Below, piece by piece: positions 1-64,000 of a DNA stretch of 64,000 nucleotides. Origin of the DNA: Vannielia litorea (GTDB lineage Bacteria > Pseudomonadota > Alphaproteobacteria > Rhodobacterales > Rhodobacteraceae). A program made the translations under genes and the position numbers. The stretch covers positions 62,001 through 126,000 of the forward strand of contig NZ_QTNQ01000001.1 of assembly GCF_018424695.1 (NCBI RefSeq), written 5' to 3'. The notes below the pieces were generated by a model that did not search any database, was not told the origin of the DNA, and was given only the letters and a program-made list of their open reading frames with translations. The first letter of the stretch is position 1. Each line of letters begins with the position of its first letter.

Positions 1-1098
1 GAACATCGCATAGACGATGACCACCAGCGGGATGGCGTATATCCCGTTCTCCTTCAGGATCTGCGCTGTCGGCTTGCCGTTGTATTCGGTGGTCCCGATG
101 CCGTCGCGGCGCGCAATCAGATGCACCTGGAGCAACAGGCAAAGATAGTAGAGGCAAATCGGAACCAGCGCCGCAAGCGCGACCTGAGCGTAGGGAATGC
201 CGAGGAACTCTGCCAGCAGGAAGGCCGTCGCCCCCATGATCGGCGGCATGAGCTGGCCGCCCGAGGAGGCCGCCGCCTCGATCGCGCCGGCCTGAACCGA
301 GGTGTAGCCGGATTTCTTCATCAGCGGGATCGTCACTGAGCCGGTGCTCACCACATTGGCAACCGCGCTGCCCGAGATGCTGCCGAAGAGCGACGACGCC
401 AGCACCGCCACCTTGGCCGGCCCGCCCGCCGAACGCCGGATGAGCGACCTGGAGACATCGGTGAAAAAGTCGCCGCCTCCGGTGGTGAACAGGATCTGCC
501 CGAACAGGACGAAAGCTAGAACCACCCCGATCACGATGGCGATGGGGATGCCGAAGAGCGCATTGACGTCGGAATAGAGGTATACCACGAGCCGCGAATA
601 TGAGGTGGCCTGTGCGTAGAACACGCCCGGCATGTAGGGCGCCAGAAACGCGTAGCTGAGGAAGACCGCCCCGACCACGATCAGCGTCCAGCCGGCATAG
701 CGGCGGATGCCCTCGAACAGCAGCACCAGTGCGATAGTTCCCAGCACGATCAACTCGATCGGCCGCTGGAACGACATCATCAGGATCCAGTTCCAGTTCA
801 GGGCAGGATAGGCGCCGCAGACGAAGGACGCGGCGGCCGCGCCGTAGTCCCAGAACGGAACCGTCCGCTCGGGCACCTCACTGAGACGGCCGGACCGATG
901 CAGGAAGCCGACCGCCATCGTCAGGCCGAAGAACAGCGCGAGATACTGCTCCTTGAAGAAGGCGTATCCCGCCAGCCGCGCGATATCGAGCGCATAGACA
1001 GCGCCGAGCGCTACGATTGAGGCGCACAAGCACGTCGCGATCCAGGCGTGAACTCCCTGGAGCGCGCGCTTGCGGGTTCGTATCGAGATTTCATCCAT
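1..1098 (-). CDS. TRAP transporter fused permease (DctQ-DctM type), partial
   Basis: This gene runs off the left edge; 366 codons are visible. The translation is strongly hydrophobic, with many predicted membrane spans. It contains the conserved large-permease stretch SLFGSISGSAVANVVSTGS followed by GGQLMPPIMGATAFLLAE, typical of the fused 4TM-12TM TRAP permeases that pair with TAXI-type binding proteins. The ATG at 1098 is well supported: an in-frame TGA lies only six codons upstream with no other start between, although the ribosome site is weak. It should import an organic acid or similar solute across the inner membrane using an ion gradient. The binding protein is not in the window, so the substrate is unknown. 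Confidence 0.88.
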   Translation of the reverse strand, partial: MDEISIRTRKRALQGVHAWIATCLCASIVALGAVYALDIARLAGYAFFKEQYLALFFGLTMAVGFLHRSGRLSEVPERTVPFWDYGAAAASFVCGAYPALNWNWILMMSFQRPIELIVLGTIALVLLFEGIRRYAGWTLIVVGAVFLSYAFLAPYMPGVFYAQATSYSRLVVYLYSDVNALFGIPIAIVIGVVLAFVLFGQILFTTGGGDFFTDVSRSLIRRSAGGPAKVAVLASSLFGSISGSAVANVVSTGSVTIPLMKKSGYTSVQAGAIEAAASSGGQLMPPIMGATAFLLAEFLGIPYAQVALAALVPICLYYLCLLLQVHLIARRDGIGTTEYNGKPTAQILKENGIYAIPLVVIVYAMF

Positions 1099-1578
1099 GC
1101 CGCCGCCAGCCGTTCAAACGGAAAATACGGGTTCGGAAGGGACCCGCTTGCCGAAGTCGGCGATGGCAAGCAGCCGCCCGGCGCATTCTGGCCCAGTCCT
1201 TTGCCACCTGCGGCATCCTTTCAACTGCACGCGAACCTTTAGGTCGCATTCAACGCCATTCATAATTCCCTCCCCCTCGGCTGATGCACGAAAAGACGCG
1301 CAATCTCCTTGTCAGCCTAGCATTCCGTTAATTCTCAGTCAACGAAACGCGCTGCGATGTTCCCTCTATTATTGTTTAATATCAATATATTAAGAACATT
1401 CATCGCCAAGGAAAGACACCCCCGCAAAGGCGGGGTCATTCCCTCTTTTGAAGATTTTCTTGATGCCCTAAAGGCACCCCAATTCTATGCATCACTTACA
1501 TTTCGAGTTCTCTTTCATTTATGAAAACCGACCCTCCCTAATTCACTTCAGGCTGGGACCGGAAATTGGATTACTTTT
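1099..1578. other. Intergenic region with hairpin
   Basis: No gene is seen in this 480-base stretch. It holds a hairpin at 1420-1435 with arms CCCCGC and GCGGGG and loop AAAG. On the minus strand this could end the operon that finishes with the MaoC-like gene, although there is no clean U tract. An AT-rich patch at 1365-1400 could carry the promoter of the TRAP permease gene downstream. Confidence 0.4.
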
Positions 1579-2034
1579 TCATTTTCCAGGGCCCGTTCCT
1601 GCCACCATGTGGCTGGAGATGCCCTCAACCACCGCCTCGCTGCGCTGGTTGAGGAGCTGTTGACGGAACTGGAGAATGCCCCTGTCCCCTGACGAGCTGC
1701 GGCGCTTGGAGTGCAAAGTCAGTTCGAGGTGCAGGGTGTCTCCCGCGACCACCGGCGCCCTGAAAGCCCATTTCTCCAGGCCGAGCAGCAATACGACCGG
1801 CTCGTGGAAGGTCAGCAGGCCCGCCGTCATCCCGAGCATGATCGCCGTCAGGTAGCCGCCGTGGAGAACCGGCTTGCCAGCCGGGGTATCGCGGGCAAAG
1901 ACGGCATCGCAATGCACCGGATGCCAGTCGCCTGTCACCATGCAACCCATGGAGAAGTCGGTTTCGCCAATCGTGCGGCCAGGGCCGACGAGCTTTTGCT
2001 CCGGACTCAGCATGTCGTAGCTCAACAGGGTCAT
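1579..2034 (-). CDS. MaoC-like hotdog hydratase
   Basis: A 151-residue single-domain protein of the MaoC/R-specific enoyl-CoA hydratase family. The diagnostic stretch is the Asp...His pattern in GDWHPVHCDAVFARDTP, followed by VLHGGYLTAIMLG, which places the catalytic Asp and His near residues 36-41. The start at 2034 has a good site (GGAGG) 7 bases upstream. It probably hydrates a 2-enoyl-CoA or acts as a thioesterase-like hotdog protein. It is the last gene of the minus-strand operon with an HCHL-like lyase, an acyl-CoA ligase and a TRAP transporter, so a role in CoA-ester catabolism of the imported acid is likely. The true substrate cannot be told from sequence. Confidence 0.8.
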   Translation of the reverse strand: MTLLSYDMLSPEQKLVGPGRTIGETDFSMGCMVTGDWHPVHCDAVFARDTPAGKPVLHGGYLTAIMLGMTAGLLTFHEPVVLLLGLEKWAFRAPVVAGDTLHLELTLHSKRRSSSGDRGILQFRQQLLNQRSEAVVEGISSHMVAGTGPGK

Positions 2035-2102
2035 CGCGAGGCCTCCGTTCGGCGGGCGCGGAGCGGCTTCCGGTCTCGGAAGGCCGCCCCGGTCCCTGTT
2101 TT

Positions 2103-2915
2103 TCAGCTTTCGACGCTTTCGAGGCCGGGCTTGTACTTCTTGCCGAGGAAGTCGCCGATGCCCTTGTCCATCCAGCCGCCGCCCTGGCGCATGGTGAGCT
2201 GGTCCTGCTTGGCCAGGGTGTAGTCCATCGAGGCCTCCCAGCTCATCTCCAGCGACAGGCGGTAGCCGTCCTTGGTGGCCCGCAGCGCCTCGCCGTCCTT
2301 GGCGGCGATCTCATGGGCCAGCGCCATGACGTTCTCGCGCAGTTCGTCCGCGGGCACGGAGTAGTTGATGAAGCCGATCCGCGCCGCCTCCACCCCGTCG
2401 AACGGGCGCCCGGTGAGCCCGTAGAACAGCGCGTCGCGCGGTCGGAACAGGTTGGCCATGGACTTGCTGACCGAACCGCCCGGGAAGAGCTTGAAGTTCA
2501 CCTCCGACAGGCCCATCCGGGCATCGTCGGCGGCCACCGCCAGGTCGCAACCCTCGATGATCGAAAAAGCGCCGCCGAAGGCGAAGCCGTTGATCATGGC
2601 GATGGTCACTTTGGGGAAATACCGCAGGGTGCGGCCACGCCATTCGGTCGCCGCGCGATAGGCCTTCTCAAAGCCGACCTTGTCGTCGCGGTTCTTGAGG
2701 AAGAACTCCTTGAGGTCCATCCCGCCGCAAAAGGCTGGCCCAGCGCCGGTTATCACCACCACGTTGATGTCGTCGCGGTAGCGCAGCTCCTCCAGCACCT
2801 CGACCATGTCCAGATGCAACTGCGGGCTCATCGCGTTGCGTTTGTCCGGCCGGTTCAGCGTCACGATGGCAACCTTGCCCTCCTGCTCGACCTTGATCGT
2901 CTCCAGTTCCATCAT
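2103..2915 (-). CDS. Enoyl-CoA hydratase/lyase, p-hydroxycinnamoyl-CoA hydratase/lyase-like
   Basis: A 270-residue crotonase-fold protein. Residues 17-31 (VTLNRPDKRNAMSPQ), the AFCGGMDLKEFF loop at 61-72, GFAFGGAFS at 110-118 and GLSEVNF at 135-141 (candidate catalytic Glu138) match the remembered pattern of HCHL (feruloyl-CoA hydratase/lyase) better than that of simple enoyl-CoA hydratases. The C-terminal MDYTLAKQDQ segment also resembles HCHL, where a tyrosine in this area binds the aromatic hydroxyl. HCHL hydrates hydroxycinnamoyl-CoA and cleaves it to an aromatic aldehyde and acetyl-CoA. The start has a strong site (AAAGGAGA). It lies just downstream of the acyl-CoA ligase gene, which fits that pathway. 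An ordinary aliphatic hydratase remains possible. Confidence 0.75.
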   Translation of the reverse strand: MMELETIKVEQEGKVAIVTLNRPDKRNAMSPQLHLDMVEVLEELRYRDDINVVVITGAGPAFCGGMDLKEFFLKNRDDKVGFEKAYRAATEWRGRTLRYFPKVTIAMINGFAFGGAFSIIEGCDLAVAADDARMGLSEVNFKLFPGGSVSKSMANLFRPRDALFYGLTGRPFDGVEAARIGFINYSVPADELRENVMALAHEIAAKDGEALRATKDGYRLSLEMSWEASMDYTLAKQDQLTMRQGGGWMDKGIGDFLGKKYKPGLESVES

Positions 2916-2981
2916 CGGTTTCTCCTTTGATCTGATGTGAATTACGGAAGAATTTCGGCGCCGCGCGCAGCGGCGGCCCGG

Positions 2982-4547
2982 CTAGTTCACGTTGCGGCTC
3001 CGGCCCTTCCAGAACGGTTCGCGGAGGGCCTTCTTGTCGATCTTCTTGTTCGGCAGGCGCGGAAGCTCGGCCAGGAAACTGATGCTCTTGGGTTTCTTGT
3101 AGCTCGCGATATGCGCGCGGCAGTGCTCCACCAGATCCCGCTCCCCGGCCTCCGCTCCCGGCTTCAGGACAACGAAAGCCTTGACGGCCTCGCCCCACCG
3201 CTCGTCCGGAATGCCGATCACCGCGGCCTCCGCCACGGCGGGATGCAGATAAAGCGCCTCCTCGACCTCGCGGGGATAGATGTTTTCTCCGCCCGACACG
3301 ATCATGTCCTTCTTGCGGTCGAGGATGGTGAGGAAGCCCTCACCGTCAAGGCTGCCGACATCGCCGGAATGCATCCAGCCACCCTTCAGGGCCTGGCGCG
3401 TCGCGGCCTCATTGTTCCAGTAGCCGCGCATCATGGAGGGGCCCGCGATCAGGATTTCGCCCATCTCGCCAATCGGCAGGTCGCGGCCCTGATCATCGAC
3501 GATGCGGATCGCGAAATGCAGGGCCGGCTGACCGGCCGAGGCCAGGCGGTCCTTGTCCGCCGCCCCCTCGATCTTGTGGTGGTGCGGCTGGAGCACGGTG
3601 CCCATGCCGGTCTCGGTCATGCCGTAGATCTGGAGAAAGATCAGGCCGTAGGTCTCGATCGCCTCGCGCAGCGGGCCGACTGCCAGCGGGCCGGAGGCGT
3701 ATTCCACCAGCCGGAGCGCCGAGTGATCCCGGGGCGCGGCGCGCTGATGCGCCACCAGATCCTGCACCATCAGGGGGGCGAGATGGGTCATCGTCGCGCG
3801 GTGGCGTTCGAGCTGCTCCGACACCGCGGCGATATCGTATTTGCGCATCAGCACGATCGCGGCGCCGCGATAGCTGCACCCGAGATGGGAGCACTTCGCG
3901 CCGATGTGGTAGAACGGCATGACCAGGAGCATTCGATCTACCGGGCCGATCCCAAGCTCGCTCGCCATGATCCTCGCGAAGTGGACCTGGCCCCGATGGT
4001 CGTGCATCGCGCCCTTTGGCCGACCGGTGGTGCCGGAGGTGTAGATCAGATAGGTCAGATCCTGCGGGGCGGGCCGGGTGCGCGGCGGTTCCGGCGAGGC
4101 CCCTGCCAGCAGGGTTTGATAGGCCTCCGCCCCCTCGCCGTCGATGCAGATGTAGCTGACGATCCCGGGGTTGCCGGCCTTCAGCTCTTCGACGATCCCG
4201 GCGTATTCGGTTTCGTAGAGCAGCACGCGCGGCTGAGAATCCTTGAGGATGTAGTCGATTTCCGGGGCGGAGAGCCGGTAGTTGATCGGCACCAGCACAT
4301 AGGCCGCGGTTTCGCAGGCCGCATAGGCCTCCAGGTAGCGCGGGCCGTTCTGCGCCAGGATCGCCACCCGGTCCTGCCGCCGCACGCCGAGGCCGGACAG
4401 GGCGTTGGCGAGGCGGAAGGCGGCATCGCTGAACATCCGGTGGCTGACCTCGACATCCTCGTAGATATAGGCGGCCCTGTCGGGATGCAGCGCGAGATTG
4501 CGGTCGAAGACGTCGCGCAATGTCTCGATGTTGTTCAGTTGGTGCAT
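2982..4547 (-). CDS. AMP-forming acyl-CoA synthetase (ligase 1)
   Basis: A 521-residue member of the ANL superfamily that makes an acyl-AMP and then an acyl-CoA. The phosphate-binding loop YTSGTTGRPKGA, the YGMTETGMG motif, the hinge-side HSGDVGSLDGEGF and the C-terminal lysine segment (PNKKIDKKAL) are all present. I chose the ATG at 4547 (MHQLNNIETL) because it has an AGGA site 10-13 bases upstream and follows the DctM stop by 19 bases; a longer reading frame upstream overlaps dctM. It shares the operon with the TRAP transporter and the HCHL-like lyase, so it probably activates the imported carboxylic acid. A second, related ligase lies at 9153-10712. Confidence 0.88.
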   Translation of the reverse strand: MHQLNNIETLRDVFDRNLALHPDRAAYIYEDVEVSHRMFSDAAFRLANALSGLGVRRQDRVAILAQNGPRYLEAYAACETAAYVLVPINYRLSAPEIDYILKDSQPRVLLYETEYAGIVEELKAGNPGIVSYICIDGEGAEAYQTLLAGASPEPPRTRPAPQDLTYLIYTSGTTGRPKGAMHDHRGQVHFARIMASELGIGPVDRMLLVMPFYHIGAKCSHLGCSYRGAAIVLMRKYDIAAVSEQLERHRATMTHLAPLMVQDLVAHQRAAPRDHSALRLVEYASGPLAVGPLREAIETYGLIFLQIYGMTETGMGTVLQPHHHKIEGAADKDRLASAGQPALHFAIRIVDDQGRDLPIGEMGEILIAGPSMMRGYWNNEAATRQALKGGWMHSGDVGSLDGEGFLTILDRKKDMIVSGGENIYPREVEEALYLHPAVAEAAVIGIPDERWGEAVKAFVVLKPGAEAGERDLVEHCRAHIASYKKPKSISFLAELPRLPNKKIDKKALREPFWKGRSRNVN

Positions 4548-4566
4548 GGTTCGGGTCTTCCTGAGG

Positions 4567-5871
4567 TCATTGCAGGGCGTGCGGCAGCCAGAGCGCCAGC
4601 GCGGGAAAGAGGACGACGATCGCGATGCGCAGCAGGTCCGCGACCGCGAAGGGAACGATCCCCGCAAAGATGGTCTTGAGCGGGATCGAGCGGTCGATAC
4701 CGTGGAGGATGAACACGTTGATCCCGACCGGCGGGGTGATCATGCCCAGTTCGATAGCCATGATCAGCACGATCCCCCACCAGACGGGGTCGTAGCCGAG
4801 GCCAGTGACCACGGGCAGGACGAACGGCAGGGTGATCACCATGCTCGAAATGGTCTCGAAAACGCATCCCAGCACCAGATACATGGCGAGAATCCCGGCG
4901 ATGACGACCAGAGGCGGCACATCGAGCGCGCCGAACATCTCGGTGAGCGCGCCCGGCAGCCGGGCGGCGGTGACGAAATAGGTGAAGATCGACGCGCCGA
5001 TGATGATGACGTAGATCATCGCCGTGTTCGACGCGGTTTCGCCGACCATGCGCATCACCTTCTCGCGGGTCAGGGAACGCCGGCCGAGGGCGAAGAGGAA
5101 GGCGACGAGCACACCGACAGCGGCCGCTTCGTTGACCGTGAAGACGCCGGAGTAGAGCCCGCCCATCACCGCACCGATCATCACCAGCACGCCCCAGCTC
5201 CCACGGGCGATCTTCGCGCGTTCGGCCCAGCTCAGGCGCTCTCCGGCGGGGGCGGAGTTCGGCCAGAGCCGGACGAACACCAGCACCGCCAGCATTTGCA
5301 GCACCACCGCCAGAAGCGCCGGGATCAGCGCCGCGATGAAGATGTCGATCACGAACTCCCGGGCGAGGAAGGCATAGATGACCATCACGATGGAGGGTGG
5401 AACGAGCATGCCCAGCGTGCCACCGGCGGCGATGGTTCCGGTCGCCAAGGCGGGGGAGTAGCCGCGCTTCAGCATCTGCGGCAGGGCGATCTGACCCATG
5501 GTTGCGGCTGTGGCGGGCGAGGAGCCGCAGACTGCGCCGAACCCGGCACAACCACCGACCGTGGCACAGGCGAGTCCGCCCGGCCAATGGCCCACCAGTG
5601 CGTAGATCAGGCGGTAGATGTCGTCGGAAAGGCCGCTGACGGTGGCGAGCGATCCCATCAGCAGGAACAGCGGAATGACGGCCAGGTTCGCATTGCTCAG
5701 CACCTGCGCGGGTTCGGTGCCGAAGAGCGTGATCGCCGGACCGAAGCCCGAGATCACCCCGAAGCCCACGAAGCCCGTGATTCCCATCGCAATCCCGATC
5801 GGGATGCGCAGGAACATGAGCATGAAGAGCCCGGCAAACCCCAGCGCCGTGATGCCAAGCGGGCCGATCAC
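4567..5871 (-). CDS. dctM: TRAP transporter large permease DctM
   Basis: A 434-residue, highly hydrophobic protein with the family pattern of about twelve membrane segments. The N-terminal FLRIPIGIAMGITGFVG and the loop CGSSPATAATMGQIALPQM followed by GGTLGMLVPPS are signatures of the DctM family. It is the ion-coupled channel subunit. The start overlaps the dctQ stop by four bases (ATGA), so the two are translationally coupled. The acyl-CoA ligase gene follows 19 bases downstream. Confidence 0.93.
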   Translation of the reverse strand: MIGPLGITALGFAGLFMLMFLRIPIGIAMGITGFVGFGVISGFGPAITLFGTEPAQVLSNANLAVIPLFLLMGSLATVSGLSDDIYRLIYALVGHWPGGLACATVGGCAGFGAVCGSSPATAATMGQIALPQMLKRGYSPALATGTIAAGGTLGMLVPPSIVMVIYAFLAREFVIDIFIAALIPALLAVVLQMLAVLVFVRLWPNSAPAGERLSWAERAKIARGSWGVLVMIGAVMGGLYSGVFTVNEAAAVGVLVAFLFALGRRSLTREKVMRMVGETASNTAMIYVIIIGASIFTYFVTAARLPGALTEMFGALDVPPLVVIAGILAMYLVLGCVFETISSMVITLPFVLPVVTGLGYDPVWWGIVLIMAIELGMITPPVGINVFILHGIDRSIPLKTIFAGIVPFAVADLLRIAIVVLFPALALWLPHALQ

Positions 5872-6368
5872 AGAGGGCCTCCTTCAGGGCCGACAACGGC
5901 GTCGGCATCACCGTCGCCTCTCAGCGCCTTTGCAATCACCAGCAGCTGGACCGGCAGGCAGACCGCCAGGAAGGCCGTCGCGGCCATCCACCACGGTGCG
6001 ATCGGCCAGGCCAGGAACCAGGTTGTGGCGCCGGACCGGAGCTGGTCGAGGCTGTATATCGCTAGCCGCCAGACGATGACGGCGAAGAACACAAGCGTCA
6101 CCGCCGCGCCCAGCAGGCCCAGCAACCGATGGGCGCGCGGCCCGAACAGGGTGGCGACAAAGTCGATCGTGAGGTGGTAGCGCTTTTCGAACGACAGCGG
6201 CAGGAAGGCTGCCACCGCCACCAGGCTCAGCAGTTCCGCGACTTCGGAGACCCCGAGGATCGGGCTCGAGAAATAGGTTCGCAGCAGCGCATCGGTCACG
6301 GTGAGCGCGGCCACGGCCAGCAGCGCGGCCACACCGATTGCAGCGAGCGATTTGGTTATCGTGGACAT
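5868..6368 (-). CDS. dctQ: TRAP transporter small permease DctQ
   Basis: A 166-residue protein with four hydrophobic segments and the short DctQ pattern SFEKRYHLTIDFV after the second. It pairs with DctM in the inner membrane. The start is preceded by AGGA at a good distance, and the 3' end overlaps dctM. The binding-protein gene lies 92 bases upstream in the same direction, giving the usual P-Q-M order. Confidence 0.88.
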   Translation of the reverse strand: MSTITKSLAAIGVAALLAVAALTVTDALLRTYFSSPILGVSEVAELLSLVAVAAFLPLSFEKRYHLTIDFVATLFGPRAHRLLGLLGAAVTLVFFAVIVWRLAIYSLDQLRSGATTWFLAWPIAPWWMAATAFLAVCLPVQLLVIAKALRGDGDADAVVGPEGGPL

Positions 6369-6460
6369 GGTGTTCCTGTTGCTTAGCCTTGGCGTGCGCC
6401 CCGGGGAGCGCCGCCTCCGGTCGGCCCGGCAGCCCCTGGGCGCCGGGCCGGCGTGCCGCG

Positions 6461-7471
6461 CTAGTTGGCGGCGCTCGCGGCGGCGTCGAGCTCGGCCTTG
6501 AAGGCCTCGAGCAGCGCGGCGTTCTCCGGCGATTTCGCCGCCCAGTCGTCGACCACGGGTTGCAGCGCCTCGGTCCAGCGGGCCGCCTCCGCCGCATCGG
6601 GGGAGACCGCCGTCTGGTCCGGGTCGGCCTGCACCTGCTCCCTCACCGCGCGCTCCTCGGCCTTGAGCACGTCGCCCCAGCGGCGGGCGAAGGCGGCGCC
6701 GCCGTATTCCTCCAGCACCGCCTTGGCCTCGTCTGGCAGCTCGTCGTAGACCTGCTGGTTCATCACCAGCAGCGCGGTGACGCCGCCCATCGGAAAGTCG
6801 AAGTGATGGGGTGTTGCGTCGATGATGCGAAAGGCGTTCACCAGGGTCCAGTCCTGGAGCGTTCCGTCCAGCACGCCGCGGCTGATGTTCTCAGCCACGG
6901 AGGGGGTCGGCATCCCCACCGGTGTCGCACCAAGAAGCGCCGTAGCCTGTGCGAAGACCGGGCCAGCGGCGCGCAGCCTCAGGCCCTTCATGTCATCAAG
7001 GCTGTTGACGGGCTTCGAGGCATGCACCTGGTAAGGGCCGGTCACATCGGCCGCCAACACCTTCACGCCCGGATACTTCAGCAGGCCCTTTTCGACCAAT
7101 CGGGTGACGGCGATGCCCGCCACCGTGGGGTCGTCCCACAGGAACGGCAATTCTGCGATTTCGTTGCCCGGAAACCGCCCCGGCGTGAAGGACGGGATGA
7201 TGATGGCGATGTCGGCAACGCCGTTCTGGACGATTTCGAGCTGCGCCGCCGGTGCCCCGAGCTGGCCACCGGCCAGCATCTCCACCTCCATCGTTCCGCC
7301 CGAAGCCGCAGTGACATCTTGCGCCCATGGGCCATAAACCTTGGCCGGCCCGAAGGCCTGCGGCGGTTCGAAAACCGAGAATGTGAGCTTCTGCGGTTCG
7401 GCCGATGCCGCGCCCGCAACTAGGGTCATGACCGCGCATGCACAGGCAAGCGCGCTTCTCCTGATGAACAT
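6461..7471 (-). CDS. dctP: TRAP transporter periplasmic binding protein DctP
   Basis: A 336-residue secreted protein. The first 24 residues form a clear signal peptide (MFIRRSALACACAVMTLVAG, then AASA before the likely cleavage site). The mature part has DctP-family features: YGPWAQDVTAASGGTMEVEM, QLGAPAAQLEIVQNGVADI, and the DDMKGLRLRAAGPVFAQ region with the arginine that usually binds the substrate carboxylate. It captures the solute for DctQM. The start has a strong GGGAGGAG site. It is the first gene of the minus-strand operon. The substrate is not identifiable by eye, but the downstream CoA ligase and lyase suggest an aromatic or phenylpropanoid acid. Confidence 0.9.
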   Translation of the reverse strand: MFIRRSALACACAVMTLVAGAASAEPQKLTFSVFEPPQAFGPAKVYGPWAQDVTAASGGTMEVEMLAGGQLGAPAAQLEIVQNGVADIAIIIPSFTPGRFPGNEIAELPFLWDDPTVAGIAVTRLVEKGLLKYPGVKVLAADVTGPYQVHASKPVNSLDDMKGLRLRAAGPVFAQATALLGATPVGMPTPSVAENISRGVLDGTLQDWTLVNAFRIIDATPHHFDFPMGGVTALLVMNQQVYDELPDEAKAVLEEYGGAAFARRWGDVLKAEERAVREQVQADPDQTAVSPDAAEAARWTEALQPVVDDWAAKSPENAALLEAFKAELDAAASAAN

Positions 7472-7995
7472 GGATATCTCCTCCCAATTTCACCACAAGG
7501 TCCGCCAACTGCGGGACCGCAGCGGGCAAGGACTGTCTGGCGGGGTCACTACAGAAACTTCTGTAAAATTTGTCAAATTGCCTTTGTTCTTCATTAATAT
7601 CTGAAATGGCGATATTGCTCTACATACTCCAGATTTCGTCGTGTTTGCAGTCGGATGGGCTCTCGGGCCGAGAGGCGGGCCGCGACGGTCGGCGCGGGGT
7701 GACGAATGCGCACCGCGTTAATCCGTGAGAAGTGGGGAGAACGGACGGGAGGCAGGGCACTATGGCAGGGCGACGTATCGTTCCGTCGGGCGGCCTTGGC
7801 TGTTGAAGAGTCGGGGGCGTCGTGCTACTCGAAATAAAGATGCATGTATGCATGTATCTTTACACAGTCGGGCGCGGTGTTTTTGACAAGGCGCAAATTC
7901 CCGTCCTGGCTGCGGAGGAGGACATGGGCGCATGGGCCTCGGGCGCTGGCCGGTGTCGGGCCGGACAGGCAGATGCAATTCGGAGGGTGAGCGCG
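7472..7995. promoter_or_regulatory. Divergent control region with two palindromes
   Basis: This 524-base region separates the minus-strand TRAP operon from the plus-strand acyl-CoA dehydrogenase. It holds a perfect inverted repeat TACAGAAACTTCTGTA at 7550-7565, about 80 bases upstream of dctP. It also holds an AT-rich imperfect palindrome at 7838-7859, centred on ATGCATGTATGCAT. A third weaker pair, AATATC and GATATT, lies at 7596-7616. These look like operators. The local TetR regulator (11714-12325) is one candidate that might bind, but nothing in the sequence assigns it. I see no convincing gene between 7472 and 7995. Confidence 0.5.
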
Positions 7996-9129
7996 GTGGA
8001 TTTTTCCTTCACTGAGCGACAGCAAAATCTGAAGGACGAGGTCGCGTCCTTCGTGGACGGGCTCGACCGCGGCGAGATCGAGGCCTTCGAGCGGCGAAGC
8101 GAGTTTCCGCGTGAGATCTATTCGGAGATGGGCGCGCGGGGCTGGGTTGGTGCGATGGTGCCGCCCGAGTATGGCGGGCTCGGCTACGGCGCCGTCGAGA
8201 TGGCCATCCTGACCGAAGAGCTGGGGCGGATCGGCCTGGCGGCGCTCACGCTCTCCCTGCATGGCGAGCGCACGCTGCTGAGCCTCGGTACGGACGCGCA
8301 GAAGGCCCAATACCTGCCTCGGCTCTCCACGGCGGAGGTCCTTTCTGCGATCGTGGTGTCCGAGCCGGAGGTCGGCTCCAGCATGAAGCAAATGAAGACC
8401 CGCGCGGTGCGGGACGGCGACGACTATGTGATCAACGGGCGCAAGACCAACATCACCCTGGGCCGTGAGGCCGATCTGATGATCACCTTCGTGATGACCG
8501 AGGCGGGGCTGACGGTGCTGCTGGTCGATGGCGACACCCCGGGCATCTCCTGCCGCAAGCTCGACGCGGTCGGCTGGCGGCTCGAGCCGCATTACGAGAT
8601 CGACTTCACCGAATGCCGGGTTCCGGCCTCGGCATTGCTCGGCCAGGAGGGGCGCGGGCTCGACGTGTTTTTCGCCACCTTCGACCTCACCCGCATCTGC
8701 AATGCCTCGCACCTGATCGGCATCGCCCGGTCGGCGCTCGACAGCGCCATCCCCTACGCCACCGAGCGCCAGGTTGGCAGCAGCAAGGTGGCCGATTTTC
8801 AGGGCATTCAGTGGATCATCGCCGAACTGGCGACCAAGCTCGAAACCGCCAGCCTGATGCGCTTCAAGGCGGCCTGGATGGAAGACCAGGGCGTGAAGCA
8901 CGTGCGCGAGACGGCGATGACCAAGCTGGTGGCGATGGATCTGGCCAACGACGCCGCCAACCGCGCCTTCTCCATCGTCGGCGGCTACGGCGGATACCGG
9001 ACGGCGCCCTTCGAGCGCTATCTGCGCGACGCCAAGATCGGGCTGGTCACCGGCGGGTCAGCCGAGGTGATGAAGAACACAATCGCCCGCGAAACGCTGC
9101 GGGACTATGGCTACAGGCCGCCGAAATGA
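7996..9129 (+). CDS. Acyl-CoA dehydrogenase
   Basis: A 377-residue flavoprotein of the acyl-CoA dehydrogenase family. It contains the N-terminal helical domain, the middle beta domain (VVSEPEVGSSMKQMKTRAV, and a YVINGRKTNITLG stretch where most relatives have ITNG-like motifs) and the C-terminal helical domain ending in GGYGGYRTAPFERYLRDAKI, the usual flavin-contacting region. I place the start at the GTG at 7996 because GGAGGG lies 8 bases upstream and the family alignment begins MDFSFTERQQ; an ATG at 7822 would add an atypical 58-residue extension. It would introduce a 2,3-double bond in a CoA ester. The ligase gene follows directly, so the two probably act in sequence. Confidence 0.87.
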   Translation: MDFSFTERQQNLKDEVASFVDGLDRGEIEAFERRSEFPREIYSEMGARGWVGAMVPPEYGGLGYGAVEMAILTEELGRIGLAALTLSLHGERTLLSLGTDAQKAQYLPRLSTAEVLSAIVVSEPEVGSSMKQMKTRAVRDGDDYVINGRKTNITLGREADLMITFVMTEAGLTVLLVDGDTPGISCRKLDAVGWRLEPHYEIDFTECRVPASALLGQEGRGLDVFFATFDLTRICNASHLIGIARSALDSAIPYATERQVGSSKVADFQGIQWIIAELATKLETASLMRFKAAWMEDQGVKHVRETAMTKLVAMDLANDAANRAFSIVGGYGGYRTAPFERYLRDAKIGLVTGGSAEVMKNTIARETLRDYGYRPPK

Positions 9130-9152
9130 GCGGGGACAGGGGGGCACATGCC

Positions 9153-10712
9153 ATGGGGCAGAGCGAGAACGAGATGACACTGGCGGATGCGATCCGGCTG
9201 AACGCGAAGTTCGCGCCCGCGCGCACCGCCTTCATCTGCGAGGACCGGCGGGTCAGCTTCTCGCAGTTCGCGGAGCGGGTTTACCGGCTGGCCAATGCGC
9301 TTTTGGCGAAGGGGATGAAACCCGGGGACCGCCTCGGCATCCTTTCGACCAACCGGATCGAATTCATGGAGGCCTATGGCGCGGCCGAGGTCGCCGGGTT
9401 CATCGCGGTGCCGATGAATTACAGGCTGGCCGCCACCGATGTCGGCTATATGGCTGGGAATGCTGGCATTTTGGCGTTGATCCTCGAAAATTCCTACCGG
9501 TCTCTCACCGCAGAGCTGCACGGGGTCGAGATTTTCGAGTTCGAAGGGAACGGTAACCCCGAAAGTGGCTACGAAAAACTGCTCGCCAGCGGCAGCCCGG
9601 ACGATCCACATTGCCCCATCGCCCCTGGCGATCTTGCCTATATGTTCTACACCGGCGGCACCACGGGCAAGCCCAAGGGCGTGCTGCTCGACAATGCGGG
9701 GCAGATGGCCAATCTAAAAGCCATGCTGATCGAGGCGGCAATCGCCCCGGCCGACACCCTGCTCACGGTGATGCCGCTCTATCATATCGGCGGCAAGAAC
9801 TTCGCCACCGCCCACTTCCACCGCGGCTGCACCGGCGTGCTGATGCCGAGTTTCGATCCGGAAACACTGATCTCGCTGATCCGCTCCGAGGGCGTGCGCT
9901 GTGTGCTGCTGGCGCCGACGATGATCAGCATGATTGTCGAATACCTCGACGGGCGAACGAGTACCGATCTGGGGCTGAAGAGCATCTACTATTCCTCGGC
10001 GCCGATGCCGGTGAGCCTCTTGCGCAAGGCCATCGCGCTCTTCGGGCCGGTGTTTATGCAGTTCTACGGGCTAACCGAGTCCGGCCCGGGTGCGACGATG
10101 CTGGGCAAGGAAGACCACGACCCCGACGGGCCGCCCGAAGTGCAGGCCCTGCTGGCCTCGGCGGGCCGACCGATGATCCACAACGACGTGGAATTGGTCG
10201 ATGACAATGACAGGCCGCTGACCCCCGGACATGTCGGCGAGGTCCGTATCCGCAGCGCCGCGCTGATGCGCGGTTACTGGAACAACGAGGCAGCGACCAG
10301 AGACAACATGCGCAACGGATGGGTCTATTCCGGCGATTACGGCATGTTCGACGAGAACGGCTTTCTTTTCGTCGTCGGGCGGAAGAAGGAGATGATCGTG
10401 AGCGGGGGCGAGAACATCTATCCACGCGAGATCGAGGAAATCCTCAACGCCCATCCCCAGATCGCCGAGGTGGCCGTGGTCGGGGTGCCCGACAAGAAAT
10501 GGGGCGAGGCGGTCAAGGCGGTGGTCGTCGCCCGGCAGCCGAACCAGATCGGCGAGGCCGAGGTGATCGCCTACTGCGAGTCACGGCTGGCAGGGTTCAA
10601 GAAACCGAAATCGGTGGAATTCTGGCCCGAACTGCCGAAAAGCCCACTCGGGAAAATCCTCAAGGACGAAATCCGAAGCCGCTACTGGGCGGGGCGGGAT
10701 CGCAAGATCTGA
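9153..10712 (+). CDS. AMP-forming acyl-CoA synthetase (ligase 2)
   Basis: A 519-residue ANL-family ligase. Motifs include FYTGGTTGKPKGVLL (phosphate loop, with GG where many have SG), FYGLTESGPG, YSGDYGMFDENGFLFVVGRKKEMIV and the catalytic-lysine region PKSPLGKILKDEIR. The ATG at 9153 has AGGGGG 8-9 bases upstream. An alternative ATG at 9126 overlaps the dehydrogenase stop (ATGA) but has a poorer ribosome site. It is a relative of the ligase at 2982-4547, so the locus carries two such enzymes facing each other across the divergent promoter. They may activate different acids or the same acid under different control. Confidence 0.87.
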   Translation: MGQSENEMTLADAIRLNAKFAPARTAFICEDRRVSFSQFAERVYRLANALLAKGMKPGDRLGILSTNRIEFMEAYGAAEVAGFIAVPMNYRLAATDVGYMAGNAGILALILENSYRSLTAELHGVEIFEFEGNGNPESGYEKLLASGSPDDPHCPIAPGDLAYMFYTGGTTGKPKGVLLDNAGQMANLKAMLIEAAIAPADTLLTVMPLYHIGGKNFATAHFHRGCTGVLMPSFDPETLISLIRSEGVRCVLLAPTMISMIVEYLDGRTSTDLGLKSIYYSSAPMPVSLLRKAIALFGPVFMQFYGLTESGPGATMLGKEDHDPDGPPEVQALLASAGRPMIHNDVELVDDNDRPLTPGHVGEVRIRSAALMRGYWNNEAATRDNMRNGWVYSGDYGMFDENGFLFVVGRKKEMIVSGGENIYPREIEEILNAHPQIAEVAVVGVPDKKWGEAVKAVVVARQPNQIGEAEVIAYCESRLAGFKKPKSVEFWPELPKSPLGKILKDEIRSRYWAGRDRKI

Positions 10713-10756
10713 ACCCGCGTCAGCCTGTCATATGTCGAAGGGAGCCGAGGACCGAC

Positions 10757-11629
10757 ATGACTGAATTCAGGAAATACGACACCCAGATGCGCTCGCCCGG
10801 GCGCATGCCGCCGGCGGGAACCTGGGACTGTCAGATCCACGTCTTCGGCGATCCCGAAAAATATCCAGTGCGCAGCGGGGCCGCCTATGCGCCCTTTGCC
10901 GATGCGACGATCGAGACGGCGCTGAAAATGCACGAGGCAATCGGCGTGGCAAAGGGTGTCATCGTTCAGTCAACAGTGCATGGCACCGATCACTCAATCC
11001 TCTACGATGGCCTTGCCCGGGCTGGCGGGGCCTATCGCGGGGTCGCCATCGTTAACGATACCATCAGCGACAAGGAGTTGGAGCGCCTGCACGAGGCTGG
11101 TGTCAGGGGCGCGCGGTTCAACTTCTGGAAGCAGCTCAATATCGCGCCCGATCCTGACGAGTTCCTGCGCTCTCTGGAGCGGATCAAACCCTTTGGCTGG
11201 CACGCGAAGATTCATTCCGCAAAGGATGAATGGCTGGATATCAAAGATTTGCTGACCAAGATCGACATCCCGGTGGTGATCGACCACCTGGGCCACCCAG
11301 ATCTGAGCCTTGGGTCCGACCAGCCTGCGGTGCGGATGCTTCTCGATCTGCTGCGCAACGAGAACTGGTGGGTGCTGGTGTCGAATGCCGACCGGGTCTC
11401 GTCGATGGACCGCGGATACGATGACGTGGTCCCGCTGATCCAGACCTATCTCGATCACGCGCCCGACAGGGCCCTGTGGTGCACCGACTGGCCGCATGTG
11501 CAATATACCAAGCGTATGCCCGACGAAGCCGAGTTGCTCGAACTGCTCTACAAGGCGGTTCCCGACGACGGGCTGCTGCGGAAGATCCTGGTTGACAACC
11601 CCGAGAAATTCTTCGGTTCTTCCACATAA
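10757..11629 (+). CDS. LigI-like amidohydrolase (2-pyrone-4,6-dicarboxylate lactonase family)
   Basis: A 290-residue amidohydrolase-2 family protein. It resembles LigI, which opens the 2-pyrone-4,6-dicarboxylate ring: WDCQIHVFGDPEKYP near residue 25, VIVQSTVHGTDHSILYDGLARA, GVRGARFNFWKQL, VVIDHLGHPDL and ALWCTDWPHVQY match the equivalent LigI segments as I remember them. The first motif has QIH where many relatives have the metal-binding H-x-H, as LigI-type members may tolerate. GAGG lies 6 bases before the start. In the protocatechuate 4,5-cleavage pathway LigI acts after ring cleavage, but no LigAB is present here, so the substrate may be another lactone. Confidence 0.75.
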   Translation: MTEFRKYDTQMRSPGRMPPAGTWDCQIHVFGDPEKYPVRSGAAYAPFADATIETALKMHEAIGVAKGVIVQSTVHGTDHSILYDGLARAGGAYRGVAIVNDTISDKELERLHEAGVRGARFNFWKQLNIAPDPDEFLRSLERIKPFGWHAKIHSAKDEWLDIKDLLTKIDIPVVIDHLGHPDLSLGSDQPAVRMLLDLLRNENWWVLVSNADRVSSMDRGYDDVVPLIQTYLDHAPDRALWCTDWPHVQYTKRMPDEAELLELLYKAVPDDGLLRKILVDNPEKFFGSST

Positions 11630-11713
11630 TCCGCAGCCGGGCACCGCTCCGGATGCACCGCGACACTGGAGGCAAGCATCTCCTCGAAGCGAGCTGAAAC
11701 CGAGACGCCGGAA

Positions 11714-12325
11714 ATGGCGAATGATGCGGGGCGGAAACCGCGGCTGACGCAGGAGCAGCGCAGCGCGCGCTCGCGCAAGGCGCTGCTGAAATCCGCAATC
11801 ACCTGCATCAGCGACCTGGGCTGCGAGCAGGCGACCGTCGAGGTGATCGCACGCAATGCGGGCTTGTCGCGCGGCGCGGTTCAGCATCATTTCGGCTCCC
11901 GGAAAGAAATTCTCGCTGCCGTTGTCGATGACTTCGGCACATCGCTTTCGACGGCCCACAAGATTCCGCCGGACCTGCCGCTGGATGCGCGGCTCGACAA
12001 GGCGATCGACCTGACCTGGGAGCGTTTGAAAACCCCGCATTTTCTGGCCGTCATTCACATCTGGCTCTCGCTGAAGCACAGGCCCGGCATGCGCCCTGCG
12101 ATCGCCCGAAAGGTCAAGCAGATCGAGGTGCAGCTCGATACCGAATGGCAAAACCTTTTCGTCAACAGCGACGTTGAGGCACCGAGGGTATCCGCCACGC
12201 GTCGGCTGGTTCTGGCCACGCTGCGCGGCCTGGCGCTGAGGAAACTCTACTTCTCCGGGACGGCGGAGTGGACCGACGAGATAGACACGTTGAAAAGGCT
12301 GGCGCTGATGTCGCTGCGGAGCTGA
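11714..12325 (+). CDS. TetR-family transcriptional regulator
   Basis: A 203-residue regulator. The N-terminal 70 residues hold a TetR helix-turn-helix (VEVIARNAGLSRGAVQHHFG followed by SRKEILAAVV). The C-terminal ligand domain is helical and not conserved enough to suggest an effector. It lies 84 bases after the LigI-like gene on the same strand and 36 bases before a 6PGDH-like gene. It may control this catabolic operon, with the palindromes at 7550 and 7838 as possible targets. Confidence 0.88.
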   Translation: MANDAGRKPRLTQEQRSARSRKALLKSAITCISDLGCEQATVEVIARNAGLSRGAVQHHFGSRKEILAAVVDDFGTSLSTAHKIPPDLPLDARLDKAIDLTWERLKTPHFLAVIHIWLSLKHRPGMRPAIARKVKQIEVQLDTEWQNLFVNSDVEAPRVSATRRLVLATLRGLALRKLYFSGTAEWTDEIDTLKRLALMSLRS

Positions 12326-12361
12326 TCGCGGCGGCAGGCGCAGGCGGGGGAGAATTGGAAA

Positions 12362-13252
12362 ATGACACCAGTCGTGGCCGTGGTCGCCATGGGAGAGATG
12401 GGCGCGGGCCTGGCCAGCCTGATGGTCGGCTCGGGCGCACGGGTCCGCACCTGCCTCGCCGGGCGGAGCGCCGGGAGCTTCGAGCGCGCCGACAGGGCCG
12501 GGGTCGAAATCGTCGATAGCGACGCAGAGCTGCTGAGGGAGGCCGATTTCTTCCTCTCCGTCGTCCCGCCCGCCGCCGCCAAGGCAACGGCGGAAAGATT
12601 TGCGCCGATCCTGAGTGAACTCGACATCAAGCCGATCTATGTCGACTGCAATGCCATCAGCCCGGCCACCGCGCGGGAGGTCGGCGATATCGTGGCTGCC
12701 AGCGGGGCCGGGTTCGTCGATGCCTGCCTGCTGGGCAACGCGCCGGCGCCGGGGGGGCCGCACCCGCGGATGTTCCTTTCCGGGGGGGCCGCTCAAAAGG
12801 TCTCGCTTTTGGCGGACTACGGCTTGACAACGCAATGTCTCGACGGCGAGGCAGGGCAGGCGAGCGCGCTCAAATGTACCTATGCCGCCCTCGGCAAGGG
12901 GCTGATCGCGATTGCCGCCTGGTCGGTGCTCGGAGCCCGGCGGCACACCGTGGACGAGGTGCTGGCGCAGGAGGTGGCGCAGTATCAGCCAGCGCTGGCG
13001 ACGATCCTGTCGAGGATGCTGCCGGAGATGGCGCCCAAGGCCTATCGCTGGGTCGCGGAGATGCAGGAGATCGGGGCCTTCCTCGGCGAGATCCCGGGCG
13101 GGCAGCCCGGGTTCGAGGCGATCTCGGGCCTGTTCGACGCCGTGGCCGGCGACGGCGGGGCTGAAACCGTGGCCGAGGCCGCCGAGCTGGTGGCCTCGAT
13201 CGAGGCGTTTCTGGCCACCGGGCCGCTCATCGCGGCGGCCGGACGGCGCTAG
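12362..13252 (+). CDS. NAD(P)-dependent 6PGDH/beta-hydroxyacid dehydrogenase-like protein (DUF1932 type)
   Basis: A 296-residue protein with an N-terminal Rossmann fold (VVAVVAMGEMGAGLASLM, dinucleotide loop) and FLSVVPPAAAKATAERF, then the substrate loop VDACLLGNAPAPGG. The C-terminal helical domain resembles DUF1932 rather than the classical 3-hydroxyisobutyrate dehydrogenase C-terminus, with a lysine in ALKCTYAALGKG in the position of the usual catalytic Lys. It probably oxidises a beta-hydroxy acid or reduces the matching aldehyde or ketone. Its stop lies only 2 bases from the stop of the convergent citryl-CoA-lyase-like gene. Confidence 0.75.
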   Translation: MTPVVAVVAMGEMGAGLASLMVGSGARVRTCLAGRSAGSFERADRAGVEIVDSDAELLREADFFLSVVPPAAAKATAERFAPILSELDIKPIYVDCNAISPATAREVGDIVAASGAGFVDACLLGNAPAPGGPHPRMFLSGGAAQKVSLLADYGLTTQCLDGEAGQASALKCTYAALGKGLIAIAAWSVLGARRHTVDEVLAQEVAQYQPALATILSRMLPEMAPKAYRWVAEMQEIGAFLGEIPGGQPGFEAISGLFDAVAGDGGAETVAEAAELVASIEAFLATGPLIAAAGRR

Positions 13253-13254
13253 GT

Positions 13255-14019
13255 TCAGCCGGCTTCCGGTGGCTCGTATTCGAAGGCCTCTTCCACGTCG
13301 AGCCAGATCTGGCGGCCCGAGCCGGTCTCGAGATCTTCCTGCACATGGCCGACGAGGCCACCGGCCCGCGACACCACGGCGATGCAGCGCATGATGGTGA
13401 CGGGAATGCCGATTTCCAGCATCAGCGCGGCCAATGCGCCGGTGGCGTTGATGGTCACATGGCGCCCATAGGCACTGTCGGCCTCTTCCGAGAGCGTCTT
13501 GAGAAGCGCGATCACGTCGCCTTTCACCCCTGCGGCCAAGGCAAGCTCGAACAGGCGCGGCGAGCGCGGGTCGTCTGGCTTGTGCAGGTTGTGGCCGAAA
13601 CCGGGAAGCCGTTTGCGGGCCGACCTGTGCTCGGCCACCACGCGCTGGCAATAGGCGGCGCGGTCTTCCTCCTTCAGCCCGGCCTCGAGCAGCCTTCCGC
13701 AGCCATCCATCGTGCCGGAAAACACATCGCCCACGCAGGTCAGCCCCGCCGACATGGCGATCTGCACCTGGTCCGGGTTGCAGTCGCGCACCAGCCGCGT
13801 GACGATGGCGTGGGGCGTCATCCCGTGTTCCATCAGCGTGACGAGGCAGAGATCGAGAACCTTGGTCTCGGTCGCGTTCGGCATCCGCCCGGTCGAGAGG
13901 AAATAGAGGATCTCGGTGAAGGAATACTGCCCGAGCAGCTCATGCACCAAATCCATGCCCCGCCATGTGATCGAGGTCTCGTCGAAGGTGGCGATACGGG
14001 TCTTCAGCTCTCCTGGCAT
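13255..14019 (-). CDS. Citryl-CoA lyase / short citrate synthase-like protein
   Basis: A 254-residue protein related to citrate synthase but much shorter than the usual roughly 430 residues. That size and the GFGHNLHKPDDPRSPRLFELA motif fit the citryl-CoA lyase-type branch. I start at the ATG at 14019 (MPGELKTRIA) because AGAGGA lies 8-13 bases upstream; the frame extends upstream but into the CoA-transferase gene. Citryl-CoA lyases cleave a citryl-type CoA thioester to acetyl-CoA and a keto acid. The gene sits 23 bases after a CaiB-type CoA-transferase, which could make the CoA ester, and near a tricarboxylate-type transporter. The substrate is inferred only. Confidence 0.72.
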   Translation of the reverse strand: MPGELKTRIATFDETSITWRGMDLVHELLGQYSFTEILYFLSTGRMPNATETKVLDLCLVTLMEHGMTPHAIVTRLVRDCNPDQVQIAMSAGLTCVGDVFSGTMDGCGRLLEAGLKEEDRAAYCQRVVAEHRSARKRLPGFGHNLHKPDDPRSPRLFELALAAGVKGDVIALLKTLSEEADSAYGRHVTINATGALAALMLEIGIPVTIMRCIAVVSRAGGLVGHVQEDLETGSGRQIWLDVEEAFEYEPPEAG

Positions 14020-14042
14020 TCGGAAAATTCCTCTACTTCTCG

Positions 14043-15170
14043 CTAGTCTGACGTGGTGATGTAGTCGTCGGTATGCTCGCCGAGCAGCGGCGGCGGACCC
14101 TGGGGCTCGATGCGCTCGCCGTCGAACCAGATCGGGCAATGGAGCGAGCGCACCTCGGTGCCGTCGCTCGCCCTGGAGCCATAGAAAGTTCCGAGGTGGC
14201 GCACCTGCGGATCTTCGACCGCCTCGGGGATCGTGTTGATCGGGGCGAAGGGAATATCGAAGCTCGAGAGCCGCTCGATCCAGGCGTCACGGTCGCGCGC
14301 CGCGAAGACCTCGTTCAGCCGCTCCGCCAGGAGCGCGTAGTTTTCGAACCGCTTGGGGCGAGTCTCGAACATCGGAGCGGTCCTGAGGTCTTCGCGCTCG
14401 ATCGCGGCGCAGAGCGCGTCCCAGAACTTCGGCAGGGAGGAGAGGTGAAGCGCGAGGCAACGACCGTCGCGGCAGCGCACCGCATAGCTCTGCGACGCCG
14501 CCACGCGGGTGGTCGGCGTGACGGTCATGCCGCTATCGTCGAAGGCGAAAGGATCGGGGATGAAGGCCATCGAGGCTTCGAGCATGTTCACGTCAACCCG
14601 CCTGCCCCCGGCCTTGCGCTCCCGTCCCAGCAGTGCCGCGAGGACGCCGAGCGCGGCATACATGCCGGTCACGTTGTCGGAGATCGTCGGGCCGGTCATG
14701 CGCGGGTTCTCGGGATCGACGAACATGCCGGCGATGCCCGCCAGCGACTGCGCGACGGCATCATAGGCCGGGCGGGCCGCATAGGGCCCGTCCTGCCCGA
14801 AGCCGGTGATCGAGCAGCGGATCAGCCCGGGATTGAGGTTTTCGAGCGTGTCGTCATCCAGCCCGAGCCGACTCAACACGCCGGGTCGGAAATTATCAAT
14901 GAGCACGTCCGCGGTCTGCACGAGGGATCGCAGCTTGTCCTTCTCCTCCTCCACCGACAGGTCGAGAACCACGCTGCGCTTGTTCTTGTTGTAGGCCTGA
15001 AAATGCGGGCTGTAGGTGCCTCCCAGGAAGCTCCTGAACGGATCGCCGCCATCGGGCCTTTCCACCTTGACGACCTCGGCCCCGAGCTCTGCCAGCAACG
15101 AACTGGCGTAGGGCCCGGTGATCACCGCACCGAGCTCGATCACCCGAATACCCTCGAGAGGTCTGTTCAT
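14043..15170 (-). CDS. CaiB/BaiF family CoA-transferase
   Basis: A 375-residue family III CoA-transferase. Signatures are IRVIELGAVITGPYASSLLAE, GAEVVKVERPDGGDPFR, NKNKRSVVLDL, and the catalytic aspartate region DVLIDNFRPGVLSRLGL, where such enzymes use Asp in the active site. It moves CoA between carboxylic acids without ATP. I start at the ATG at 15170 (MNRPLEG), preceded by a GGAAG-rich leader; an ATG six codons upstream is possible. It is followed by the lyase gene 23 bases later, so the two probably activate and cleave a dicarboxylic or tricarboxylic acid. Confidence 0.88.
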   Translation of the reverse strand: MNRPLEGIRVIELGAVITGPYASSLLAELGAEVVKVERPDGGDPFRSFLGGTYSPHFQAYNKNKRSVVLDLSVEEEKDKLRSLVQTADVLIDNFRPGVLSRLGLDDDTLENLNPGLIRCSITGFGQDGPYAARPAYDAVAQSLAGIAGMFVDPENPRMTGPTISDNVTGMYAALGVLAALLGRERKAGGRRVDVNMLEASMAFIPDPFAFDDSGMTVTPTTRVAASQSYAVRCRDGRCLALHLSSLPKFWDALCAAIEREDLRTAPMFETRPKRFENYALLAERLNEVFAARDRDAWIERLSSFDIPFAPINTIPEAVEDPQVRHLGTFYGSRASDGTEVRSLHCPIWFDGERIEPQGPPPLLGEHTDDYITTSD

Positions 15171-15312
15171 CTTCCTTCTTCCTTCCATCAGGCCCCGGGC
15201 CGGGGCCGGTCTATCGTTTCATTTGCGTGTCGTGCTCCAAGTCACCCGGTCGCCGGCGGGTCGGGCGGCTTCGGCTGACGTCTGCACCTTTCGAGGTCGG
15301 AGCGGCGGGGCA
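15171..15312. other. Short intergenic region between the TctAB and CaiB genes
   Basis: No gene seen. The stretch TTTCATTTGCGTGTCGTGC lies near 15217 but I see no convincing promoter or terminator. The downstream CaiB gene could be read through from the transporter genes or have its own promoter here. Confidence 0.3.
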
Positions 15313-17307
15313 TCAAGTCCATCCCAGCCAGGACAGCGGCGCCTCGATCAGCGCCGGGTGCCAGAGAACGCCGCCGAGCCGGTCGAAGACGAAAAACAGG
15401 ATCAGCCCTCCGCAGAGCGCCTGGGCAAGCGCCAGCCTCCAGCGGCGGCGGAAGGTTGCCAGCGAGTAGGCGCCCATCGCGACAACGATGACGAGCGGTT
15501 GCGCGATCAGGTAACTGAGCACGACAATCGCGCCCAGCCAGAACAGCGTGGCGCCCTCCCGCCAATCGCCAGCGAGCGCGGCGGCCCCGGGCCAGCGTGG
15601 CCGGGCCGCCGACCAGTCCTGCCGGGCGGTTGCCAGGGCGAGCAGCACCAGCGGCCCGGCCGCGAACAGCGGGAAAAAGCGGCTGTCCCACGGCCAATCG
15701 AGCGAGGTGACTGTCGCGTAGATGGCCAGGGCGGCGACGATGAGGCCCAGAATCGCCGAACTCGCCGTGGTCAGCGCCGGATCGCCCTCCGGGTTCTCGA
15801 TGTAGGCCGTGTCCGTTCCCGCACGGCGCCTTTGCTTGCGCTTCTTCCATTCGGTGCGGATGCCCAACAGGAGAGTCAGGATCACCAGCACCGCCAGCAC
15901 CAGGCAGGCCGGTCGCAAGAGCCATGAAAACCCGTGGATCTGAATGGACAGATCCAGCGAGCTTTCGATGATCGGCCCGATGATGAAGCCCAGGATGAAG
16001 GCCGGGCGCGACCATTCGGCCCGTTTCATGGCAACGCCGATAAGACCGAAGACCAGTAGCGTGATCCAGTCGCCCATCTGGTTGCCGGTCATCCACGCCC
16101 CCATCAGCACAAAGAGCGTGACACCCGGCACCAGCAGGCGGCCGGGGACATAGGCGAAGCGCGCGAACTGGCGGCTCCAGAGCATCAGGACGGCGGCCCC
16201 GAGGATGTTGGCGATGACCAGGATGATGACCAGGCTGAAGGTCACGTCGAGATGGCGGCTCAGCATGGCCGGGCCGGGCGTGAGCCCCTGGATCAGGAAG
16301 GCGCCGAGCAGGATCGCCATCGGCGGGCTGCCGGGGATGCCGAAGACCAGGGTGGGGATGAGCGCCCCGCCCTTTGCCGCGTTGTTGGCGGTCTCCGGGG
16401 CGATGACGCCGCGCACATCTCCCTTGCCAAACATCTCGCGGTCCTTGCTGGTCTGGACCGCGTGGCCATAGGCGATCCAATCGACGATGGCGCCGCCCAG
16501 GCCGGGGAGCATCCCCACATAGGTGCCGATGGCGCCGCAGCGGAGCACCAGCCACCAGTTGCGGACCGCGTCGCGGATGCCATCCAAGAGGCGGCTTTGC
16601 CCGTCGGCCAGCGCTTCGTTGCGAGCAATCGGCTTGCCGTGCCGCGACAAGTCGATGATCTCGGGCAGCGCGAAGAGGCCGAGGACGACCGGAACCAGAG
16701 GGAGCCCGTCGAGAAGGTAGATGAAGCCAAAGTCGTAGCGGGCGATGGCGCCCTGGGGCGCATAGCCGATCATCGAGGCGAGCAGGCCGAAGGCGGCTGC
16801 GGCCAGCCCGGACAGGATCGAACGTCCGCTGATCGAGCCGACCATGACGAGGCCGAGCAGGCCGAGCATGACAAACTCTGGGGCGGCGAAGGTCATGATC
16901 AGGGGTTTGACGATGGGAATGGAGACGGCGAGGGCGACCGCCCCGAAGACGCCGCCGATGGCAGAGACGGTGAAGGCCGCTCCGAAGGCGCGCGGGGCTT
17001 CACCCCGCTTGGCCATCGGATATCCGTCAAGTACCGTGGCCTGCGAAGCGGCCGTGCCCGGCACCCCGAGCAACACGGATGATAGCGTGTCGCTGGTTGT
17101 CGTCACCGCGAACATGCCCAGCAGGAAAGCCATCGCCGAGCCGGTGTCCATGGTGAAGGTGTAGGGCAGCAGAATGGCCATTCCGGTGAGTCCGGACAGG
17201 CCGGGCACGATGCCCAGGCACAGGCCGATCGCGATGCCGGCCAGCAGGAAGGCCGGCGCGGGCCAGGTGAAAACGAGAGAAGCGCCGGAAAGGATGACAT
17301 CCAACAT
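15313..17307 (-). CDS. tctA: TTT transporter permease, TctA-TctB fusion
   Basis: A 664-residue membrane protein. Residues 1 to about 500 are a TctA large permease: GIVPGLSGLTGMAILLPYTF, PGTAASQATVLDGYPMAKRGE, GMLPGLGGAIVDWIAYGHA and FGIPGSPPMAILLGAFLIQG are its characteristic loops. After a charged linker (EWKKRKQRRR) the last 150 residues form four further hydrophobic segments that look like the small TctB subunit, normally a separate gene. The protein therefore carries both membrane subunits of a tripartite tricarboxylate transporter in one chain. The binding-protein gene tctC lies 69 bases upstream on the same strand. Confidence 0.88.
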   Translation of the reverse strand: MLDVILSGASLVFTWPAPAFLLAGIAIGLCLGIVPGLSGLTGMAILLPYTFTMDTGSAMAFLLGMFAVTTTSDTLSSVLLGVPGTAASQATVLDGYPMAKRGEAPRAFGAAFTVSAIGGVFGAVALAVSIPIVKPLIMTFAAPEFVMLGLLGLVMVGSISGRSILSGLAAAAFGLLASMIGYAPQGAIARYDFGFIYLLDGLPLVPVVLGLFALPEIIDLSRHGKPIARNEALADGQSRLLDGIRDAVRNWWLVLRCGAIGTYVGMLPGLGGAIVDWIAYGHAVQTSKDREMFGKGDVRGVIAPETANNAAKGGALIPTLVFGIPGSPPMAILLGAFLIQGLTPGPAMLSRHLDVTFSLVIILVIANILGAAVLMLWSRQFARFAYVPGRLLVPGVTLFVLMGAWMTGNQMGDWITLLVFGLIGVAMKRAEWSRPAFILGFIIGPIIESSLDLSIQIHGFSWLLRPACLVLAVLVILTLLLGIRTEWKKRKQRRRAGTDTAYIENPEGDPALTTASSAILGLIVAALAIYATVTSLDWPWDSRFFPLFAAGPLVLLALATARQDWSAARPRWPGAAALAGDWREGATLFWLGAIVVLSYLIAQPLVIVVAMGAYSLATFRRRWRLALAQALCGGLILFFVFDRLGGVLWHPALIEAPLSWLGWT

Positions 17308-17376
17308 CTGGATTCGTATCTCGATGAGGGGGAGGGGTAACCAGGGCCGTGGAGGCCCTGGTTGTGTCTCGTGCCG

Positions 17377-18447
17377 TCAGTTGGAAGAGGCTTGGGCTGC
17401 GTAATCCTTCAGGAACGCCTTGGTCTCCGGCGCGGCGTCAAGTTGCTCGTCGATCAGCGCCTCCGCCTCATCGCCGAGCACGAAGACCGGAACGAACTTG
17501 AGGCTCTGCAAGGCATCCTGCTTGAATTCCTCGTCGTCCCGAAGGTCGGCGAGGGCCTGGCGCAGCGTCGCCACGGCCTCTTCCGGCGCGCCGGGTGGCA
17601 GCGCGATGATGCGCAGCATCCGGGTGGAGAGCCGGTTGATCGTGTCATAGGCCTCCCAAAGCGGGCCTGAAGGTTCCTCGCCTTTCACCTGAACGTAAAG
17701 GTCGTAAAAGGTCGGGATCGACTCTGGCACGCCTTCGGCGCCCGTCGGCTTGCCATCACGCCAGACCTCGTGCTGGAACACCGGAATGACTTCTCCGGTC
17801 TCCACCATGGTCGGGACCACCACCGACATGTAGGAGGGCACGGTTTCCTCGAAGAACTGCAATTCGTTCTGGAGAATGGCCTGCCGCGCGGGCGCGCTTC
17901 CCTTGAACCCGGTGACGTGCCGGTAATTGGCGCCCAACAGGTCGAGCGACATGCGGATCAGCAAATCCTTCGACACGGCGGGGCGGAAGCCTCCCGACAG
18001 GAACTGTTCCGCCTTGAGAATGTCGGCGGGTTCCGTCATGCCCGGCGCGACATCGGTGCGGACATAGGCGACCGGCACGCCCTCGACACCGCCGATGACC
18101 TCAAGGTCGCGCAGGTCGATCGTCAATGCCGGATCTTCCAGAAGCTGATATTCATAAACCGAGGTGAAGTAGGACATCGTAAGCCCGTCCGGCTGGGCCG
18201 CCTCGCCGAGGTAGTTGGTCGCCACCAGACCTCCCGCGCCGCCCATGTTTCGCACGATAACATCCGGTGCGCCGGGAATGTGCCTGGCCAGGTGCTTGGC
18301 CACCAGGCGCCCCTCGATATCGGTCGGTCCGCCGGCCGGATAGTTGATCAGCACATCGAGGCGCTTGCCTTCGTAGAAGGCATCCTGCGCCTGCGCAGTC
18401 GCGCCGAATGCCAGCATGGCACAGGCCAGCAAAAATCGTTTCTTCAT
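17377..18447 (-). CDS. tctC: TTT transporter periplasmic binding protein TctC
   Basis: A 356-residue secreted protein of the TctC/Bug family. A 20-residue signal peptide (MKKRFLLACAMLAFGATAQA) is followed by VLINYPAGGPTDIEGRLVAKH, which in this family forms the loop that grips the carboxylate of the ligand, and by VRNMGGAGGLVATNYLGEA. The start has AGGGAGGAAG just upstream. It delivers a carboxylic acid to the fused permease encoded downstream. The family is large and its ligands vary (citrate, aromatic acids, others), so the substrate remains open. Confidence 0.88.
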   Translation of the reverse strand: MKKRFLLACAMLAFGATAQAQDAFYEGKRLDVLINYPAGGPTDIEGRLVAKHLARHIPGAPDVIVRNMGGAGGLVATNYLGEAAQPDGLTMSYFTSVYEYQLLEDPALTIDLRDLEVIGGVEGVPVAYVRTDVAPGMTEPADILKAEQFLSGGFRPAVSKDLLIRMSLDLLGANYRHVTGFKGSAPARQAILQNELQFFEETVPSYMSVVVPTMVETGEVIPVFQHEVWRDGKPTGAEGVPESIPTFYDLYVQVKGEEPSGPLWEAYDTINRLSTRMLRIIALPPGAPEEAVATLRQALADLRDDEEFKQDALQSLKFVPVFVLGDEAEALIDEQLDAAPETKAFLKDYAAQASSN

Positions 18448-18499
18448 GTCTTCCTCCCTGTTTTTTCAGTCGCGAACCAAACCGGTTCGGTTTTCACCC

Positions 18500-19654
18500 C
18501 TAAACGCACTCCTCCAACACGCGGCGGGCGATCGCCATCCGCATGACCTCTGACGGACCCTCGGTGATCATGAAGCTCCGCTGATCACGCCACATCCTCT
18601 GGATCGGCAGGTCGAGCGTGAGCCCCATGCCGCCGTGAAACTGCATACAACGATCCGCGACCCTGAAGCCCATCTCGTCGCCATAGACCTTGATCATGTA
18701 GCTCTCGAGCCGGATGTCCTCGCCGCGATCCAGTTTCCAGGCCGCCTGGCGGGTCATCAGTTGCGTCGCGTGAAGCTCCGTCTGGCTGTCGGCGAGTGCC
18801 CATTGCAGCGACTGGCGTTCGGCCAGCGGCTCGCCGAAGGTGCGGCGCTGCGTCGCGTAACGCGCGGTCAGCTCAATGCAGCGGCGGGCCACGCCACAGG
18901 CCCGCGCCGCGTGCCGTATCCGCCCGAGGTTGATCCATTTCTGCGCCAGCGCAAAGCCTTGCCCCTCGTCGCCTACGCGGTTGCCGACGGGCACCCGCAC
19001 GTTCTCGAAGGTAATCTCGCAGGGCGCGTCGCCCATCATCGTCCGGTGCCGCGCTGTGATCTTCACCCCCGGCGTGCCCATATCGACCAGCAGGCAGGTG
19101 ATCTTGCCCTTGCCGCCGTCCTCGGCAGGGGTCTTGACCATCACCTGCGCGAAGTCGGCCTTTTCGGCGTGGGTAATGAACCGCTTGGTGCCATTGACGA
19201 CATAGTGTTCGCCCTTCCGCACCGCCCGGGTCCGAATGCCCCGCGGGTCGGCCCCGGCGTCCGGCTCCGTCTGGGCAAAGCACGTCTGCTTCTCTCCCCG
19301 GCAGACAGGGTCGCGGTAGCGCTCGGCGAGATCTCCGGTCAGGCCTGCGAGAATCGGGCCGACGGCCGGGCCGAAGATCGACTGGTCGCGGGCGGGCAGC
19401 GCCGTGGTGCGGCTGATTTCTTCCCAAAACACCACCATCCCGAGGGCACCGAGTCCCGCGCCCCCGAGTTCCTCGGGCAGGTCCAGCAGCCAGAGGCCGG
19501 CCTCCTTCGCCTTGGCGGTGATGGCCTTGCGCTCCGCAGCGGGGAGGGTTTCATCATCGCCCAGCTTGCTTTCCAAGGGGATGAGCTCGCGATCGACGAA
19601 CCGGGCGAGCATGTCTCGAAACGACGCCAACTCTTCGGGTAGAGCCAAATCCAA
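18500..19654 (-). CDS. Acyl-CoA dehydrogenase (second copy)
   Basis: A 384-residue acyl-CoA dehydrogenase. Motifs include LPEELGGAGLGALGMVVFWEE, CFAQTEPDAGADPRGIRTRAV (flavin/substrate loop), YVVNGTKRFITHAEKAD and the C-terminal QFHGGMGLTLDLPIQRMWRD. The start appears to be a TTG at 19654: GGGGGGA precedes it by 8-9 bases and the encoded MDLALPEELASF matches the family N-terminus. Upstream in-frame ATGs would read across the control region and even into the IclR gene start. The gene is divergent from the IclR regulator, with two palindromes between, so IclR control is likely. It may act on the CoA ester formed by the CaiB or ligase enzymes. Confidence 0.85.
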   Translation of the reverse strand: MDLALPEELASFRDMLARFVDRELIPLESKLGDDETLPAAERKAITAKAKEAGLWLLDLPEELGGAGLGALGMVVFWEEISRTTALPARDQSIFGPAVGPILAGLTGDLAERYRDPVCRGEKQTCFAQTEPDAGADPRGIRTRAVRKGEHYVVNGTKRFITHAEKADFAQVMVKTPAEDGGKGKITCLLVDMGTPGVKITARHRTMMGDAPCEITFENVRVPVGNRVGDEGQGFALAQKWINLGRIRHAARACGVARRCIELTARYATQRRTFGEPLAERQSLQWALADSQTELHATQLMTRQAAWKLDRGEDIRLESYMIKVYGDEMGFRVADRCMQFHGGMGLTLDLPIQRMWRDQRSFMITEGPSEVMRMAIARRVLEECV

Positions 19655-19705
19655 GATGTTTCCCCCCAAATGAAACGAGACGAGTGGGCCCACGCGCCTC
19701 TTGAC

Positions 19706-19735
19706 TGTGCGCACAGCGCACAATATGGTCATATT
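19706..19735. promoter_or_regulatory. Two adjacent palindromes between acyl-CoA dehydrogenase and IclR gene
   Basis: Two perfect inverted repeats share one base. The first is TGTGCGC-ACA-GCGCACA at 19706-19722, the second AATATG-GT-CATATT at 19722-19735. They lie between the divergent starts at 19654 (minus) and 19758 (plus), which is where an IclR-type regulator would bind to control itself and its neighbour. Confidence 0.6.
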
Positions 19736-19757
19736 ACGCACAACATAGAGATCTAAG

Positions 19758-20570
19758 ATGAAGTCGTCAACACAGGGGCCCATCGATCAGGCGGACTGGT
19801 TCGTCACCTCGCTCGATCGCGGATTGCGCGTTCTGCGCGTGTTTGACGGAAGCACACCGATTATGCGCGTCAGCGAAGTGGCCAAGCGCGCGGAAATATC
19901 GAGAGCGGCAGCACGGCGCTTTCTGCTCACCCTCGAAAGTCTTGGCTATGTCGGTTGCGATGCAGAACAGCGCTACTTTCTCAAGCCACTCACGCTCGCG
20001 CTCGGCTATTCCTACCTGTCGTCGATCGGAATCGCCGAGCTTGTGCAGCCGATTCTCGATGCCACGATGGCCGCGACGGACGAATCTTGCAGCATGTCCA
20101 TTCTTGTGGGGAACGAGATCGTCTATCTTGCTCGGGCAAAACCACACCGACCACTGCAAATCGTGATCCGACCGGGCGACCGGCTACCCGCCAGTGTAAC
20201 CTCGATGGGGCGGGTGCTGCTATCCGGCCTTTCAGAACAGGATCTGAACGAATACCTCGAAACGGCCGAGCTCAGGGCATTCACGGATTACACCATAACG
20301 GATCCGGGCCTGTTGCGTGCGCGCATTGAGGCGGCGCGCAACGACGGCTACGCGCTTGTCGATAGCGAACTGGCGATCGGCATCGTGTCCATTTCTGTGC
20401 CAGTGTGCGGCCCCCAGGGCGATGTTCTGGCGGCACTCAACATCGCCAGCCAGGCCAGGCGGAGCCGGGGAACCGATCAGGTCTTCCCGCATCTTTCGAA
20501 GCTCCAGTCCGCCGCCGACCAGGTAGCAAAGATTCTGGCCTCGCTTCCCGCCGGGTTCTTCCACAGCTGA
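19758..20570 (+). CDS. IclR-family transcriptional regulator
   Basis: A 270-residue regulator. The N-terminal winged helix (SLDRGLRVLRVFDGS, then VSEVAKRAEISRAAARRFLLTL) is IclR-type, and the C-terminal ligand domain shows RPGDRLPASVTSMGRVLLSGL and SELAIGIVSISVPVCGPQGDV, which line the effector pocket in relatives such as PcaR/PobR-type regulators of aromatic catabolism. It is divergent from the acyl-CoA dehydrogenase-tctCA set and likely controls it through the palindromes at 19706-19735. The ligand is unknown. Confidence 0.9.
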   Translation: MKSSTQGPIDQADWFVTSLDRGLRVLRVFDGSTPIMRVSEVAKRAEISRAAARRFLLTLESLGYVGCDAEQRYFLKPLTLALGYSYLSSIGIAELVQPILDATMAATDESCSMSILVGNEIVYLARAKPHRPLQIVIRPGDRLPASVTSMGRVLLSGLSEQDLNEYLETAELRAFTDYTITDPGLLRARIEAARNDGYALVDSELAIGIVSISVPVCGPQGDVLAALNIASQARRSRGTDQVFPHLSKLQSAADQVAKILASLPAGFFHS

Positions 20571-20656
20571 GCATGCCCGCAGAGCGGAACAGCCCGCCTC
20601 TCAGAACGGAAGTGGACACGCTGCCACGGGCCCGCCGTTACCGGCCGTCGATGTGG

Positions 20657-21184
20657 CTATGCAGCCGGATTGCCCTTGGTCGGCGGGACCCGCACACCGC
20701 GTCGGGCAGCATCGGCTTCGTCCTTTTCGAGATTCTGTATGATTGCCGTCAACGCTTTCCGAAGGATGTCACGCTCTTCGGTATTCAGCCCCACCACTGC
20801 AATGTCGTTGGCTTCGATTGCCAGCGGTTCGATCTGATCGCGTAACTCCCACCCGCGGGGCGTCAGATAGGCGTGCTGCCGACGCTTGTTTCCCGCAATG
20901 TTCCGACGCTCAACATATCCAAGCTCCTCCATTCGGGTCAGCGCGGCATGTGCTGTCGGCTCCGTAAGATGGGCGCGTTCACTCAGCTCGCGTTGCGACA
21001 GGCCATCCTCCTGCCAGAGAATGCGCAGGAAGATCCACTGGCCGAAGGTGACATTCTGGGTCTTCAACCGAATTTGGAGAGACCTGTTGAAGCCACGCGC
21101 TGCGAGGCGGACGAGCCTCGCGATGCGTTCATCGCCGCGATTGCCCATACCGTTAATGTTCTTGCATTCGTTGATTTCTCTCAT
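20657..21184 (-). CDS. MarR-family transcriptional regulator
   Basis: A 175-residue protein with a MarR winged helix: FGQWIFLRILWQEDGLSQRE, LSERAHLTEPTAHAALTRMEELGYVERR, and the wing KRRQHAYLTPRGWEL. I start at the ATG at 21184 (MREINECKN); an ATG 12 codons later is also possible, and neither has a strong ribosome site. It is encoded divergently from the phthalate oxygenase gene. The shared motif found in three nearby promoters (21333, 22880 and near 29580) makes it the best candidate regulator of the phthalate pathway. Confidence 0.88.
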   Translation of the reverse strand: MREINECKNINGMGNRGDERIARLVRLAARGFNRSLQIRLKTQNVTFGQWIFLRILWQEDGLSQRELSERAHLTEPTAHAALTRMEELGYVERRNIAGNKRRQHAYLTPRGWELRDQIEPLAIEANDIAVVGLNTEERDILRKALTAIIQNLEKDEADAARRGVRVPPTKGNPAA

Positions 21185-21332
21185 TCGATCAGTAGAACAA
21201 CATCGCAGCCCAATGCCAAGTAGTCCATATCGGGGCCGCAGGCACCACCACCCATCGGATGTGCCCGGCACAGCGGCGGATCCATTGGATCGCAAAAGCC
21301 GGCAAACCTGGGCGCATGGCGCAATTCTTCTG

Positions 21333-21359
21333 TTGACACACAAAACTTAGATCACGAAG
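21333..21359 (+). promoter_or_regulatory. Promoter/operator of phthalate oxygenase gene
   Basis: A -35 box TTGACA (21333-21338) is followed after six bases by ACTTAGATCACGAAG (21345-21359). The same arrangement, TTGACA or a near match, six bases, then (A/T)CTTAG, appears upstream of the reductase gene and the aldehyde dehydrogenase gene. The -10 box is not clear. Binding by the adjacent MarR regulator is inferred. Confidence 0.55.
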
Positions 21360-21415
21360 ATTATAACGGGAAAGCTGGCACCGGAGTCGGCCTGTTGTTG
21401 TCCGGAGGAGGTCAC

Positions 21416-22696
21416 ATGCTCACACCTGAAGAAAACGAACTGCTCACCCGCGTGACGGGAGATGCACCGATGGCCAGGCTGATGCGTCAGCACTGGACGC
21501 CGGTCTGCCTGATCGAGGAGGTGGCGGAGGCAGACGGCAAGCCGCTGCGGGTCGAGGTTCTGGGCGAGAGCTACGTGGCCTTCCGCGACACCAAGGGCCG
21601 TCTCGGCATGCTCGACGAGCTCTGCCCCCACCGCAAGGCATCGCTGGTCTATGGTCGCAACGAGGAGTGCGGCCTGCGCTGCCTCTACCACGGCTGGAAG
21701 ATGGACGTTGACGGCAATGTCGTGGCCATGTCCTCCGAGCCCGAGGGCAGCCCGCTGATGGACAAGGTCAGGGCGCGCTCCTACCCGGTGCGTGAATGGG
21801 GCGGTTTCGTCTGGGCCTGGCTGGGCGACAAGGACGAGATGCCCGAGTTCCAGCCCCCCGCCTTCGCCCCGACCGAAGACACTCCTGTCTCGATCCTGAA
21901 AATTCGCGTGCCGGCCAACTGGGCGCAGATTCACGAGGGCCAGATCGACAGCGCCCATTCCTCGTCGCTGCATTCATCCAACATGGTGCCGGCGCGGGTC
22001 GAGGGGGCAGCGGCTGACGAGAAGTCGTGGTATCGCCCATCGACCGACAAATCCCCGCGGATGCAAACCGAAACCACCGGCTACGGCTTCCACTACGCGG
22101 CGATCCGCAAGCCGATCAAGAATGCGCAGACCCACAACTACCTGCGCATCACCGAATTCGTGGCGCCCTACTATTCACTGATCCCGCCGAACAACAACTA
22201 CAGGGTCGCCAGCGTCATCGTGCCGATCAACGACGATGAAACGGCCTTCCACTTCCTCGCCTTTGGCGGTCCAAACGTTCCCTCGACCGAGGAATGGCGC
22301 AAGTTCGCCTATGCGGTGCCGGGTGTGGATGTGGATCACAAGTGGCGCCCCGTTCGAACGCTGGAGAATGACTTCCTGCAAGACCGCGAGCGGATGAAGG
22401 AAGGTCATTTCACTGGCATCGACGGTATCCCGAACGAGGATATCGTGATGTGGGTCTCGATGGGCAGCCGGGTTCAGCGCCATACCGATGTTCTGGGGGC
22501 CTCGGACCTCGCCATCGTCGAGTTCCGCCGCCTGATGGCGGATGCGGCCAAGAAGGTCGCCGAAGGCGGCGCGGCCATCGGCACCGACTCGAAGGTTCCG
22601 CAAAGAGTGATCGCCTCCCACGAGGGGGTCTATCCCAAGGAGACCGACTGGCGCACCTTGGTCGATACCTCCAACGTGACCGAGGCTGCCGAATAA
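21416..22696 (+). CDS. pht3: Rieske aromatic-ring oxygenase, phthalate 4,5-dioxygenase large subunit-like
   Basis: A 426-residue oxygenase. The Rieske cluster ligands are in C70-P-H72 and C89-x-x-H92 (CLYHGWK). The mononuclear iron site is in HEGQIDSAHSSSLHSS, giving the two histidines. The overall pattern matches phthalate 4,5-dioxygenase Pht3, which forms phthalate 4,5-cis-dihydrodiol. GGAGGAG lies 6 bases before the ATG at 21416. It is followed by a matching reductase, dehydrogenase and decarboxylase, so the assignment rests on the whole pathway as well as the sequence. Confidence 0.88.
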   Translation: MLTPEENELLTRVTGDAPMARLMRQHWTPVCLIEEVAEADGKPLRVEVLGESYVAFRDTKGRLGMLDELCPHRKASLVYGRNEECGLRCLYHGWKMDVDGNVVAMSSEPEGSPLMDKVRARSYPVREWGGFVWAWLGDKDEMPEFQPPAFAPTEDTPVSILKIRVPANWAQIHEGQIDSAHSSSLHSSNMVPARVEGAAADEKSWYRPSTDKSPRMQTETTGYGFHYAAIRKPIKNAQTHNYLRITEFVAPYYSLIPPNNNYRVASVIVPINDDETAFHFLAFGGPNVPSTEEWRKFAYAVPGVDVDHKWRPVRTLENDFLQDRERMKEGHFTGIDGIPNEDIVMWVSMGSRVQRHTDVLGASDLAIVEFRRLMADAAKKVAEGGAAIGTDSKVPQRVIASHEGVYPKETDWRTLVDTSNVTEAAE

Positions 22697-22717
22697 GGCC
22701 ACGCCCTGTTCCTCATA

Positions 22718-22750
22718 GACCCGCCCGGGCCTGCCTAGCCCGGGCGGGTC
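22718..22750. terminator. Strong hairpin after the phthalate oxygenase gene
   Basis: A perfect 13-bp stem, GACCCGCCCGGGC with GCCCGGGCGGGTC and a 7-base loop, lies 22 bases after the pht3-like stop. No U tract follows, so it may be an mRNA-stabilising hairpin or a partial terminator rather than a classical one. A separate promoter follows at 22880. Confidence 0.55.
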
Positions 22751-22879
22751 GAGCTTGAGTGCAACGACATGTAAGGCACAGGTTTTCCGCACGCATCCAA
22801 ACGCGCGGCCCGCGCCATCAGAAGACAGCGCGTCAGCGGCAGGGAGGCCTGAAGTGCCATTGCGGCGCGAACTATGCAG

Positions 22880-22906
22880 TTGACAGCAAAAACTTAGCTA
22901 TCTAAC
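22880..22906 (+). promoter_or_regulatory. Promoter/operator of phthalate reductase operon
   Basis: TTGACA (22880-22885), six bases, then ACTTAGCTATCTAAC (22892-22906), which contains the inverted repeat TTAG-CTAT-CTAA. A possible -10, TAACCA at 22903, gives a 17-base spacer with the operator inside it. The reductase ATG at 22942 follows GGGAGGG. Confidence 0.6.
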
Positions 22907-22941
22907 CACGCTGGGCGCTGTGCAAAGATCGGGAGGGTTAC

Positions 22942-23880
22942 ATGAAGCAGATCAGAATGCGCGTCGAGAAACGGCGCGATGTGACTCCAGGTATTTCAGA
23001 ATTCACGCTGGTGCCGACCGACGATGTCGATCTTCCCGGCTTCGATCCCGGCGCCCATATCACGGTTGAGACGCCCTCGGGAGCGATGCGCCGCTATTCG
23101 TTGGTGAACGACGGCACCGACCCCGCGGCATATGTCGTCGCCATCAAGCGCGAACCCGAATCGCGGGGCGGCTCCGCCTCGATGCACGCGGAGGCGCTTG
23201 AGGGCTACGAGCTGAACGTCGAGCCACCCGAGAACGATTTCCCGCTCACCGATGTCCAGAAGTACCTGCTGATCGCCGGCGGGATAGGGATCACGCCGAT
23301 CTACGCGATGGCCCGCGACCTCGACAAGCGGGGCAAGGCCCTCCGGATCATCTATGTCAGCCGAAGCGCGGAGGAGGCGGCCTATCTCGCCGAGCTGAAC
23401 GAGGATTTCGCCGGTCGGATCATCGTCCACCATGACGGCGGAGACCCGGCAAATGTCTACGACTTCTGGGACGACCTGGCCACGCCGCGGGCGACCCATG
23501 TGTTCTGCTGCGGCCCCAAGCCCCTGATGGAAGAGATCAAGGCGGTCTCCGGTCACTGGCCCGAAGGGCGCATCCACTTCGAGGATTTCAAACCCGTCGA
23601 GGTCGTGCGCGAAGACGATACCGCCTTCGAGGTGGAACTGAAGAAAAGCGGCGAGACGGTCACCGTTCCGGAGGACCGTTCGATCCTCGAGGCGCTGCGC
23701 GATTCCGGCCATGCGACGAGCAGCTCCTGCGAAAGCGGCACCTGCGGCACCTGCAAGACCCGCCTGCTCGCGGGCGAGGCTGACCATCGGGACATGGTCC
23801 TGATGGACGAGGAGAAGGAAGATTTCATCATGATCTGCGTGTCGCGGGCCAAGTCCGGGAGACTGGTTCTTGACCTCTGA
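22942..23880 (+). CDS. pht2: Phthalate oxygenase reductase (FMN, NADH, 2Fe-2S)
   Basis: A 312-residue reductase of the phthalate dioxygenase reductase/VanB type. In order: an FMN-binding beta barrel with RRYSLVN, an NADH domain with LIAGGIGITPIYAMARDL and CCGPKPLMEE, and a C-terminal plant-type 2Fe-2S domain with CESGTCGTCKT plus the fourth cysteine in MICVSRA. It passes electrons from NADH to the Rieske oxygenase. Its 3' end overlaps the dehydrogenase gene by 11 bases. Confidence 0.9.
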   Translation: MKQIRMRVEKRRDVTPGISEFTLVPTDDVDLPGFDPGAHITVETPSGAMRRYSLVNDGTDPAAYVVAIKREPESRGGSASMHAEALEGYELNVEPPENDFPLTDVQKYLLIAGGIGITPIYAMARDLDKRGKALRIIYVSRSAEEAAYLAELNEDFAGRIIVHHDGGDPANVYDFWDDLATPRATHVFCCGPKPLMEEIKAVSGHWPEGRIHFEDFKPVEVVREDDTAFEVELKKSGETVTVPEDRSILEALRDSGHATSSSCESGTCGTCKTRLLAGEADHRDMVLMDEEKEDFIMICVSRAKSGRLVLDL

Positions 23881-25057
23881 TCCCGTTCGCCTCGGCGTTG
23901 CGGGGCTCGGGCGCGCGTTCATGCTCATGGTGCCCACCTTCAATGCCGATCCGCGCGTGAAGCTGGTGGCCGCCGCCGCTCCCCGGGCGGAGAGCCGTGC
24001 CGCCTTCGAGCGCGAGTACGGCGGCAGGGGGTATGAGACGGTCGAGGCGCTTTGCGCCGATCCCTCCGTCGAGGCGATCTACATTGCAACCCCGCACCAG
24101 ATGCATGTGGATCATGTGCTGGCCGCGGCCAGGGCGGGCAAGCACATCCTCGTCGAGAAGCCGCTGGCGATCTCGATGGAGGATGCCGACCGCATGGTCG
24201 ATGCGGCCCGCGGCGCCGGGGTGCATCTGATCGTCGGCCCCAGCCACAGCTTCGACCCGCCGGTGGAGCTTGCCGCGCGGCTGATCGAACGCGGTGAGTT
24301 CGGGGCGCTGCGGATGATCCAGGCCCTGAATTACACCGATTTCCTCTATCGTCCCCGCCGCCCCGAAGAGTTGAGGACGGAAGAGGGCGGCGGCGTCCTG
24401 TTCAGCCAGGCCATTCACCAGATCGACATCGTCCGGCGCCTTGCTGGCGGCATGGCGACGAACATCTTCGCGATGACCGGCGCCTGGGATCCGAAGCGCC
24501 CGACCGAGGGCGCCTTCACCGCGCTCATGACCTTCGAGGCTGGCTGCATCGCCAACCTGACCTATTCCGGCTACGCGCATTTCGACAGCGATATCTGGAT
24601 GAACGATGTCGGCGAGCTGGGCCAGCCCAAGAAGCCCGGCTCCTATGGCGGCGCCCGCCGTGCCCTGAGCAATCTCACTCCCGATGACGAAACGCGCCTC
24701 AAGACCACGCGGACCTTCGGAAGCGGAACCACGGTCGATGCGGCGCATAACGAGCATTTCGGGCCGATTATCCTTCTTTGCGACCGCGCCGACCTCAGGC
24801 TCACGCCCGATGGCATCGAGGTGTTTTGCGATATCGAGCGCAGCTTCATCGAGGCGCCCTTCGGCCCGGCGCCACGCCGAACGGTGATCGATGCCCTGGT
24901 CGCTGCCGTCCGCCGGAACGACCCGCCGGTGCAGACCGGGGAGTGGGGGCTTGCGAGCCTCGAGGTCTGCCATGCGATCCTGCGATCCGCCGCATCCGGC
25001 GTGCCGGTCGCGTTGCAGCGCCAATGCAAGACGAAATACGAGGAGCCGACAGGATGA
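23870..25057 (+). CDS. pht4: Phthalate 4,5-cis-dihydrodiol dehydrogenase (Gfo/Idh/MocA family)
   Basis: A 395-residue oxidoreductase. The N-terminal Rossmann domain starts VRLGVAGLGRAFMLMVPTF and contains AIYIATPHQMHVDHV and GKHILVEKPLAIS, where the Lys of EKP is the usual catalytic residue. The C-terminal domain contains GGGVLFSQAIHQIDIVRRLAGG. The family and the neighbours point to Pht4, which oxidises the cis-dihydrodiol to 4,5-dihydroxyphthalate. It overlaps the reductase at its 5' end and the decarboxylase at its 3' end (ATGA), so all three are coupled. Confidence 0.88.
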   Translation: MTSDPVRLGVAGLGRAFMLMVPTFNADPRVKLVAAAAPRAESRAAFEREYGGRGYETVEALCADPSVEAIYIATPHQMHVDHVLAAARAGKHILVEKPLAISMEDADRMVDAARGAGVHLIVGPSHSFDPPVELAARLIERGEFGALRMIQALNYTDFLYRPRRPEELRTEEGGGVLFSQAIHQIDIVRRLAGGMATNIFAMTGAWDPKRPTEGAFTALMTFEAGCIANLTYSGYAHFDSDIWMNDVGELGQPKKPGSYGGARRALSNLTPDDETRLKTTRTFGSGTTVDAAHNEHFGPIILLCDRADLRLTPDGIEVFCDIERSFIEAPFGPAPRRTVIDALVAAVRRNDPPVQTGEWGLASLEVCHAILRSAASGVPVALQRQCKTKYEEPTG

Positions 25058-26046
25058 CCAATCTCACACTTTCCCTGGCCATGGGGAACTATGACAGGAC
25101 GCGCGCGATCGTGGACGGTCGGGTGCAGATCGACGGGGTCGATCCCGTTCCGATGCTATTGTCGCCCGAGGAAATGTTCTTCCGCGCCTTCCGGCACCAG
25201 GCCTTCGACATCAGCGAGCTTTCGCTCTCCTCCTATTCCATCTCCGTCGCCCGGGGCGATCCGCACTATGTGGCGATCCCGGTCTTCCTGAGCCGGGCCT
25301 TCCGGCACACCTCGGTGTATATCCGCACCGACAAGGGCATCGACAAGCCGGAAGACCTGAAGGGCAAGCGCATCGGCATCGCCGAATACCAGCTTTCCGC
25401 CAATGTCTGGGTGCGCGGCATCCTGGAGGAAGACTACGGCGTGAAGCCCTCCGATGTGGTCTGGGTCCGGGGCGGCATGGATACTCCGGGCCGCCCGGAA
25501 AAGATCAAGGTGCAGCTTCCCGACGATATCACCATGGAAGAAGCGCCCGAAGGCAGCACGCTGAACGGGATGCTCGCCGCCGGAGAGATCGACGGGTTCG
25601 TCGGCCCGCGCTGGCCGCGCTGCTTTTCCGAAGGCCATCCCAACGTCGGGCGGCTCTTTGCCGACAGCATCGGCACGGCCGAAGACTACTTTCGCCGCAC
25701 CCGGATCTTCCCGATCATGCACGTGCTGGGGGTGCGCCGAAGCCTGGCCGAGCAATACCCGTTCCTGCCTGCCGCGCTGCTCAAGACCTTCACCGAGTCC
25801 AAGCGCTTGGCCGAGGAGGCCCTGTCGGACACCTCGGCAACCAAGGTCACCATGCCCTTCGTCGAAGACACCCTGAACCGCGTCCTTACGCTGATGGGCG
25901 ATGACCCGTGGAGCTATGGCGTGGCGGCGAATGTCGGAGTCTTGGACAAGTTCCTCGACTATCATGCGGCCCAGGGCCTGTCGCCGCGCCGTGTCGGGGT
26001 CGAGGAGCTGTTCCACCCATCGACGTTCGAAGCCTACAGCCTCTGA
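25054..26046 (+). CDS. pht5: 4,5-dihydroxyphthalate decarboxylase-like protein
   Basis: A 330-residue protein related to Pht5, which removes one carboxyl group from 4,5-dihydroxyphthalate to give protocatechuate. It has the fold of a solute-binding protein (NMT1-like) but no signal peptide, as expected for a cytoplasmic enzyme. Recognisable stretches are EMFFRAFRHQAFDISELSLS, SRAFRHTSVYIRTDKG and FPIMHVLGVRRSL. The ATG at 25054 overlaps the dehydrogenase stop. This completes the route from phthalate to protocatechuate; no protocatechuate ring-cleavage enzyme is visible here. Confidence 0.87.
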   Translation: MTNLTLSLAMGNYDRTRAIVDGRVQIDGVDPVPMLLSPEEMFFRAFRHQAFDISELSLSSYSISVARGDPHYVAIPVFLSRAFRHTSVYIRTDKGIDKPEDLKGKRIGIAEYQLSANVWVRGILEEDYGVKPSDVVWVRGGMDTPGRPEKIKVQLPDDITMEEAPEGSTLNGMLAAGEIDGFVGPRWPRCFSEGHPNVGRLFADSIGTAEDYFRRTRIFPIMHVLGVRRSLAEQYPFLPAALLKTFTESKRLAEEALSDTSATKVTMPFVEDTLNRVLTLMGDDPWSYGVAANVGVLDKFLDYHAAQGLSPRRVGVEELFHPSTFEAYSL

Positions 26047-26060
26047 GGGGAGCTTCTGAA

Positions 26061-26504
26061 ATGGAAGACTACAAACCCGGCGACATCGTCGAGATCGAAA
26101 CCTCCAAGGGGCTTGCCTACGTGCAGGTCACCCACGTCCATCCAAGCTATCCACCGGTCGTGATGTTCCTGAACGGACCCTGCGATAAACGGCCAGAGAA
26201 CGTTTCCACCCTTGCCCGGGTGGGGGACCATACCGTTGCGATGGTTCCGCTGAACGGTGTGCTCAAGAAGCTCGGGCTTCGCCACGCCAAGGCGGGCGAG
26301 GCCGAAATTCCCTACGCCGAGCGCAAGTTCCCGACCTTCCGGATGCCGGTGCGGGGCAAGCAGGGCGAGATCATCTATTGGTGGTTCTGGGACGGGCGGG
26401 GACTGAGCTACGCCACCGAGCTGGACGAGGCCGAGAAGAAGATGCCGCTGCGCGAGGTAATGTCGTCCGAACGCTTCATCGAGCAACTGCTTTCGGAGGG
26501 ATGA
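26061..26504 (+). CDS. Uncharacterised 147-aa protein in phthalate operon
   Basis: I do not recognise this family with confidence. The protein begins MEDYKPGDIVEIETSKGLAY and reads as a beta-rich single domain with a charged C-terminal tail (LDEAEKKMPLREVMSSERF). Two faint similarities were considered: an Imm26-like small domain and a barrel-like accessory domain. AGGGGAGC lies a suitable distance upstream and the gene follows pht5 by 14 bases in the same direction, so it is probably co-transcribed. It could be a small accessory protein of phthalate or aromatic-acid metabolism. Confidence 0.7.
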   Translation: MEDYKPGDIVEIETSKGLAYVQVTHVHPSYPPVVMFLNGPCDKRPENVSTLARVGDHTVAMVPLNGVLKKLGLRHAKAGEAEIPYAERKFPTFRMPVRGKQGEIIYWWFWDGRGLSYATELDEAEKKMPLREVMSSERFIEQLLSEG

Positions 26505-26573
26505 TTGCAGGCCCCCTTTTCGCGCCGGACCGGCGCGGCGCGCCAGCACCGAGAATGGGAGGAGACAATCAAC

Positions 26574-27617
26574 ATGGGCAAGCACCTTGCCGAAGCGCCG
26601 CTCGAGCCGGATTTGCCGATCATCGACAGCCACCATCATCTCTTTGACCATGCACAGGACCACTCGATCGGCAGCGCCGCCAGAAATCGATTCCTGATTG
26701 ACGAATACTGCGAGTTCATCGACGACGGCCACAATGTCATCGCTTCGGTCTTCTGCCAGACCACCGTCAAGACCATGCAGCGGGCCTATGGCCCCAAGGA
26801 ACTCCGCCCGGTTGGCGAAGTCGAATTCGCCAATGGCCAGGCGGCGATGGCGGCGGGGGGCGCCTACGGCCCCTGCCTCGTGGCGGCGGCCATCGTCGGT
26901 TTCGCCGACCTGTCGCTGGGCGATGCGGTGCGGCCCGTGCTTGAAGCCAGCATCGAAGCGGCGCCACACCGCTACCGTGGCATCCGGGATCACAGGCTCT
27001 GGGACGAGGATCCCACGGTTCTGGGTGCACGCTACAATACCAAACCGCACGACTACCTGGACGACGGGTTCCGCGCCGGGTTCAAGCATCTCGGACAGCT
27101 CGGCCTGACCTTCGACGCCTTCGTGCTGGCGCCCCAATTGGCCGACGTCGTCGATCTTGCGGGCCGCTTCCCCGACACACAGATCGTGCTCAACCACTTC
27201 GGCGGACCGGTCGGCGTGGGCCGCCACAAGGGCAGGATGGCCGAGGAGTTCCCGGCTTGGCGGGCACATATGGAAGAGATCTCCAGATACGGCAATGTCG
27301 TCGTCAAGCTGGGCGGGCTGGGCACCTTCCTGTCCGGATCGCCCAGCTACAACGTCGACCCGCCAGCCAGTTCGGAGCAACTCGCCGAAGAGTTCCGCCC
27401 CTATACGGAAACCACCGTTGAACTCTTCGGCGCCGACCGCTGCATGTTCGAAAGCAACCTGCCAACCGACCGGACGGGACCGTTCGGCAATGTCTGCAAC
27501 GCCTACAAGCGGTTGACGGCGGGATGTTCGCGGGAGGAGCGGGAGATGATCTTCGCAGGGACCGCAAAGCGCGTTTACCGCATCGACTTGCCGGATGACT
27601 GGCCCAGCCCCGCATGA
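26574..27617 (+). CDS. Amidohydrolase-2 family protein
   Basis: A 347-residue metal-dependent hydrolase. The metal motif is IIDSHHHLFDHA near residues 17-28, with further conserved points in YRGIRDHRLWDEDP, VLNHFGGPVGVGRHKG and FESNLPTDRTGP, the last carrying the C-terminal Asp. This arrangement is typical of ACMSD-like and lactonase-like amidohydrolases. The ATG at 26574 has GGGAGGAG at a good distance; an in-frame upstream ATG at 26505 would begin inside the preceding gene's stop region. It may hydrolyse a lactone or decarboxylate a ring-derived acid. It is distinct from the LigI-like protein at 10757. Confidence 0.8.
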   Translation: MGKHLAEAPLEPDLPIIDSHHHLFDHAQDHSIGSAARNRFLIDEYCEFIDDGHNVIASVFCQTTVKTMQRAYGPKELRPVGEVEFANGQAAMAAGGAYGPCLVAAAIVGFADLSLGDAVRPVLEASIEAAPHRYRGIRDHRLWDEDPTVLGARYNTKPHDYLDDGFRAGFKHLGQLGLTFDAFVLAPQLADVVDLAGRFPDTQIVLNHFGGPVGVGRHKGRMAEEFPAWRAHMEEISRYGNVVVKLGGLGTFLSGSPSYNVDPPASSEQLAEEFRPYTETTVELFGADRCMFESNLPTDRTGPFGNVCNAYKRLTAGCSREEREMIFAGTAKRVYRIDLPDDWPSPA

Positions 27618-28022
27618 GGCCCGGCCCGGCGCAAAGACCGCTCCCGGCGCCGCGCGCGGCGCCGGACTGCTATTGGCACTATGCGCCATCATGGTCGCTG
27701 GCCGACGGAACACAGGTAGTCGGGGTTCAGCTCAGGAAGGCCCCGGTGGGGGCGGTCGCCGTCCCATCGTTCCAGAACCCGCACAGACGATGATAGGCCG
27801 CGATCTGCCGGGGCATCTGCCGTCCGCGCTCAACACTGCCAGGAACCGACCCCCGAGGCCGGGGCGGCGCATGGTGCCGTCCGAAGCCGTCATGCCGAAA
27901 TACCCCGCCCGCTGATACGCTGGTGAAGACTTCCCGCCATGCCGCAGCGAGCGCTCCCCGCGCTGATAGGGCACTGAGGTGGGGCTGAGACGGTTGGGGG
28001 CCGTGACAGCCGTGTGCCAGGC
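27618..28022. other. Intergenic region between convergent operons
   Basis: Four hundred bases between the amidohydrolase gene (plus) and the aldehyde dehydrogenase gene (minus), both ending here. A perfect 9-bp stem, CCGGCGCCG with CGGCGCCGG and loop CGCG, lies at 27644-27665 and may mark the end of the phthalate operon. I see no credible gene in the rest. Confidence 0.45.
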
Positions 28023-29510
28023 CTAGTTCGCCTGCCCGGCGAGATTGACGTGGATGTTCTTCTCATGGGTGAAGGAGAGCAGTTCCCCGATCCCTTCCTC
28101 ACGCCCGATCCCCGATTGCTTCACGCCGCCGAATGGCGCACCGAGGAAATGCAGGCCAACCTCGTTGATCCAGACGAAACCCGCTTCCGCCCGGGCGGCG
28201 GCACGATGCGCGGTCGCAAGATCCTTGCTCCAGATCGAGCAGGTCAGGCCGAAGTCCAGATGGTTGACCTCTTCCATCATCTCCGCCTCGTCGGACCACC
28301 GCCGAACGGCAAGGACGGGCCCGAAGATCTCTTCCCTGGCAATGGTCATGCCGGCGGTGACATCGGCAAAGATCGTCGGCGCGATGAAGTACCCCTCGGC
28401 CAGCGGCCCTTCGGTAACGGCATGGCCGCCGGTGACCACCCGGGCGCCCTCGCGCTTGGCGCTGTCGATATATCCCATGACCTTCTCGAAATGGGCGCGG
28501 CTGACGAGTGCTCCCATGGTGGTGGCCGGATCTGTCGGGATGCCGGGCTTGTAGCGGGCGATCTGCGACACCACGCGGTCGAGCACCGCATCGTGCAGAT
28601 CGTTGTGCAGGAAGGCCCGGCTCGTCGATCCGCAGGACTGGCCGCACCAACCGAAGTTCATGCCGCGCACGATGGCGTCCGCAATCCGGTCCGGGTCGCT
28701 GTCGGGGTAGGCGATGAGGGCGTTCTTGCCCCCAAGCTCCAGCAACACCGGCTTCAGCGTTTCGCTGGCGCTGCGCATCACCGCACGGCCCGCGCCGACC
28801 GAGCCGATCAGCGTCACCTTGGCGACATCGGGATGCGCGGCCAGGGCGGCCCCCGCCTCGGTCCCGCCGGGCAGCACGCTGAAGGTGCCGGCGGGCATCA
28901 GACCGTCCACCAGTTCGGCCAGCCGCAGGGCCGACAGCGGGGCCTGCGCCGGCGGCTTGATGATCACCGCATTGCCCGCCGCCAGCGGCGCCGCCATCTT
29001 GCCGCCGCAGAACATGAACGGATGGTTGAACGCCAGAATCCGGGCCACCACGCCCAGCGGCTCCCGCACCGTCATGTTGAGCCGGTCCGGCCCCATCGGA
29101 ATCGTGTCGCCCTTCATCTCGGTGACGAGGCCCGCGAAGAACTCCATCTGTGCCGCGGCGACCCCGGCATCGCCGCGCATCTCGGTATAGGGGTTGCCGC
29201 AGTTCGCCGCGTCGATCAGGGCCAGCTCGTCGCCATGCTTGCGCAGCAGCGCCGCGATCTCCTTAAGGATCTTCGCGCGTTCGAGCGGCGTGACGTCCCG
29301 CCATTCGCGGAATCCCCTTCGCGCCGCCTCGACCGCCACGTCGACATCGACCCGACCGGCTTCGGCGACCGTAGCCAGCACGTCTCCTGTCCCGGGGTTG
29401 AACGTCTCTGCGTATTGCCCGGTGCGAGGGGGGATCCACGCTCCACCCGAGTAAAGGTCGAGATGGCCAGGTATCGCGTCATGAAAGTTCATGGTGGCTG
29501 CTTGTGACAT
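28023..29510 (-). CDS. Aldehyde dehydrogenase
   Basis: A 495-residue NAD(P)-dependent aldehyde dehydrogenase. It has the N-terminal cofactor domain with ILAFNHPFMFCGGKMAAPLA and GSVGAGRAVM, the catalytic Glu in LLELGGKNALI, and the catalytic Cys in the GQSC motif of MNFGWCGQSCGSTSR. The C-terminal EEIFGPVLAVRRW is also present. The start at 29510 (MSQAATMNF) has GGGGGAG upstream. It would oxidise an aldehyde to its acid. A natural partner would be the aldehyde formed by the HCHL-like lyase, though betaine or vanillin-type substrates are also possible. Its promoter shares the motif of the phthalate promoters. Confidence 0.88.
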   Translation of the reverse strand: MSQAATMNFHDAIPGHLDLYSGGAWIPPRTGQYAETFNPGTGDVLATVAEAGRVDVDVAVEAARRGFREWRDVTPLERAKILKEIAALLRKHGDELALIDAANCGNPYTEMRGDAGVAAAQMEFFAGLVTEMKGDTIPMGPDRLNMTVREPLGVVARILAFNHPFMFCGGKMAAPLAAGNAVIIKPPAQAPLSALRLAELVDGLMPAGTFSVLPGGTEAGAALAAHPDVAKVTLIGSVGAGRAVMRSASETLKPVLLELGGKNALIAYPDSDPDRIADAIVRGMNFGWCGQSCGSTSRAFLHNDLHDAVLDRVVSQIARYKPGIPTDPATTMGALVSRAHFEKVMGYIDSAKREGARVVTGGHAVTEGPLAEGYFIAPTIFADVTAGMTIAREEIFGPVLAVRRWSDEAEMMEEVNHLDFGLTCSIWSKDLATAHRAAARAEAGFVWINEVGLHFLGAPFGGVKQSGIGREEGIGELLSFTHEKNIHVNLAGQAN

Positions 29511-29550
29511 CTGGCTCCCCCAATCGTGGTGCGGCGACTCGCCACGCAAC

Positions 29551-29587
29551 GTATGATAATGTAAGATATCTAAGAAGATAAGTGCAA
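29551..29587 (-). promoter_or_regulatory. Promoter/operator of aldehyde dehydrogenase gene
   Basis: On the minus strand TTGCAC is followed after six bases by TCTTAGATATCTTAC, the same layout as the two phthalate promoters. The core AGATATCT is a perfect palindrome. This places the aldehyde dehydrogenase under the same presumed regulator as the phthalate genes. Confidence 0.55.
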
Positions 29588-29723
29588 TACCCGAACGCCC
29601 ACGGCTGGAAACGGCGAACTGGAAACTATGGCTGTCAATCGGCAGGGAGTGTCCGTCGTCAGAGTTTTCCGGAGAGCCGAGGCGGTTTCATAACGGAGGC
29701 TCTGGTTCGGTTTCCTTTGAAGT

Positions 29724-30704
29724 TTAGGCGGCCGCGGCTTGGTGCTGCAACCGGCGTTTTCGGATAGTCTGTTTCTTGATCTTCTCTCTCATCTTCAGGA
29801 TTTTTGCGCCTCGGCCGTGATAGACTTCGGTGGGTGTCAGGTTGTTCAGGCTCTCGTGGTATCGGTTGTTGTTGTAGTGGTCGACGAAGGCGCTGATCTG
29901 CCGCTCCAGGTCGCCGGGCAGGTAATAGTTTTCCAAGAGAACCCGGTTCTTCATGGTCTGGTGCCAGCGCTCGATCTTACCCTGGGTTTGCGGATGATGC
30001 GGCGCACCACGGACATGATCCATGTGCTTGTCCTTGAGGTATTCGGCCAGGTCGGTCGCGACGTAAGAGGCGCCGTTATCGCTGAGCAGCCGTGGTTTGT
30101 GCACGACGGTCGCGCTGTTGCAGCCCGAGGCGTCCAGTGCCAACTCCAGCGTGTCGGTCACATCCACAGCCTTCATCGTGGTGCACAGCTTCCAGGCAAC
30201 GATGTAACGGCTGTAGTCGTCGAGGATTGTGCTGAGATAGAACCAGCCCCAGCCGATCACCTTCAGATAGGTGAAGTCGGTCTGCCAGAGCTCGTTCGGG
30301 CGCGTGGTCTTGTCCTTGAACTCATCGGCTGCGCGGATCACGACATGGGCCGGCGCCGTGATCAAATCCTCGGCGCTGAGGATGCGATACACGGATGATT
30401 CCGAGACGAAGTACCGCTTCTCGTCGGTGTATTTGACCGCCAGTTCCCTAGGCGTCAGGTCTTCGTGGTCGAGCGCGAACTCGACAACGTCCTCGCGTAC
30501 CTTGTCCGGGATGCGGTTCCACACTGACTTGGGCCGTGGGGAACGATCAGCCAGGGCATCGACGCCACCGTCGCTCCAGCGAGCGTACCAGTCATAATAG
30601 GTGCTGCTGGGGATGCCGAGCTTCTTCAGGGTTTGCCGGGTTGGCAGGTGCGATGCCTCGACCGTGCGGATGATCTCAAGCTTCTCTGAGGCGGGGTATC
30701 TCAT
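29724..30704 (-). CDS. IS3-family transposase OrfB (DDE integrase)
   Basis: A 326-residue transposase. The catalytic triad sits in WQTDFTYLKVIGWGWFYLST (first Asp), LLSDNGASYVATDLAEYL (second Asp) and HHPQTQGKIERWHQTMKNR (Glu). The N-terminus carries an HTH (LKKLGIPSSTYYDWYARW). Its ATG overlaps the orfA stop by four bases. The orfB frame is also open upstream to an A7 run at 30733-30739, so a fused OrfAB could be made by -1 frameshifting. Confidence 0.92.
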   Translation of the reverse strand: MRYPASEKLEIIRTVEASHLPTRQTLKKLGIPSSTYYDWYARWSDGGVDALADRSPRPKSVWNRIPDKVREDVVEFALDHEDLTPRELAVKYTDEKRYFVSESSVYRILSAEDLITAPAHVVIRAADEFKDKTTRPNELWQTDFTYLKVIGWGWFYLSTILDDYSRYIVAWKLCTTMKAVDVTDTLELALDASGCNSATVVHKPRLLSDNGASYVATDLAEYLKDKHMDHVRGAPHHPQTQGKIERWHQTMKNRVLLENYYLPGDLERQISAFVDHYNNNRYHESLNNLTPTEVYHGRGAKILKMREKIKKQTIRKRRLQHQAAAA

Positions 30705-31075
30705 TCTTCGTCGCCCCCATCCCCGATCATGCTTTTTTTGAGCAGACGGTTCTCAAGCGTCAGCTCGGCAACCACCTCCTTCAGGGCGGCAGATTCCGAC
30801 CGCAGTTCTTTGACTTCCGGGGATGTCGCTTGTCGCGCCGTGTCACCCGCCAAGCGGTTCTTCCCAGCTTCAAGGAATTCCTTCGACCACGAATAGTACA
30901 AGCTCTCTGCAATCCCCTCGCGGCGACATAGCGCGGCGATGCTCTCCTCGCCACGCAGGCCCGCCAGGACAATCCTGATCTTCTCCTCGGCAGAGTAGTG
31001 CTTGCGCGTTTTGCGTTTGATGCCCCTGACCAGCTTATCAGCGGCGTCCTTCGATGTTCCGGATGTCTTGTTCAT
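30701..31075 (-). CDS. IS3-family transposase OrfA (HTH protein)
   Basis: A 124-residue protein with the IS3 OrfA helix-turn-helix (HYSAEEKIRIVLAGLRGEES, IAALCRREGIAESLYYSWSK) and a C-terminal leucine-rich coil (LKEVVAELTLENRLLKKS). The ATG at 31075 has a GGAG site; an upstream ATG at 31123 is less likely. The A7 slippery run near the 3' end lies in codons for Lys-Lys. Confidence 0.88.
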   Translation of the reverse strand: MNKTSGTSKDAADKLVRGIKRKTRKHYSAEEKIRIVLAGLRGEESIAALCRREGIAESLYYSWSKEFLEAGKNRLAGDTARQATSPEVKELRSESAALKEVVAELTLENRLLKKSMIGDGGDEE

Positions 31076-31164
31076 CTTCGCTCCATAATGGCTTCGATGA
31101 ACCAGAAATCCTCCGTTGCTCAAACCCCTAAATCTCTCCGGTGGGCGCTGACGTCAGACACCGG

Positions 31165-33684
31165 ATGGCGAAACAGTTTCGTCCCTCCGTACTTGGGAGT
31201 GACGCGCCTACGCGGATTGCTTCACTGCCATCGGAAATCCGCAAGCATGTACTGCATGAAATCGCATCGAATAGCGGAATTGACGGCCTCGATCTTGCGA
31301 CCGCAATAGCGAAGAGTGACCGCGAGCCGGAAGTGAAAGCGACGGTTGTCGATGCGCTGTCATTTCGACGGGCGGACCGTCACGTCGCTGACTTATTAGA
31401 GGACGCAGGCGACGCGACCTACGACATCCTCGTCCGAAAGGGTCACCTCGACGAGATTGCAGTCGACGCTGTCCAGCAGGAACTCGAGCGCGCGCGCGAA
31501 AGGCGCACTGCTGGCGGAATATCGCACAATGAGCGCCTGCGTACGCTTATCTACTCGCCACGCGGAGATGAATGCGATGCCGACATTGCTGAGTTTGTTG
31601 CGGAAATGGAGATCGACCGCAAGCGCGATAGCGATAGCGATAGGCATCTATTGTACGAAGTACGGGAACGCTATCCGCAGGCTCTCGCTAATGGGTTGCT
31701 GCGTCGCCTGCGCGAACGCCGCGAGCTCTTCTACGGCGCGGATAATGTTCTTGCCACCGCCGGCTTTGCCCTTGAGGACGATGAACTGCTCGAAATTGCC
31801 CTCGAAGAGACAAACCGTCACGACGACCGCGCCGAAGCTGCCGCCTCAGTGCTGGGACCAGTCGCTGTTGGCCGGCTGATCGACGCGTATCTTGCCGCTG
31901 GGAAAGTCGTGCGCGACGCCAGCGGGAAATACGATCAGGCTGCGGGTGATCGCTACCACGGTCTGCGAGACCGTATCTGCCACACGCCGGGCGCAAGTTT
32001 GGTGGCCGCGATTGAGGCGCGGGCGGCAGATGCCGATATTGAAGAAATCGTCCAGTTAGCCGAGCTGTTTTCCCGTGAGACCTACGGCGATGAAGAACGG
32101 GCGCGACCCTTTAGCGAAGAAGCCTTGGCTGGAATCGGCAAGCTGGCGTGCGAATGGGCTGAGCGCATGCTCGCCGGAGGGGATGAGAAGCGCTGGCGCG
32201 TAGCTACCATTGCAACGATGATGAGCTGCGCACCGTCCGTCGCGCATCTTCCACTCTTGAAGAGAATGCTTGACGACAATTTACATCGCTATCGGTTTTT
32301 CCGCGAAAAAGCGACCGCGAGCGGCTGGAAGGATCGCGACGCTGTGCACGAAGCGCAGCATCCACACATGCATGAGTACCAACGAGCGTTCTTGGCGATC
32401 AATGTGCCGGAGACCGCAGCGCTGATGCGTGAATACCTGACGGATGAGCATTTTGGCGAGCTCGCGGCGCGTGTGCTAGCTGCCCAGTGGTCTCAGGCAA
32501 ATGAACCCAAAGACGACAAGAAATTCCTGATCGGCGTAGATTTCTCGCGCGTCGAAACGCGCCGGGAGGCCCGCGCCGCCGATCCCGCCGCGACATCTAT
32601 CGAAGCGGAGACTATCTTCGGCGCAATCGAGACCTTGATTATCGATGGTTCGTCAGATGCTCAAGTGAAGCTGGCAGTTGCGCTCGGCATTGTGGGAGCA
32701 CGGCTCCCTCACGGCCAACGTGACGCGACGATCCGTAAGCTAATTGCTCTCGCGCCGCGGCAGGCTCGCGCAGCCTTATTGTTGTCGCTGGTTCTCTCTG
32801 GCGAGGACATCGAAATAAAGCTCGTGGCCAACGGCATAGCTGAGACCTTCGAGGCGGCCGAGAAGGAGACTCGGATCCTGACACAGAGCGACGCGTATCA
32901 GCTTCGCGATTGGTTGCGCCTCTTGCCGTTCGCCACGCCTGTCTCCGACCTGCCCGTCATCGTGCGCAGCATGCCGGAGGCACAGCGCAATCCACGAATG
33001 CTCGAAGAGATGATCCGCGGACTTGGCAGTTCGTCTTCGGCCGACGCAGAAGACGCGTCTTTCGCGCTCGCTGAAGATGACCCGCGTCTCTACCAAAACC
33101 ATGCGTGGCGCGCGACCGTGCTGAGCATTGGCACCGTGTCAGCAGCGCACCGCTTAGTTGACTTGACCGTTAGCGGCGCGCTCGACGCCAAGTCACACGA
33201 CAGTTGGCATTGGCAACGCGAATTGGGAGGCTTTATTTCGGAGTTCTCCGAGGTCCGCACCTATGTCTACGACCTATTGAAGGATGGGCCAACAACCAAG
33301 CAGCTTGCCTCGCTTGCTGGTGCAATTGCCGAAGACCCAGGTACGGACGGTGTATTGATGCTGATTGATTTTGAGAAACGAACCGGACGCTCATACGTGG
33401 GTCGCCTGTCCATCGAAAGTGTCGTGTCTGAACGCGTTCCCGCCGAAGACTGGGAAAACGCATACAATATAGTGCCCGTCGCGGCGACCGAACTACGACG
33501 AAAGCTGCTGGCAATGACGGACAGCGGCGACAGAGACGATCCCGCCGCCCGCTGTCTCAAACTAATAGACAAGCTCCGAGACGAGTACGGTGCTCCAGAA
33601 TCTGAGCCTCGCCATCCCGACATAACGTCCGAGAAGCCTTGGCCGATCCTAGCATCGGCTCCAATTTCTGACGACGCGAGCTGA
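31165..33684 (+). CDS. Large helical-repeat-like protein, 5'-truncated by IS
   Basis: I cannot name this family. The visible 839 residues are rich in Ala, Glu, Leu and Arg, with recurrent helix pairs such as LLYEVRERYPQALANGLLRRL and ALAGIGKLACEWAERMLAGG, which read like HEAT- or Armadillo-type repeats. No Walker motif, HD or nuclease motif was seen. The reading frame continues upstream to a GTG at 31141 that lies inside the insertion sequence, whose end is at 31160. The native N-terminus has therefore been lost. The ATG at 31165 is the first one outside the element. Because Qat and AbiE systems follow, it may be the C-terminal part of a defence protein such as a NACHT-like NTPase with a repeat tail, but that is only an inference. 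Confidence 0.65.
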   Translation: MAKQFRPSVLGSDAPTRIASLPSEIRKHVLHEIASNSGIDGLDLATAIAKSDREPEVKATVVDALSFRRADRHVADLLEDAGDATYDILVRKGHLDEIAVDAVQQELERARERRTAGGISHNERLRTLIYSPRGDECDADIAEFVAEMEIDRKRDSDSDRHLLYEVRERYPQALANGLLRRLRERRELFYGADNVLATAGFALEDDELLEIALEETNRHDDRAEAAASVLGPVAVGRLIDAYLAAGKVVRDASGKYDQAAGDRYHGLRDRICHTPGASLVAAIEARAADADIEEIVQLAELFSRETYGDEERARPFSEEALAGIGKLACEWAERMLAGGDEKRWRVATIATMMSCAPSVAHLPLLKRMLDDNLHRYRFFREKATASGWKDRDAVHEAQHPHMHEYQRAFLAINVPETAALMREYLTDEHFGELAARVLAAQWSQANEPKDDKKFLIGVDFSRVETRREARAADPAATSIEAETIFGAIETLIIDGSSDAQVKLAVALGIVGARLPHGQRDATIRKLIALAPRQARAALLLSLVLSGEDIEIKLVANGIAETFEAAEKETRILTQSDAYQLRDWLRLLPFATPVSDLPVIVRSMPEAQRNPRMLEEMIRGLGSSSSADAEDASFALAEDDPRLYQNHAWRATVLSIGTVSAAHRLVDLTVSGALDAKSHDSWHWQRELGGFISEFSEVRTYVYDLLKDGPTTKQLASLAGAIAEDPGTDGVLMLIDFEKRTGRSYVGRLSIESVVSERVPAEDWENAYNIVPVAATELRRKLLAMTDSGDRDDPAARCLKLIDKLRDEYGAPESEPRHPDITSEKPWPILASAPISDDAS

Positions 33685-33824
33685 AAGATCGCCATGCTAA
33701 CTCATGCAGTCGACACAACAGGTGCGCACTTCCACTTCGCAACGTCGTGGCGTTCGAACACGCCAAAGATCCGCTTCGCTGTTTTGACTGTGTTCCGTAG
33801 AACACCCGACGTGTCACTATCGCG

Positions 33825-34577
33825 CTAGGAAACGATACGTGAGAGGTTGCCGTTGACGAGGCGCGAGACTTCCTCCGGTGTCTTTGACAGCACCTTCCCT
33901 AGAGCCTCGAGAACGGGCCCTACGTCTCCCGGGCTGACAGGCGTCCCGTCGCGCTCCACGAATGGGCCGTCAGTCTCCGTGAGAAGTGTGTTTTCCGGGA
34001 TCGCTCGGATGAGAGCCTGACCTTTCGGGTTCGCGAACATGCGTTCGTTCACGGAGAAGAAGCAGCCCAAGTCGACCGCACGGCGCGCCTCGGACACGCT
34101 CCCGCTGAACCAATGGAGCACAATCCTGCCCCTCTCAGGAGGGAGGAACTTTTCCACCATGTCCAGGACATGCTTCGCGGCACGGGCACTGTGTACGCTC
34201 ACGATCTTATCTCCTGCGCGCGCGCACCGCCGCAGTACGCGCTCGAAGATCATTTTCTGCTGATCGAAGGAGCGATAGTGTCGCGGGCTGGCATCGAGCC
34301 CCACCTCGCCGACGTAACGTGTCTCGGGTAGAAGGTCCTCGAAAATCGATATCTCAGACCCCCTTTCGGAAACAAGCTGAGGGTGCAGACCGATTGCGAC
34401 ACGAACGAAGGCGCTGCCCTTGGTGAGTTCGACGTTTCTGGGAAAGGCACGCGGCGTGGTGGTCACGGCGAGGGTCGCGACCTCCTCCGCGTCGCATCGA
34501 CGGATCGCCTCCGCCAGGTCGGGGTAGAGGTCGAGATGTGCGTGGAAATCGACGCGACGCGGTTTCAAGACACTCAC
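33825..34577 (-). CDS. qatD: QatD, TatD-like nuclease of the Qat defence system
   Basis: A 250-residue TatD-family metal hydrolase. Metal ligands are visible in VDFHAHLDLYPD (H-x-H), YVGEVGLDASP (Glu), SVHSARAAKHV and LHWFSGSVSEA (His) and LLTETDGPF (Asp), so the active site looks intact. QatD is the fourth gene of the Qat antiphage system, and its order and overlaps agree with that here. It starts by overlapping the qatC stop (ATGA). Role in defence is known at the system level; the molecular mechanism of QatD is not settled by this sequence. Confidence 0.85.
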   Translation of the reverse strand: MSVLKPRRVDFHAHLDLYPDLAEAIRRCDAEEVATLAVTTTPRAFPRNVELTKGSAFVRVAIGLHPQLVSERGSEISIFEDLLPETRYVGEVGLDASPRHYRSFDQQKMIFERVLRRCARAGDKIVSVHSARAAKHVLDMVEKFLPPERGRIVLHWFSGSVSEARRAVDLGCFFSVNERMFANPKGQALIRAIPENTLLTETDGPFVERDGTPVSPGDVGPVLEALGKVLSKTPEEVSRLVNGNLSRIVS

Positions 34578-35938
34578 CCCGGCTCGGCGACCACGCCGTC
34601 AAGTATGTCGGCAACCTCAAACACGCCCCGGCGAAAGACGTCAGCGTAGGAGGGTATCTCGGCTGGCACGTCGATCAACGGCCCCGGTTTGTGGACTAGT
34701 ATCCGCGCCAGCCCGGGATCGGCACGCAGCCTTTCGACCATAAGCTGAAACGAGCGAACATGCTCCCCTTCGGCACGATCACTTCTAAGTGTCTGGGCAG
34801 ACAGATCTTCAACGGTGTAGGTTGTAGGGTCGTTCGTTCCAAGTCCGGCGTGCAACGAGGCGCGTCTGATCATGCACGGCACGCAATACCCGCAGTGGCG
34901 AGGGGACAGGCCCTTGTATCGAGCCTTTGCGGGAGAGGAGCATGACATGGACGATCCCACGATCCGACGTAGGTAGGGCAGGTCGGCACAGTCCCCAACC
35001 ATCTCTCCTTTCGTCTGGTGCCGATAGGGGTTCTCGATGGTCGCATCGAGCTCGAGGCTGTCAATCAACCGTTGGACGCTTGCCATGAAATGCGGATGAG
35101 CCGTCCGGGTGCTAAGCGCTCCGAGGCGGAGCGGATCCAGCGGAACGTTCAGGGCGATGAGCCCGTTCTCCGGAACGCTCACCGTCGTCCGCATACCGAA
35201 CGATGCCGCTGCCAGCGTCGCGAGCGCGTAGAACAGGAACGAGCGGCCACGCTGCGTGTCCTCGACCTGGCCGGTGTCGAGAGCGTTGCGATCGAAGCCG
35301 AGCCTCACGCGGAGCGACTTGAAAGCGTCGTCGCCGAATTTCGTTTCGAGCCGTTCGAGCAGGTAAGACTGCGCCTTGGCAGTCTCAGCGTCCCAATAGT
35401 GGCTGACGAAGAGCGGTCGGCCGCCTGAAGTCAACGTGTCGATGGCGGCGATCAGACTGTCGAGGCCGCCCGAGAAGAGCGACACACCTTGCAGTCCGTG
35501 CAAGGGCAACTTGTCGGTGTCAGTGGCGAGAGTCTTGTGACTTGCAGGTCGTTGCCTCACGAACAGGCGCCAACGATCGCCTGTCAGGAAACGCAACATG
35601 CGTCCCACGTGCTCGGTGATTTCAGACCACTGATCTCTATCGTGAACCGGGAGGTAGAGATCGATCTCACGCGTCCAGCCGCCCTGCCCGTTGACGGCCC
35701 TGGAGATGCGGGTGTCGGACGCGTTTACTAGGGCCGCGAGCAGGGCCAGATCGATCGCAGCCTCCGGAGTCCGAAGGCCGAGGCCAGAAAGCTGTTCCAA
35801 GGCCTGTCCAAGTCCGAAGGCCAGGCGGCCGTCCCCGTCGAGGAAGTCCAACTCGTGGACAGCAGAATCGCCCTGCACGATTGCGACCTTCGCCTTGTCC
35901 TTGGCGCCGAGACGGGCGACCAGACTGAACCGTCTCAT
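34574..35938 (-). CDS. qatC: QatC, QueC-like PP-loop ATPase of the Qat system
   Basis: A 454-residue protein. SGGLDS at 156-161 is the PP-loop of QueC-type ATPases, which in queuosine synthesis activate a carboxylate and form the nitrile preQ0. A C-terminal cysteine cluster, HCGYCVPCMIRRASLHAG, resembles the zinc site of QueC. The N-terminal 150 residues are an extension not found in the housekeeping enzyme. It overlaps qatB at its start and qatD at its end (ATGA in both cases). In Qat systems this enzyme is required for phage protection; its substrate here is unknown. Confidence 0.87.
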   Translation of the reverse strand: MRRFSLVARLGAKDKAKVAIVQGDSAVHELDFLDGDGRLAFGLGQALEQLSGLGLRTPEAAIDLALLAALVNASDTRISRAVNGQGGWTREIDLYLPVHDRDQWSEITEHVGRMLRFLTGDRWRLFVRQRPASHKTLATDTDKLPLHGLQGVSLFSGGLDSLIAAIDTLTSGGRPLFVSHYWDAETAKAQSYLLERLETKFGDDAFKSLRVRLGFDRNALDTGQVEDTQRGRSFLFYALATLAAASFGMRTTVSVPENGLIALNVPLDPLRLGALSTRTAHPHFMASVQRLIDSLELDATIENPYRHQTKGEMVGDCADLPYLRRIVGSSMSCSSPAKARYKGLSPRHCGYCVPCMIRRASLHAGLGTNDPTTYTVEDLSAQTLRSDRAEGEHVRSFQLMVERLRADPGLARILVHKPGPLIDVPAEIPSYADVFRRGVFEVADILDGVVAEPG

Positions 35939-36810
35939 TCCGCCTCTCTCAAGGTCTGCATCAATTCTAGAGAGGCTGCATAGAGGTCGGTCACGTACTG
36001 GTCTATCTGACTTGTATCTAGAGTGGACAGTGTATCGCCCGCAGCCTGAAACCGGTCCCGGACGCAGCCGACCACGAAGGTGTGCAGCATGCGTTGCGCG
36101 CGTTCGACCGCGGCGGTGTCTTCGGCGAGTTTGATCGCGTTTGTGCCGACCTCGTTCAAAATCTTACCCTCGATCGAGCGTGCCACCACGCCGATGAAGA
36201 CCTCCTGTAGATCGTCCTGGCTCAGTTCGTCGAAGTTGCCGAGGCCTTCGGCGGCCAATGCGGCGATCGTCTCCAGGAGCGCATGACGTGCGAGAGCCTC
36301 GTCGATCGTACCGCCGGGCGGACAAAGTGCGTCGGTGAGCGCGACGAAGACCTCTTCGGCGGGCGCTCCGGCGAGGCCTTCAAGGTTGAAACGCCGCAGG
36401 GCCTCAGTCGGTCCCGACTGGGATATGGCGGAAGCGAGCCCGGCGATCCCGCCCGCCACGGCCCGAGAGCTTCCCATCTGCCGAGCCGTGGCGCGACCTC
36501 CACCGGCGGTGGACACGAACTTTCCCGCCCCGCGTCGGATCCGGTCTCCGCTTCCGGACCGCGTGCCGGACGACATGTCGGTCTTGGCCCCGCGAAAGCT
36601 CTGTCCGGGAGCCGGTGGCACGATCGGCGGATATGGAGCCGGAGGCGTCGGGGCCTGAGGGGGTCCGTCCGGTGCCTGTCCATCGTCCGGGGCACCGTCC
36701 GTTCCGTCGGGAGGAGGCTCCGTGGGAGGGGCCGCTGGTTCAGGTGCCGGTTCACCGACCCAGGAGGGGACCATCGGTCTGCCGCCGCCGAAACTTCCCG
36801 AGGTTCCCAT
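35935..36810 (-). CDS. qatB: QatB, Qat defence system subunit
   Basis: A 291-residue protein of unknown fold. The first 100 residues are a low-complexity, Pro- and Gly-rich region (PAPEPAAPPTEPPPDGTDGA) followed by a helical domain that includes EVGTNAIKLAEDTAAVERAQ and a C-terminal segment ending LELMQTLREAE. I know the family mainly from its place in Qat systems, between qatA and qatC. It overlaps qatA by one base (TGATG) and qatC by four. A structural or adaptor role is plausible. Confidence 0.78.
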   Translation of the reverse strand: MGTSGSFGGGRPMVPSWVGEPAPEPAAPPTEPPPDGTDGAPDDGQAPDGPPQAPTPPAPYPPIVPPAPGQSFRGAKTDMSSGTRSGSGDRIRRGAGKFVSTAGGGRATARQMGSSRAVAGGIAGLASAISQSGPTEALRRFNLEGLAGAPAEEVFVALTDALCPPGGTIDEALARHALLETIAALAAEGLGNFDELSQDDLQEVFIGVVARSIEGKILNEVGTNAIKLAEDTAAVERAQRMLHTFVVGCVRDRFQAAGDTLSTLDTSQIDQYVTDLYAASLELMQTLREAE

Positions 36811-38753
36811 CAGCGCCTCCCCCGTTTCCCAAGTGACGCAACTTTTCCGACGGCCTTGGCGGCCGCACTTAGGCTGGAATTGTCGTCACGATTGGACCAG
36901 TCGGCCAATAGCGCTCCATAATCTGCCGCGGGCTCTGCCTCGGTGAACGCCCCGCCCCAACCCGTCACCACCCAGGGCCCGAGTTTCTTCGCTGGCAAAT
37001 CTTTGAAGAACTTGACCAGGGACGCCTGCAAGAAAGTATGCTCCTGACAGATTGCTGCCAGACCATGGATGCCAGGTGGCTCCTCTCTCAGATCCTCGAC
37101 GTCGGCCACCTTGGTCCGCAGCGCGTCGAAGAGCTGTTCGGCTTCGACCGAAGTCAGCCGCTTGATCTCGGCCGACACCTGTCTAACCTGAAGCGGCGGC
37201 CCCATCAGTTTACCGAGGAGCTCGTCCAGTTCTCCCAACTGCGCCTGTGCGCCATAGCCTCCTCGCCGGTCACGGCTGACGAAAACGTAGGGTCTGAGAT
37301 CGACCTCGGAGAGCGACGGAGAGATCGCGGCCCACCGCTTGGCCCACTCTACATTCGGCCACTCGGGAAGATCGGGTATCGAGGCCGGCTTCTTGTCGCC
37401 CGTTGCCCGTTTCCCGGCACTCGCTGCAGCGTTGTCCGGTTTGGCGGCGGACGCATTCGCTTCCAGCGCGTCGAGTTCTGCAGAATGTCCCGTCTCTGCC
37501 GCACCGCGCGCGAGTGTGTCGAAGACTTCGGGCGCGAACCGCTCGGCCAGCATGATCTTCGCGAGCACGCCCAGGTTCAATTCGTCGGCAAAGCCACGCT
37601 CCTCGGCGATCGCGAGGCGCATCGCCATCGTGTTGATGAAGCGCTTGATCTGGCGCGGGTTGCCTCGTGAGCCGTCGGTGAGGATCGGAGCGATCCGGTA
37701 GGCGATGTCGAGCGCCCGTTCGACGGCGTCCGGAATCGTCCCGAATGCTTTGGTCAGAGTGGGACGGTCCAAGCCAGGGCCGGTCCAGGGTCTCTGCAGA
37801 GCCTCCCGGGCGATCGGCACCAAGGTCTCGAACTCTCGTGATGCTTCGCCGCATTCGTTCAGCACCAACAACATCGCCACATAGATGCGCGTTTCAGCGT
37901 AGCCGAGCGCCGGAAGTCGGAACGGCACCTGGATGAGCTTCTCCAGGTAGTTGCGGGCGTAGGTGGCCGGACCTGTGGAGGTCGGAAGGTCTGGGAAGTG
38001 CTGTCGGACGCTGTACTCGATCATGCCCTCGTCGGCGGCGATGACGAAGGCTGCGCGCGGGACGAACAGGAAGAGGCGTATGGCTTCCAACGTACCGATC
38101 GCGGTCTGCGGCAGGCACCGGTCCAGGTCGTCGACCAGAACGATCAGGCGATCGATGTCGGCGACCTCGAGCAGCTCTTCAAACTCTTGGCGAAACGCGT
38201 GCATCTGTTCGGGTGTGCTCTCCTGTTCCGCCTTTTTCAGAAATGATCCGGCGCTCGCGACCAAGGCCTTTGCGTTGTCAGGTGTCAGCGCCTCGGCCCC
38301 GTTCGCCATGATGGTTGCGGCCGCGTCGCGAATGTCGGAAAGCGTTTCCGGCGTCGGGATGCCCGTCGCGAGTGTGACGCCATAAGATCCCGCCTTGCGG
38401 GCTGCCTTCATCCAGTCGATGCGCCGCCAGAGTTTCTTGGCCTGATCTTTGACCTTCTGTGACCCGGACCTGCTCTTGACCAGCTCTTCGACGATGGTCT
38501 CGATCAGGACGGTCTTGGCGTCATCGAACCCTTGAAACAGCCACCCGTTGAAACGGATGCACAGGGTTCTGTCATCGTTCTCGCAGGCTTCCTCGACCAT
38601 CATGAGAACGCTCGATTTACCCGCTCCCCAATCGCCATGCACGCCAACGCTGAGTGGCTCGTCCGATTTTTCGGATACGATGCGCACAACCGTCTTCGCG
38701 ACCGCCTCGTAGTAGAGCAGGTCGACCGAAGTCTCATTGTCGGCGACGATCAT
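36810..38753 (-). CDS. qatA: QatA, KAP-type P-loop NTPase of the Qat system
   Basis: A 647-residue ATPase. Walker A is GDWGAGKS at 40-47; Walker B is LIVLVDDLD at about 203-211. The KAP-type arrangement is supported by LCIRFNGWLFQGFDDAKTVL after the P-loop and by RNYLEKLIQVPFRLPALG and GNPRQIKRFINTMAMRLA downstream. Unlike classical KAP NTPases I see no pair of long membrane helices. It is the first gene of the qatABCD operon, which is tightly overlapped throughout and transcribed away from the abiE genes. Confidence 0.87.
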   Translation of the reverse strand: MIVADNETSVDLLYYEAVAKTVVRIVSEKSDEPLSVGVHGDWGAGKSSVLMMVEEACENDDRTLCIRFNGWLFQGFDDAKTVLIETIVEELVKSRSGSQKVKDQAKKLWRRIDWMKAARKAGSYGVTLATGIPTPETLSDIRDAAATIMANGAEALTPDNAKALVASAGSFLKKAEQESTPEQMHAFRQEFEELLEVADIDRLIVLVDDLDRCLPQTAIGTLEAIRLFLFVPRAAFVIAADEGMIEYSVRQHFPDLPTSTGPATYARNYLEKLIQVPFRLPALGYAETRIYVAMLLVLNECGEASREFETLVPIAREALQRPWTGPGLDRPTLTKAFGTIPDAVERALDIAYRIAPILTDGSRGNPRQIKRFINTMAMRLAIAEERGFADELNLGVLAKIMLAERFAPEVFDTLARGAAETGHSAELDALEANASAAKPDNAAASAGKRATGDKKPASIPDLPEWPNVEWAKRWAAISPSLSEVDLRPYVFVSRDRRGGYGAQAQLGELDELLGKLMGPPLQVRQVSAEIKRLTSVEAEQLFDALRTKVADVEDLREEPPGIHGLAAICQEHTFLQASLVKFFKDLPAKKLGPWVVTGWGGAFTEAEPAADYGALLADWSNRDDNSSLSAAAKAVGKVASLGKRGRR

Positions 38754-38862
38754 TCGTGAAGTAGCCCAAGTTTAACTAATTGGCTTTTTCCTTACCATGA
38801 GTTACACAATCGGACCAAGATCAAACTGAACGCCGGTTTACAAATTGCAAGATAAACAAACC
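38754..38862. promoter_or_regulatory. Divergent promoter region of qat and abiE operons
   Basis: This 109-base AT-rich stretch lies between the divergent starts of qatA (38753) and abiEi (38863). No clean palindrome was identified. AbiEi antitoxins of this family often autoregulate, so this is the likely binding site. Confidence 0.4.
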
Positions 38863-39711
38863 ATGAGTACGCAACGGGGGCAGAAGCTAAACGCACTCCA
38901 ACGGCTCTTGCCGGAAGGTTTGGTCGCAAGCACGCAGTGGCTGAAGGATGCTGGGTACTCGAGCGCACTGCGGAGCAAATATGTGTCGAACGGTTGGCTC
39001 GAACAGCCGGCGCGCGGGATCTACAAGCGCCCCGGAGCGGAGACACAGTGGCAACATATGGTCGTCTCGCTCCAGTCCATCATGCGTCTGCCGGTCTCGG
39101 TTGGAGGACTCACCGCCTTGGAAATGCAGGGCTACGGTCACTACGTCCCGCTCGGGAACCGAAAGCGAGTCGCTCTCTACGCGGAGGCCCGCCTTCCGAA
39201 GTGGCTCGATGAGGTCAGTCCGTCGATACAGTTCCAGACTCACAACGCGCACCGCCTCTTTAAGACTGACACCGTCACGAGAGCGATCGAAACCTTGCCC
39301 AAGTTTCCGTCCGAACATGACGAGACACAAGCGAAGCCTCTGGACGGTGGGTTGCGTCTGCATGTCTGGGGCGACCGTGCTTGGCCAATGATCGTGTCCA
39401 CGCCCGAGCGGGCGACACTTGAATTTCTGGACGATGTTCCGACAAAGCATTCCTTCGAGCATACAGCCGACCTTTTCACCGGTCTGGCGAACCTCAGTCC
39501 TCGCCGTGTGCAGAAGCTTCTTGAGACCTGTGACAGCGTCAAGGTCAAGAGACTGTTCCTGTGGTTCGCCGAGCGGGACGCACACGCTTGGTTTGGACGC
39601 CTGGACCTTGCCTCGATAGACACGGGTCGGGGCAAACGGGTGATCGCCAAAAACGGGCGGCTCGATGCAAAGTACCAGATCACGGTGCCGGAGGGCATGC
39701 ATGGCGATTGA
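38863..39711 (+). CDS. abiEi: AbiEi-type antitoxin (type IV toxin-antitoxin)
   Basis: A 282-residue protein with an N-terminal winged helix (NALQRLLPEGLVASTQWLKD, GYSSALRSKYVSNGWLEQPARGIY) and a helical C-terminal domain, the AbiEi layout. GGLTALEMQGYGHYVPLGN is a recognisable stretch. It should bind the operator and counteract the nucleotidyltransferase toxin without direct contact. The stop at 39711 overlaps the toxin gene start by 11 bases. The ATG at 38863 is chosen over an in-frame TTG at 38845. Confidence 0.85.
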   Translation: MSTQRGQKLNALQRLLPEGLVASTQWLKDAGYSSALRSKYVSNGWLEQPARGIYKRPGAETQWQHMVVSLQSIMRLPVSVGGLTALEMQGYGHYVPLGNRKRVALYAEARLPKWLDEVSPSIQFQTHNAHRLFKTDTVTRAIETLPKFPSEHDETQAKPLDGGLRLHVWGDRAWPMIVSTPERATLEFLDDVPTKHSFEHTADLFTGLANLSPRRVQKLLETCDSVKVKRLFLWFAERDAHAWFGRLDLASIDTGRGKRVIAKNGRLDAKYQITVPEGMHGD

Positions 39712-40614
39712 AGAACGCTACCGTCAACAGGTCGACCTGCTTGTGCGCGTCCTGCCGTCCGTGTCACCCGAAGAAGTTTTCGCCTTGAAGGGCGGCACGG
39801 CCATCAACCTGTTCGTCCGCAACCTGCCGAGACTTTCCGTCGACATCGACCTGACCTATTTGCCGATCCGGCCGCGGGCGGACTCGCTTTCTGAGTCGAG
39901 CAAGCGCTCCGTCGGGTATCGACATCGATCGCAAGCGCTATCCCCGAGGCAAAGGTGTACGAGAGCCGTTTGCACAAAGAGGGTACGTCGAATCGGCTGG
40001 TCGTCAGAACGCCTGACACACAGATCAAGATCGAGGTGACGCCGGTGACCCGCGGTTGTGTCTTCGAGCCTGTTACGATGCCGGTCGCGCCAGCGGTCGA
40101 GGACCAGTTTGGCTATGCGGAGACGCCGGTCGTTTCCTTCGAGGATCTGTACGCGGGCAAGATCGTTGCCGCGCTCGATCGCCAACATCCAAGGGATCTG
40201 TTCGACGTGAGAGGCCTTCTTGCCAACGAGGGTATTTCCGACAGCCTTCGCCGTGCATTTCTCGTCTACGTCGTAAGCCACAACAGACCCGCGGCGGAGA
40301 TACTCGCGCCCAACCGTCGCGATCTTACCAAGGATTTTGAAGACAACTTCGTCGGCATGTCGGTCAATCCGGTCTCACTCGTAGAACTTGTTGATACACG
40401 TGAGAGACTGATCGCCACGATCGTCGCAGAGATGCCGCACACGCACCGGGACTTCCTCGTCGGGGTAGAGAAAGGCGATCTGCACTGGTCATCTGTCGGT
40501 CTCGACGACATGGCGGAATTGCCCGCCATCCGCTGGAAGCTCTCGAACCTCGACAAGCTACCGTCGGAACGCCGCGGCGCACTCGCCGAAGACCTCTTGA
40601 GGGTTTGGCGATGA
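39701..40614 (+). pseudogene. abiEii: AbiEii-type nucleotidyltransferase toxin, frameshifted
   Basis: The gene begins MAIEERYRQQVDLLVRVLP and contains the nucleotidyltransferase motifs FALKGGTAINLF and LSVDIDLTYLP (GG...D-x-D). Near 39892-39895 the frame shifts: after ...RADSLSE the expected continuation VEQALRRVSTSIASAI lies in the next frame, which then gives AKVYESRLHKEGTSNRLVVR, KIEVTPVTRG and YAGKIVAALDRQHPRDLFDV up to the stop at 40614. One missing G in GAGG would explain it. As read, the toxin ends early and lacks its C-terminal half, so it is probably inactive unless this is a sequencing error or a recoding site. Confidence 0.85.
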
Positions 40615-41876
40615 GCGACACGGTATTCTGGTCATGGCAGGATGACCTTCCCGCACGATCGAATCGTGCGTTCATACGCGACTGCCTGGCCGCAGCGGTC
40701 GATCGCGTGAGCAATGCGCTAGACGTCGACGAGATGGAGCGTGTGGATCTCGACCACGACACGAAAGGCACGCCCGGAATGGCGGACATCAGTCAGACCA
40801 TTCTGGAGAAGATCACTGGATGCGCGGTCATGGTCGCGGACGTCACCCCAATCGTTCGGACGGAAGCTGGCAAGGCGTTGCCCAATCCGAACGTAATGGT
40901 CGAGCTAGGCTTCGCGATGAACGCGATCAGGTTCGACCGCATTATCGCTGTCTTGAACACCGCGAACGGGGACCGCGTCGAAACACTACCATTCGACATT
41001 CGGCACCGGAGGATTCTGACATACGCGCTCGCCGAAGATGCGACGAAAGCGGATCGGAGAGCACAACGTGATGCACTCACTTCGAAGCTCGCAGACGCCA
41101 TCGCCGTCAATATCTCCCAGGTTCGTGACGAACGGTCCGCTTCGGATGAGATCGTGGGAGCGGCCAGTGACCCGGGATCGGACGGCCTCTGGAATGCAGA
41201 CTGGCCAATCCAGCATGTTGGACCTTTCGGTGCGAGGCAAAAGGTAAGTCCGGTCTCGGTGTCCCGTGCTTGGCTCAGAGTGATACCGGCTGGTTTTCGC
41301 GACGGCGTTCCTCCGATCTCAGCCGTTGAGCAACTTTCCGGGAACGCACGCCTTTGGGCACCGAGAGGGGCTGGGAACGGAGGCGATTCTGGATCAAGCG
41401 GATTTGGCTTCGTGTCTTACTGGATATCGGGCGAAGAAGATGACGGCACACGGCAGGCCCACAACTTGGCCTCGTTCCTGGAGGAAACGGGCGAGGTCTG
41501 GATGTCTGATGGCGTCGCCTTCGATCATCGAAAGGACCGTAACTGGATATCCTACGCGCATCTGCTGACCAACTGGGCGCGGGGATTGGAGAACGCAATG
41601 GCCTGCCTGGACGCCCTTGGCGCGTCGAGTCGTCGACGCGTGATCGTCGGCGTCGAAGGACTGGAAGGCGCATTCTGGCCAGCACAGGATGGGTACATTC
41701 CGGCGCAGTCACGCAAGCCCGACCTGCTCTATGACAGAACCAAACGCACATGGCCCGCCGAGGTCCAGACGGAGTGCCTCAGAACGGCGTGGAACGGTCT
41801 TCGCAACGCCTTCAGTCTCGATCCGATGACGGAGGAGGACTTCGCCAGGTACTACGAGGTCAGGAAGAGGAGCTAG
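40611..41876 (+). CDS. TIR-like/Rossmann nucleotide-binding protein, probable defence effector
   Basis: A 421-residue protein. Its first 170 residues carry a pattern seen in TIR-like or nucleotide-binding proteins of defence islands: VFWSWQDDLPARSNRAFI, a DLDHDTKG(T)PG turn, DISQTILEKITGCAVMVADV, ALPNPNVMVELGFAMNAI and LPFDIRHRRILTYAL. The remaining 250 residues are unassigned. The ATG at 40611 overlaps the abiEii stop (ATGA), so it is translationally linked to the AbiE pair. It may degrade or sense a nucleotide such as NAD in response to phage, but that is inference from the fold and position. Confidence 0.72.
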   Translation: MSDTVFWSWQDDLPARSNRAFIRDCLAAAVDRVSNALDVDEMERVDLDHDTKGTPGMADISQTILEKITGCAVMVADVTPIVRTEAGKALPNPNVMVELGFAMNAIRFDRIIAVLNTANGDRVETLPFDIRHRRILTYALAEDATKADRRAQRDALTSKLADAIAVNISQVRDERSASDEIVGAASDPGSDGLWNADWPIQHVGPFGARQKVSPVSVSRAWLRVIPAGFRDGVPPISAVEQLSGNARLWAPRGAGNGGDSGSSGFGFVSYWISGEEDDGTRQAHNLASFLEETGEVWMSDGVAFDHRKDRNWISYAHLLTNWARGLENAMACLDALGASSRRRVIVGVEGLEGAFWPAQDGYIPAQSRKPDLLYDRTKRTWPAEVQTECLRTAWNGLRNAFSLDPMTEEDFARYYEVRKRS

Positions 41877-41995
41877 GCCCCGTGCGACCAAGCCGATCAG
41901 CATGAGAATTGCATCTGTACAGCGGCGCGCTGCCCGTGTTGCTTCGGTATGCGGCACAGACCAACCGCTGGCAGATTCCGGCAAAGGTGCGTCTC

Positions 41996-42613
41996 TCAAT
42001 ACGTAATCGGGTCTTCCGTATCACCGAATTCCAGCTCCGGCAGGTCCCGCAGACTCTGCAGATCGAAGGTCACCAAGAAGGTCTCCGTGGTCACGAAGGT
42101 ATGCGGCGCCCCCGGCCGCGGCGATCTGGGTCCGCTCGCGATGAGGTCCTTGTAGCGCAGCCGGGCCAGCAGATCGCGGCTGACCTCCTTGCCGAAGATG
42201 TCGGCTAGGCCCGCCCGGTCGATCGGCTGGTGATAGTCGATGGCGCATAGCACGCCCATCTCCATCTCGGTGAAGGCCAAGGACTGCTCGCCAAGATCGG
42301 CCGCGACCTTGATGGCATCGGCGAACTGCGTTCTCGTTCGGAACATCCAGCCGCCGGCCACCTGGACCAACTCGTAGGGACGGCCGGTCAGCTCGGCCTG
42401 GATGTCCTCGATCAACATCTCGACCGAGGCCCCCTGCCCCACCACGCGCGCCAGGTCCTCACGGCCGATCGACGAGGCACTGGCGAACAGCACCGCCTCG
42501 ATCCGCCCCATCCATTCGCGCCAGCGCAGTTCCTGTGGCAGATCGTCGAGTTCCCGGTCAAGGACGGGGACGCCTTCCTCCGCCGGTTTCCGCTTCCGGG
42601 TCGCGACCTTCAT
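41996..42613 (-). CDS. ScpB-like winged-helix protein
   Basis: A 205-residue protein that resembles ScpB, the winged-helix partner of the SMC-ScpA condensin complex. Recognisable segments are RIEAVLFASASSIGREDLARVV, YELVQVAGGWMFRTRTQFA and FTEMEMGVLCAIDYHQPIDRAGLADIFGK (split here only as family features). Its start overlaps the DUF1403 stop (ATGA). It is unlikely to be the chromosomal ScpB, since no scpA is adjacent; it sits with DUF1403 beside a tni transposition module. Confidence 0.78.
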   Translation of the reverse strand: MKVATRKRKPAEEGVPVLDRELDDLPQELRWREWMGRIEAVLFASASSIGREDLARVVGQGASVEMLIEDIQAELTGRPYELVQVAGGWMFRTRTQFADAIKVAADLGEQSLAFTEMEMGVLCAIDYHQPIDRAGLADIFGKEVSRDLLARLRYKDLIASGPRSPRPGAPHTFVTTETFLVTFDLQSLRDLPELEFGDTEDPITY

Positions 42614-43563
42614 GATGCGATCCCGTAGAGCCGGAAGGTCTGCCGCCCGGTCAGTTCCCGTGCCACGCCCAACTCGACCAGCCGGTCGCAAAACCGCCGC
42701 GCGGCCCGGTCGGTCATAGGAATGTTGGTACCACGGATGCGCGGCGACAGCATGGAGGCCGGTGCCACGGCATCCTCACTCAGAAATAGGTCAACCGCCG
42801 CCTCAGATCCTTTCGCGCGCAGCTTCGGGGCGACGGTGTGAAGGGCCGCGGCGCACCGGGCCACGTCCCGCGCCAATCGGATCGACTCTTCGACCGACTC
42901 GAGGATCCGCAGCTCGACTGCCAGATCGGCCCCCTGCCCTTCTGCGGTCAGGCCGCGCAGAACCGCCTTTGTCAAATGCTGCGCAGTCACGGGCAGCACC
43001 TGCTTCCAGTTCAGCGCCCGCGCGAGGACGACGTCCGAGAGCAGACAGGCCACCCGCTCCGCCCGGTCGTCGGCGTCGAGCACGGCACGCAGGACCGCCA
43101 CGCAACCCGCGAGCGGCCCATGCATCCGGGTGCGCTCCAAACTTGCATCGAGCCACACGCCCACCTCGCCCGCGAAGTCAGCGCCGACGAGGTCGGCAAT
43201 CGCACCAATTTCGCCTGCCAGTACGCGCACGGCATCTCTCCAAAACGCCAGCAGATCGCCGTCGGGCCCCCGCGCCTCACCGGGCGGCGTCAGGTGGTAG
43301 GCATCCCGGATATCCGCCCCTCGCGCCAGCCGCCCTTCCAGTTTCGAGGTGGCGGTTGCCGCGCTGAGAGCCAGCCGGTTCGCGAGCAGTTTCATCGGCA
43401 CGCCATACCTGAGATCGCTGACCAACTGGTCGAGCACCATCAGCGCCGCCCCTGACCGAAAGGCCACAGTTTCAAGGGTTTCTGGCCGCCCTGAGGTGAC
43501 CCAGCGAGGTAGATGCGGTAGTTTGGCCAGGTCGTTTTGGATCGCGGTCGGCTGGTATGTCAT
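42610..43563 (-). CDS. DUF1403-family protein
   Basis: A 317-residue protein I recognise as DUF1403 from LETVAFRSGAALMVLDQLVS, LSAATATSKLEGRLARGADI and RDAYHLTPPGEARGPDGDLL. It is helical, with no catalytic motif seen. DUF1403 and ScpB-like genes form a tightly coupled pair, here and as I recall in other Rhodobacterales mobile elements. Function unknown; a role in plasmid or transposon maintenance is possible. Confidence 0.75.
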   Translation of the reverse strand: MTYQPTAIQNDLAKLPHLPRWVTSGRPETLETVAFRSGAALMVLDQLVSDLRYGVPMKLLANRLALSAATATSKLEGRLARGADIRDAYHLTPPGEARGPDGDLLAFWRDAVRVLAGEIGAIADLVGADFAGEVGVWLDASLERTRMHGPLAGCVAVLRAVLDADDRAERVACLLSDVVLARALNWKQVLPVTAQHLTKAVLRGLTAEGQGADLAVELRILESVEESIRLARDVARCAAALHTVAPKLRAKGSEAAVDLFLSEDAVAPASMLSPRIRGTNIPMTDRAARRFCDRLVELGVARELTGRQTFRLYGIAS

Positions 43564-43640
43564 GCCACAAGACTAATCCCTCGCGGCGCTTTCGTCCACA
43601 ATATGATGTGTAAACCGCCCCACCCTGCGGCTCCTCGCTA

Positions 43641-43722
43641 TGTCCAATAAGTTTGCCTTATCGGACATAAATGAGTTAGGCTCGGGAACATGCGCTGTCG
43701 CTTTAGTTTCATGGGTGGATTC
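43641..43722. repeat. Left cluster of transposase-type repeats (L2, L1)
   Basis: Two copies of a 16-17-bp repeat lie near the tniQ stop. L1 is GTTTCATGGGTGGATT at 43706-43721, preceded by TGTCG at 43696. L2 is GTTTGCCTTATCGGACA at 43651-43667, inside an imperfect palindrome that begins TGTCC at 43641. Their orientation is opposite to the three copies beyond tniA, as expected for transposon ends. Confidence 0.6.
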
Positions 43723-44767
43723 GGCCGAAATTGCCTCTCTCGTCGAGGAAATTTCCATTTAACCGGTGGACGGACCTCTTGCTCAATCTGTGGACTCGTT
43801 CCGCTCCAGCGTCAATCGTGCGCTTTCCTTTGCCGTTCCGTAGATCCCGCCCATTCGTGAGCCACGGCAATAGTGCGGCACGCCGGAACAGGACGAGGGC
43901 GGCCTGCGGCAGGACCGCGCCGGGCACCAGATCTGCTCCAAAGAGATCGTGCAAGACCACCAGCGTCAGAGCCCGCCAGCACACCGACAGGTGCTGAAGA
44001 GGCGCAGGCCGACCGACGGCCGCACGGGCCTCGTATGGACAATTCCAACCCGGTTCATCGTACCAGAGCGCGAGGACGGGCCGGGCCGCCCCGTCGCGAT
44101 CGAGCGGCGCCCACAGAGTGCGAATTGCATGCTCGAGTCGATCGAGACGGCCAGAGTCCCCTCTGACGATTTCGCTGATCTGGCGTTGGAGCTCGAGAAC
44201 TCCCGCAGCGAAATCCACCTTCAAAGGGTCCTCTGTCTCCCCTCCCCCGCCGGTCAGAACGGTGTCGCACTTGCGACAGAAGGGACGCAACAGGCCATTC
44301 AGCATGCGAAAAGAAAGCCTCAGGCGGCCGAGACAGGCGGGGCAGCGGTCCAGAAGCATGGTCCGGTGCGTCGGGCAAACCACCTGCTCCGCCAATCGCC
44401 AATTCACCCGAAGATAGGCGTCCCGACCGGCAGCGACATCCGCATCGAAACAAGCAATACAGCTTGGCACCGTCTCGTTCAGAAACCAATCCTGCGGCTG
44501 ATCAGGATATCGGGACGCCAGTGACCTGCGCCGAAGCCGTTCCGGATCGATCCTACAGGCCTTATCCCAAACCCTGCGCAACCCCATACCCGGCACCACA
44601 TCGTCAGCCTGCCGCGCGCAGGCGTCCCTGCCCCCATGCCCCGCCAGGTAAACCACCAGCTCAAGAGGCTCCGCCCCGTAGCGCGCGGCAACCCGCGCCA
44701 TCCAGGACGAAAGCAGTTCGTCCCGGAACGGACGCGGCGCAACTGGCAGTCCGGCCCGCACCATCAT
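43709..44767 (-). CDS. tniQ: TniQ-family transposition protein
   Basis: A 352-residue TniQ/TnsD-like protein. Residues 11-30 (APRPFRDELLSSWMARVAAR) and the zinc-finger region VPSCIACFDADVAAG, VVCPTHRTMLLDRCPACLG and LRPFCRKCDTVLTGG carry the conserved Cys/His ligands. TniQ proteins select the target or support transposition with TniA and TniB. Its start overlaps the tniB stop; its stop codon overlaps the left repeat cluster. Confidence 0.87.
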   Translation of the reverse strand: MMVRAGLPVAPRPFRDELLSSWMARVAARYGAEPLELVVYLAGHGGRDACARQADDVVPGMGLRRVWDKACRIDPERLRRRSLASRYPDQPQDWFLNETVPSCIACFDADVAAGRDAYLRVNWRLAEQVVCPTHRTMLLDRCPACLGRLRLSFRMLNGLLRPFCRKCDTVLTGGGGETEDPLKVDFAAGVLELQRQISEIVRGDSGRLDRLEHAIRTLWAPLDRDGAARPVLALWYDEPGWNCPYEARAAVGRPAPLQHLSVCWRALTLVVLHDLFGADLVPGAVLPQAALVLFRRAALLPWLTNGRDLRNGKGKRTIDAGAERVHRLSKRSVHRLNGNFLDERGNFGRIHP

Positions 44768-45696
44768 GCCCCGACCCGTTGTTGCACGGGCTTTCCCCGC
44801 CGCCGAGCGGTCTGGGTCATCGAGACCAGCGGTAGCACCAGATTGTCGCCAAAACTATCCGCGTCGAGGCGCTCTTTGCCCGATCGGACCGCATCTTCCG
44901 CCGCCGTCTCGATCAGGCGGAAGATGCGCGCCGTCACGCCGGAGGTCAGCTTATGAATCCGCTCTCTGGCCTCCCCGCTGATCAGATCGGATGCCTCGCG
45001 CAAGGGCAGGATGCGTTCGAAACTTTTCAGGAGCCCGGCAAAGGCAGCATCGTTCTGCCAAGGCTTGATATGGAACGCCTCGAAGCGCTCGGCCAGTTGT
45101 GCATCGGTCAGCAGGGCCTGCCGAGCCAGGTCCGTTCCGGCACACACGAGTGGAATCCGCAGGTCATTGGCCAGAAACCGGATCGCATTGAGAAAAATCC
45201 GCTGTTGCCGGAAGGTTCCGGCCAGCATGCCGTTCACCTCGTCGAGAATGATCATCTTCGCCCCGACGGTCCGCAGCAGCGACCGGCAGATATCCTTCTC
45301 GCGGGCGAGCGTGCCGCCTGTCATCGCCGGCGCGCCCATGCTGGCCAGAAGTTCGCGGTAAAGATCGCGCTCGATGGGCTCGGATGGCACTTGCGCAACA
45401 ACCACCGGACGGTGGTCAACGCCGGTGATCTGGCTGAATTTCGGCGGGTGGTCGCGTTCAAACTTGCGGACGATCTTGGTCTTGCCCATGCCGGTGTCAC
45501 CGTAGATCAGCAGGCAGGGCATCCGGTCACGCGGCGGATAGGTCAGCAGGTTTTCCAGACGTGCCAGTGCGGCCCCGGACTGATCGAAACCGATCCAACG
45601 GTCGGCCCTGATCCAGGCAATGCGCTCATCATCCGGCAGCGCCGCGAACCGGCGGTAGGCCGGATCGAGATGTGCAAATACGCTGTCCCCGGTCAT
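44764..45696 (-). CDS. tniB: TniB AAA+ ATPase of transposition
   Basis: A 310-residue AAA+ protein with Walker A GDTGMGKT at 66-73 and Walker B in KMIILDEVNGMLAG. It resembles TnsC/TniB, which delivers the target DNA to the transposase. The ATG at 45696 overlaps the tniA stop (ATGA). TniQ follows with the same kind of overlap. Confidence 0.88.
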   Translation of the reverse strand: MTGDSVFAHLDPAYRRFAALPDDERIAWIRADRWIGFDQSGAALARLENLLTYPPRDRMPCLLIYGDTGMGKTKIVRKFERDHPPKFSQITGVDHRPVVVAQVPSEPIERDLYRELLASMGAPAMTGGTLAREKDICRSLLRTVGAKMIILDEVNGMLAGTFRQQRIFLNAIRFLANDLRIPLVCAGTDLARQALLTDAQLAERFEAFHIKPWQNDAAFAGLLKSFERILPLREASDLISGEARERIHKLTSGVTARIFRLIETAAEDAVRSGKERLDADSFGDNLVLPLVSMTQTARRRGKPVQQRVGA

Positions 45697-47339
45697 GACC
45701 ATTCCTCAACTTCGAAGCCCGGGTGGTCCCTAAGCACATTCTCGCTGTCCTTGGGCTCCTGTTCGGCTTCCTCAGCTTCGTAGGCTCCTACCCCATCAAG
45801 CGCTCGGTCCCGTCGTTCAGAAATTCGCCTGGCCTCCCGTGTCCTGGTGCTGGCCGCATCAACCAGAGCGCGCTGTTCCTCGATCACTGCGAATATGAGG
45901 TCTTCATCCTCGAGCGCGCGCCCGCGTTCGCGCAAAATCGCCTGCGCACGGCGATGTTCCGCAAGGGTGATCGAGGGATGGCGCAGGTCCGCAAATCGCA
46001 CAGGGTATCGCTGCCCCTCAGGGCTCCGGACAAAAACTGTGGAGAGATCGCGCGGATCGTAGGACACGCGCAATTGGCGGTCTTGCCGACCCGCCCAGAG
46101 GCTCAGGACATCGTCCCAATACCGCAGGCCGAAGAGATGGATGCCATCGCGGCGCACCATGCGTTCCGTACTCGGCAGGAAGTCGATCCGGAACCCCTCC
46201 GGATCGTATGGCCGGCGCAAAGGTACCTCGCGGCGCCCATAGGCCTCGTTCCAGGCCGCAACTGGCGGAATCCCGAGCGAGCGGTGCCGTTCAGCATGAT
46301 AGCGGGTGATTTCCAGCGCCAACCAGTGCTCCAGCTCGTCGAGCGTCATCGCCGATTTGCCCACGGAATCGTAGTCACCGCGGTCCTTGATGCTGCTGAA
46401 GGTCGATCCGGGCAGCAGGTGGACCGCCCCCATCATCGTGCCGATCAGCCGCTCGATGTGACCGCCGTAATGTGGCGCCCCTATCGGCCGGTACGGCAAC
46501 GAAATCCCGTGCTCCTCGGCGCCCCGCTTCATCGCTTTTGAGCGGAACTCCTTGGCATTGTCGACGTGAATGGTCTCCGGCAATCCCTCGGCGGGCCAGT
46601 CTGCGTCGATCCCCAAGCTCTCCAGCCAGTCGAATTTGGGCTGCACCAAGTGCTGAATGGCCAGTGCAACCGACAAGGCTGATGGCGGCTCCAGCGTCAG
46701 ATAGAACCCTGCCACCATGCGGCTGGCGACGTCGATAGCAAGGGTCAGCCAGGGCCGTTGCAAAGGCTTCCGATGGACCCGGTCCACCACGATGACATCC
46801 ACCAACGTGTGGTCGATCTGAACCACCTCATAGGCCCGTTCGACCTGATAGCTGCCTGACACCGGGTGATGGCGCTGGCGAGAGGCCTTAGCGCCCTCAC
46901 GCGCCGCCATGAGTTCCGCCGGATCTATCGCCGCCACACGGTCCCGCAGCGTGGTCCAGCACGGGGGACGCAAACCCCGCTGACTGCACCGCCTGCGCAC
47001 CTCCTTTTGCAGGGCGTTGATGCTCGGCTTCTGGAGGGACTTGTAGAACTCCTCGATCGCCCCCGAAATCACCGCTTCGATCTCGTCAGGCAGCCGGCGG
47101 CTGCCCATCGGTGTCCCAACCTGAGCCGCCAGCAACGAACTGGCGACCGGGCGCGCCTTGTACGCTGAGATCAACTCGTAGAGTCGGGAGCGCTTGAGGC
47201 CAAGATCGCGGCAGGCCTTGAGAAATTCGGCACGGTTCGGTGTCGCCTGGCTTGCAAGGCGGCGGATCACAGCTTCCCGCGTAACCGCCTGTTCCCAAGC
47301 AGCATCCTCGACGGCGTTGATGTCTGCTCGATCCACCAT
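45693..47339 (-). CDS. tniA: TniA DDE transposase
   Basis: A 548-residue transposase of the Mu/Tn552/Tn5053 type. The DDE triad is in YEVVQIDHTLVDVIVVD (Asp), ETIHVDNAKEFRSKAM (Asp) and HYGGHIERLIGTMMG (Glu), within an integrase-core domain at roughly residues 165-370. A Mu-type C-terminal domain follows (FGLRYWDDVLSLWAGRQDRQ, LRVSYDPRDLSTVFVRSPEG). The ATG at 47339 is preferred; five codons upstream another start exists. It is the first gene of tniABQ and faces the right repeat cluster. Confidence 0.9.
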   Translation of the reverse strand: MVDRADINAVEDAAWEQAVTREAVIRRLASQATPNRAEFLKACRDLGLKRSRLYELISAYKARPVASSLLAAQVGTPMGSRRLPDEIEAVISGAIEEFYKSLQKPSINALQKEVRRRCSQRGLRPPCWTTLRDRVAAIDPAELMAAREGAKASRQRHHPVSGSYQVERAYEVVQIDHTLVDVIVVDRVHRKPLQRPWLTLAIDVASRMVAGFYLTLEPPSALSVALAIQHLVQPKFDWLESLGIDADWPAEGLPETIHVDNAKEFRSKAMKRGAEEHGISLPYRPIGAPHYGGHIERLIGTMMGAVHLLPGSTFSSIKDRGDYDSVGKSAMTLDELEHWLALEITRYHAERHRSLGIPPVAAWNEAYGRREVPLRRPYDPEGFRIDFLPSTERMVRRDGIHLFGLRYWDDVLSLWAGRQDRQLRVSYDPRDLSTVFVRSPEGQRYPVRFADLRHPSITLAEHRRAQAILRERGRALEDEDLIFAVIEEQRALVDAASTRTREARRISERRDRALDGVGAYEAEEAEQEPKDSENVLRDHPGFEVEEWS

Positions 47340-47366
47340 AGCCAAAACCCACAAAAGAGTGTCTTA

Positions 47367-47460
47367 TGTCCGATAATGAAACTATAATCCGGGAATGAAA
47401 CAAGAACATGAACGTAATAATATCAATACGTTAGTGTCCACTCATGGAACAAGAACGACA
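47367..47460. repeat. Right cluster of transposase-type repeats (R1-R3)
   Basis: Three copies of a 16-bp repeat lie upstream of tniA: TGTCCGATAATGAAAC at 47367-47382, AATCCGGGAATGAAAC at 47386-47401 and TGTCCACTCATGGAAC at 47435-47450. The last is followed by AAGAACGACA ending at 47460, the candidate outer terminus. The shared core is TCC, four variable bases, then ATG(A/G)AAC. These look like TniA binding sites. Confidence 0.65.
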
Positions 47461-47567
47461 CCCCAGACGCCGAGAAATCGACCTCAGCGCCCTCCGATTC
47501 GAACAATCAAGCTCAGCGCGACGAGAGAGACCAAGTCAGCACCGACCCCATCGCCCTACCGGCCCAT

Positions 47568-48554
47568 GTGGCCGGGTCCGGCACGCTCGACCGGCTTGTC
47601 GACACCGCCCGTGATTACGCCAGGGCCTCGACCGCCGAGAACACCAACAAAGCTTATGCCGCCGACTGGAAGCACTTCGCGCGTTGGTGCAGATTGAAGG
47701 GAACGGATCCCCTCCCCCCGTCTCCCGAAATGATCGGGCTCTACCTGACCGATTTGGCAGCGCCGGCGAAAGGCACCCCTGCCCTCTCCGTCTCTACGAT
47801 CGAGCGCCGCCTGTCCGGCCTGGCCTGGAACTATGCGCAACGCGGCTTCTCGCTCGATCGCAAGGACCGCCATATCGCCAACGTCCTCGCTGGGATCAAA
47901 CGCAGGCACGCGCGCCCGCCTGTGCAAAAGGAAGCGATCCTGCCCGAGGACATTCTCGCCATGGTGGCCACCCTGCCCTTCGATCTGCGCGGCCTGCGGG
48001 ATCGGGCGATCTTGCTGATCGGCTTTGCAGGCGGTCTGCGCCGCTCCGAAGTCGTCAGCCTGGACGTCAGCAAAGACGACACGCCTGACAGTAGCGGATG
48101 GATTGACGTCTTCGAAGATGGCGCGGTTTTGACATTGAACGCAAAGACAGGCTGGCGCGAGGTGGAAATCGGACGCGGATCCTCAGAACAGACCTGTCCT
48201 GTGCATGCGCTCGAGCAATGGCTGCATTTCGCCAAGATCGATTTCGGCCCCGTGTTCACCCGCACGTCGAGGGACGGGAAGCGGGCGATGGACGAGCGGC
48301 TCAACGACAAGCATGTCGCGCGCCTCATCAAGAAGACGGTGCTGAAATCCGGCATCCGAGCCGAGCTGCCCGAAAACGAGCGCCTTGCGCTGTTCTCCGG
48401 TCACTCGTTGCGCGCCGGTCTCGCAAGTTCGGCCGAAGTCGATGAGCGCTTTGTCCAGAAACAGCTCGGACACGCCTCGGCCGAGATGACCCGCCGCTAC
48501 CAGCGCCGTCGCGACCGGTTCCGGGTGAACCTAACCAAAGCAGCCGGTCTCTGA
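47568..48554 (+). CDS. Tyrosine recombinase (site-specific integrase)
   Basis: A 328-residue phage-integrase-type recombinase. Catalytic points are Arg in GFAGGLRRSEVVSLDV, His-x-x-Arg in FSGHSLRAGLASSA, His in VQKQLGHASAEMTRRYQRR and Tyr in the same stretch. The N-terminal SAM-like domain spans AYAADWKHFARWCRL to WNYAQRGFSLDRKDRH. I use the GTG at 47568; the frame is open further upstream to 47421 without a standard start, so the true N-terminus is uncertain and might have been altered by the transposon end at 47460. Confidence 0.83.
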   Translation: MAGSGTLDRLVDTARDYARASTAENTNKAYAADWKHFARWCRLKGTDPLPPSPEMIGLYLTDLAAPAKGTPALSVSTIERRLSGLAWNYAQRGFSLDRKDRHIANVLAGIKRRHARPPVQKEAILPEDILAMVATLPFDLRGLRDRAILLIGFAGGLRRSEVVSLDVSKDDTPDSSGWIDVFEDGAVLTLNAKTGWREVEIGRGSSEQTCPVHALEQWLHFAKIDFGPVFTRTSRDGKRAMDERLNDKHVARLIKKTVLKSGIRAELPENERLALFSGHSLRAGLASSAEVDERFVQKQLGHASAEMTRRYQRRRDRFRVNLTKAAGL

Positions 48555-48612
48555 TCGCACGCTCATTCGGTCGTTTATTGGAGATATCTTAAATTGCAAA
48601 CGGCCGGATTTC

Positions 48613-49509
48613 ATGCCCCTGATTGGCTATGCGCGCGTATCGACAGAGGATCAGACACCCCTGCCCCAGTCTGAGGCCCTGCAAATCGCGGGATGCGTCG
48701 AAATCTTCGAAGAACACGCCTCAGGCGGCAATCGCGCGCGGCCAGTGCTTGCGCGCGTTCTCGAACGCGTTCAGATCGGCGACACGCTGGTCGTCGTGCG
48801 GATCGACCGGCTTGCGCGGTCCTTGTCGCATCTTCTCGAGGTGATCGAGAGTCTGGAGGCGAAGGGTGCCTTCTTCCGCTCCCTGCAAGACCCGATCGAC
48901 ACGTCCTCACCGCAGGGCAAGTTTACGCTGCAGGTTCTGGGCGCCGCAGCCGAGTTCGAACGCGCTCTGATCCGCGAACGCACAAAGGCCGGGCTTGCCT
49001 CTGCGCGCGCCAAGGGTCGCGTTGGTGGCAATCCTGGGCTAAGCGCCAAGGATCCCGTCGCGCTGCGCAAGGTGCGGCTGGCGCGACAGGACGGCTACAT
49101 GGAGCGCCTGAACGAGACCGCGCAGGATTGGGTACCCCATGTGCGCCGCTTGCGCCCCGATATGGCTTGGGAAGACGTCTTGCAGATTATCAATGGCCCC
49201 CTGCCCCATGATCGACGCTGGACGCAAAGCCGCTTGCTTCGCGCCGTAAAGGCATATGTGCGCGACGGGTTTCTGCCCGATGAAGTGCTTGGCCGCGCCG
49301 GACGCCGCGAAACCGACGATCGCCTGCCTGCCATCGTGGCGGCCATCAAAGGTTCGGACCCCGATATCACGCTACAGGCGATCTGCGACCGATTGGAATC
49401 CATGCGTGAGCGGACTCCACGGGGACGTACAAGCTGGCAACCGTCCTCCGTCAGGATGCTGTTGGAACGGGCGGAGCGACTTGGGTTGCTGGTCAGGCAA
49501 ATGGATTGA
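48613..49509 (+). CDS. Serine recombinase (resolvase family)
   Basis: A 298-residue recombinase. The catalytic serine is in IGYARVSTEDQ (Ser10), with VVVRIDRLARSLSHLLEVIE and GAAAEFERALIRERTKAGLA completing the resolvase domain. The C-terminal 130 residues carry an HTH-like region and an extension. In Tn5053-type elements a resolvase accompanies tniABQ. Here it stands beyond a tyrosine recombinase, so it may resolve plasmid or transposon multimers. Its 3' end overlaps the convergent PIN gene by 17 bases. Confidence 0.88.
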   Translation: MPLIGYARVSTEDQTPLPQSEALQIAGCVEIFEEHASGGNRARPVLARVLERVQIGDTLVVVRIDRLARSLSHLLEVIESLEAKGAFFRSLQDPIDTSSPQGKFTLQVLGAAAEFERALIRERTKAGLASARAKGRVGGNPGLSAKDPVALRKVRLARQDGYMERLNETAQDWVPHVRRLRPDMAWEDVLQIINGPLPHDRRWTQSRLLRAVKAYVRDGFLPDEVLGRAGRRETDDRLPAIVAAIKGSDPDITLQAICDRLESMRERTPRGRTSWQPSSVRMLLERAERLGLLVRQMD

Positions 49510-49888
49510 CGACGCGCAGCCGATCTTCGACCAGCAATCCGTCGTGCATGTCCTCAGTCCATAACGTCGTGCACCCAGCGATCAGCGCGGCAGACACGAT
49601 CATCGAGTCATAGACCGATAACTGGTACTTCGCTGCCAACGCGCGACCCACTTGATGGGTTTGAATCGTGAGGTCCTCGACAGGGCATAAGGACTTAATA
49701 CCCTCAAGAAACGCTCCGGTATCTTCCCAACTGAGACCAGCTTTCCGTCGGCAATTTACCATCGCTTCGTTCAGGACCTGAACGCTGATCCGGGGTCCCT
49801 GCCCCAGAATTTCCTCCGCCCTCTCAGCCTTTGGACCATCGTCGAGCAGGTAGAGCACAACATTCGTGTCTGCGAATTCAGCGCTCAT
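49493..49888 (-). CDS. PIN-domain ribonuclease toxin (VapC-like)
   Basis: A 131-residue PIN protein. Acidic residues expected in the active site appear in FADTNVVLYLLDD (Asp), VLNEAMVNC (Glu), VYDSMIVSAAL (Asp) and TLWTEDMHDG (Asp). It should cleave RNA when freed from its antitoxin. Its start overlaps the antitoxin gene by 11 bases, and both are read toward the resolvase. Confidence 0.87.
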   Translation of the reverse strand: MSAEFADTNVVLYLLDDGPKAERAEEILGQGPRISVQVLNEAMVNCRRKAGLSWEDTGAFLEGIKSLCPVEDLTIQTHQVGRALAAKYQLSVYDSMIVSAALIAGCTTLWTEDMHDGLLVEDRLRVVNPFA

Positions 49889-50105
49889 GCGCGGCGTCGC
49901 GGCTTAGACGCGCGTCCTTGGGCAGTTTTCCGCGAAACCGCCTTAGCCCTTGTAGAACTTCATCGGCGCGAGGTTGGCGTCTCACAAGAATGGTTCCATC
50001 GTCCTTTACCAGGTCGACCTGATCGCCTTCCTTTAAGCCGAGTTCTCTCACAAGATCCGCGGGTAGCCGGACGGCAAGGGAGTTTCCCCATTTGGCAACT
50101 TGCAT
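49878..50105 (-). CDS. AbrB/MazE-type antitoxin (VapB-like)
   Basis: A 75-residue protein with the swapped-hairpin AbrB motif: MQVAKWGNSLAVRLPADLVR and ELGLKEGDQVDLVKDDGTIL. The C-terminal tail is charged and should wrap the toxin. GAGAGGA precedes the ATG at 50105. An inverted repeat TGGAT-GTTT-ATCCA lies about 20 bases upstream, a likely autoregulatory operator. Confidence 0.87.
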   Translation of the reverse strand: MQVAKWGNSLAVRLPADLVRELGLKEGDQVDLVKDDGTILVRRQPRADEVLQGLRRFRGKLPKDARLSRDAAHER

Positions 50106-50418
50106 CTTGTCCTCTCATGCATGGATAAACATCCAATAATGTATATCCAGAACTGCCAAAAGGCAAGCTCTGGTGCGCTCAAAGCCATGCTGGAGCCCTC
50201 CGACAAGAGTTCTCCCCTGTCCCTTTTCGTGAGATGCGGTGCGTTACACCATGCAGCAGGAAGCCTAACAGCCTTGTGTTCGGTGACGACCCGCCCACTA
50301 GATGTGGAAAAACCTTGCGCGAATCCGACTCTTGCGCCAATAGTCACGGAAACGAGGCAAAAAACGTCAATTTCCGTGAACACGCCAAAGACGCGATGTC
50401 TCGGAAGCGAGAGGGCAG
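50106..50418. other. Control region between antitoxin and repA
   Basis: About 310 bases between divergent genes. The antitoxin promoter side holds TGGATGTTTATCCA at 50119-50132 (as read on the minus strand). The repA side ends with GAGAGGGCAG before the ATG at 50419. No further gene seen. In repABC plasmids the repA promoter and RepAB-responsive sequences lie in this position. Confidence 0.45.
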
Positions 50419-51606
50419 ATGGATAATACCTTTGTGCATGAGGATCTCAACGCGGTGATCCGCCAGCATTCGGAATGGCTGGCGAACCAGTTGCATTCGC
50501 AACGTGAGAGCCTGTTTCCACCCGATGCCGAGAAGACCATGCGCAAATTCACCTCTGGTGAGGCTGCGGCGCTGCTCGGCGTAAACGATTCCTATCTTCG
50601 CAAACTCAACTTGGATGGCAAAGGGCCTTCTCCCGAGCTGACCGCCGGCAACCGTCGTCTTTACTCGGCGCAGGATATCCAAGCGCTGCGTGTGCTCCTT
50701 GAAAAAACCGCTCGCAAGCCGGGCGATTACGTTCCCGGACGACGAGAGGGTGATCATCTTCAGGTCATCGGCGTGATGAATTTCAAGGGCGGGTCCGGAA
50801 AAACAACAACCTCTGCCCATCTCGCCCAACGGCTTGCCCTGCGCGGATATCGTGTGCTGGGCATTGATCTTGACCCACAAGCTTCCTTCACCGCGCTGCA
50901 CGGCGTTCAGCCGGAATTGGACCTCGAAGATGGCGGCACTCTCTACGATGCGATCCGCTATGAGGACCCGGAGCCGATCCGGTCGGTCATCCGCAAGACC
51001 TATATCCCCAATTTGGACTTGATCCCCGGCAACCTCGAATTGATGGAGTTCGAGCACGACACCCCGCGCGCGCTGGCGCAGGGCAATGCCGGACTTTTCT
51101 TCTTCCGCGTGAAGGAGGCGCTGGCCCAGGTCGATGAGGACTACGACGTGGTCGTCATAGATTGCCCGCCGCAGCTTGGCTTTCTGACCATGTCCGCCCT
51201 GTCCGCGGCCACGGGCGTTCTGGTGACCATCCATCCAGAGATGCTCGATGTGATGTCCATGTCGCAATTCCTCCGCATGACAGCCGACCTCATGGACGTG
51301 ATTGCCGAGAGCGGCGCTGACATGTCTCATGACTGGATGCGCTATGTTTTGACCCGCTACGAGCCGCAGGATGCGCCGCAGAACCGCATCGTGGCTTTCC
51401 TGCGAACAATGTACGGCGAAGCCGTGCTGAATTCGCCCATGTTGAAGTCTACAGCCATCTCAGATGCGGGCCTGACCAAGCAGACACTTTATGAAGTGGA
51501 ACGCAGCGCGTTCACGCGTTCCACCTATGATCGCGCGATTGAGAGCCTGAATACGCTAAATGACGAGATCGCCGACCTAATCCAGAAAACCTGGGGGCGC
51601 ACATGA
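50419..51606 (+). CDS. repA: RepA, ParA-type plasmid partition ATPase
   Basis: A 395-residue protein. An N-terminal region with a MerR-like HTH (FTSGEAAALLGVNDSYLRKL) is followed by a ParA ATPase: deviant Walker A GVMNFKGGSGKTTTSAHLAQ, Walker A' in VLGIDLDPQASFTALHG and Walker B YDVVVIDCPPQLGFLTMSAL. It drives segregation with RepB and represses the repABC operon. Its stop overlaps the repB start (ATGA). Confidence 0.93.
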   Translation: MDNTFVHEDLNAVIRQHSEWLANQLHSQRESLFPPDAEKTMRKFTSGEAAALLGVNDSYLRKLNLDGKGPSPELTAGNRRLYSAQDIQALRVLLEKTARKPGDYVPGRREGDHLQVIGVMNFKGGSGKTTTSAHLAQRLALRGYRVLGIDLDPQASFTALHGVQPELDLEDGGTLYDAIRYEDPEPIRSVIRKTYIPNLDLIPGNLELMEFEHDTPRALAQGNAGLFFFRVKEALAQVDEDYDVVVIDCPPQLGFLTMSALSAATGVLVTIHPEMLDVMSMSQFLRMTADLMDVIAESGADMSHDWMRYVLTRYEPQDAPQNRIVAFLRTMYGEAVLNSPMLKSTAISDAGLTKQTLYEVERSAFTRSTYDRAIESLNTLNDEIADLIQKTWGRT

Positions 51607-52619
51607 CCAGTGGCAAGAAGAAGCGCATGTCAATGCTGGACAGTCTCGCGGCAGCTGGGGCCCCCTCCCCTGCCCCTCAGACAGGTGCTGTGACACCGAT
51701 GATGACCTCGAATCGTGCCCTTCGGTCCGCCCGCGACGCGGTCGATTCCCATCATGTTTGGGAACTGGACCCGGCGAGCATCGAAGACGGGCGTATGGCG
51801 GACCGGCTTGACCCGGCCGATGTAATGGATTTGCGCGATGCGATTGAGGCGAACGGTCAGACTGTTCCGATCCTCGTGCGACGTGCGCCGGGTGAAGATG
51901 ATCGCTACCTTTTGGTCTATGGGCGACGCAGGCTGGAGGCGATCCGTCAGTCCGATAAGGTTACCAAGGTTCGCGCGTTAGTCACCAACCTGGATGACGA
52001 CAGCGCTCTGCGTGCTCAGATTTCGGAGAACATGGGTCGGCGCGATTTGTCTTTTATTGAAAAGGCCCTGTTCGCAAAGGACCTTGTGTCGTCCGGCTTC
52101 GGAAATCAATCTCAGGTTGCAGAAATTCTTACCGTCACGAAGTCGTCCATATCTATGGCGATCGCGATCGCGGACATGGTCGGGCCGGATCTGGTACGCG
52201 CCATTGGCGCCGCCCATGGCATTGGCCGACCCCGATGGGAATCCCTTGGTCGGGCCATCGACGAGAATGGTCTGGACCGCGAGGACCTTATCGGGATCGC
52301 GAAAGAGGCACGTGAAAATGCCGAGACCTCCATGGTGGTGGATGACATTGCCTCTACCAATGACCCGTCCATCCAAACGTTCCTGGCCGTAGAAAAGGCT
52401 GTGACCAAGGCGATTAAACCGGCCAAGTCGCCCTCCCCTGCCCCACCTTCCAGCGTCCCGCTGAAGATCGGCGGCAAACGCGGCGGCACGGTCAAACGCA
52501 CTGCCAAGGGCCTATCGATCGAGTTGGCGGATGGAGACTTCGCCGATTGGGTCGAGACGCAAGTGCATGACATGATTGAAGACCTTCACGAACGCTGGAA
52601 GCAGCGGTCGGAAGACTGA
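51603..52619 (+). CDS. repB: RepB, ParB-type plasmid partition protein
   Basis: A 338-residue ParB-family protein. The conserved NTPase-like part is in VMDLRDAIEANGQTVPILVR, DRYLLVYGRRRLEAIR and ISENMGRRDLSFIEKALFAK. The HTH is NQSQVAEILTVTKSSISMAI. It binds parS; the two sites at 54036 and 54081 are exact matches to the repABC parS consensus. Confidence 0.92.
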   Translation: MTSGKKKRMSMLDSLAAAGAPSPAPQTGAVTPMMTSNRALRSARDAVDSHHVWELDPASIEDGRMADRLDPADVMDLRDAIEANGQTVPILVRRAPGEDDRYLLVYGRRRLEAIRQSDKVTKVRALVTNLDDDSALRAQISENMGRRDLSFIEKALFAKDLVSSGFGNQSQVAEILTVTKSSISMAIAIADMVGPDLVRAIGAAHGIGRPRWESLGRAIDENGLDREDLIGIAKEARENAETSMVVDDIASTNDPSIQTFLAVEKAVTKAIKPAKSPSPAPPSSVPLKIGGKRGGTVKRTAKGLSIELADGDFADWVETQVHDMIEDLHERWKQRSED

Positions 52620-52796
52620 GGAAGAGCAGAAATCAAAGAAGGAGGCACGAAAAGGCAAAAGAAAAGGTCCCGCAAAGCGACCACTCCACGAGACCCTAAC
52701 TTGTTTCTAGCACCTTCAAGGTAGTGTCCGGAGCTATTTTCCGCAAGTCCAAAGTGATTCGCGGACCGGGATATTTTTGTCTTCGTGAATGACAAA
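52620..52796 (-). ncRNA. Probable antisense counter-transcribed RNA of repABC
   Basis: In repABC plasmids a short antisense RNA from the repB-repC gap controls repC. On the minus strand a GC-rich hairpin at 52666-52682 (GGTCGC, loop TTT, GCGGGACC) is followed by TTTTCTTTT, a good terminator for such an RNA. Its likely start is around 52700-52740. Exact ends and promoter are not resolved; the coordinates give the gap that should contain it. Confidence 0.55.
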
Positions 52797-54032
52797 ATGG
52801 ACTACACGCCCGTAACGCCGTTCCGGCGAACGATAGATGCTGCCATCCTGAAACATCAGGCAGCGACCCAGGAAGACCTGCCCCCAGTCGGCGCCAACAA
52901 GTGGGAGGTCCTGAGGGAGCTCGCTGCCGCTCGAGTCGCGTTCGGCTTGTCCGATCGGGATTTGACGGTGCTTCAGGCGCTGGTCAGCTTTCACCAAGCG
53001 ACAATTCTCGGAGGCAATGACAGCGAATTGATTGTACATCCGTCCAACAAGGCGATTTGCGAGCGCCTGAACGGCATGCCCTGCTCGACGATGCGGCGCC
53101 ACCTCTCCAACCTTGTGCAGACTGGCTTTGTTGTCCGGCGCGATAGCCCCAATGGGAAGCGCTATGCCCGCCGCTACGGCGACGAAAAGGTTGCGTTTGG
53201 GTTCGACCTCTCTCCGCTCGTTCGACGCTTCCAGGAGGTTTGTGAGGCCGCTGAGACCGTCCGGGCCGCAGAAGAGCGGTACAAGCGCCTACGTGCCACT
53301 GTGAGCCTCATGCGGCGTGACCTCGCAGGGCTGGCCGAGTACGGGCGCTCACTTCGTCCGGATCAGGGCGTCTGGGACCAATTCTCTGATCTTGCGGCCC
53401 TAATGGCCCGAGATCTTCGCAGAAAACTCGAAATGGAAGACCTTAGGCGCATCGAAGACTCTTTGGGGTCAGCCTTAGATCACGCCAGAAACCTTCTGGA
53501 TGGCTGTGAAACAGAAAATATGAGCACCAATGATGCTGTTTCTGAGCAGCACTATCAGAATTCAAATAAAGACTCTTATGATCTTGAACCTCGCTTAGAA
53601 AAAGCGCGGGGCGGAGGCGTTGCGCGCGATATTCCAGAAGTTGCCGATAGCCCTCTGTGTTCTGAAGATGAGGCGAACCCAACGGCAATTACTGACGATC
53701 AACTGATGCCGAATATACCGCTTGGTCTCGTCCTCGCCTCCTGTCAGGAATTCAAAGCTTATTCCGAGCAGCCTGTTCGCCACTGGCACGATCTGGTCCG
53801 TGTAGCTGATGTGGTCAGGCCCATGATGGGTATTTCCCCGTCCGCGTGGGACGAGGCGAAACGCTATATGGGTCCCGAAGAAGCGTCTGTTGTGATCGTT
53901 GCAATGCTTGAACGGTTTGCGGATATCCGATCACCTGGAGGCTACTTGAGAACCCTATCTTCAAAGGCAGCAATTGGGGAGTTCTCCTGCGGTCCGATGA
54001 TCATGGCCTTGATGCGGCGGGATGCTGCATGA
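52797..54032 (+). CDS. repC: RepC replication initiator
   Basis: A 411-residue RepC. The N-terminus MDYTPVTPFRRTIDAAILKH and the segment PSNKAICERLNGMPCSTMRRHLSNL, which contains the DNA-binding winged helix, are characteristic. RepC is the rate-limiting initiator, and in this plasmid family the origin lies inside the gene. I use the ATG at 52797; a GTG at 52785 is four codons earlier. Confidence 0.9.
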   Translation: MDYTPVTPFRRTIDAAILKHQAATQEDLPPVGANKWEVLRELAAARVAFGLSDRDLTVLQALVSFHQATILGGNDSELIVHPSNKAICERLNGMPCSTMRRHLSNLVQTGFVVRRDSPNGKRYARRYGDEKVAFGFDLSPLVRRFQEVCEAAETVRAAEERYKRLRATVSLMRRDLAGLAEYGRSLRPDQGVWDQFSDLAALMARDLRRKLEMEDLRRIEDSLGSALDHARNLLDGCETENMSTNDAVSEQHYQNSNKDSYDLEPRLEKARGGGVARDIPEVADSPLCSEDEANPTAITDDQLMPNIPLGLVLASCQEFKAYSEQPVRHWHDLVRVADVVRPMMGISPSAWDEAKRYMGPEEASVVIVAMLERFADIRSPGGYLRTLSSKAAIGEFSCGPMIMALMRRDAA

Positions 54033-54035
54033 TGA

Positions 54036-54051
54036 GTTCACAGCTGTGAAC
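54036..54051. promoter_or_regulatory. parS site 1
   Basis: GTTCACAGCTGTGAAC, a perfect palindrome that fits the repABC parS consensus GTTNNCNGCNGNNAAC. It lies 3 bases after repC. Confidence 0.88.
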
Positions 54052-54080
54052 TCGGCTGACAAGTAGGATAGCTCGGGATA

Positions 54081-54096
54081 GTTCACAGCTGTGAAC
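54081..54096. promoter_or_regulatory. parS site 2
   Basis: An identical second copy of GTTCACAGCTGTGAAC, 29 bases after the first. RepB should bind both to form the partition complex. Confidence 0.88.
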
Positions 54097-54163
54097 TTCT
54101 TTCCAACACGGTCAGAGGCAGCGCTCGCGGACTTGGCCAGAAACAGGGTGCTTCGGTTGCCAG

Positions 54164-55366
54164 TCACACGGGCATGTCACCGTCTCCAAAGAGGTTTGGA
54201 AAGAGCCGCTCTCGATAATCCAACGGAAACGCCAACCGAACCGGCGTCTTCGGCGAGACGGACGTCATGTATCCGGCGGCGGTCAGTTTACTCAGCGTGT
54301 TGCGAGCAGTACGCTCGGACGTCTTGAGCACAATCTGCGCATCGCCTCGTTCCAGTGCCCCATGACGAAGAACCGCCGAGATTAGTTCCGGCGCTCGCTT
54401 GTCATCGATGGTATCTGCAACAAGACGACGATACCGTTGGTCCAATCCGCCGAGATCGAACAATCTTGCTGAGAAGCTGATCTGGTCGAGCGTCACCTTT
54501 AGGAACCATTCACTAAACGTCTTCAGTGCCGCTTCTGACAGGTTCCCCCGTCCGTCGCGGTCTCCGCGGCGTGGACTGTCGGCCAGATCCATCATCCGTT
54601 TGTACTCGCCCCGATCGGTTAGCCCGCGGGCCAGCCCACGTGATACGGACCAGAGCCCTTGGCCACCAATCCCCGCTGTGAGGGCCATGGCATGAGACAT
54701 CAGTCTGCTGACACGGCCGTTACCATCCGGGAAAGGGTGGATGTAGTTGAGCCGGTGATGCGCAGAGGCGATCGCAATGATCCGTCCGCTCGAAGACCGC
54801 GCCGCAATCTGAAATCGTTTGTCGAAGTGGTCCATGAATGCCGCGACGCGCGACGATGAAGGAGGTAGGTGGCGCCCGACCGCAACTTCCCGATCATCAT
54901 CCTGGCGCATGCGTCCCGGAACGATGGGCTCTTGTGTGCCGTCGGGATGTTCGATGACCCGAAACTCATTCGGCATCTCGTCGTAGAAGCTCTTATGGAC
55001 CCAAGTCAGGAATTCGACGGATGTGGGGCGGGGCAGGGTGCCCTTGCGATGCATCTCGTCGATGGCCCGTTGAACGATGACGTGCGCCCGGGCCTCAAGG
55101 GCGAGGGGACGGGTTTCTTCCTCAAGCTCGGCACCAGCCAGCGCCCTTTCGATATCGCGGGGGCGCGTGTTGTGTCCTTCGATCAGGTTGGAGTAATAGC
55201 AGTTCATCACACGGACGAGATCGGCAAGCTCAGCTGCGCTGTCAGGATGCAACCCTTGTCCCAGCCCGGTGGCTTCCCTCTGGATGTCGACCGAAAGGTC
55301 TGCCAGTTCTGTAGGAATATGCTCCTCGAAGAAGCAGGGTTCGATCCTGGCGGGTGTTTCCAGCAT
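54164..55366 (-). CDS. Fic-family protein with inhibitory helix and C-terminal winged helix
   Basis: A 400-residue Fic protein. The Fic motif HPFPDGNGR lies at 210-218 with the catalytic His210. The N-terminal sequence S59-NLI-E63-G64 fits the inhibitory (S/T)xxxE(G/N) motif, so activity is probably held in check within the same chain. The C-terminus ends in a winged-helix-like segment (KTSERTARNTLSKLTAAGYM). Fic enzymes transfer AMP or another nucleotide to proteins. I start at the ATG at 55366; an earlier one at 55429 is possible. Its role on the plasmid may be as an addiction or regulatory protein. Confidence 0.87.
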   Translation of the reverse strand: MLETPARIEPCFFEEHIPTELADLSVDIQREATGLGQGLHPDSAAELADLVRVMNCYYSNLIEGHNTRPRDIERALAGAELEEETRPLALEARAHVIVQRAIDEMHRKGTLPRPTSVEFLTWVHKSFYDEMPNEFRVIEHPDGTQEPIVPGRMRQDDDREVAVGRHLPPSSSRVAAFMDHFDKRFQIAARSSSGRIIAIASAHHRLNYIHPFPDGNGRVSRLMSHAMALTAGIGGQGLWSVSRGLARGLTDRGEYKRMMDLADSPRRGDRDGRGNLSEAALKTFSEWFLKVTLDQISFSARLFDLGGLDQRYRRLVADTIDDKRAPELISAVLRHGALERGDAQIVLKTSERTARNTLSKLTAAGYMTSVSPKTPVRLAFPLDYRERLFPNLFGDGDMPV

Positions 55367-55658
55367 TTTGCCGATCTTCCATGTTTGCAAAGTATTTGAC
55401 AAATAAACACATTTCGTACTTTCAAGCAAGGTTTTGCCGATATGCGTTGCCGATCTTGCCTGCCGATCTGGAATTGCTGCATGAAATCAATGGCTTCGGC
55501 AGATGTGCCGGGCTTTTCGGTTTTGTTGTGTGCCCAAAGGGGCCGGAAAAAGAGAAAGTGTTCTTCGGGTTTTGTGACTGACGGATGAGGGCCTTTGGGG
55601 TCCCTCAGATGGGTCCGGGCCGGGTTCCGGTCTGCCGTTCCGGATGAAGGGCATTCCT

Positions 55659-56129
55659 ATGCAATCAGGTGTCTTGCGCGTGCTCCGCGCAACCGCCGCC
55701 TCCTGGTGGCGGCATAGAGAGCTGCGCCGAACTGGCCAGAGGGCGCTGGCACAGCGGCTCGAACGCCAGACCGTCCTGCGTGATCTCGGCTATCTGAAGC
55801 AGGCGGCGTCATTGCCAAACGCGCATGTGATCTGCGGGGAGGGTGGGACATTCCTCCATCTCGGTTGGACCACCGTGTCGACCTTCGCGCCGATCGAGCG
55901 CTTTCCCTTGGCCACTCTTGCGGTCGCACGTGGCACGCCGTTCATCGATATCCGACTCGTCACCGATGTCATCGCCTTCGCGAACCTGCCGCGGGTGACG
56001 CGGGACGGATCGGTCGACCCTGACTCTTCGGGTCCCGGCAAGTCCGTGTCGCTGACCACCTACATCGACATGGTCGAAGCCCTCGGTGGCAGGATCGCCA
56101 ACGATCCGCGCCCCTGTCGGTCAACCTAG
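55659..56129 (+). CDS. Hypothetical plasmid protein
   Basis: I do not recognise this 156-residue protein. It begins MQSGVLRVLRATAASWWRHR, has a basic N-terminal third, then a beta-rich part (AHVICGEGGTFLHLGWTTVS, FIDIRLVTDVIAFANLP) and a short C-terminal helix. The ATG at 55659 has AAGGG at a good distance; an ATG five codons earlier lacks one. It lies just upstream of the ArdC-like gene in the same direction. Confidence 0.55.
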   Translation: MQSGVLRVLRATAASWWRHRELRRTGQRALAQRLERQTVLRDLGYLKQAASLPNAHVICGEGGTFLHLGWTTVSTFAPIERFPLATLAVARGTPFIDIRLVTDVIAFANLPRVTRDGSVDPDSSGPGKSVSLTTYIDMVEALGGRIANDPRPCRST

Positions 56130-56170
56130 TCACCACTCCCTCTCACCAAAACTCGAAAAGGAGGCCAGCC

Positions 56171-57109
56171 ATGGCCCGATCCCGTACGCCCAAATTCGAT
56201 GCCTCCGAGGTCATCACAAACGAAATCATCCGTATCATTGAGCGCGGCGTCCTGCCCTGGCGAAAGCCCTGGACCGCAGGCGGCAGCTCTCGCCCCCTGC
56301 GCGTGGGGGGTGAGCCCTACCAGGGGGTCAACAACTTCCTGCTGACGATGCGCACCGTGATGGCGGGCCACAGCTCGCCCTTCTGGATGACGCTGCCTCA
56401 GGCCAATGCCTTGGACGCGAAGGTGCGCAAAGGCGAGAAGTCCTCTGTCGTTGTCTACTACGGCCAAAGCCGGAAAGACGCCGATGGCGAGGACGACCGT
56501 AGCAGCGGGGATGATCACTCCGAGGAAGCCCGCATCTTCCGCTTCCAGAAATCCTACCGCGTGTTCAATGCCTGCCAGATCGAGGGCTTGCCCGACAGTT
56601 TCTACCCTGACCCGGAGCCCGTGCCCGAGCATCCGCCGTCCGAGCCCATCCCGCACATGCAAGCGTTTTTCGATGCCATCGACATCACAACCGTCTTCAC
56701 GGGCACGGAGGCGTACTATTTGCCCCCCGTGGACAAGGTCTACATGCCGTCCATCACGCGGTTTCAGGACCCGCGCAATTTCTACGGGGTCTGGGCCCAT
56801 GAGCTGGCCCATGCCACAAAAGCCCCCCATCGGCTGAACCGCGATTTCGGGTTCTCGAAGTTTGGCAACACGTCCTATGCTCGCGAGGAGATCGTCGCGG
56901 AATTGACCTCGGTGTTCCTGGGTCAGACGCTGGGCTTTACCGCGCATACGCTCGAGATGAATGCCGCCTACCTCCACAACTGGTTGCGCGTTCTTCGGTC
57001 GGACAAGGGCGCAATCTTCCGGCACGCCGCGGACGCGCAGCGGGCCTGCGACTATCTGATCGCCAGATCGGAGGCGTGCAGGGCAGGGGAGGGCGCTGAG
57101 GCAGCATGA
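56171..57109 (+). CDS. ardC: ArdC-like antirestriction protein (ssDNA-binding plus zincin domain)
   Basis: A 312-residue protein. The N-terminal domain (FDASEVITNEIIRIIERGVL, PWRKPWTAGG, YQGVNNFLLTM) is the ssDNA-binding DUF1738 type. The C-terminal domain is a zincin with the metal motif HELAHAT and the downstream glutamate in EEIVAELTSVFLGQTLGF. Such proteins protect incoming plasmid DNA from restriction during conjugation. GGAGG lies 6 bases before the ATG. Confidence 0.87.
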   Translation: MARSRTPKFDASEVITNEIIRIIERGVLPWRKPWTAGGSSRPLRVGGEPYQGVNNFLLTMRTVMAGHSSPFWMTLPQANALDAKVRKGEKSSVVVYYGQSRKDADGEDDRSSGDDHSEEARIFRFQKSYRVFNACQIEGLPDSFYPDPEPVPEHPPSEPIPHMQAFFDAIDITTVFTGTEAYYLPPVDKVYMPSITRFQDPRNFYGVWAHELAHATKAPHRLNRDFGFSKFGNTSYAREEIVAELTSVFLGQTLGFTAHTLEMNAAYLHNWLRVLRSDKGAIFRHAADAQRACDYLIARSEACRAGEGAEAA

Positions 57110-57322
57110 CCTATGCTCTTCCGCAACGCAGAAAATGGCAGCTTCGAGCCCACTTTGACCGATGCTGCGTAAAGGATGTATCGCTGCTTTCGAGGGCGGT
57201 AGAAAACCTGCTTGATCGCAGCCGCGATGCGGAGGGAAAGCAGCGCCGAGTTGTCGGAACGCGTGAACCAAAAGGCGATCTAATCGAACGATTCAGCGCT
57301 TCACCCCGTCTGCGGCTGCCTC

Positions 57323-57649
57323 TCAAATACTGCGCGGTGCCCAGAGAATAATACCCGCACCGACAAGGCAAATGACCGCTCCAACTACATCCCATTGATC
57401 CGGGCGATGCCCTTCTACGCCCCATAGCCACAGCAGGGACGATACGATGTAAACGCCACCGTAGACTGCATAGGCGCGGCCCGCCTGATCGGCGGGGCTG
57501 AGCGCCAGTAGCCAGGCGAAAGCGGCAAGGGACAGCATGCCCGGTGCCAACCAAAACACGCTCTTGTCCAGCCGGAACCAGGCCCAGAAAGCAAAGCATC
57601 CGGCAATTTCGGCCAGCGCAGCGGCGAAGTAGATAAGAACCGTCTTCAT
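57323..57649 (-). CDS. ynfA: YnfA-family small membrane protein
   Basis: A 108-residue protein with four hydrophobic segments that fits the YnfA (UPF0060) family: [20 protein letters not shown] near the start, [40 protein letters not shown] and IILWAPR at the end. YnfA is related to small multidrug-resistance proteins. It is the last gene in the direction of the mer operon, 57 bases after the disulfide oxidoreductase gene. Confidence 0.87.
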
Positions 57650-57705
57650 CGGGCCAGACATACGTTCCGAGGAGGATCGGGTCTATTGCGAAAAATCTTT
57701 CAAAT

Positions 57706-59058
57706 TCAGAGAAGCGAGCCCAAATCCGATCCAACACTTGGATAGGCCGCCGTCATCGACTTAAGTTGCTTGGCCGCCAGGCCCAGCTTGATTGCCAGCC
57801 CGAAGAAATTGATCAGTTCGCCGTATTCCGGGCCGAACAGGTGCGCGCCGAGGATCTTGCCGTTCGACTTGTCCACGAGGACCTTCGCGGCAGCAGAGGT
57901 CTCGCCGATCCGGTAGTTCGAATACCAATCGCCAGTGTCGGTGAACCGAACATCGACATCATACCCGGCGTCCCTTGCCTCACTTTCCAACATGCCGACA
58001 CGCGCCACTTCCGGGACTGTGAAGACGGCTGTAGGAATACCGGCATAATCCGGTGCGGTCTGAGTGTCTTTGAGCATGTTGGAGGCCGCGACCTTCCCTT
58101 CGATCACTGCGACTGGCGTCAGCGGCATGCCATCGGTGTCGGCGGAATCTCCGGCGGCAAAGACCGCGCTGTTTGTCGTGCTTTGCAGATGCGGGGCTAC
58201 AACGATGCCCTTGTCGCTGTAATCAACACCAGCCGCCTCAAGATTCAGATCGGCCAGGGCTGCCACACGGCCCGCGCCATGCACGACCAGATCGGTTTCG
58301 ATTGTTCGGGTTTCATCGCCCGACTTCACCTCGACAGTGAATGCTCTACTGGCTTCCGAGACCGATACGATTTCGGTTTCGCGCATCAGGTCCACGCCGA
58401 TACCGCCGCTGCGGTCGATCAGCATTTCGACCAGATCGGGATCGAAGCCGCGTAAGGGCCGGGCGCCACGATCCACGATGATCGGGTTGGCTCCGGCCCG
58501 TGCGGCGATATGCGCAAACTCGAAGGACACGAAGCCGCCACCGATAAAAAGAACCCGATTGGGAAGGGCCTCCAGGTTGAGGAAATCCGTGCTGTCGATC
58601 ACGAGATCGGCCCCTGTGAAGCTCAGCGGCCTGGGCATGGCACCGGCGGCCACGAGGAACCGTTCCGACTGATATGCCGTTCCATCGACCTCCAGCGTGT
58701 TGCTTCCCGTGAACCGCGCGGCTCCATGCAGGGTTTCGACGCCGTTGCCCGACAGGCCCTTTTCCATCTTGTCCGGCACGGGATCGGTGAAGCCACGCTT
58801 GTGTGCCATCAGATCGGCCCAGTTGATCGACAGATCACCGGGATCGATCCCCTTGCCCTGCATGAGCCGTGCCGCGTCCATGATTTCCGCACCGCGCCGC
58901 AGGATTTTCTTTGGATCGCAGCCGCGCAATGCGCAGGTGCCGCCGTAGGGCAGCGCATCGACAATGGCGACACGCCATCCTGCCGCGCCACATTTGTTGG
59001 CCGCGGCCACGCCCGCCATGCCCGCCCCGATGACGATCAGGTCGTAGTCTTCATTCAT
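57706..59058 (-). CDS. FAD-dependent disulfide oxidoreductase (glutathione/mercuric reductase-like)
   Basis: A 450-residue class-I pyridine nucleotide-disulfide oxidoreductase. It has the FAD loop YDLIVIGAGMAGVAAANKC, a redox disulfide in GGTCALRGCDPKK (C42, C47), the NAD(P)H loop VLFIGGGFVSFEFAHIAARA and the second FAD motif VFAAGDSADTDGMPLTPVA. It lacks the C-terminal Cys-Cys pair of MerA. It follows merA by 22 bases. It may reduce glutathione or another thiol under mercury stress, or act on an organomercurial-derived substrate; its exact activity is unknown. Confidence 0.83.
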   Translation of the reverse strand: MNEDYDLIVIGAGMAGVAAANKCGAAGWRVAIVDALPYGGTCALRGCDPKKILRRGAEIMDAARLMQGKGIDPGDLSINWADLMAHKRGFTDPVPDKMEKGLSGNGVETLHGAARFTGSNTLEVDGTAYQSERFLVAAGAMPRPLSFTGADLVIDSTDFLNLEALPNRVLFIGGGFVSFEFAHIAARAGANPIIVDRGARPLRGFDPDLVEMLIDRSGGIGVDLMRETEIVSVSEASRAFTVEVKSGDETRTIETDLVVHGAGRVAALADLNLEAAGVDYSDKGIVVAPHLQSTTNSAVFAAGDSADTDGMPLTPVAVIEGKVAASNMLKDTQTAPDYAGIPTAVFTVPEVARVGMLESEARDAGYDVDVRFTDTGDWYSNYRIGETSAAAKVLVDKSNGKILGAHLFGPEYGELINFFGLAIKLGLAAKQLKSMTAAYPSVGSDLGSLL

Positions 59059-59080
59059 TCTCCGGTCCTTGTCCTGATCT

Positions 59081-60511
59081 TCATCCGGCGCAGCAGCTCA
59101 ACTTTGCCACGTCCATATCGAAGGTTTGCGCCGCCAGCTTCAGCCCTTCCACGGTCGTCAGATAGGGGAAGATCGTCTCCCCGAGCGCCTTTGTGGTCAT
59201 GCCAAACTTCAGCGCCATAACGAGGGTCTGGATCGTATCGGACCCCTCGGGCGCGATGATCTGGCCGCCAAGCAGCCGGTCGGACTTTCTGTCCGCCACC
59301 AGCTTGATCAATCCGCGCGTGTCGCGTGCGGCCAGTGCGCGCGGCACCTGATCGAGCGGTACGATGGACGTCTTGACGTCGAGGCCCGCGTCCCGCGCCT
59401 GGGCTTCACCGAGACCGACGCCCGCGACCTGCGGGTCGGAAAATACCACCCAGGGCATCGCGGCGTTGTCGTAGCGATGGTCTTCGCCGAGAACCGCATT
59501 TTTGGCCGCGAGCTTTGCACCATAGGCCGCCATATAGACGAACTGGTCGCGGTCGGTCACATCGCCTGCGGCATAGATGCCGCGCACCGATGTCTGCATG
59601 TCCTCGCCGACGACGATGGACCCACGCGCGTCGGTTTCCACGCCGATTGCGTCCAGGCCCATATCTTTGGTATTGGCCCGCCTGCCAGCGGTCGAAACGA
59701 GGTGATCCGCCGTCACTTCGACAGGCTTTCCGTTCTGGATCACGCGCAGTGTCACGCCCGCGTCGTCGCGGCGCACAGTGTCGTAGCTTAACCCGGTCAG
59801 AAGGGTGATGCCTTCGGCCTCGAACGCCGCCGCCAATGCCTCCGAGACCTCTGGTTCCGCGCCGGGCAACAGATGCGAACGGGCGACAAGCGTGACCTTC
59901 ACGCCCATGCGGCTCATCATCTGGGCCAGCTCCGCGCCGATGTAGCCCGCGCCGATGAAGATCAGGCTTTTCGGCAGTACTTCGAGTTCCAGAAGACTGG
60001 TGCTGTTGAGCGCGCCGATTTCCTCGATGCCGTCGATGGTCGGCAGAACGGGACGCCCGCCCGTGGCGATGATGGTCCTCGGTGCTTTCAGGGTTCGCTC
60101 ACCGACTGTCACGCCACCTTCGATCAGCCGCGCGGGACCGGCGTCGATGTAATCGACATCCTCATATTCCGGCAGAAGGTCCGCGTATTTCTTCTGGCGC
60201 AGGGTCGTGACCAGATCGTCCTTGGACTGAACGAGCGTCTGCCAATCATCCACTTGTGCCCGTCCCGACAGGCCGGGGAACCGCTTGGCAGCCCCCGCAC
60301 AGTGCACGGCCTCTGCCGCACGGATCATCGCCTTGGAGGGCACGCATCCCACGTTGACGCAAGTTCCGCCGATGGTGCCATGTCCTACGAGGGCGACACG
60401 CTTTCCGGCATCCGCGCCGGTAATTGCGGCGGAGAACCCCGCCGATCCGGCCCCAAGAACGATCAGGTCATAGCCGCCCTGTTCATCGTCGTTTTTGTTC
60501 AGGTCTTTCAT
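59081..60511 (-). CDS. merA: Mercuric reductase MerA
   Basis: A 476-residue Hg(II) reductase that makes volatile Hg(0) from NADPH. The FAD motif is LIVLGAGSAGFSAAITGADA, the redox disulfide is C51 and C56 in IGGTCVNVGCVPSK, and the C-terminal pair of cysteines is in the final KLSCCAG. The N-terminal NmerA domain found in some MerA proteins is absent. I start at 60511 (MKDLNKNDDE); an ATG six codons earlier overlaps the preceding small gene. Confidence 0.93.
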   Translation of the reverse strand: MKDLNKNDDEQGGYDLIVLGAGSAGFSAAITGADAGKRVALVGHGTIGGTCVNVGCVPSKAMIRAAEAVHCAGAAKRFPGLSGRAQVDDWQTLVQSKDDLVTTLRQKKYADLLPEYEDVDYIDAGPARLIEGGVTVGERTLKAPRTIIATGGRPVLPTIDGIEEIGALNSTSLLELEVLPKSLIFIGAGYIGAELAQMMSRMGVKVTLVARSHLLPGAEPEVSEALAAAFEAEGITLLTGLSYDTVRRDDAGVTLRVIQNGKPVEVTADHLVSTAGRRANTKDMGLDAIGVETDARGSIVVGEDMQTSVRGIYAAGDVTDRDQFVYMAAYGAKLAAKNAVLGEDHRYDNAAMPWVVFSDPQVAGVGLGEAQARDAGLDVKTSIVPLDQVPRALAARDTRGLIKLVADRKSDRLLGGQIIAPEGSDTIQTLVMALKFGMTTKALGETIFPYLTTVEGLKLAAQTFDMDVAKLSCCAG

Positions 60512-60512
60512 C

Positions 60513-60650
60513 TCAGCGCGCCTCGCCATGTTCGGGGTCTTTTGGTCTGGCGGCGAGCAGATATATGACCGCGCCGATGGCGATCAGCGGTGTCAACATG
60601 CCGAGGAGGCCGAAGACCATGCCGGTGGCGGTGCAACATCCCATCATCAT
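60513..60650 (-). CDS. Small Cys-Cys membrane protein of the mer operon (45 aa)
   Basis: A 45-residue protein, MMMGCCTATGMVFGLLGML then TPLIAIGAVIYLLAARPKD. One hydrophobic helix follows a Cys-Cys pair at residues 5-6. AAAGGA lies 9-14 bases before the ATG at 60650, which overlaps the preceding gene's stop. It sits directly before merA. It may help pass Hg(II) to MerA; I do not know a named family. Confidence 0.72.
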   Translation of the reverse strand: MMMGCCTATGMVFGLLGMLTPLIAIGAVIYLLAARPKDPEHGEAR

Positions 60651-61033
60651 AAGAGCGATCCTTTCTTTTGCGCACGGTTCAGGAGAACCGCGTAGAGTGC
60701 TGTGGCGGCGAAAACGCCGATTGTGATCCGTATTGCGAACCTGAATTCGAGAAGAATGATCAGGATCGACAGGGCCACCGCGAGGCCGGTGGCCCAAAGT
60801 TTCGGGGCCGGTCCCGGTTTGCCAGCGCGCAGCCAAAGGGCCTGTGCCACCACGGCGAGGCTGAAAAACAGCAGCGGGAACAGGGCGTAATCGAGCCAGC
60901 CCGTGAGGGCCGACAATCCGACGCCAGCGACGATGACGACCAGAAGCGGTGTAAAGCAGCAGAGCGCGGCGAAGAGCGCACCGCCAAGCCCCCATTTCAG
61001 CAGACGGTCGGAATTTTCAGGTGTGTCAGTCAA
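60647..61033 (-). CDS. merF: MerF-like mercury transporter with extra membrane helices
   Basis: A 128-residue membrane protein. The part LKWGLGGALFAALCCFTPLL and VGLSALTGWLDYALFPLLFF matches MerF, including the Cys-Cys pair (C25, C26). Classical MerF is about 80 residues with two helices; this one has two further hydrophobic segments after a short linker (GKPGPAPK). The start appears to be a TTG at 61033 overlapping the previous stop (TTGA). It should bring Hg(II) into the cytoplasm for MerA. Confidence 0.78.
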   Translation of the reverse strand: MTDTPENSDRLLKWGLGGALFAALCCFTPLLVVIVAGVGLSALTGWLDYALFPLLFFSLAVVAQALWLRAGKPGPAPKLWATGLAVALSILIILLEFRFAIRITIGVFAATALYAVLLNRAQKKGSLL

Positions 61034-61281
61034 GGAGCCGTCTTTCTTTGTGATGGGTCGGGGCCGGAGGCGCGTTTCATTTGCGAACGACGCAGTGCGC
61101 GGACGATCAGGTAGGTCAGACCCGCCAAAACCAGCACGGCAATGCCACTCATTCCAGAGAGCCAAGCCCCAACGCCGCCGAACAACGCTGCAAGCACGGC
61201 AGTTCCGCCGCCGCAGCAGACGACCACGACCGGAGCTGCTATTCCGAAGGCCAGCAGGCCACCCATCAGATTGTCACGCAT
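61030..61281 (-). CDS. Small Cys-Cys membrane protein (83 aa)
   Basis: An 83-residue protein with two hydrophobic helices and a Cys-Cys pair in GIAAPVVVVCCGGGTAVLA, ending in a basic tail (RALRRSQMKRASGPDPSQR). Not recognised as MerC, MerE or MerF. A 20-base tandem repeat covers its start codon, so an extra out-of-frame ATG lies 20 bases upstream. It overlaps the MerF-like gene by four bases. Probably another Hg(II)-handling membrane protein. Confidence 0.7.
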   Translation of the reverse strand: MRDNLMGGLLAFGIAAPVVVVCCGGGTAVLAALFGGVGAWLSGMSGIAVLVLAGLTYLIVRALRRSQMKRASGPDPSQRKTAP

Positions 61282-61308
61282 TGCAGGAGATTGTCACGCA
61301 TTGCAGGC
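61269..61308. repeat. 20-bp tandem duplication at a start codon
   Basis: The unit GATTGTCACGCATTGCAGGA is present twice (second copy ends with C in place of A). It includes the ATG of the 83-aa protein. The upstream copy creates another ATG at 61301 whose frame ends after 11 residues within the gene. Confidence 0.8.
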
Positions 61309-61311
61309 GGC

Positions 61312-61614
61312 TCAGGAGGCTGTGTCGGGCAGCACCTGCGCCGGATAGCCATTGGCCGTCACCGCGCCGATGATGCTTTCGATGGAAGTTTCGGCGTCAT
61401 CGTAGGTCACGCTGTAAACACCCTGCCCGTATTCGGGGCCGTCCTCGAATGCGGCGATCTCGACCGACGGAACACCGCGCATCGAGCTGGCAACAATGAA
61501 CGAACAGGACGGGCATGTCAGTTCGCTGACGGCGATCTCGACCTGGCGCTCTTCAGCGAGGGCCGGGGTCGAGAGTGCGACGATGGCCAGGGCGGATAAC
61601 AGGAGATGCTTCAT
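61312..61614 (-). CDS. merP: MerP-like periplasmic mercury-binding protein
   Basis: A 100-residue secreted protein: signal peptide MKHLLLSALAIVALSTPALA, then a heavy-metal-associated domain with the metal motif LTCPSCS in place of the common MTCxxC. The rest (FIVASSMRGVPSVEIAAFED, IGAVTANGYPAQVL) keeps the HMA fold. It hands Hg(II) to MerT. The ATG at 61614 is preferred over one two codons upstream because GAGG is then 9 bases away. Confidence 0.88.
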   Translation of the reverse strand: MKHLLLSALAIVALSTPALAEERQVEIAVSELTCPSCSFIVASSMRGVPSVEIAAFEDGPEYGQGVYSVTYDDAETSIESIIGAVTANGYPAQVLPDTAS

Positions 61615-61629
61615 GGTCATGGTCCTCGT

Positions 61630-62037
61630 TCAGAATTTCAGGATGAAGGGGGTGATGTAGGGAAAGATCATGGCGACAGCGACAATCGCGGAAGCGGCCC
61701 AGAGGGTTGCGCGCATGATGCGGCGGTCGATGGGGCGGGCGCAGGTGCCATCGGCACAGGCCTCGGCATCTACAGGCTTGTAAGCCTTGTAGAAGCCGTA
61801 TCCCAAAAACGCGGCGCTCAGCGCGAAGGTGTACCATTTGTAGGCATAGAGCGCCCCGAGCTGCGCGATGAACACGCCTGTCACGCCAAAGCTGACCAGC
61901 ACCAATGGAAGGATGCAGCAAGAAGTCATCGCCAGCGCACCGAGGACGCCGAGGCCGGTCACGCCCCATCCCTTGGTGGTTTCGTCGCCAATTTTCTGCG
62001 ACTGAGATTGCGGAAGTTCCGCCAAATGTTGTTCCAT
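61630..62037 (-). CDS. merT: MerT-like mercury transporter
   Basis: A 135-residue membrane protein with three hydrophobic segments. The Cys-Cys pair C40-C41 lies in LGALAMTSCCILPLVLVSFG, the first helix, and a further cysteine lies in the loop EACADGTCARP, matching MerT. It is the first gene of the mer operon, starting 30 bases after the promoter. Confidence 0.9.
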   Translation of the reverse strand: MEQHLAELPQSQSQKIGDETTKGWGVTGLGVLGALAMTSCCILPLVLVSFGVTGVFIAQLGALYAYKWYTFALSAAFLGYGFYKAYKPVDAEACADGTCARPIDRRIMRATLWAASAIVAVAMIFPYITPFILKF

Positions 62038-62066
62038 CGAATCTTCCTTGAACAGATGTTTCCACC

Positions 62067-62097
62067 GTTCTAGGGTCTGTAGTTGATACAGGCTCAA
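62067..62097 (-). promoter_or_regulatory. MerR-controlled mer promoter
   Basis: On the minus strand -35 TTGAGC and -10 TAGAAC are separated by 19 bases, longer than the optimum and typical for MerR-activated promoters. The spacer contains the inverted repeat CTGTA-TCAAC-TACAG, the expected MerR operator. It drives merT and the following genes and lies in front of the divergent merR. Confidence 0.85.
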
Positions 62098-62113
62098 GGG
62101 ATTTTTCGGCACA

Positions 62114-62527
62114 ATGAGTAACACAAGCGTGAGATCAATTCGGCGGGGCGATTTGGCCCGCGCAACGGGCTGCAACCTGGAAACCATTCGCTATTACGAG
62201 AAAATCGGGATCATGCCGGACCCGCCGCGCAGTACGAAGGGCTACCGAAGCTACGACGATGCCCACGTCAAGCGGCTGAAATTCGTCATGCGGTCCCGCG
62301 ATCTAGGCTTTTCTCTCGAAGAGGTTCGCGGGCTGCTTGGGCTGGTCGATGACCGATCCCGGACATGCGCCGAGGTGCAGATCATCGCCGAAGATCATCT
62401 GACTGACGTTCAGGCCAAGATTGCCGATCTGCAGCGCATCGAGCGCGTCCTGTCGGACACTGTTGCGCGATGCACCGGCGATGCTGCCCCAGAATGCGCG
62501 GTGATCGATGCGTTACTCGATGCTTAG
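62114..62527 (+). CDS. merR: MerR-family mercury-responsive regulator
   Basis: A 137-residue MerR protein. HTH and wing are in GDLARATGCNLETIRYYEKI and YRSYDDAHVKRLKFVMRSRD. Three cysteines fit the Hg(II) site: one in RSRTCAEVQ (around residue 82) and two in VARCTGDAAPECAVIDALL near the C-terminus. It represses and, with mercury, activates the divergent mer promoter by DNA untwisting. Confidence 0.9.
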   Translation: MSNTSVRSIRRGDLARATGCNLETIRYYEKIGIMPDPPRSTKGYRSYDDAHVKRLKFVMRSRDLGFSLEEVRGLLGLVDDRSRTCAEVQIIAEDHLTDVQAKIADLQRIERVLSDTVARCTGDAAPECAVIDALLDA

Positions 62528-62711
62528 TCCACCCTAAAGAAGAGGGGGCAACGGACCTTCGTGAACGGCGCAGCGAAAGCCCGAAAAGTCCCGCAGAGCG
62601 GACTATTGGAACTGTTTGGTTCGGGCAGGTTTGGACCGGGTTCCTCCGCCAAGCGGAAAAGGAAAAGTGGGCTTTGAGAAGGGTGTTTCAAACCTCTCAA
62701 AGGAGATCCCC

Positions 62712-63101
62712 ATGTCCATGAATGTTCAACCCCAGCCAGACCTTCCGGATCCGACCGTGATCGCGGCGCAAAACGACGCGTTTCGCAAGCTCGCGTGCCT
62801 TGGGGTGCCGCCCGCGCAGCCCATCCAGGGCCGCATGCATGTCACCCGCGCGCTTATGGAGGCCGGTGACGGCTTCATGGCCGAGGCGGTGAAGGCGACC
62901 GGTGCGTTTGATACATTCGAGCCTGAGAATGATCCCGAGGGATGGCACGATTTCGGGGCGGTCGAGATCCGGGGCGAGACCGTGTTCTGGAAGATCGATC
63001 TCTACGAAGCAGACTCGGACTTCCGCTACGGGGCTGAGACCCCGGACAATCCTGCCACCACCATGCGCGTGCTGACCATCATGCTGGCGCGCGACTGGTA
63101 G
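62712..63101 (+). CDS. DUF3768-family protein
   Basis: A 129-residue protein, recognised as DUF3768 from AQNDAFRKLACLGVPPAQPIQGR (family N-terminal helix, here described by its ends), HDFGAVEIRGETVFWKIDLY and TTMRVLTIMLARDW at the C-terminus. Common on alphaproteobacterial plasmids; function unknown. AAAGGAGA lies 5-12 bases upstream of the ATG at 62712, a very strong ribosome site. Confidence 0.85.
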   Translation: MSMNVQPQPDLPDPTVIAAQNDAFRKLACLGVPPAQPIQGRMHVTRALMEAGDGFMAEAVKATGAFDTFEPENDPEGWHDFGAVEIRGETVFWKIDLYEADSDFRYGAETPDNPATTMRVLTIMLARDW

Positions 63102-63137
63102 GGCAGGGGACTCCTCCCCCTGACATCTGAGACGATG

Positions 63138-63175
63138 AAGGCCCGCTGAACCCTCAAAGGGAAAGTGGGCCTTTT
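63138..63175 (+). terminator. Rho-independent terminator after DUF3768 gene
   Basis: Arms GGCCCGC and GTGGGCC with inner CCCT and AGGG pairs, followed by TTTT. It lies about 37 bases after the stop at 63101. Confidence 0.75.
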
Positions 63176-63336
63176 GTCGTGGTGATCCCTGAAGCCGGGG
63201 ATTGGTCACGCGCGTGAGCGCGCGGGCCGCGCGAGGCATTCCCCGCGCGGGTCGAAGTCCGGCGCGCGGTCGTAGTGAACGCTCTGCAACCCCACGCCGC
63301 AATTCGCAGCGCCACAGTGCAGGAAGTCAGTAAACA

Positions 63337-63564
63337 GTGAACGATGATAGGGGTGAGGGCGTCGCGATCGCCAATCTGATCGGGACCGATGGGTGCAGTG
63401 TTGTTGGTTGGGTTTATCGTTGGAGTACAGGCTCACATGCGGTGATGTGGGACGTCCAAGGGCCCCAGCCGGTATCGGAAACCCGGCCGGATATAAGTGA
63501 CGAACAGAAGCAAGAAATCGACTTCGATGCGCTCACGCGGATTCGAAAAAGTGACAGTGGATAG
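63337..63564 (+). CDS. Small hypothetical protein
   Basis: A 75-residue frame starting with GTG after GCAGGAAG. The translation (GTDGCSVVGWVYRWSTGSHA, VMWDVQGPQPVSETRPDIS) looks protein-like in its beta-strand pattern, but no family was recognised. Uncertain, kept as a possible small plasmid gene. Confidence 0.3.
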   Translation: MNDDRGEGVAIANLIGTDGCSVVGWVYRWSTGSHAVMWDVQGPQPVSETRPDISDEQKQEIDFDALTRIRKSDSG

Positions 63565-63771
63565 GATTCTCACGCAGCCGCCAGTTCATATTGATGGAAA
63601 GGGTCTGCGAGCGTACCGGTCATTTGAGCTGATGGCAGCGAAGGTCTCGAAGGAGCCCAGAGTGAGCGATGCTGCGCGCTCCACCAATGTCAGTTTTGGT
63701 GGTGATCGGCGAAATTGTGTATTTTTGGAAGCACCGCCAAAAGCTCTACAAAGTGTTCGCGGTGCGCGGTA

Positions 63772-64000
63772 TCACGGGAACCCCGCACGCATGTATGCGA
63801 TGATTTTCCAGATTTCTTCTTCAGTCAGCGCTTCCCTGAAGGCTGGCATTTCTGTTCCGAAGCGCTGACCGCCCTCAGAAATTGCCCAGAGCAGATACTC
63901 GTCTCCCGACATCGGCATCTGAACAAACCATCTAAGGAGAGCCGGAGAAGGCACGAGAGACCGACCGGCCTCACCATCCCCGAGACCCTCGGCTCCATGA
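63772..64000 (-). CDS. c-type cytochrome, C-terminal part (partial at right edge)
   Basis: The minus-strand frame runs off the right edge. Reading in from the edge it gives HGAEGLGDGEAG, where the His may be the last residue of a CxxCH haem site just outside the window, then SGDEYLLWAISEGG and, near the end, the axial Met region GTEMPAFREALTEEEIWKI before the terminal AYMRAGFP. This is the usual C-terminal half of a class-I cytochrome c domain, with Met as sixth ligand. An electron-transfer role is likely; the gene context lies beyond the edge. Confidence 0.7.
   Translation of the reverse strand, partial: HGAEGLGDGEAGRSLVPSPALLRWFVQMPMSGDEYLLWAISEGGQRFGTEMPAFREALTEEEIWKIIAYMRAGFP

Follow-up and report, generated by a model that had tools for sequence, protein, structure and literature searches.

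A 2026 structural paper on Qat reports, for operons other than the one described here, a QatBC complex and a need for Gly2 of QatB, the ATP loop of QatC, and a pair of threonines in QatC (PMC13279940). For P. aeruginosa the same paper states that G2D or deletion of residues 16-22 of QatB abolishes defence while deletion of variable residues 34-40 is tolerated, that QatC T278/T280 are required for defence, and that the tip of QatB is modelled within the active site of QatC (PMC13279940). Defence against some phages by QatBC without the other two genes has also been published. Type IV CBASS offers a parallel: according to that paper, Cap9 like QatC is a QueC-like enzyme paired with a protein starting Met-Gly, but Cap9 has the Tyr/Asp that bind 7-carboxy-7-deazaguanine (CDG) where QatC has Thr/Thr, and QatB lacks structural homology to the CD-NTase substrate (PMC13279940). 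In that paper, reconstitution of the QatC reaction was attempted without success, and the reaction that QatC catalyses is named as a key open question (PMC13279940).

The window analysed here, a stretch of 64,000 nucleotides from Vannielia litorea (contig NZ_QTNQ01000001.1, positions 62,001 to 126,000), contains at 33825-38753 four open genes on the minus strand in the order A-B-C-D, overlapping by 1, 4, and 4 bases and free of internal stops:

36810-38753, minus strand: qatA, 647 aa, ATG start, KAP-family NTPase (NF041923, 854 bits, cut-off 600)
35935-36810, minus strand: qatB, 291 aa, ATG start, putative protein substrate of QatC (NF041924, 211 bits, cut-off 100)
36799-36810, minus strand: MGTS tip of the QatB N-terminus, with Gly2 as proposed acceptor; MGTS in 9/9 aligned QatB (the window and 8 plasmids)
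36505-36810, minus strand: Pro/Gly-rich N-terminal tail of QatB, about residues 1-102, limit approximate
34574-35938, minus strand: qatC, 454 aa, ATG start, QueC-like ATP-dependent enzyme (NF041925, 498 bits, cut-off 280)
35456-35473, minus strand: SGGLDS pyrophosphate loop of QatC, residues 156-161, aligned with the loop of 9zee_B
35102-35113, minus strand: STRT of QatC, residues 276-279, the Thr pair in place of the Tyr/Asp of QueC/Cap9
33825-34577, minus strand: qatD, 250 aa, GTG start, TatD-family nuclease (NF041926, 334 bits, cut-off 230)

The initial annotation had described all four genes in the known order, each overlapping the next, and the coordinates together with the NCBIfam equivalogs, all above cut-off, bear this out; the profile search that it proposed as a check found QatB to be similar to known QatB proteins. 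PADLOC scores agree (QatA 892, QatB 284 over residues 1-291, QatC 594, and QatD 367 bits), as do matches of QatA to PF07693 KAP_NTPase (160 bits), of QatC to 9zee_B (E 1e-135), and of QatD to 3gg7_A (E 3.5e-69); a sequence search for a solved relative of QatA found none at E 0.01. The motifs of the NTPase, the QueC-like ATPase, and the TatD-like nuclease, which had been called intact, can all be found in the translations: GDWGAGKS (Walker A, at 40) and IVLVDD (Walker B-like, at 204) in QatA; STRTAHP at 276 and cysteines 333/349/352/355, besides the SGGLDS loop, in QatC; and HAH at 12, GEVGLD at 90, and TETD at 200 in QatD, which we take to be the metal-site motifs of TatD. A sigma-70 consensus scan of 38500-39000 revealed neither a promoter nor a terminator for qatA, a consensus that may not suit this organism, and neither tRNA genes nor Rfam matches at the gathering score were found.

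Judged by sequence, chance is ruled out as the source of the qat profile scores, and the operon is almost certainly a member of QatABCD. It shares with the system defined by NF041923-NF041926 i) gene order, overlaps, and all four families over cut-off; and ii) the QatB MGTS tip and the QatC ATP loop, Thr pair, and zinc cysteines. It differs in nothing diagnostic, although the residues of the P. aeruginosa QatB-QatC salt bridge are mostly substituted; and the plasmid that carries it is a RepABC replicon, in whose host assembly queC, queD, and queE are missing. Taken alone, it is one further Qat operon, an ordinary copy of a known system. That it is an intact anti-phage operon on such a plasmid, working by the QatC-QatB modification proposed below, seems to us quite likely, and we would expect it to defend against phage.

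The QatB N-terminus is indeed rich in Pro and Gly (41% in residues 1-105 versus 11% in the remainder), as the initial annotation had said, and from residue 1 onward QatB aligns with two chains of known crystal structure, 9zee_A (P. aeruginosa QatB, E 4e-45) and 9vll_A (the chain next to a second QatC in its crystal, E 5e-48). The suggestion that this tail is a flexible tether holds for its composition but fares less well as a full account, since the findings of the structural paper favour reading it as a substrate tail (PMC13279940). Were the tail a tether alone, with QatB unmodified, low-complexity Pro/Gly composition is what might be seen. The tip, however, is much more conserved than the remaining tail: the window has MGTS followed by P-S-W at 15-17 (P15, W17), and MGTS opens 90/92 QatB loci (84 with an ATG start, 6 with GTG), the two exceptions being a locus cut at a contig end (L055) and a broken gene (L089). 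Defence in P. aeruginosa is abolished by G2D and by loss of 16-22 but not by loss of 34-40 (PMC13279940), and a tail-less relative of QatB, described below, has nevertheless kept Gly2. A tether alone is thus improbable; the tail is probably more than that.

In the mechanism that we favour, Met1 would be removed from QatB to expose Gly2 at the tip of the tail; Gly2 would enter the active site of QatC; QatC would activate an acid with ATP and then couple it to the QatB N-terminus; and QatBC would be the core of the system, with QatA and QatD broadening the range of phages. We consider it fairly likely that QatB is modified at its N-terminus. The QatB tip and the QatC catalytic residues reported as essential are, by alignment, present in the window: QatC has SGGxDS, the Thr pair (Thr277 and Thr279, standing where the CDG-binding Tyr/Asp would be in a QueC domain), the adenosine-binding Arg/Phe, and all four zinc Cys. 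Across loci, R232, F236, and the four cysteines are found in 93/93 and D63 in 92/93; SGGxDS and STRT are also found in 93/93, a figure that is in part built in, since the genome scan searched with these two patterns.

The QatB-QatC contact is less constant. From the R407/R410/R414 triple of P. aeruginosa QatC the window keeps the first Arg only (R403; A406, L410), and the acidic QatB residues E179/D181/E182 facing the triple are all Ala. Interface positions vary widely over the 93 QatC and 92 QatB loci (Leu occupies position 410 in 49/93), so the loss in the window need not be decay, although the contact differs. A match between acidic QatB and basic QatC residues (Spearman 0.34, 92 loci) was set aside because related sequences are not independent. 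In support of the favoured reading, dN/dS was 0.045-0.13, where it could be estimated, in the four divergent pairs, with synonymous sites near saturation in the window's own pairs; counting against it, near-identical pairs gave uneven values (0.04-1.07), the highest being QatB of the window versus pMaD1 (1.07) on very few changes.

The following neighbours and plasmid genes were identified in the window:

29724-30704: insertion sequence (IS) transposase, adjoining the shortened NCAB2 ORF
31141-33684, plus strand: ORF of 847 aa, corresponding to the C-terminal portion of an NCAB2 (NACHT-C-terminal) protein (PF22726, 103 bits)
38845-39711, plus strand: AbiEi antitoxin-type regulator (PADLOC AbiEi, 309 bits; PF11459, PF17194)
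39665-40614, plus strand: abiEii, frame broken into two overlapping ORFs, a 219-aa ORF matching model positions 83-287 of 290
50419-54032, plus strand: repA, repB, repC, the RepABC backbone (TIGR03453, TIGR03454, NF040974, all over cut-off)
59081-60529, minus strand: merA, mercury(II) reductase (TIGR02053, 505 bits, cut-off 454)

The operon had been assigned to a catabolic/mercury-resistance plasmid. RepABC and merA sustain the plasmid and the mercury, while "catabolic" comes solely from DNA matches at about 21.4-25 kb to oxidoreductase genes with Rieske, Gfo/Idh, and PDR/VanB annotations, and from one acyl-CoA-dehydrogenase-like ORF (18500-19783) that passed no cut-off. The plasmid DNA matches roseobacters. 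In particular, 12.5 kb including the operon and both neighbours is 98.1% identical to pMaD1 of Marinovum algicola DG 898 (CP010856), the match beginning inside the NCAB2 gene near 31167; but in pMaD1 the NCAB2 gene (a 4377-bp CDS) and abiEii (a 915-bp CDS) are undivided, whereas in the window both are broken, the former shortened beside the insertion sequence. Such flanks could suggest that the operon is itself a decayed passenger whose function has been lost. We regard this as very improbable, given that none of the four qat frames is interrupted, that the catalytic motifs tested are preserved, and that this 98.1%-identical stretch of pMaD1 likewise has every qat gene annotated at full length. 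The plasmid may, however, pass between hosts, and Qat may therefore be idle in its present one.

What might QatC attach in this host? In profile searches of the host assembly, a 231-contig draft rated 99.99% complete, no QueC exceeded cut-off and neither PTPS/QueD (PF01242) nor QueE (TIGR03365) had a match, while the same models found QueC in 12/14, PTPS/QueD in 9/14, and QueE in 10/14 control genomes; PTPS is also missing in 6/6 congeners, two of them single-contig. The host is therefore not expected to make CDG, which has been proposed as the group attached to QatB. TGT was not found in the host draft either, whereas 6/6 congeners have it, so the draft may have gaps, and we dropped the absence of TGT as proof that the host lacks queuosine.

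Taking the best 80 of 541 QatC relatives, we searched for the pathway with 50 of these loci, mostly from isolates, so that 51 genomes were examined, and counted a host as CDG-less only if QueC, QueD, and QueE were all absent. Absence of PTPS alone was rejected as insufficient because in six genomes without it (G003, G008, G011, G025, G026, and G037) QueC passes its cut-off and QueE gives matches of 42-71 bits, below its own; conversely, three PTPS-positive genomes (G007, G010, and G036) score just 28-33 bits. Nine of the 51 Qat hosts lack all three enzymes, a count that leaves out G035 (PTPS 71 bits, no QueC, no QueE), G006 (QueC only), G028 (no QueC, QueE at about 25 bits only), and G040 (QueC, no PTPS, QueE at about 23 bits only). 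The nine are dispersed over the QatC tree, requiring nine changes, a count that leans partly on weakly supported forks (at least six remain after collapsing these by eye). All four qat frames are full-length in 8/9, locus L017 having QatA in two pieces, and the QatB tip is kept in 9/9.

These hosts bear on whether QatC, like Cap9 in type IV CBASS, would use CDG to deazaguanylate its partner, the system being dormant or transient on plasmids in hosts without queC, queD, and queE. The structural analogy with Cap9 and the shared N-terminal glycine, as given in two papers (PMC13279940; PMC13329287), speak for CDG; so does a plasmid-borne operon whose adjoining defence genes are broken; and so does the distribution of QueD, present in 6/13 Qat-bearing Rhodobacterales versus 13/150 in a background that takes one genome from each genus in the host's GTDB family (PTPS >100 bits; 22/150 at any score; Fisher p 0.001), or in 4/11 when one Qat-bearing Rhodobacterales per genus is taken (p 0.018), an enrichment suggesting that CDG brings some benefit. 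The 13 were assigned to Rhodobacterales by record title, the window by the matches of its plasmid. But dormancy accords poorly with intact operons scattered over the tree in CDG-less hosts, and the CDG-binding Tyr/Asp is missing from QatC (PMC13279940). Modification with CDG is possible, on a tentative view. Attachment of another acid, or of a salvaged deazaguanine other than CDG, has a chance that we put a little short of even: replacement of Tyr/Asp by the Thr pair, as described in the structural paper (PMC13279940), and the Qat hosts without CDG genes both agree with it, and TGT in 31/32 Qat genomes (32 of the 51 were searched) fits salvage of queuosine precursors, but the enrichment of QueD does not. 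Given a host without queC, queD, and queE, we hold it an even question whether the attached group is something other than host-made CDG. We know of no alternative QatC substrate of such a kind.

QatC also has a relative outside Qat. A two-gene module, for which we know of no name, encodes a QatC-like enzyme, a homologue of QatC (hhalign E 4e-50), and a partner of the QatB fold starting MGH (Z 12.4, Gly2 kept). It turned up on viral contigs and is represented by 114 loci, of which IMG/VR supplied 107; in IMG/VR the GH starts of the partner were located by using the pattern itself. Open frames of the module run to 615-657 aa in five uninterrupted family copies. The partner was modelled from 54 sequences (pLDDT 92.9), replacing a poor single-sequence model (pLDDT 46). 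Unlike Qat, the module has neither a QatA nor a QatD match in any of the 114 loci, no long tail, and MGH rather than MGTS. QatC itself gave 2 weak matches among phage records, both named Listeria phages, and 6 loci among viral contigs. The module may act in defence, which fits the published defence by QatBC alone against some phages.

We wish to suggest, tentatively, that QatBC lies at the centre of a broader family of QueC-like enzymes, each of which modifies the N-terminal Gly of a partner protein that is helical; that this family occurs naturally both as Qat, with four genes and a long tail on its MGTS QatB, and as a two-gene form on prophages and other mobile elements, which has no QatA or QatD and whose QatB-fold MGH partner is tail-less; and that the group attached by the Qat branch is not host CDG, because intact Qat recurs in hosts without queC, queD, and queE. 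The two-gene relative would then allow the same chemistry to be studied in another, smaller system, and a natural Qat host without CDG genes would make the question of the QatC reaction, left open in the structural paper (PMC13279940), directly testable.

The qat operon occupies the minus strand of the window, its four frames overlapping:

36810-38753, minus strand: qatA
35935-36810, minus strand: qatB
34574-35938, minus strand: qatC
33825-34577, minus strand: qatD

Each frame is open and scores over its NCBIfam equivalog cut-off, and PADLOC agrees; the initial annotation was correct in its coordinates, gene order, overlaps and motifs, and the profile search it proposed for QatB places that protein too over the cut-off. 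The window operon is a genuine, ordinary member of the already known QatABCD system. From residue 1 onwards, window QatC aligns with two QatC chains, the crystallised one of P. aeruginosa (9zee_B, E 1e-135) and 9vlk_A (E 7e-131); window QatB does so with 9zee_A and 9vll_A. According to the structural paper (PMC13279940), i) QatBC alone is enough for defence against lambda vir; ii) QatB G2, QatB residues 16-22, the QatC ATP loop and QatC Thr278/Thr280 are all needed for defence; iii) a QatC interface triple mutant, R407/R410/R414, abolished it; and iv) the QatC reaction itself is left unresolved. Window QatB has MGTS and P15-S-W17, window QatC has SGGLDS, STRT and four cysteines, and the MGTS start is found in 90 of the 92 loci with QatB (84 ATG and 6 GTG starts), the other two being a locus truncated where its contig ends (L055) and a broken gene (L089). 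The long QatB N-terminus, initially read as a possible flexible tether, is indeed present, but the residues required in that paper and the tip kept across loci indicate that it does more than tether.

Window QatC differs from P. aeruginosa QatC in keeping only the first arginine of the interface triple (R403; A406, L410), and the window QatB residues facing it are Ala; because Leu is the commonest residue at the last position (49/93), we regard the change as family variation rather than decay. On neither side does the window keep much of the salt-bridge patches of P. aeruginosa QatBC (QatC 403-410, QatB 180-187), and across 92 loci acidic and basic patch counts show a weak positive correlation. 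Three other loci are irregular: Pukyongiella litopenaei p2 (L006) has a QatC, which alone among 93 lacks Asp63, and a QatD but no QatA or QatB match, and is possibly a remnant; Bradyrhizobium ottawaense pBoOM27 (L011, 5001-7130) shows QatC and QatD matches within one frame, annotated as a CDS of 2130 bp, and may be a natural fusion; and in another genome of the host's family (L129, G117:C4) a canonical QatC is split into two matches.

The operon lies on a 259 kb contig, among these features of the window:

29724-33684: insertion sequence and, beside it, a truncated NACHT-C-terminal (NCAB2) protein of which 847 aa of the C-terminal part are left
38845-40614: AbiEi gene, then frame-broken abiEii
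40605-41876: protein of 423 aa encoded downstream of abiEii; its TIR-like matches are very weak
50419-54032: RepABC genes
59081-60529: merA

The RepABC genes and merA support the earlier description of a mercury-resistance plasmid. The 12.5 kb holding qat and both neighbours is 98.1% identical to Marinovum algicola plasmid pMaD1, on which the NCAB2 gene is undivided (4377 bp, preceded by a gene of 3819 bp), as is abiEii; in the window the former is reduced to the 847-aa ORF adjoining the insertion sequence and the latter lies in two frames. With NCAB2 cut and abiEii broken beside it, qat is the portion of a partly eroded defence island that is still intact.

If QatC uses 7-carboxy-7-deazaguanine (CDG), its host should make CDG. 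In profile searches of the host genome (231 contigs, completeness rated 99.99%) QueC gave three matches of 21-25 bits, none over cut-off, and PTPS/QueD and QueE gave no match at all; the models used match in 12, 9 and 10 of 14 control genomes, respectively. PTPS was also without a match in 6/6 congeners, which makes an assembly gap an unlikely cause of its absence; TGT, missing from the host assembly yet present in 6/6 congeners, may be such a gap and is left out of the argument. Among 51 Qat hosts (the window and 50 of the kept QatC loci, the best 80 of 541 relatives), 11 are without QueC over cut-off, 17 without any PTPS match and 11 without any QueE match. All three are missing in nine: the window host, Marinibacterium profundimaris, Hoeflea alexandrii, Mesorhizobium sp. 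B4-1-3, Rhizobium sp. SG_E_25_P2, an uncultured Jannaschia, an uncultured Roseobacter, Litorivita pollutaquae and Tropicimonas marinistellae. These nine require nine changes on the QatC tree, or at least six with weak forks collapsed by eye; near-identical QatC occurs in Marinovum FF3, where the pathway is present, and in Litorivita, where it is absent; and all four qat frames are full-length in eight of the nine. Six further genomes (G003, G008, G011, G025, G026, G037) lack any PTPS match but have QueC over cut-off and sub-cut-off QueE matches, a pattern suggesting a QueD replacement unseen by PF01242.

We put at about one half the probability that the group attached by QatC is not host-made CDG, because i) QueD occurs in 6/13 Qat-bearing Rhodobacterales (which also have QueC and QueE) versus 13/150 genera of the host's family (PTPS >100 bits; Fisher p 0.001), or in 4/11 with one genome per genus (p 0.018); ii) QueC, QueD and QueE lie together in several of these genomes (e.g. 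G002, G044, G047), so that a single event or a single gap may account for the lack of all three; and iii) Qat is often plasmid-borne and, in some hosts, may be inactive. Libby et al. (PMC13329287) report that QatC fails to restore queuosine in E. coli deleted for queC, a result that does not decide the CDG question. No queD/queE test with Qat was found in the literature searched, which was not exhaustive; one may exist.

The QatC model matches 23 of 150 genomes of the host's family, only the window's over cut-off. Six (G053, G054, G055, G066, G078, G140) have hits of 193-224 bits; the rest are the split canonical QatC (G117), two weaker QatC-like matches (G079, G057) and weak matches below 31 bits. 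In all six the QatC-like gene, an open frame of 615-657 aa in five and interrupted in G078, follows a partner of ~260 aa that starts [ML]GH (MGH with TTG starts allowed; 4 ATG, 2 TTG); a Leptospira noguchii plasmid carries a seventh pair. The enzyme is not an unknown protein, being matched by QatC models below cut-off, by PF06508 at or above its cut-off and by PHROG 1550 ('QueC-like queuosine biosynthesis') at 46 bits. Partners L098 and L100 have no NCBIfam, PADLOC or Pfam match, and L125 no PHROG match. The loci of the module, and genes that are among the neighbours scanned, are as follows:

L098-L102, L104, L123-L128, L131, and IMG/VR loci L132-L238: two-gene module
L124, L125, L126: serine recombinases
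L124: C5 methyltransferase and MzaB-like ATPase
L126: type III methyltransferase
L171 (IMG/VR): primase
L231 (IMG/VR): integrase

IMG/VR yielded 32 loci with the partner profile, 165 relatives with the enzyme profile (best 80 taken) and 6 with the QatC profile, numbers only roughly comparable since the scans rest on different patterns. The enzyme is present in 32/32 partner-scan loci and the partner in 71/80 enzyme-scan loci (best 80 of 165), or beside 71 of 79 distinct enzyme ORFs, the other eight starting <260 bases from the end of the stretch examined. The 71 partners start [MVL]GH (66) or MGN (1, L189), are cut at one end (3) or are incomplete (1, L162); Gly2 and His3 are invariant in 54 aligned partners, sequences selected for starting in this way. 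The 114 two-gene loci, many of them short, gave no match to QatA or QatD with queries that find QatA in 89/93 and QatD in 93/93 canonical loci.

Profile comparison relates the partner to QatB (probability 68, E 5e-5, 141 columns), and the top PDB match of its structure model (pLDDT 92.9, pTM 0.90) is QatB (Foldseek probability 1.00, but E 0.065), with Z 12.4 over 209 residues versus 5.7 for the next unrelated chain. Because helical bundles can score Z 13 from arrangement alone, the case for a QatB fold rests on how far this match stands above the next rows and on the QatC-like neighbour. The match spans QatB 64-287, the fold without the tail; we read the module as a minimal QatBC that lacks the tail and is carried on mobile elements, with defence as its putative role. 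The window host offers a test of what QatC attaches, and the two-gene relative is, beside that test of QatC chemistry, part of the value of the finding.
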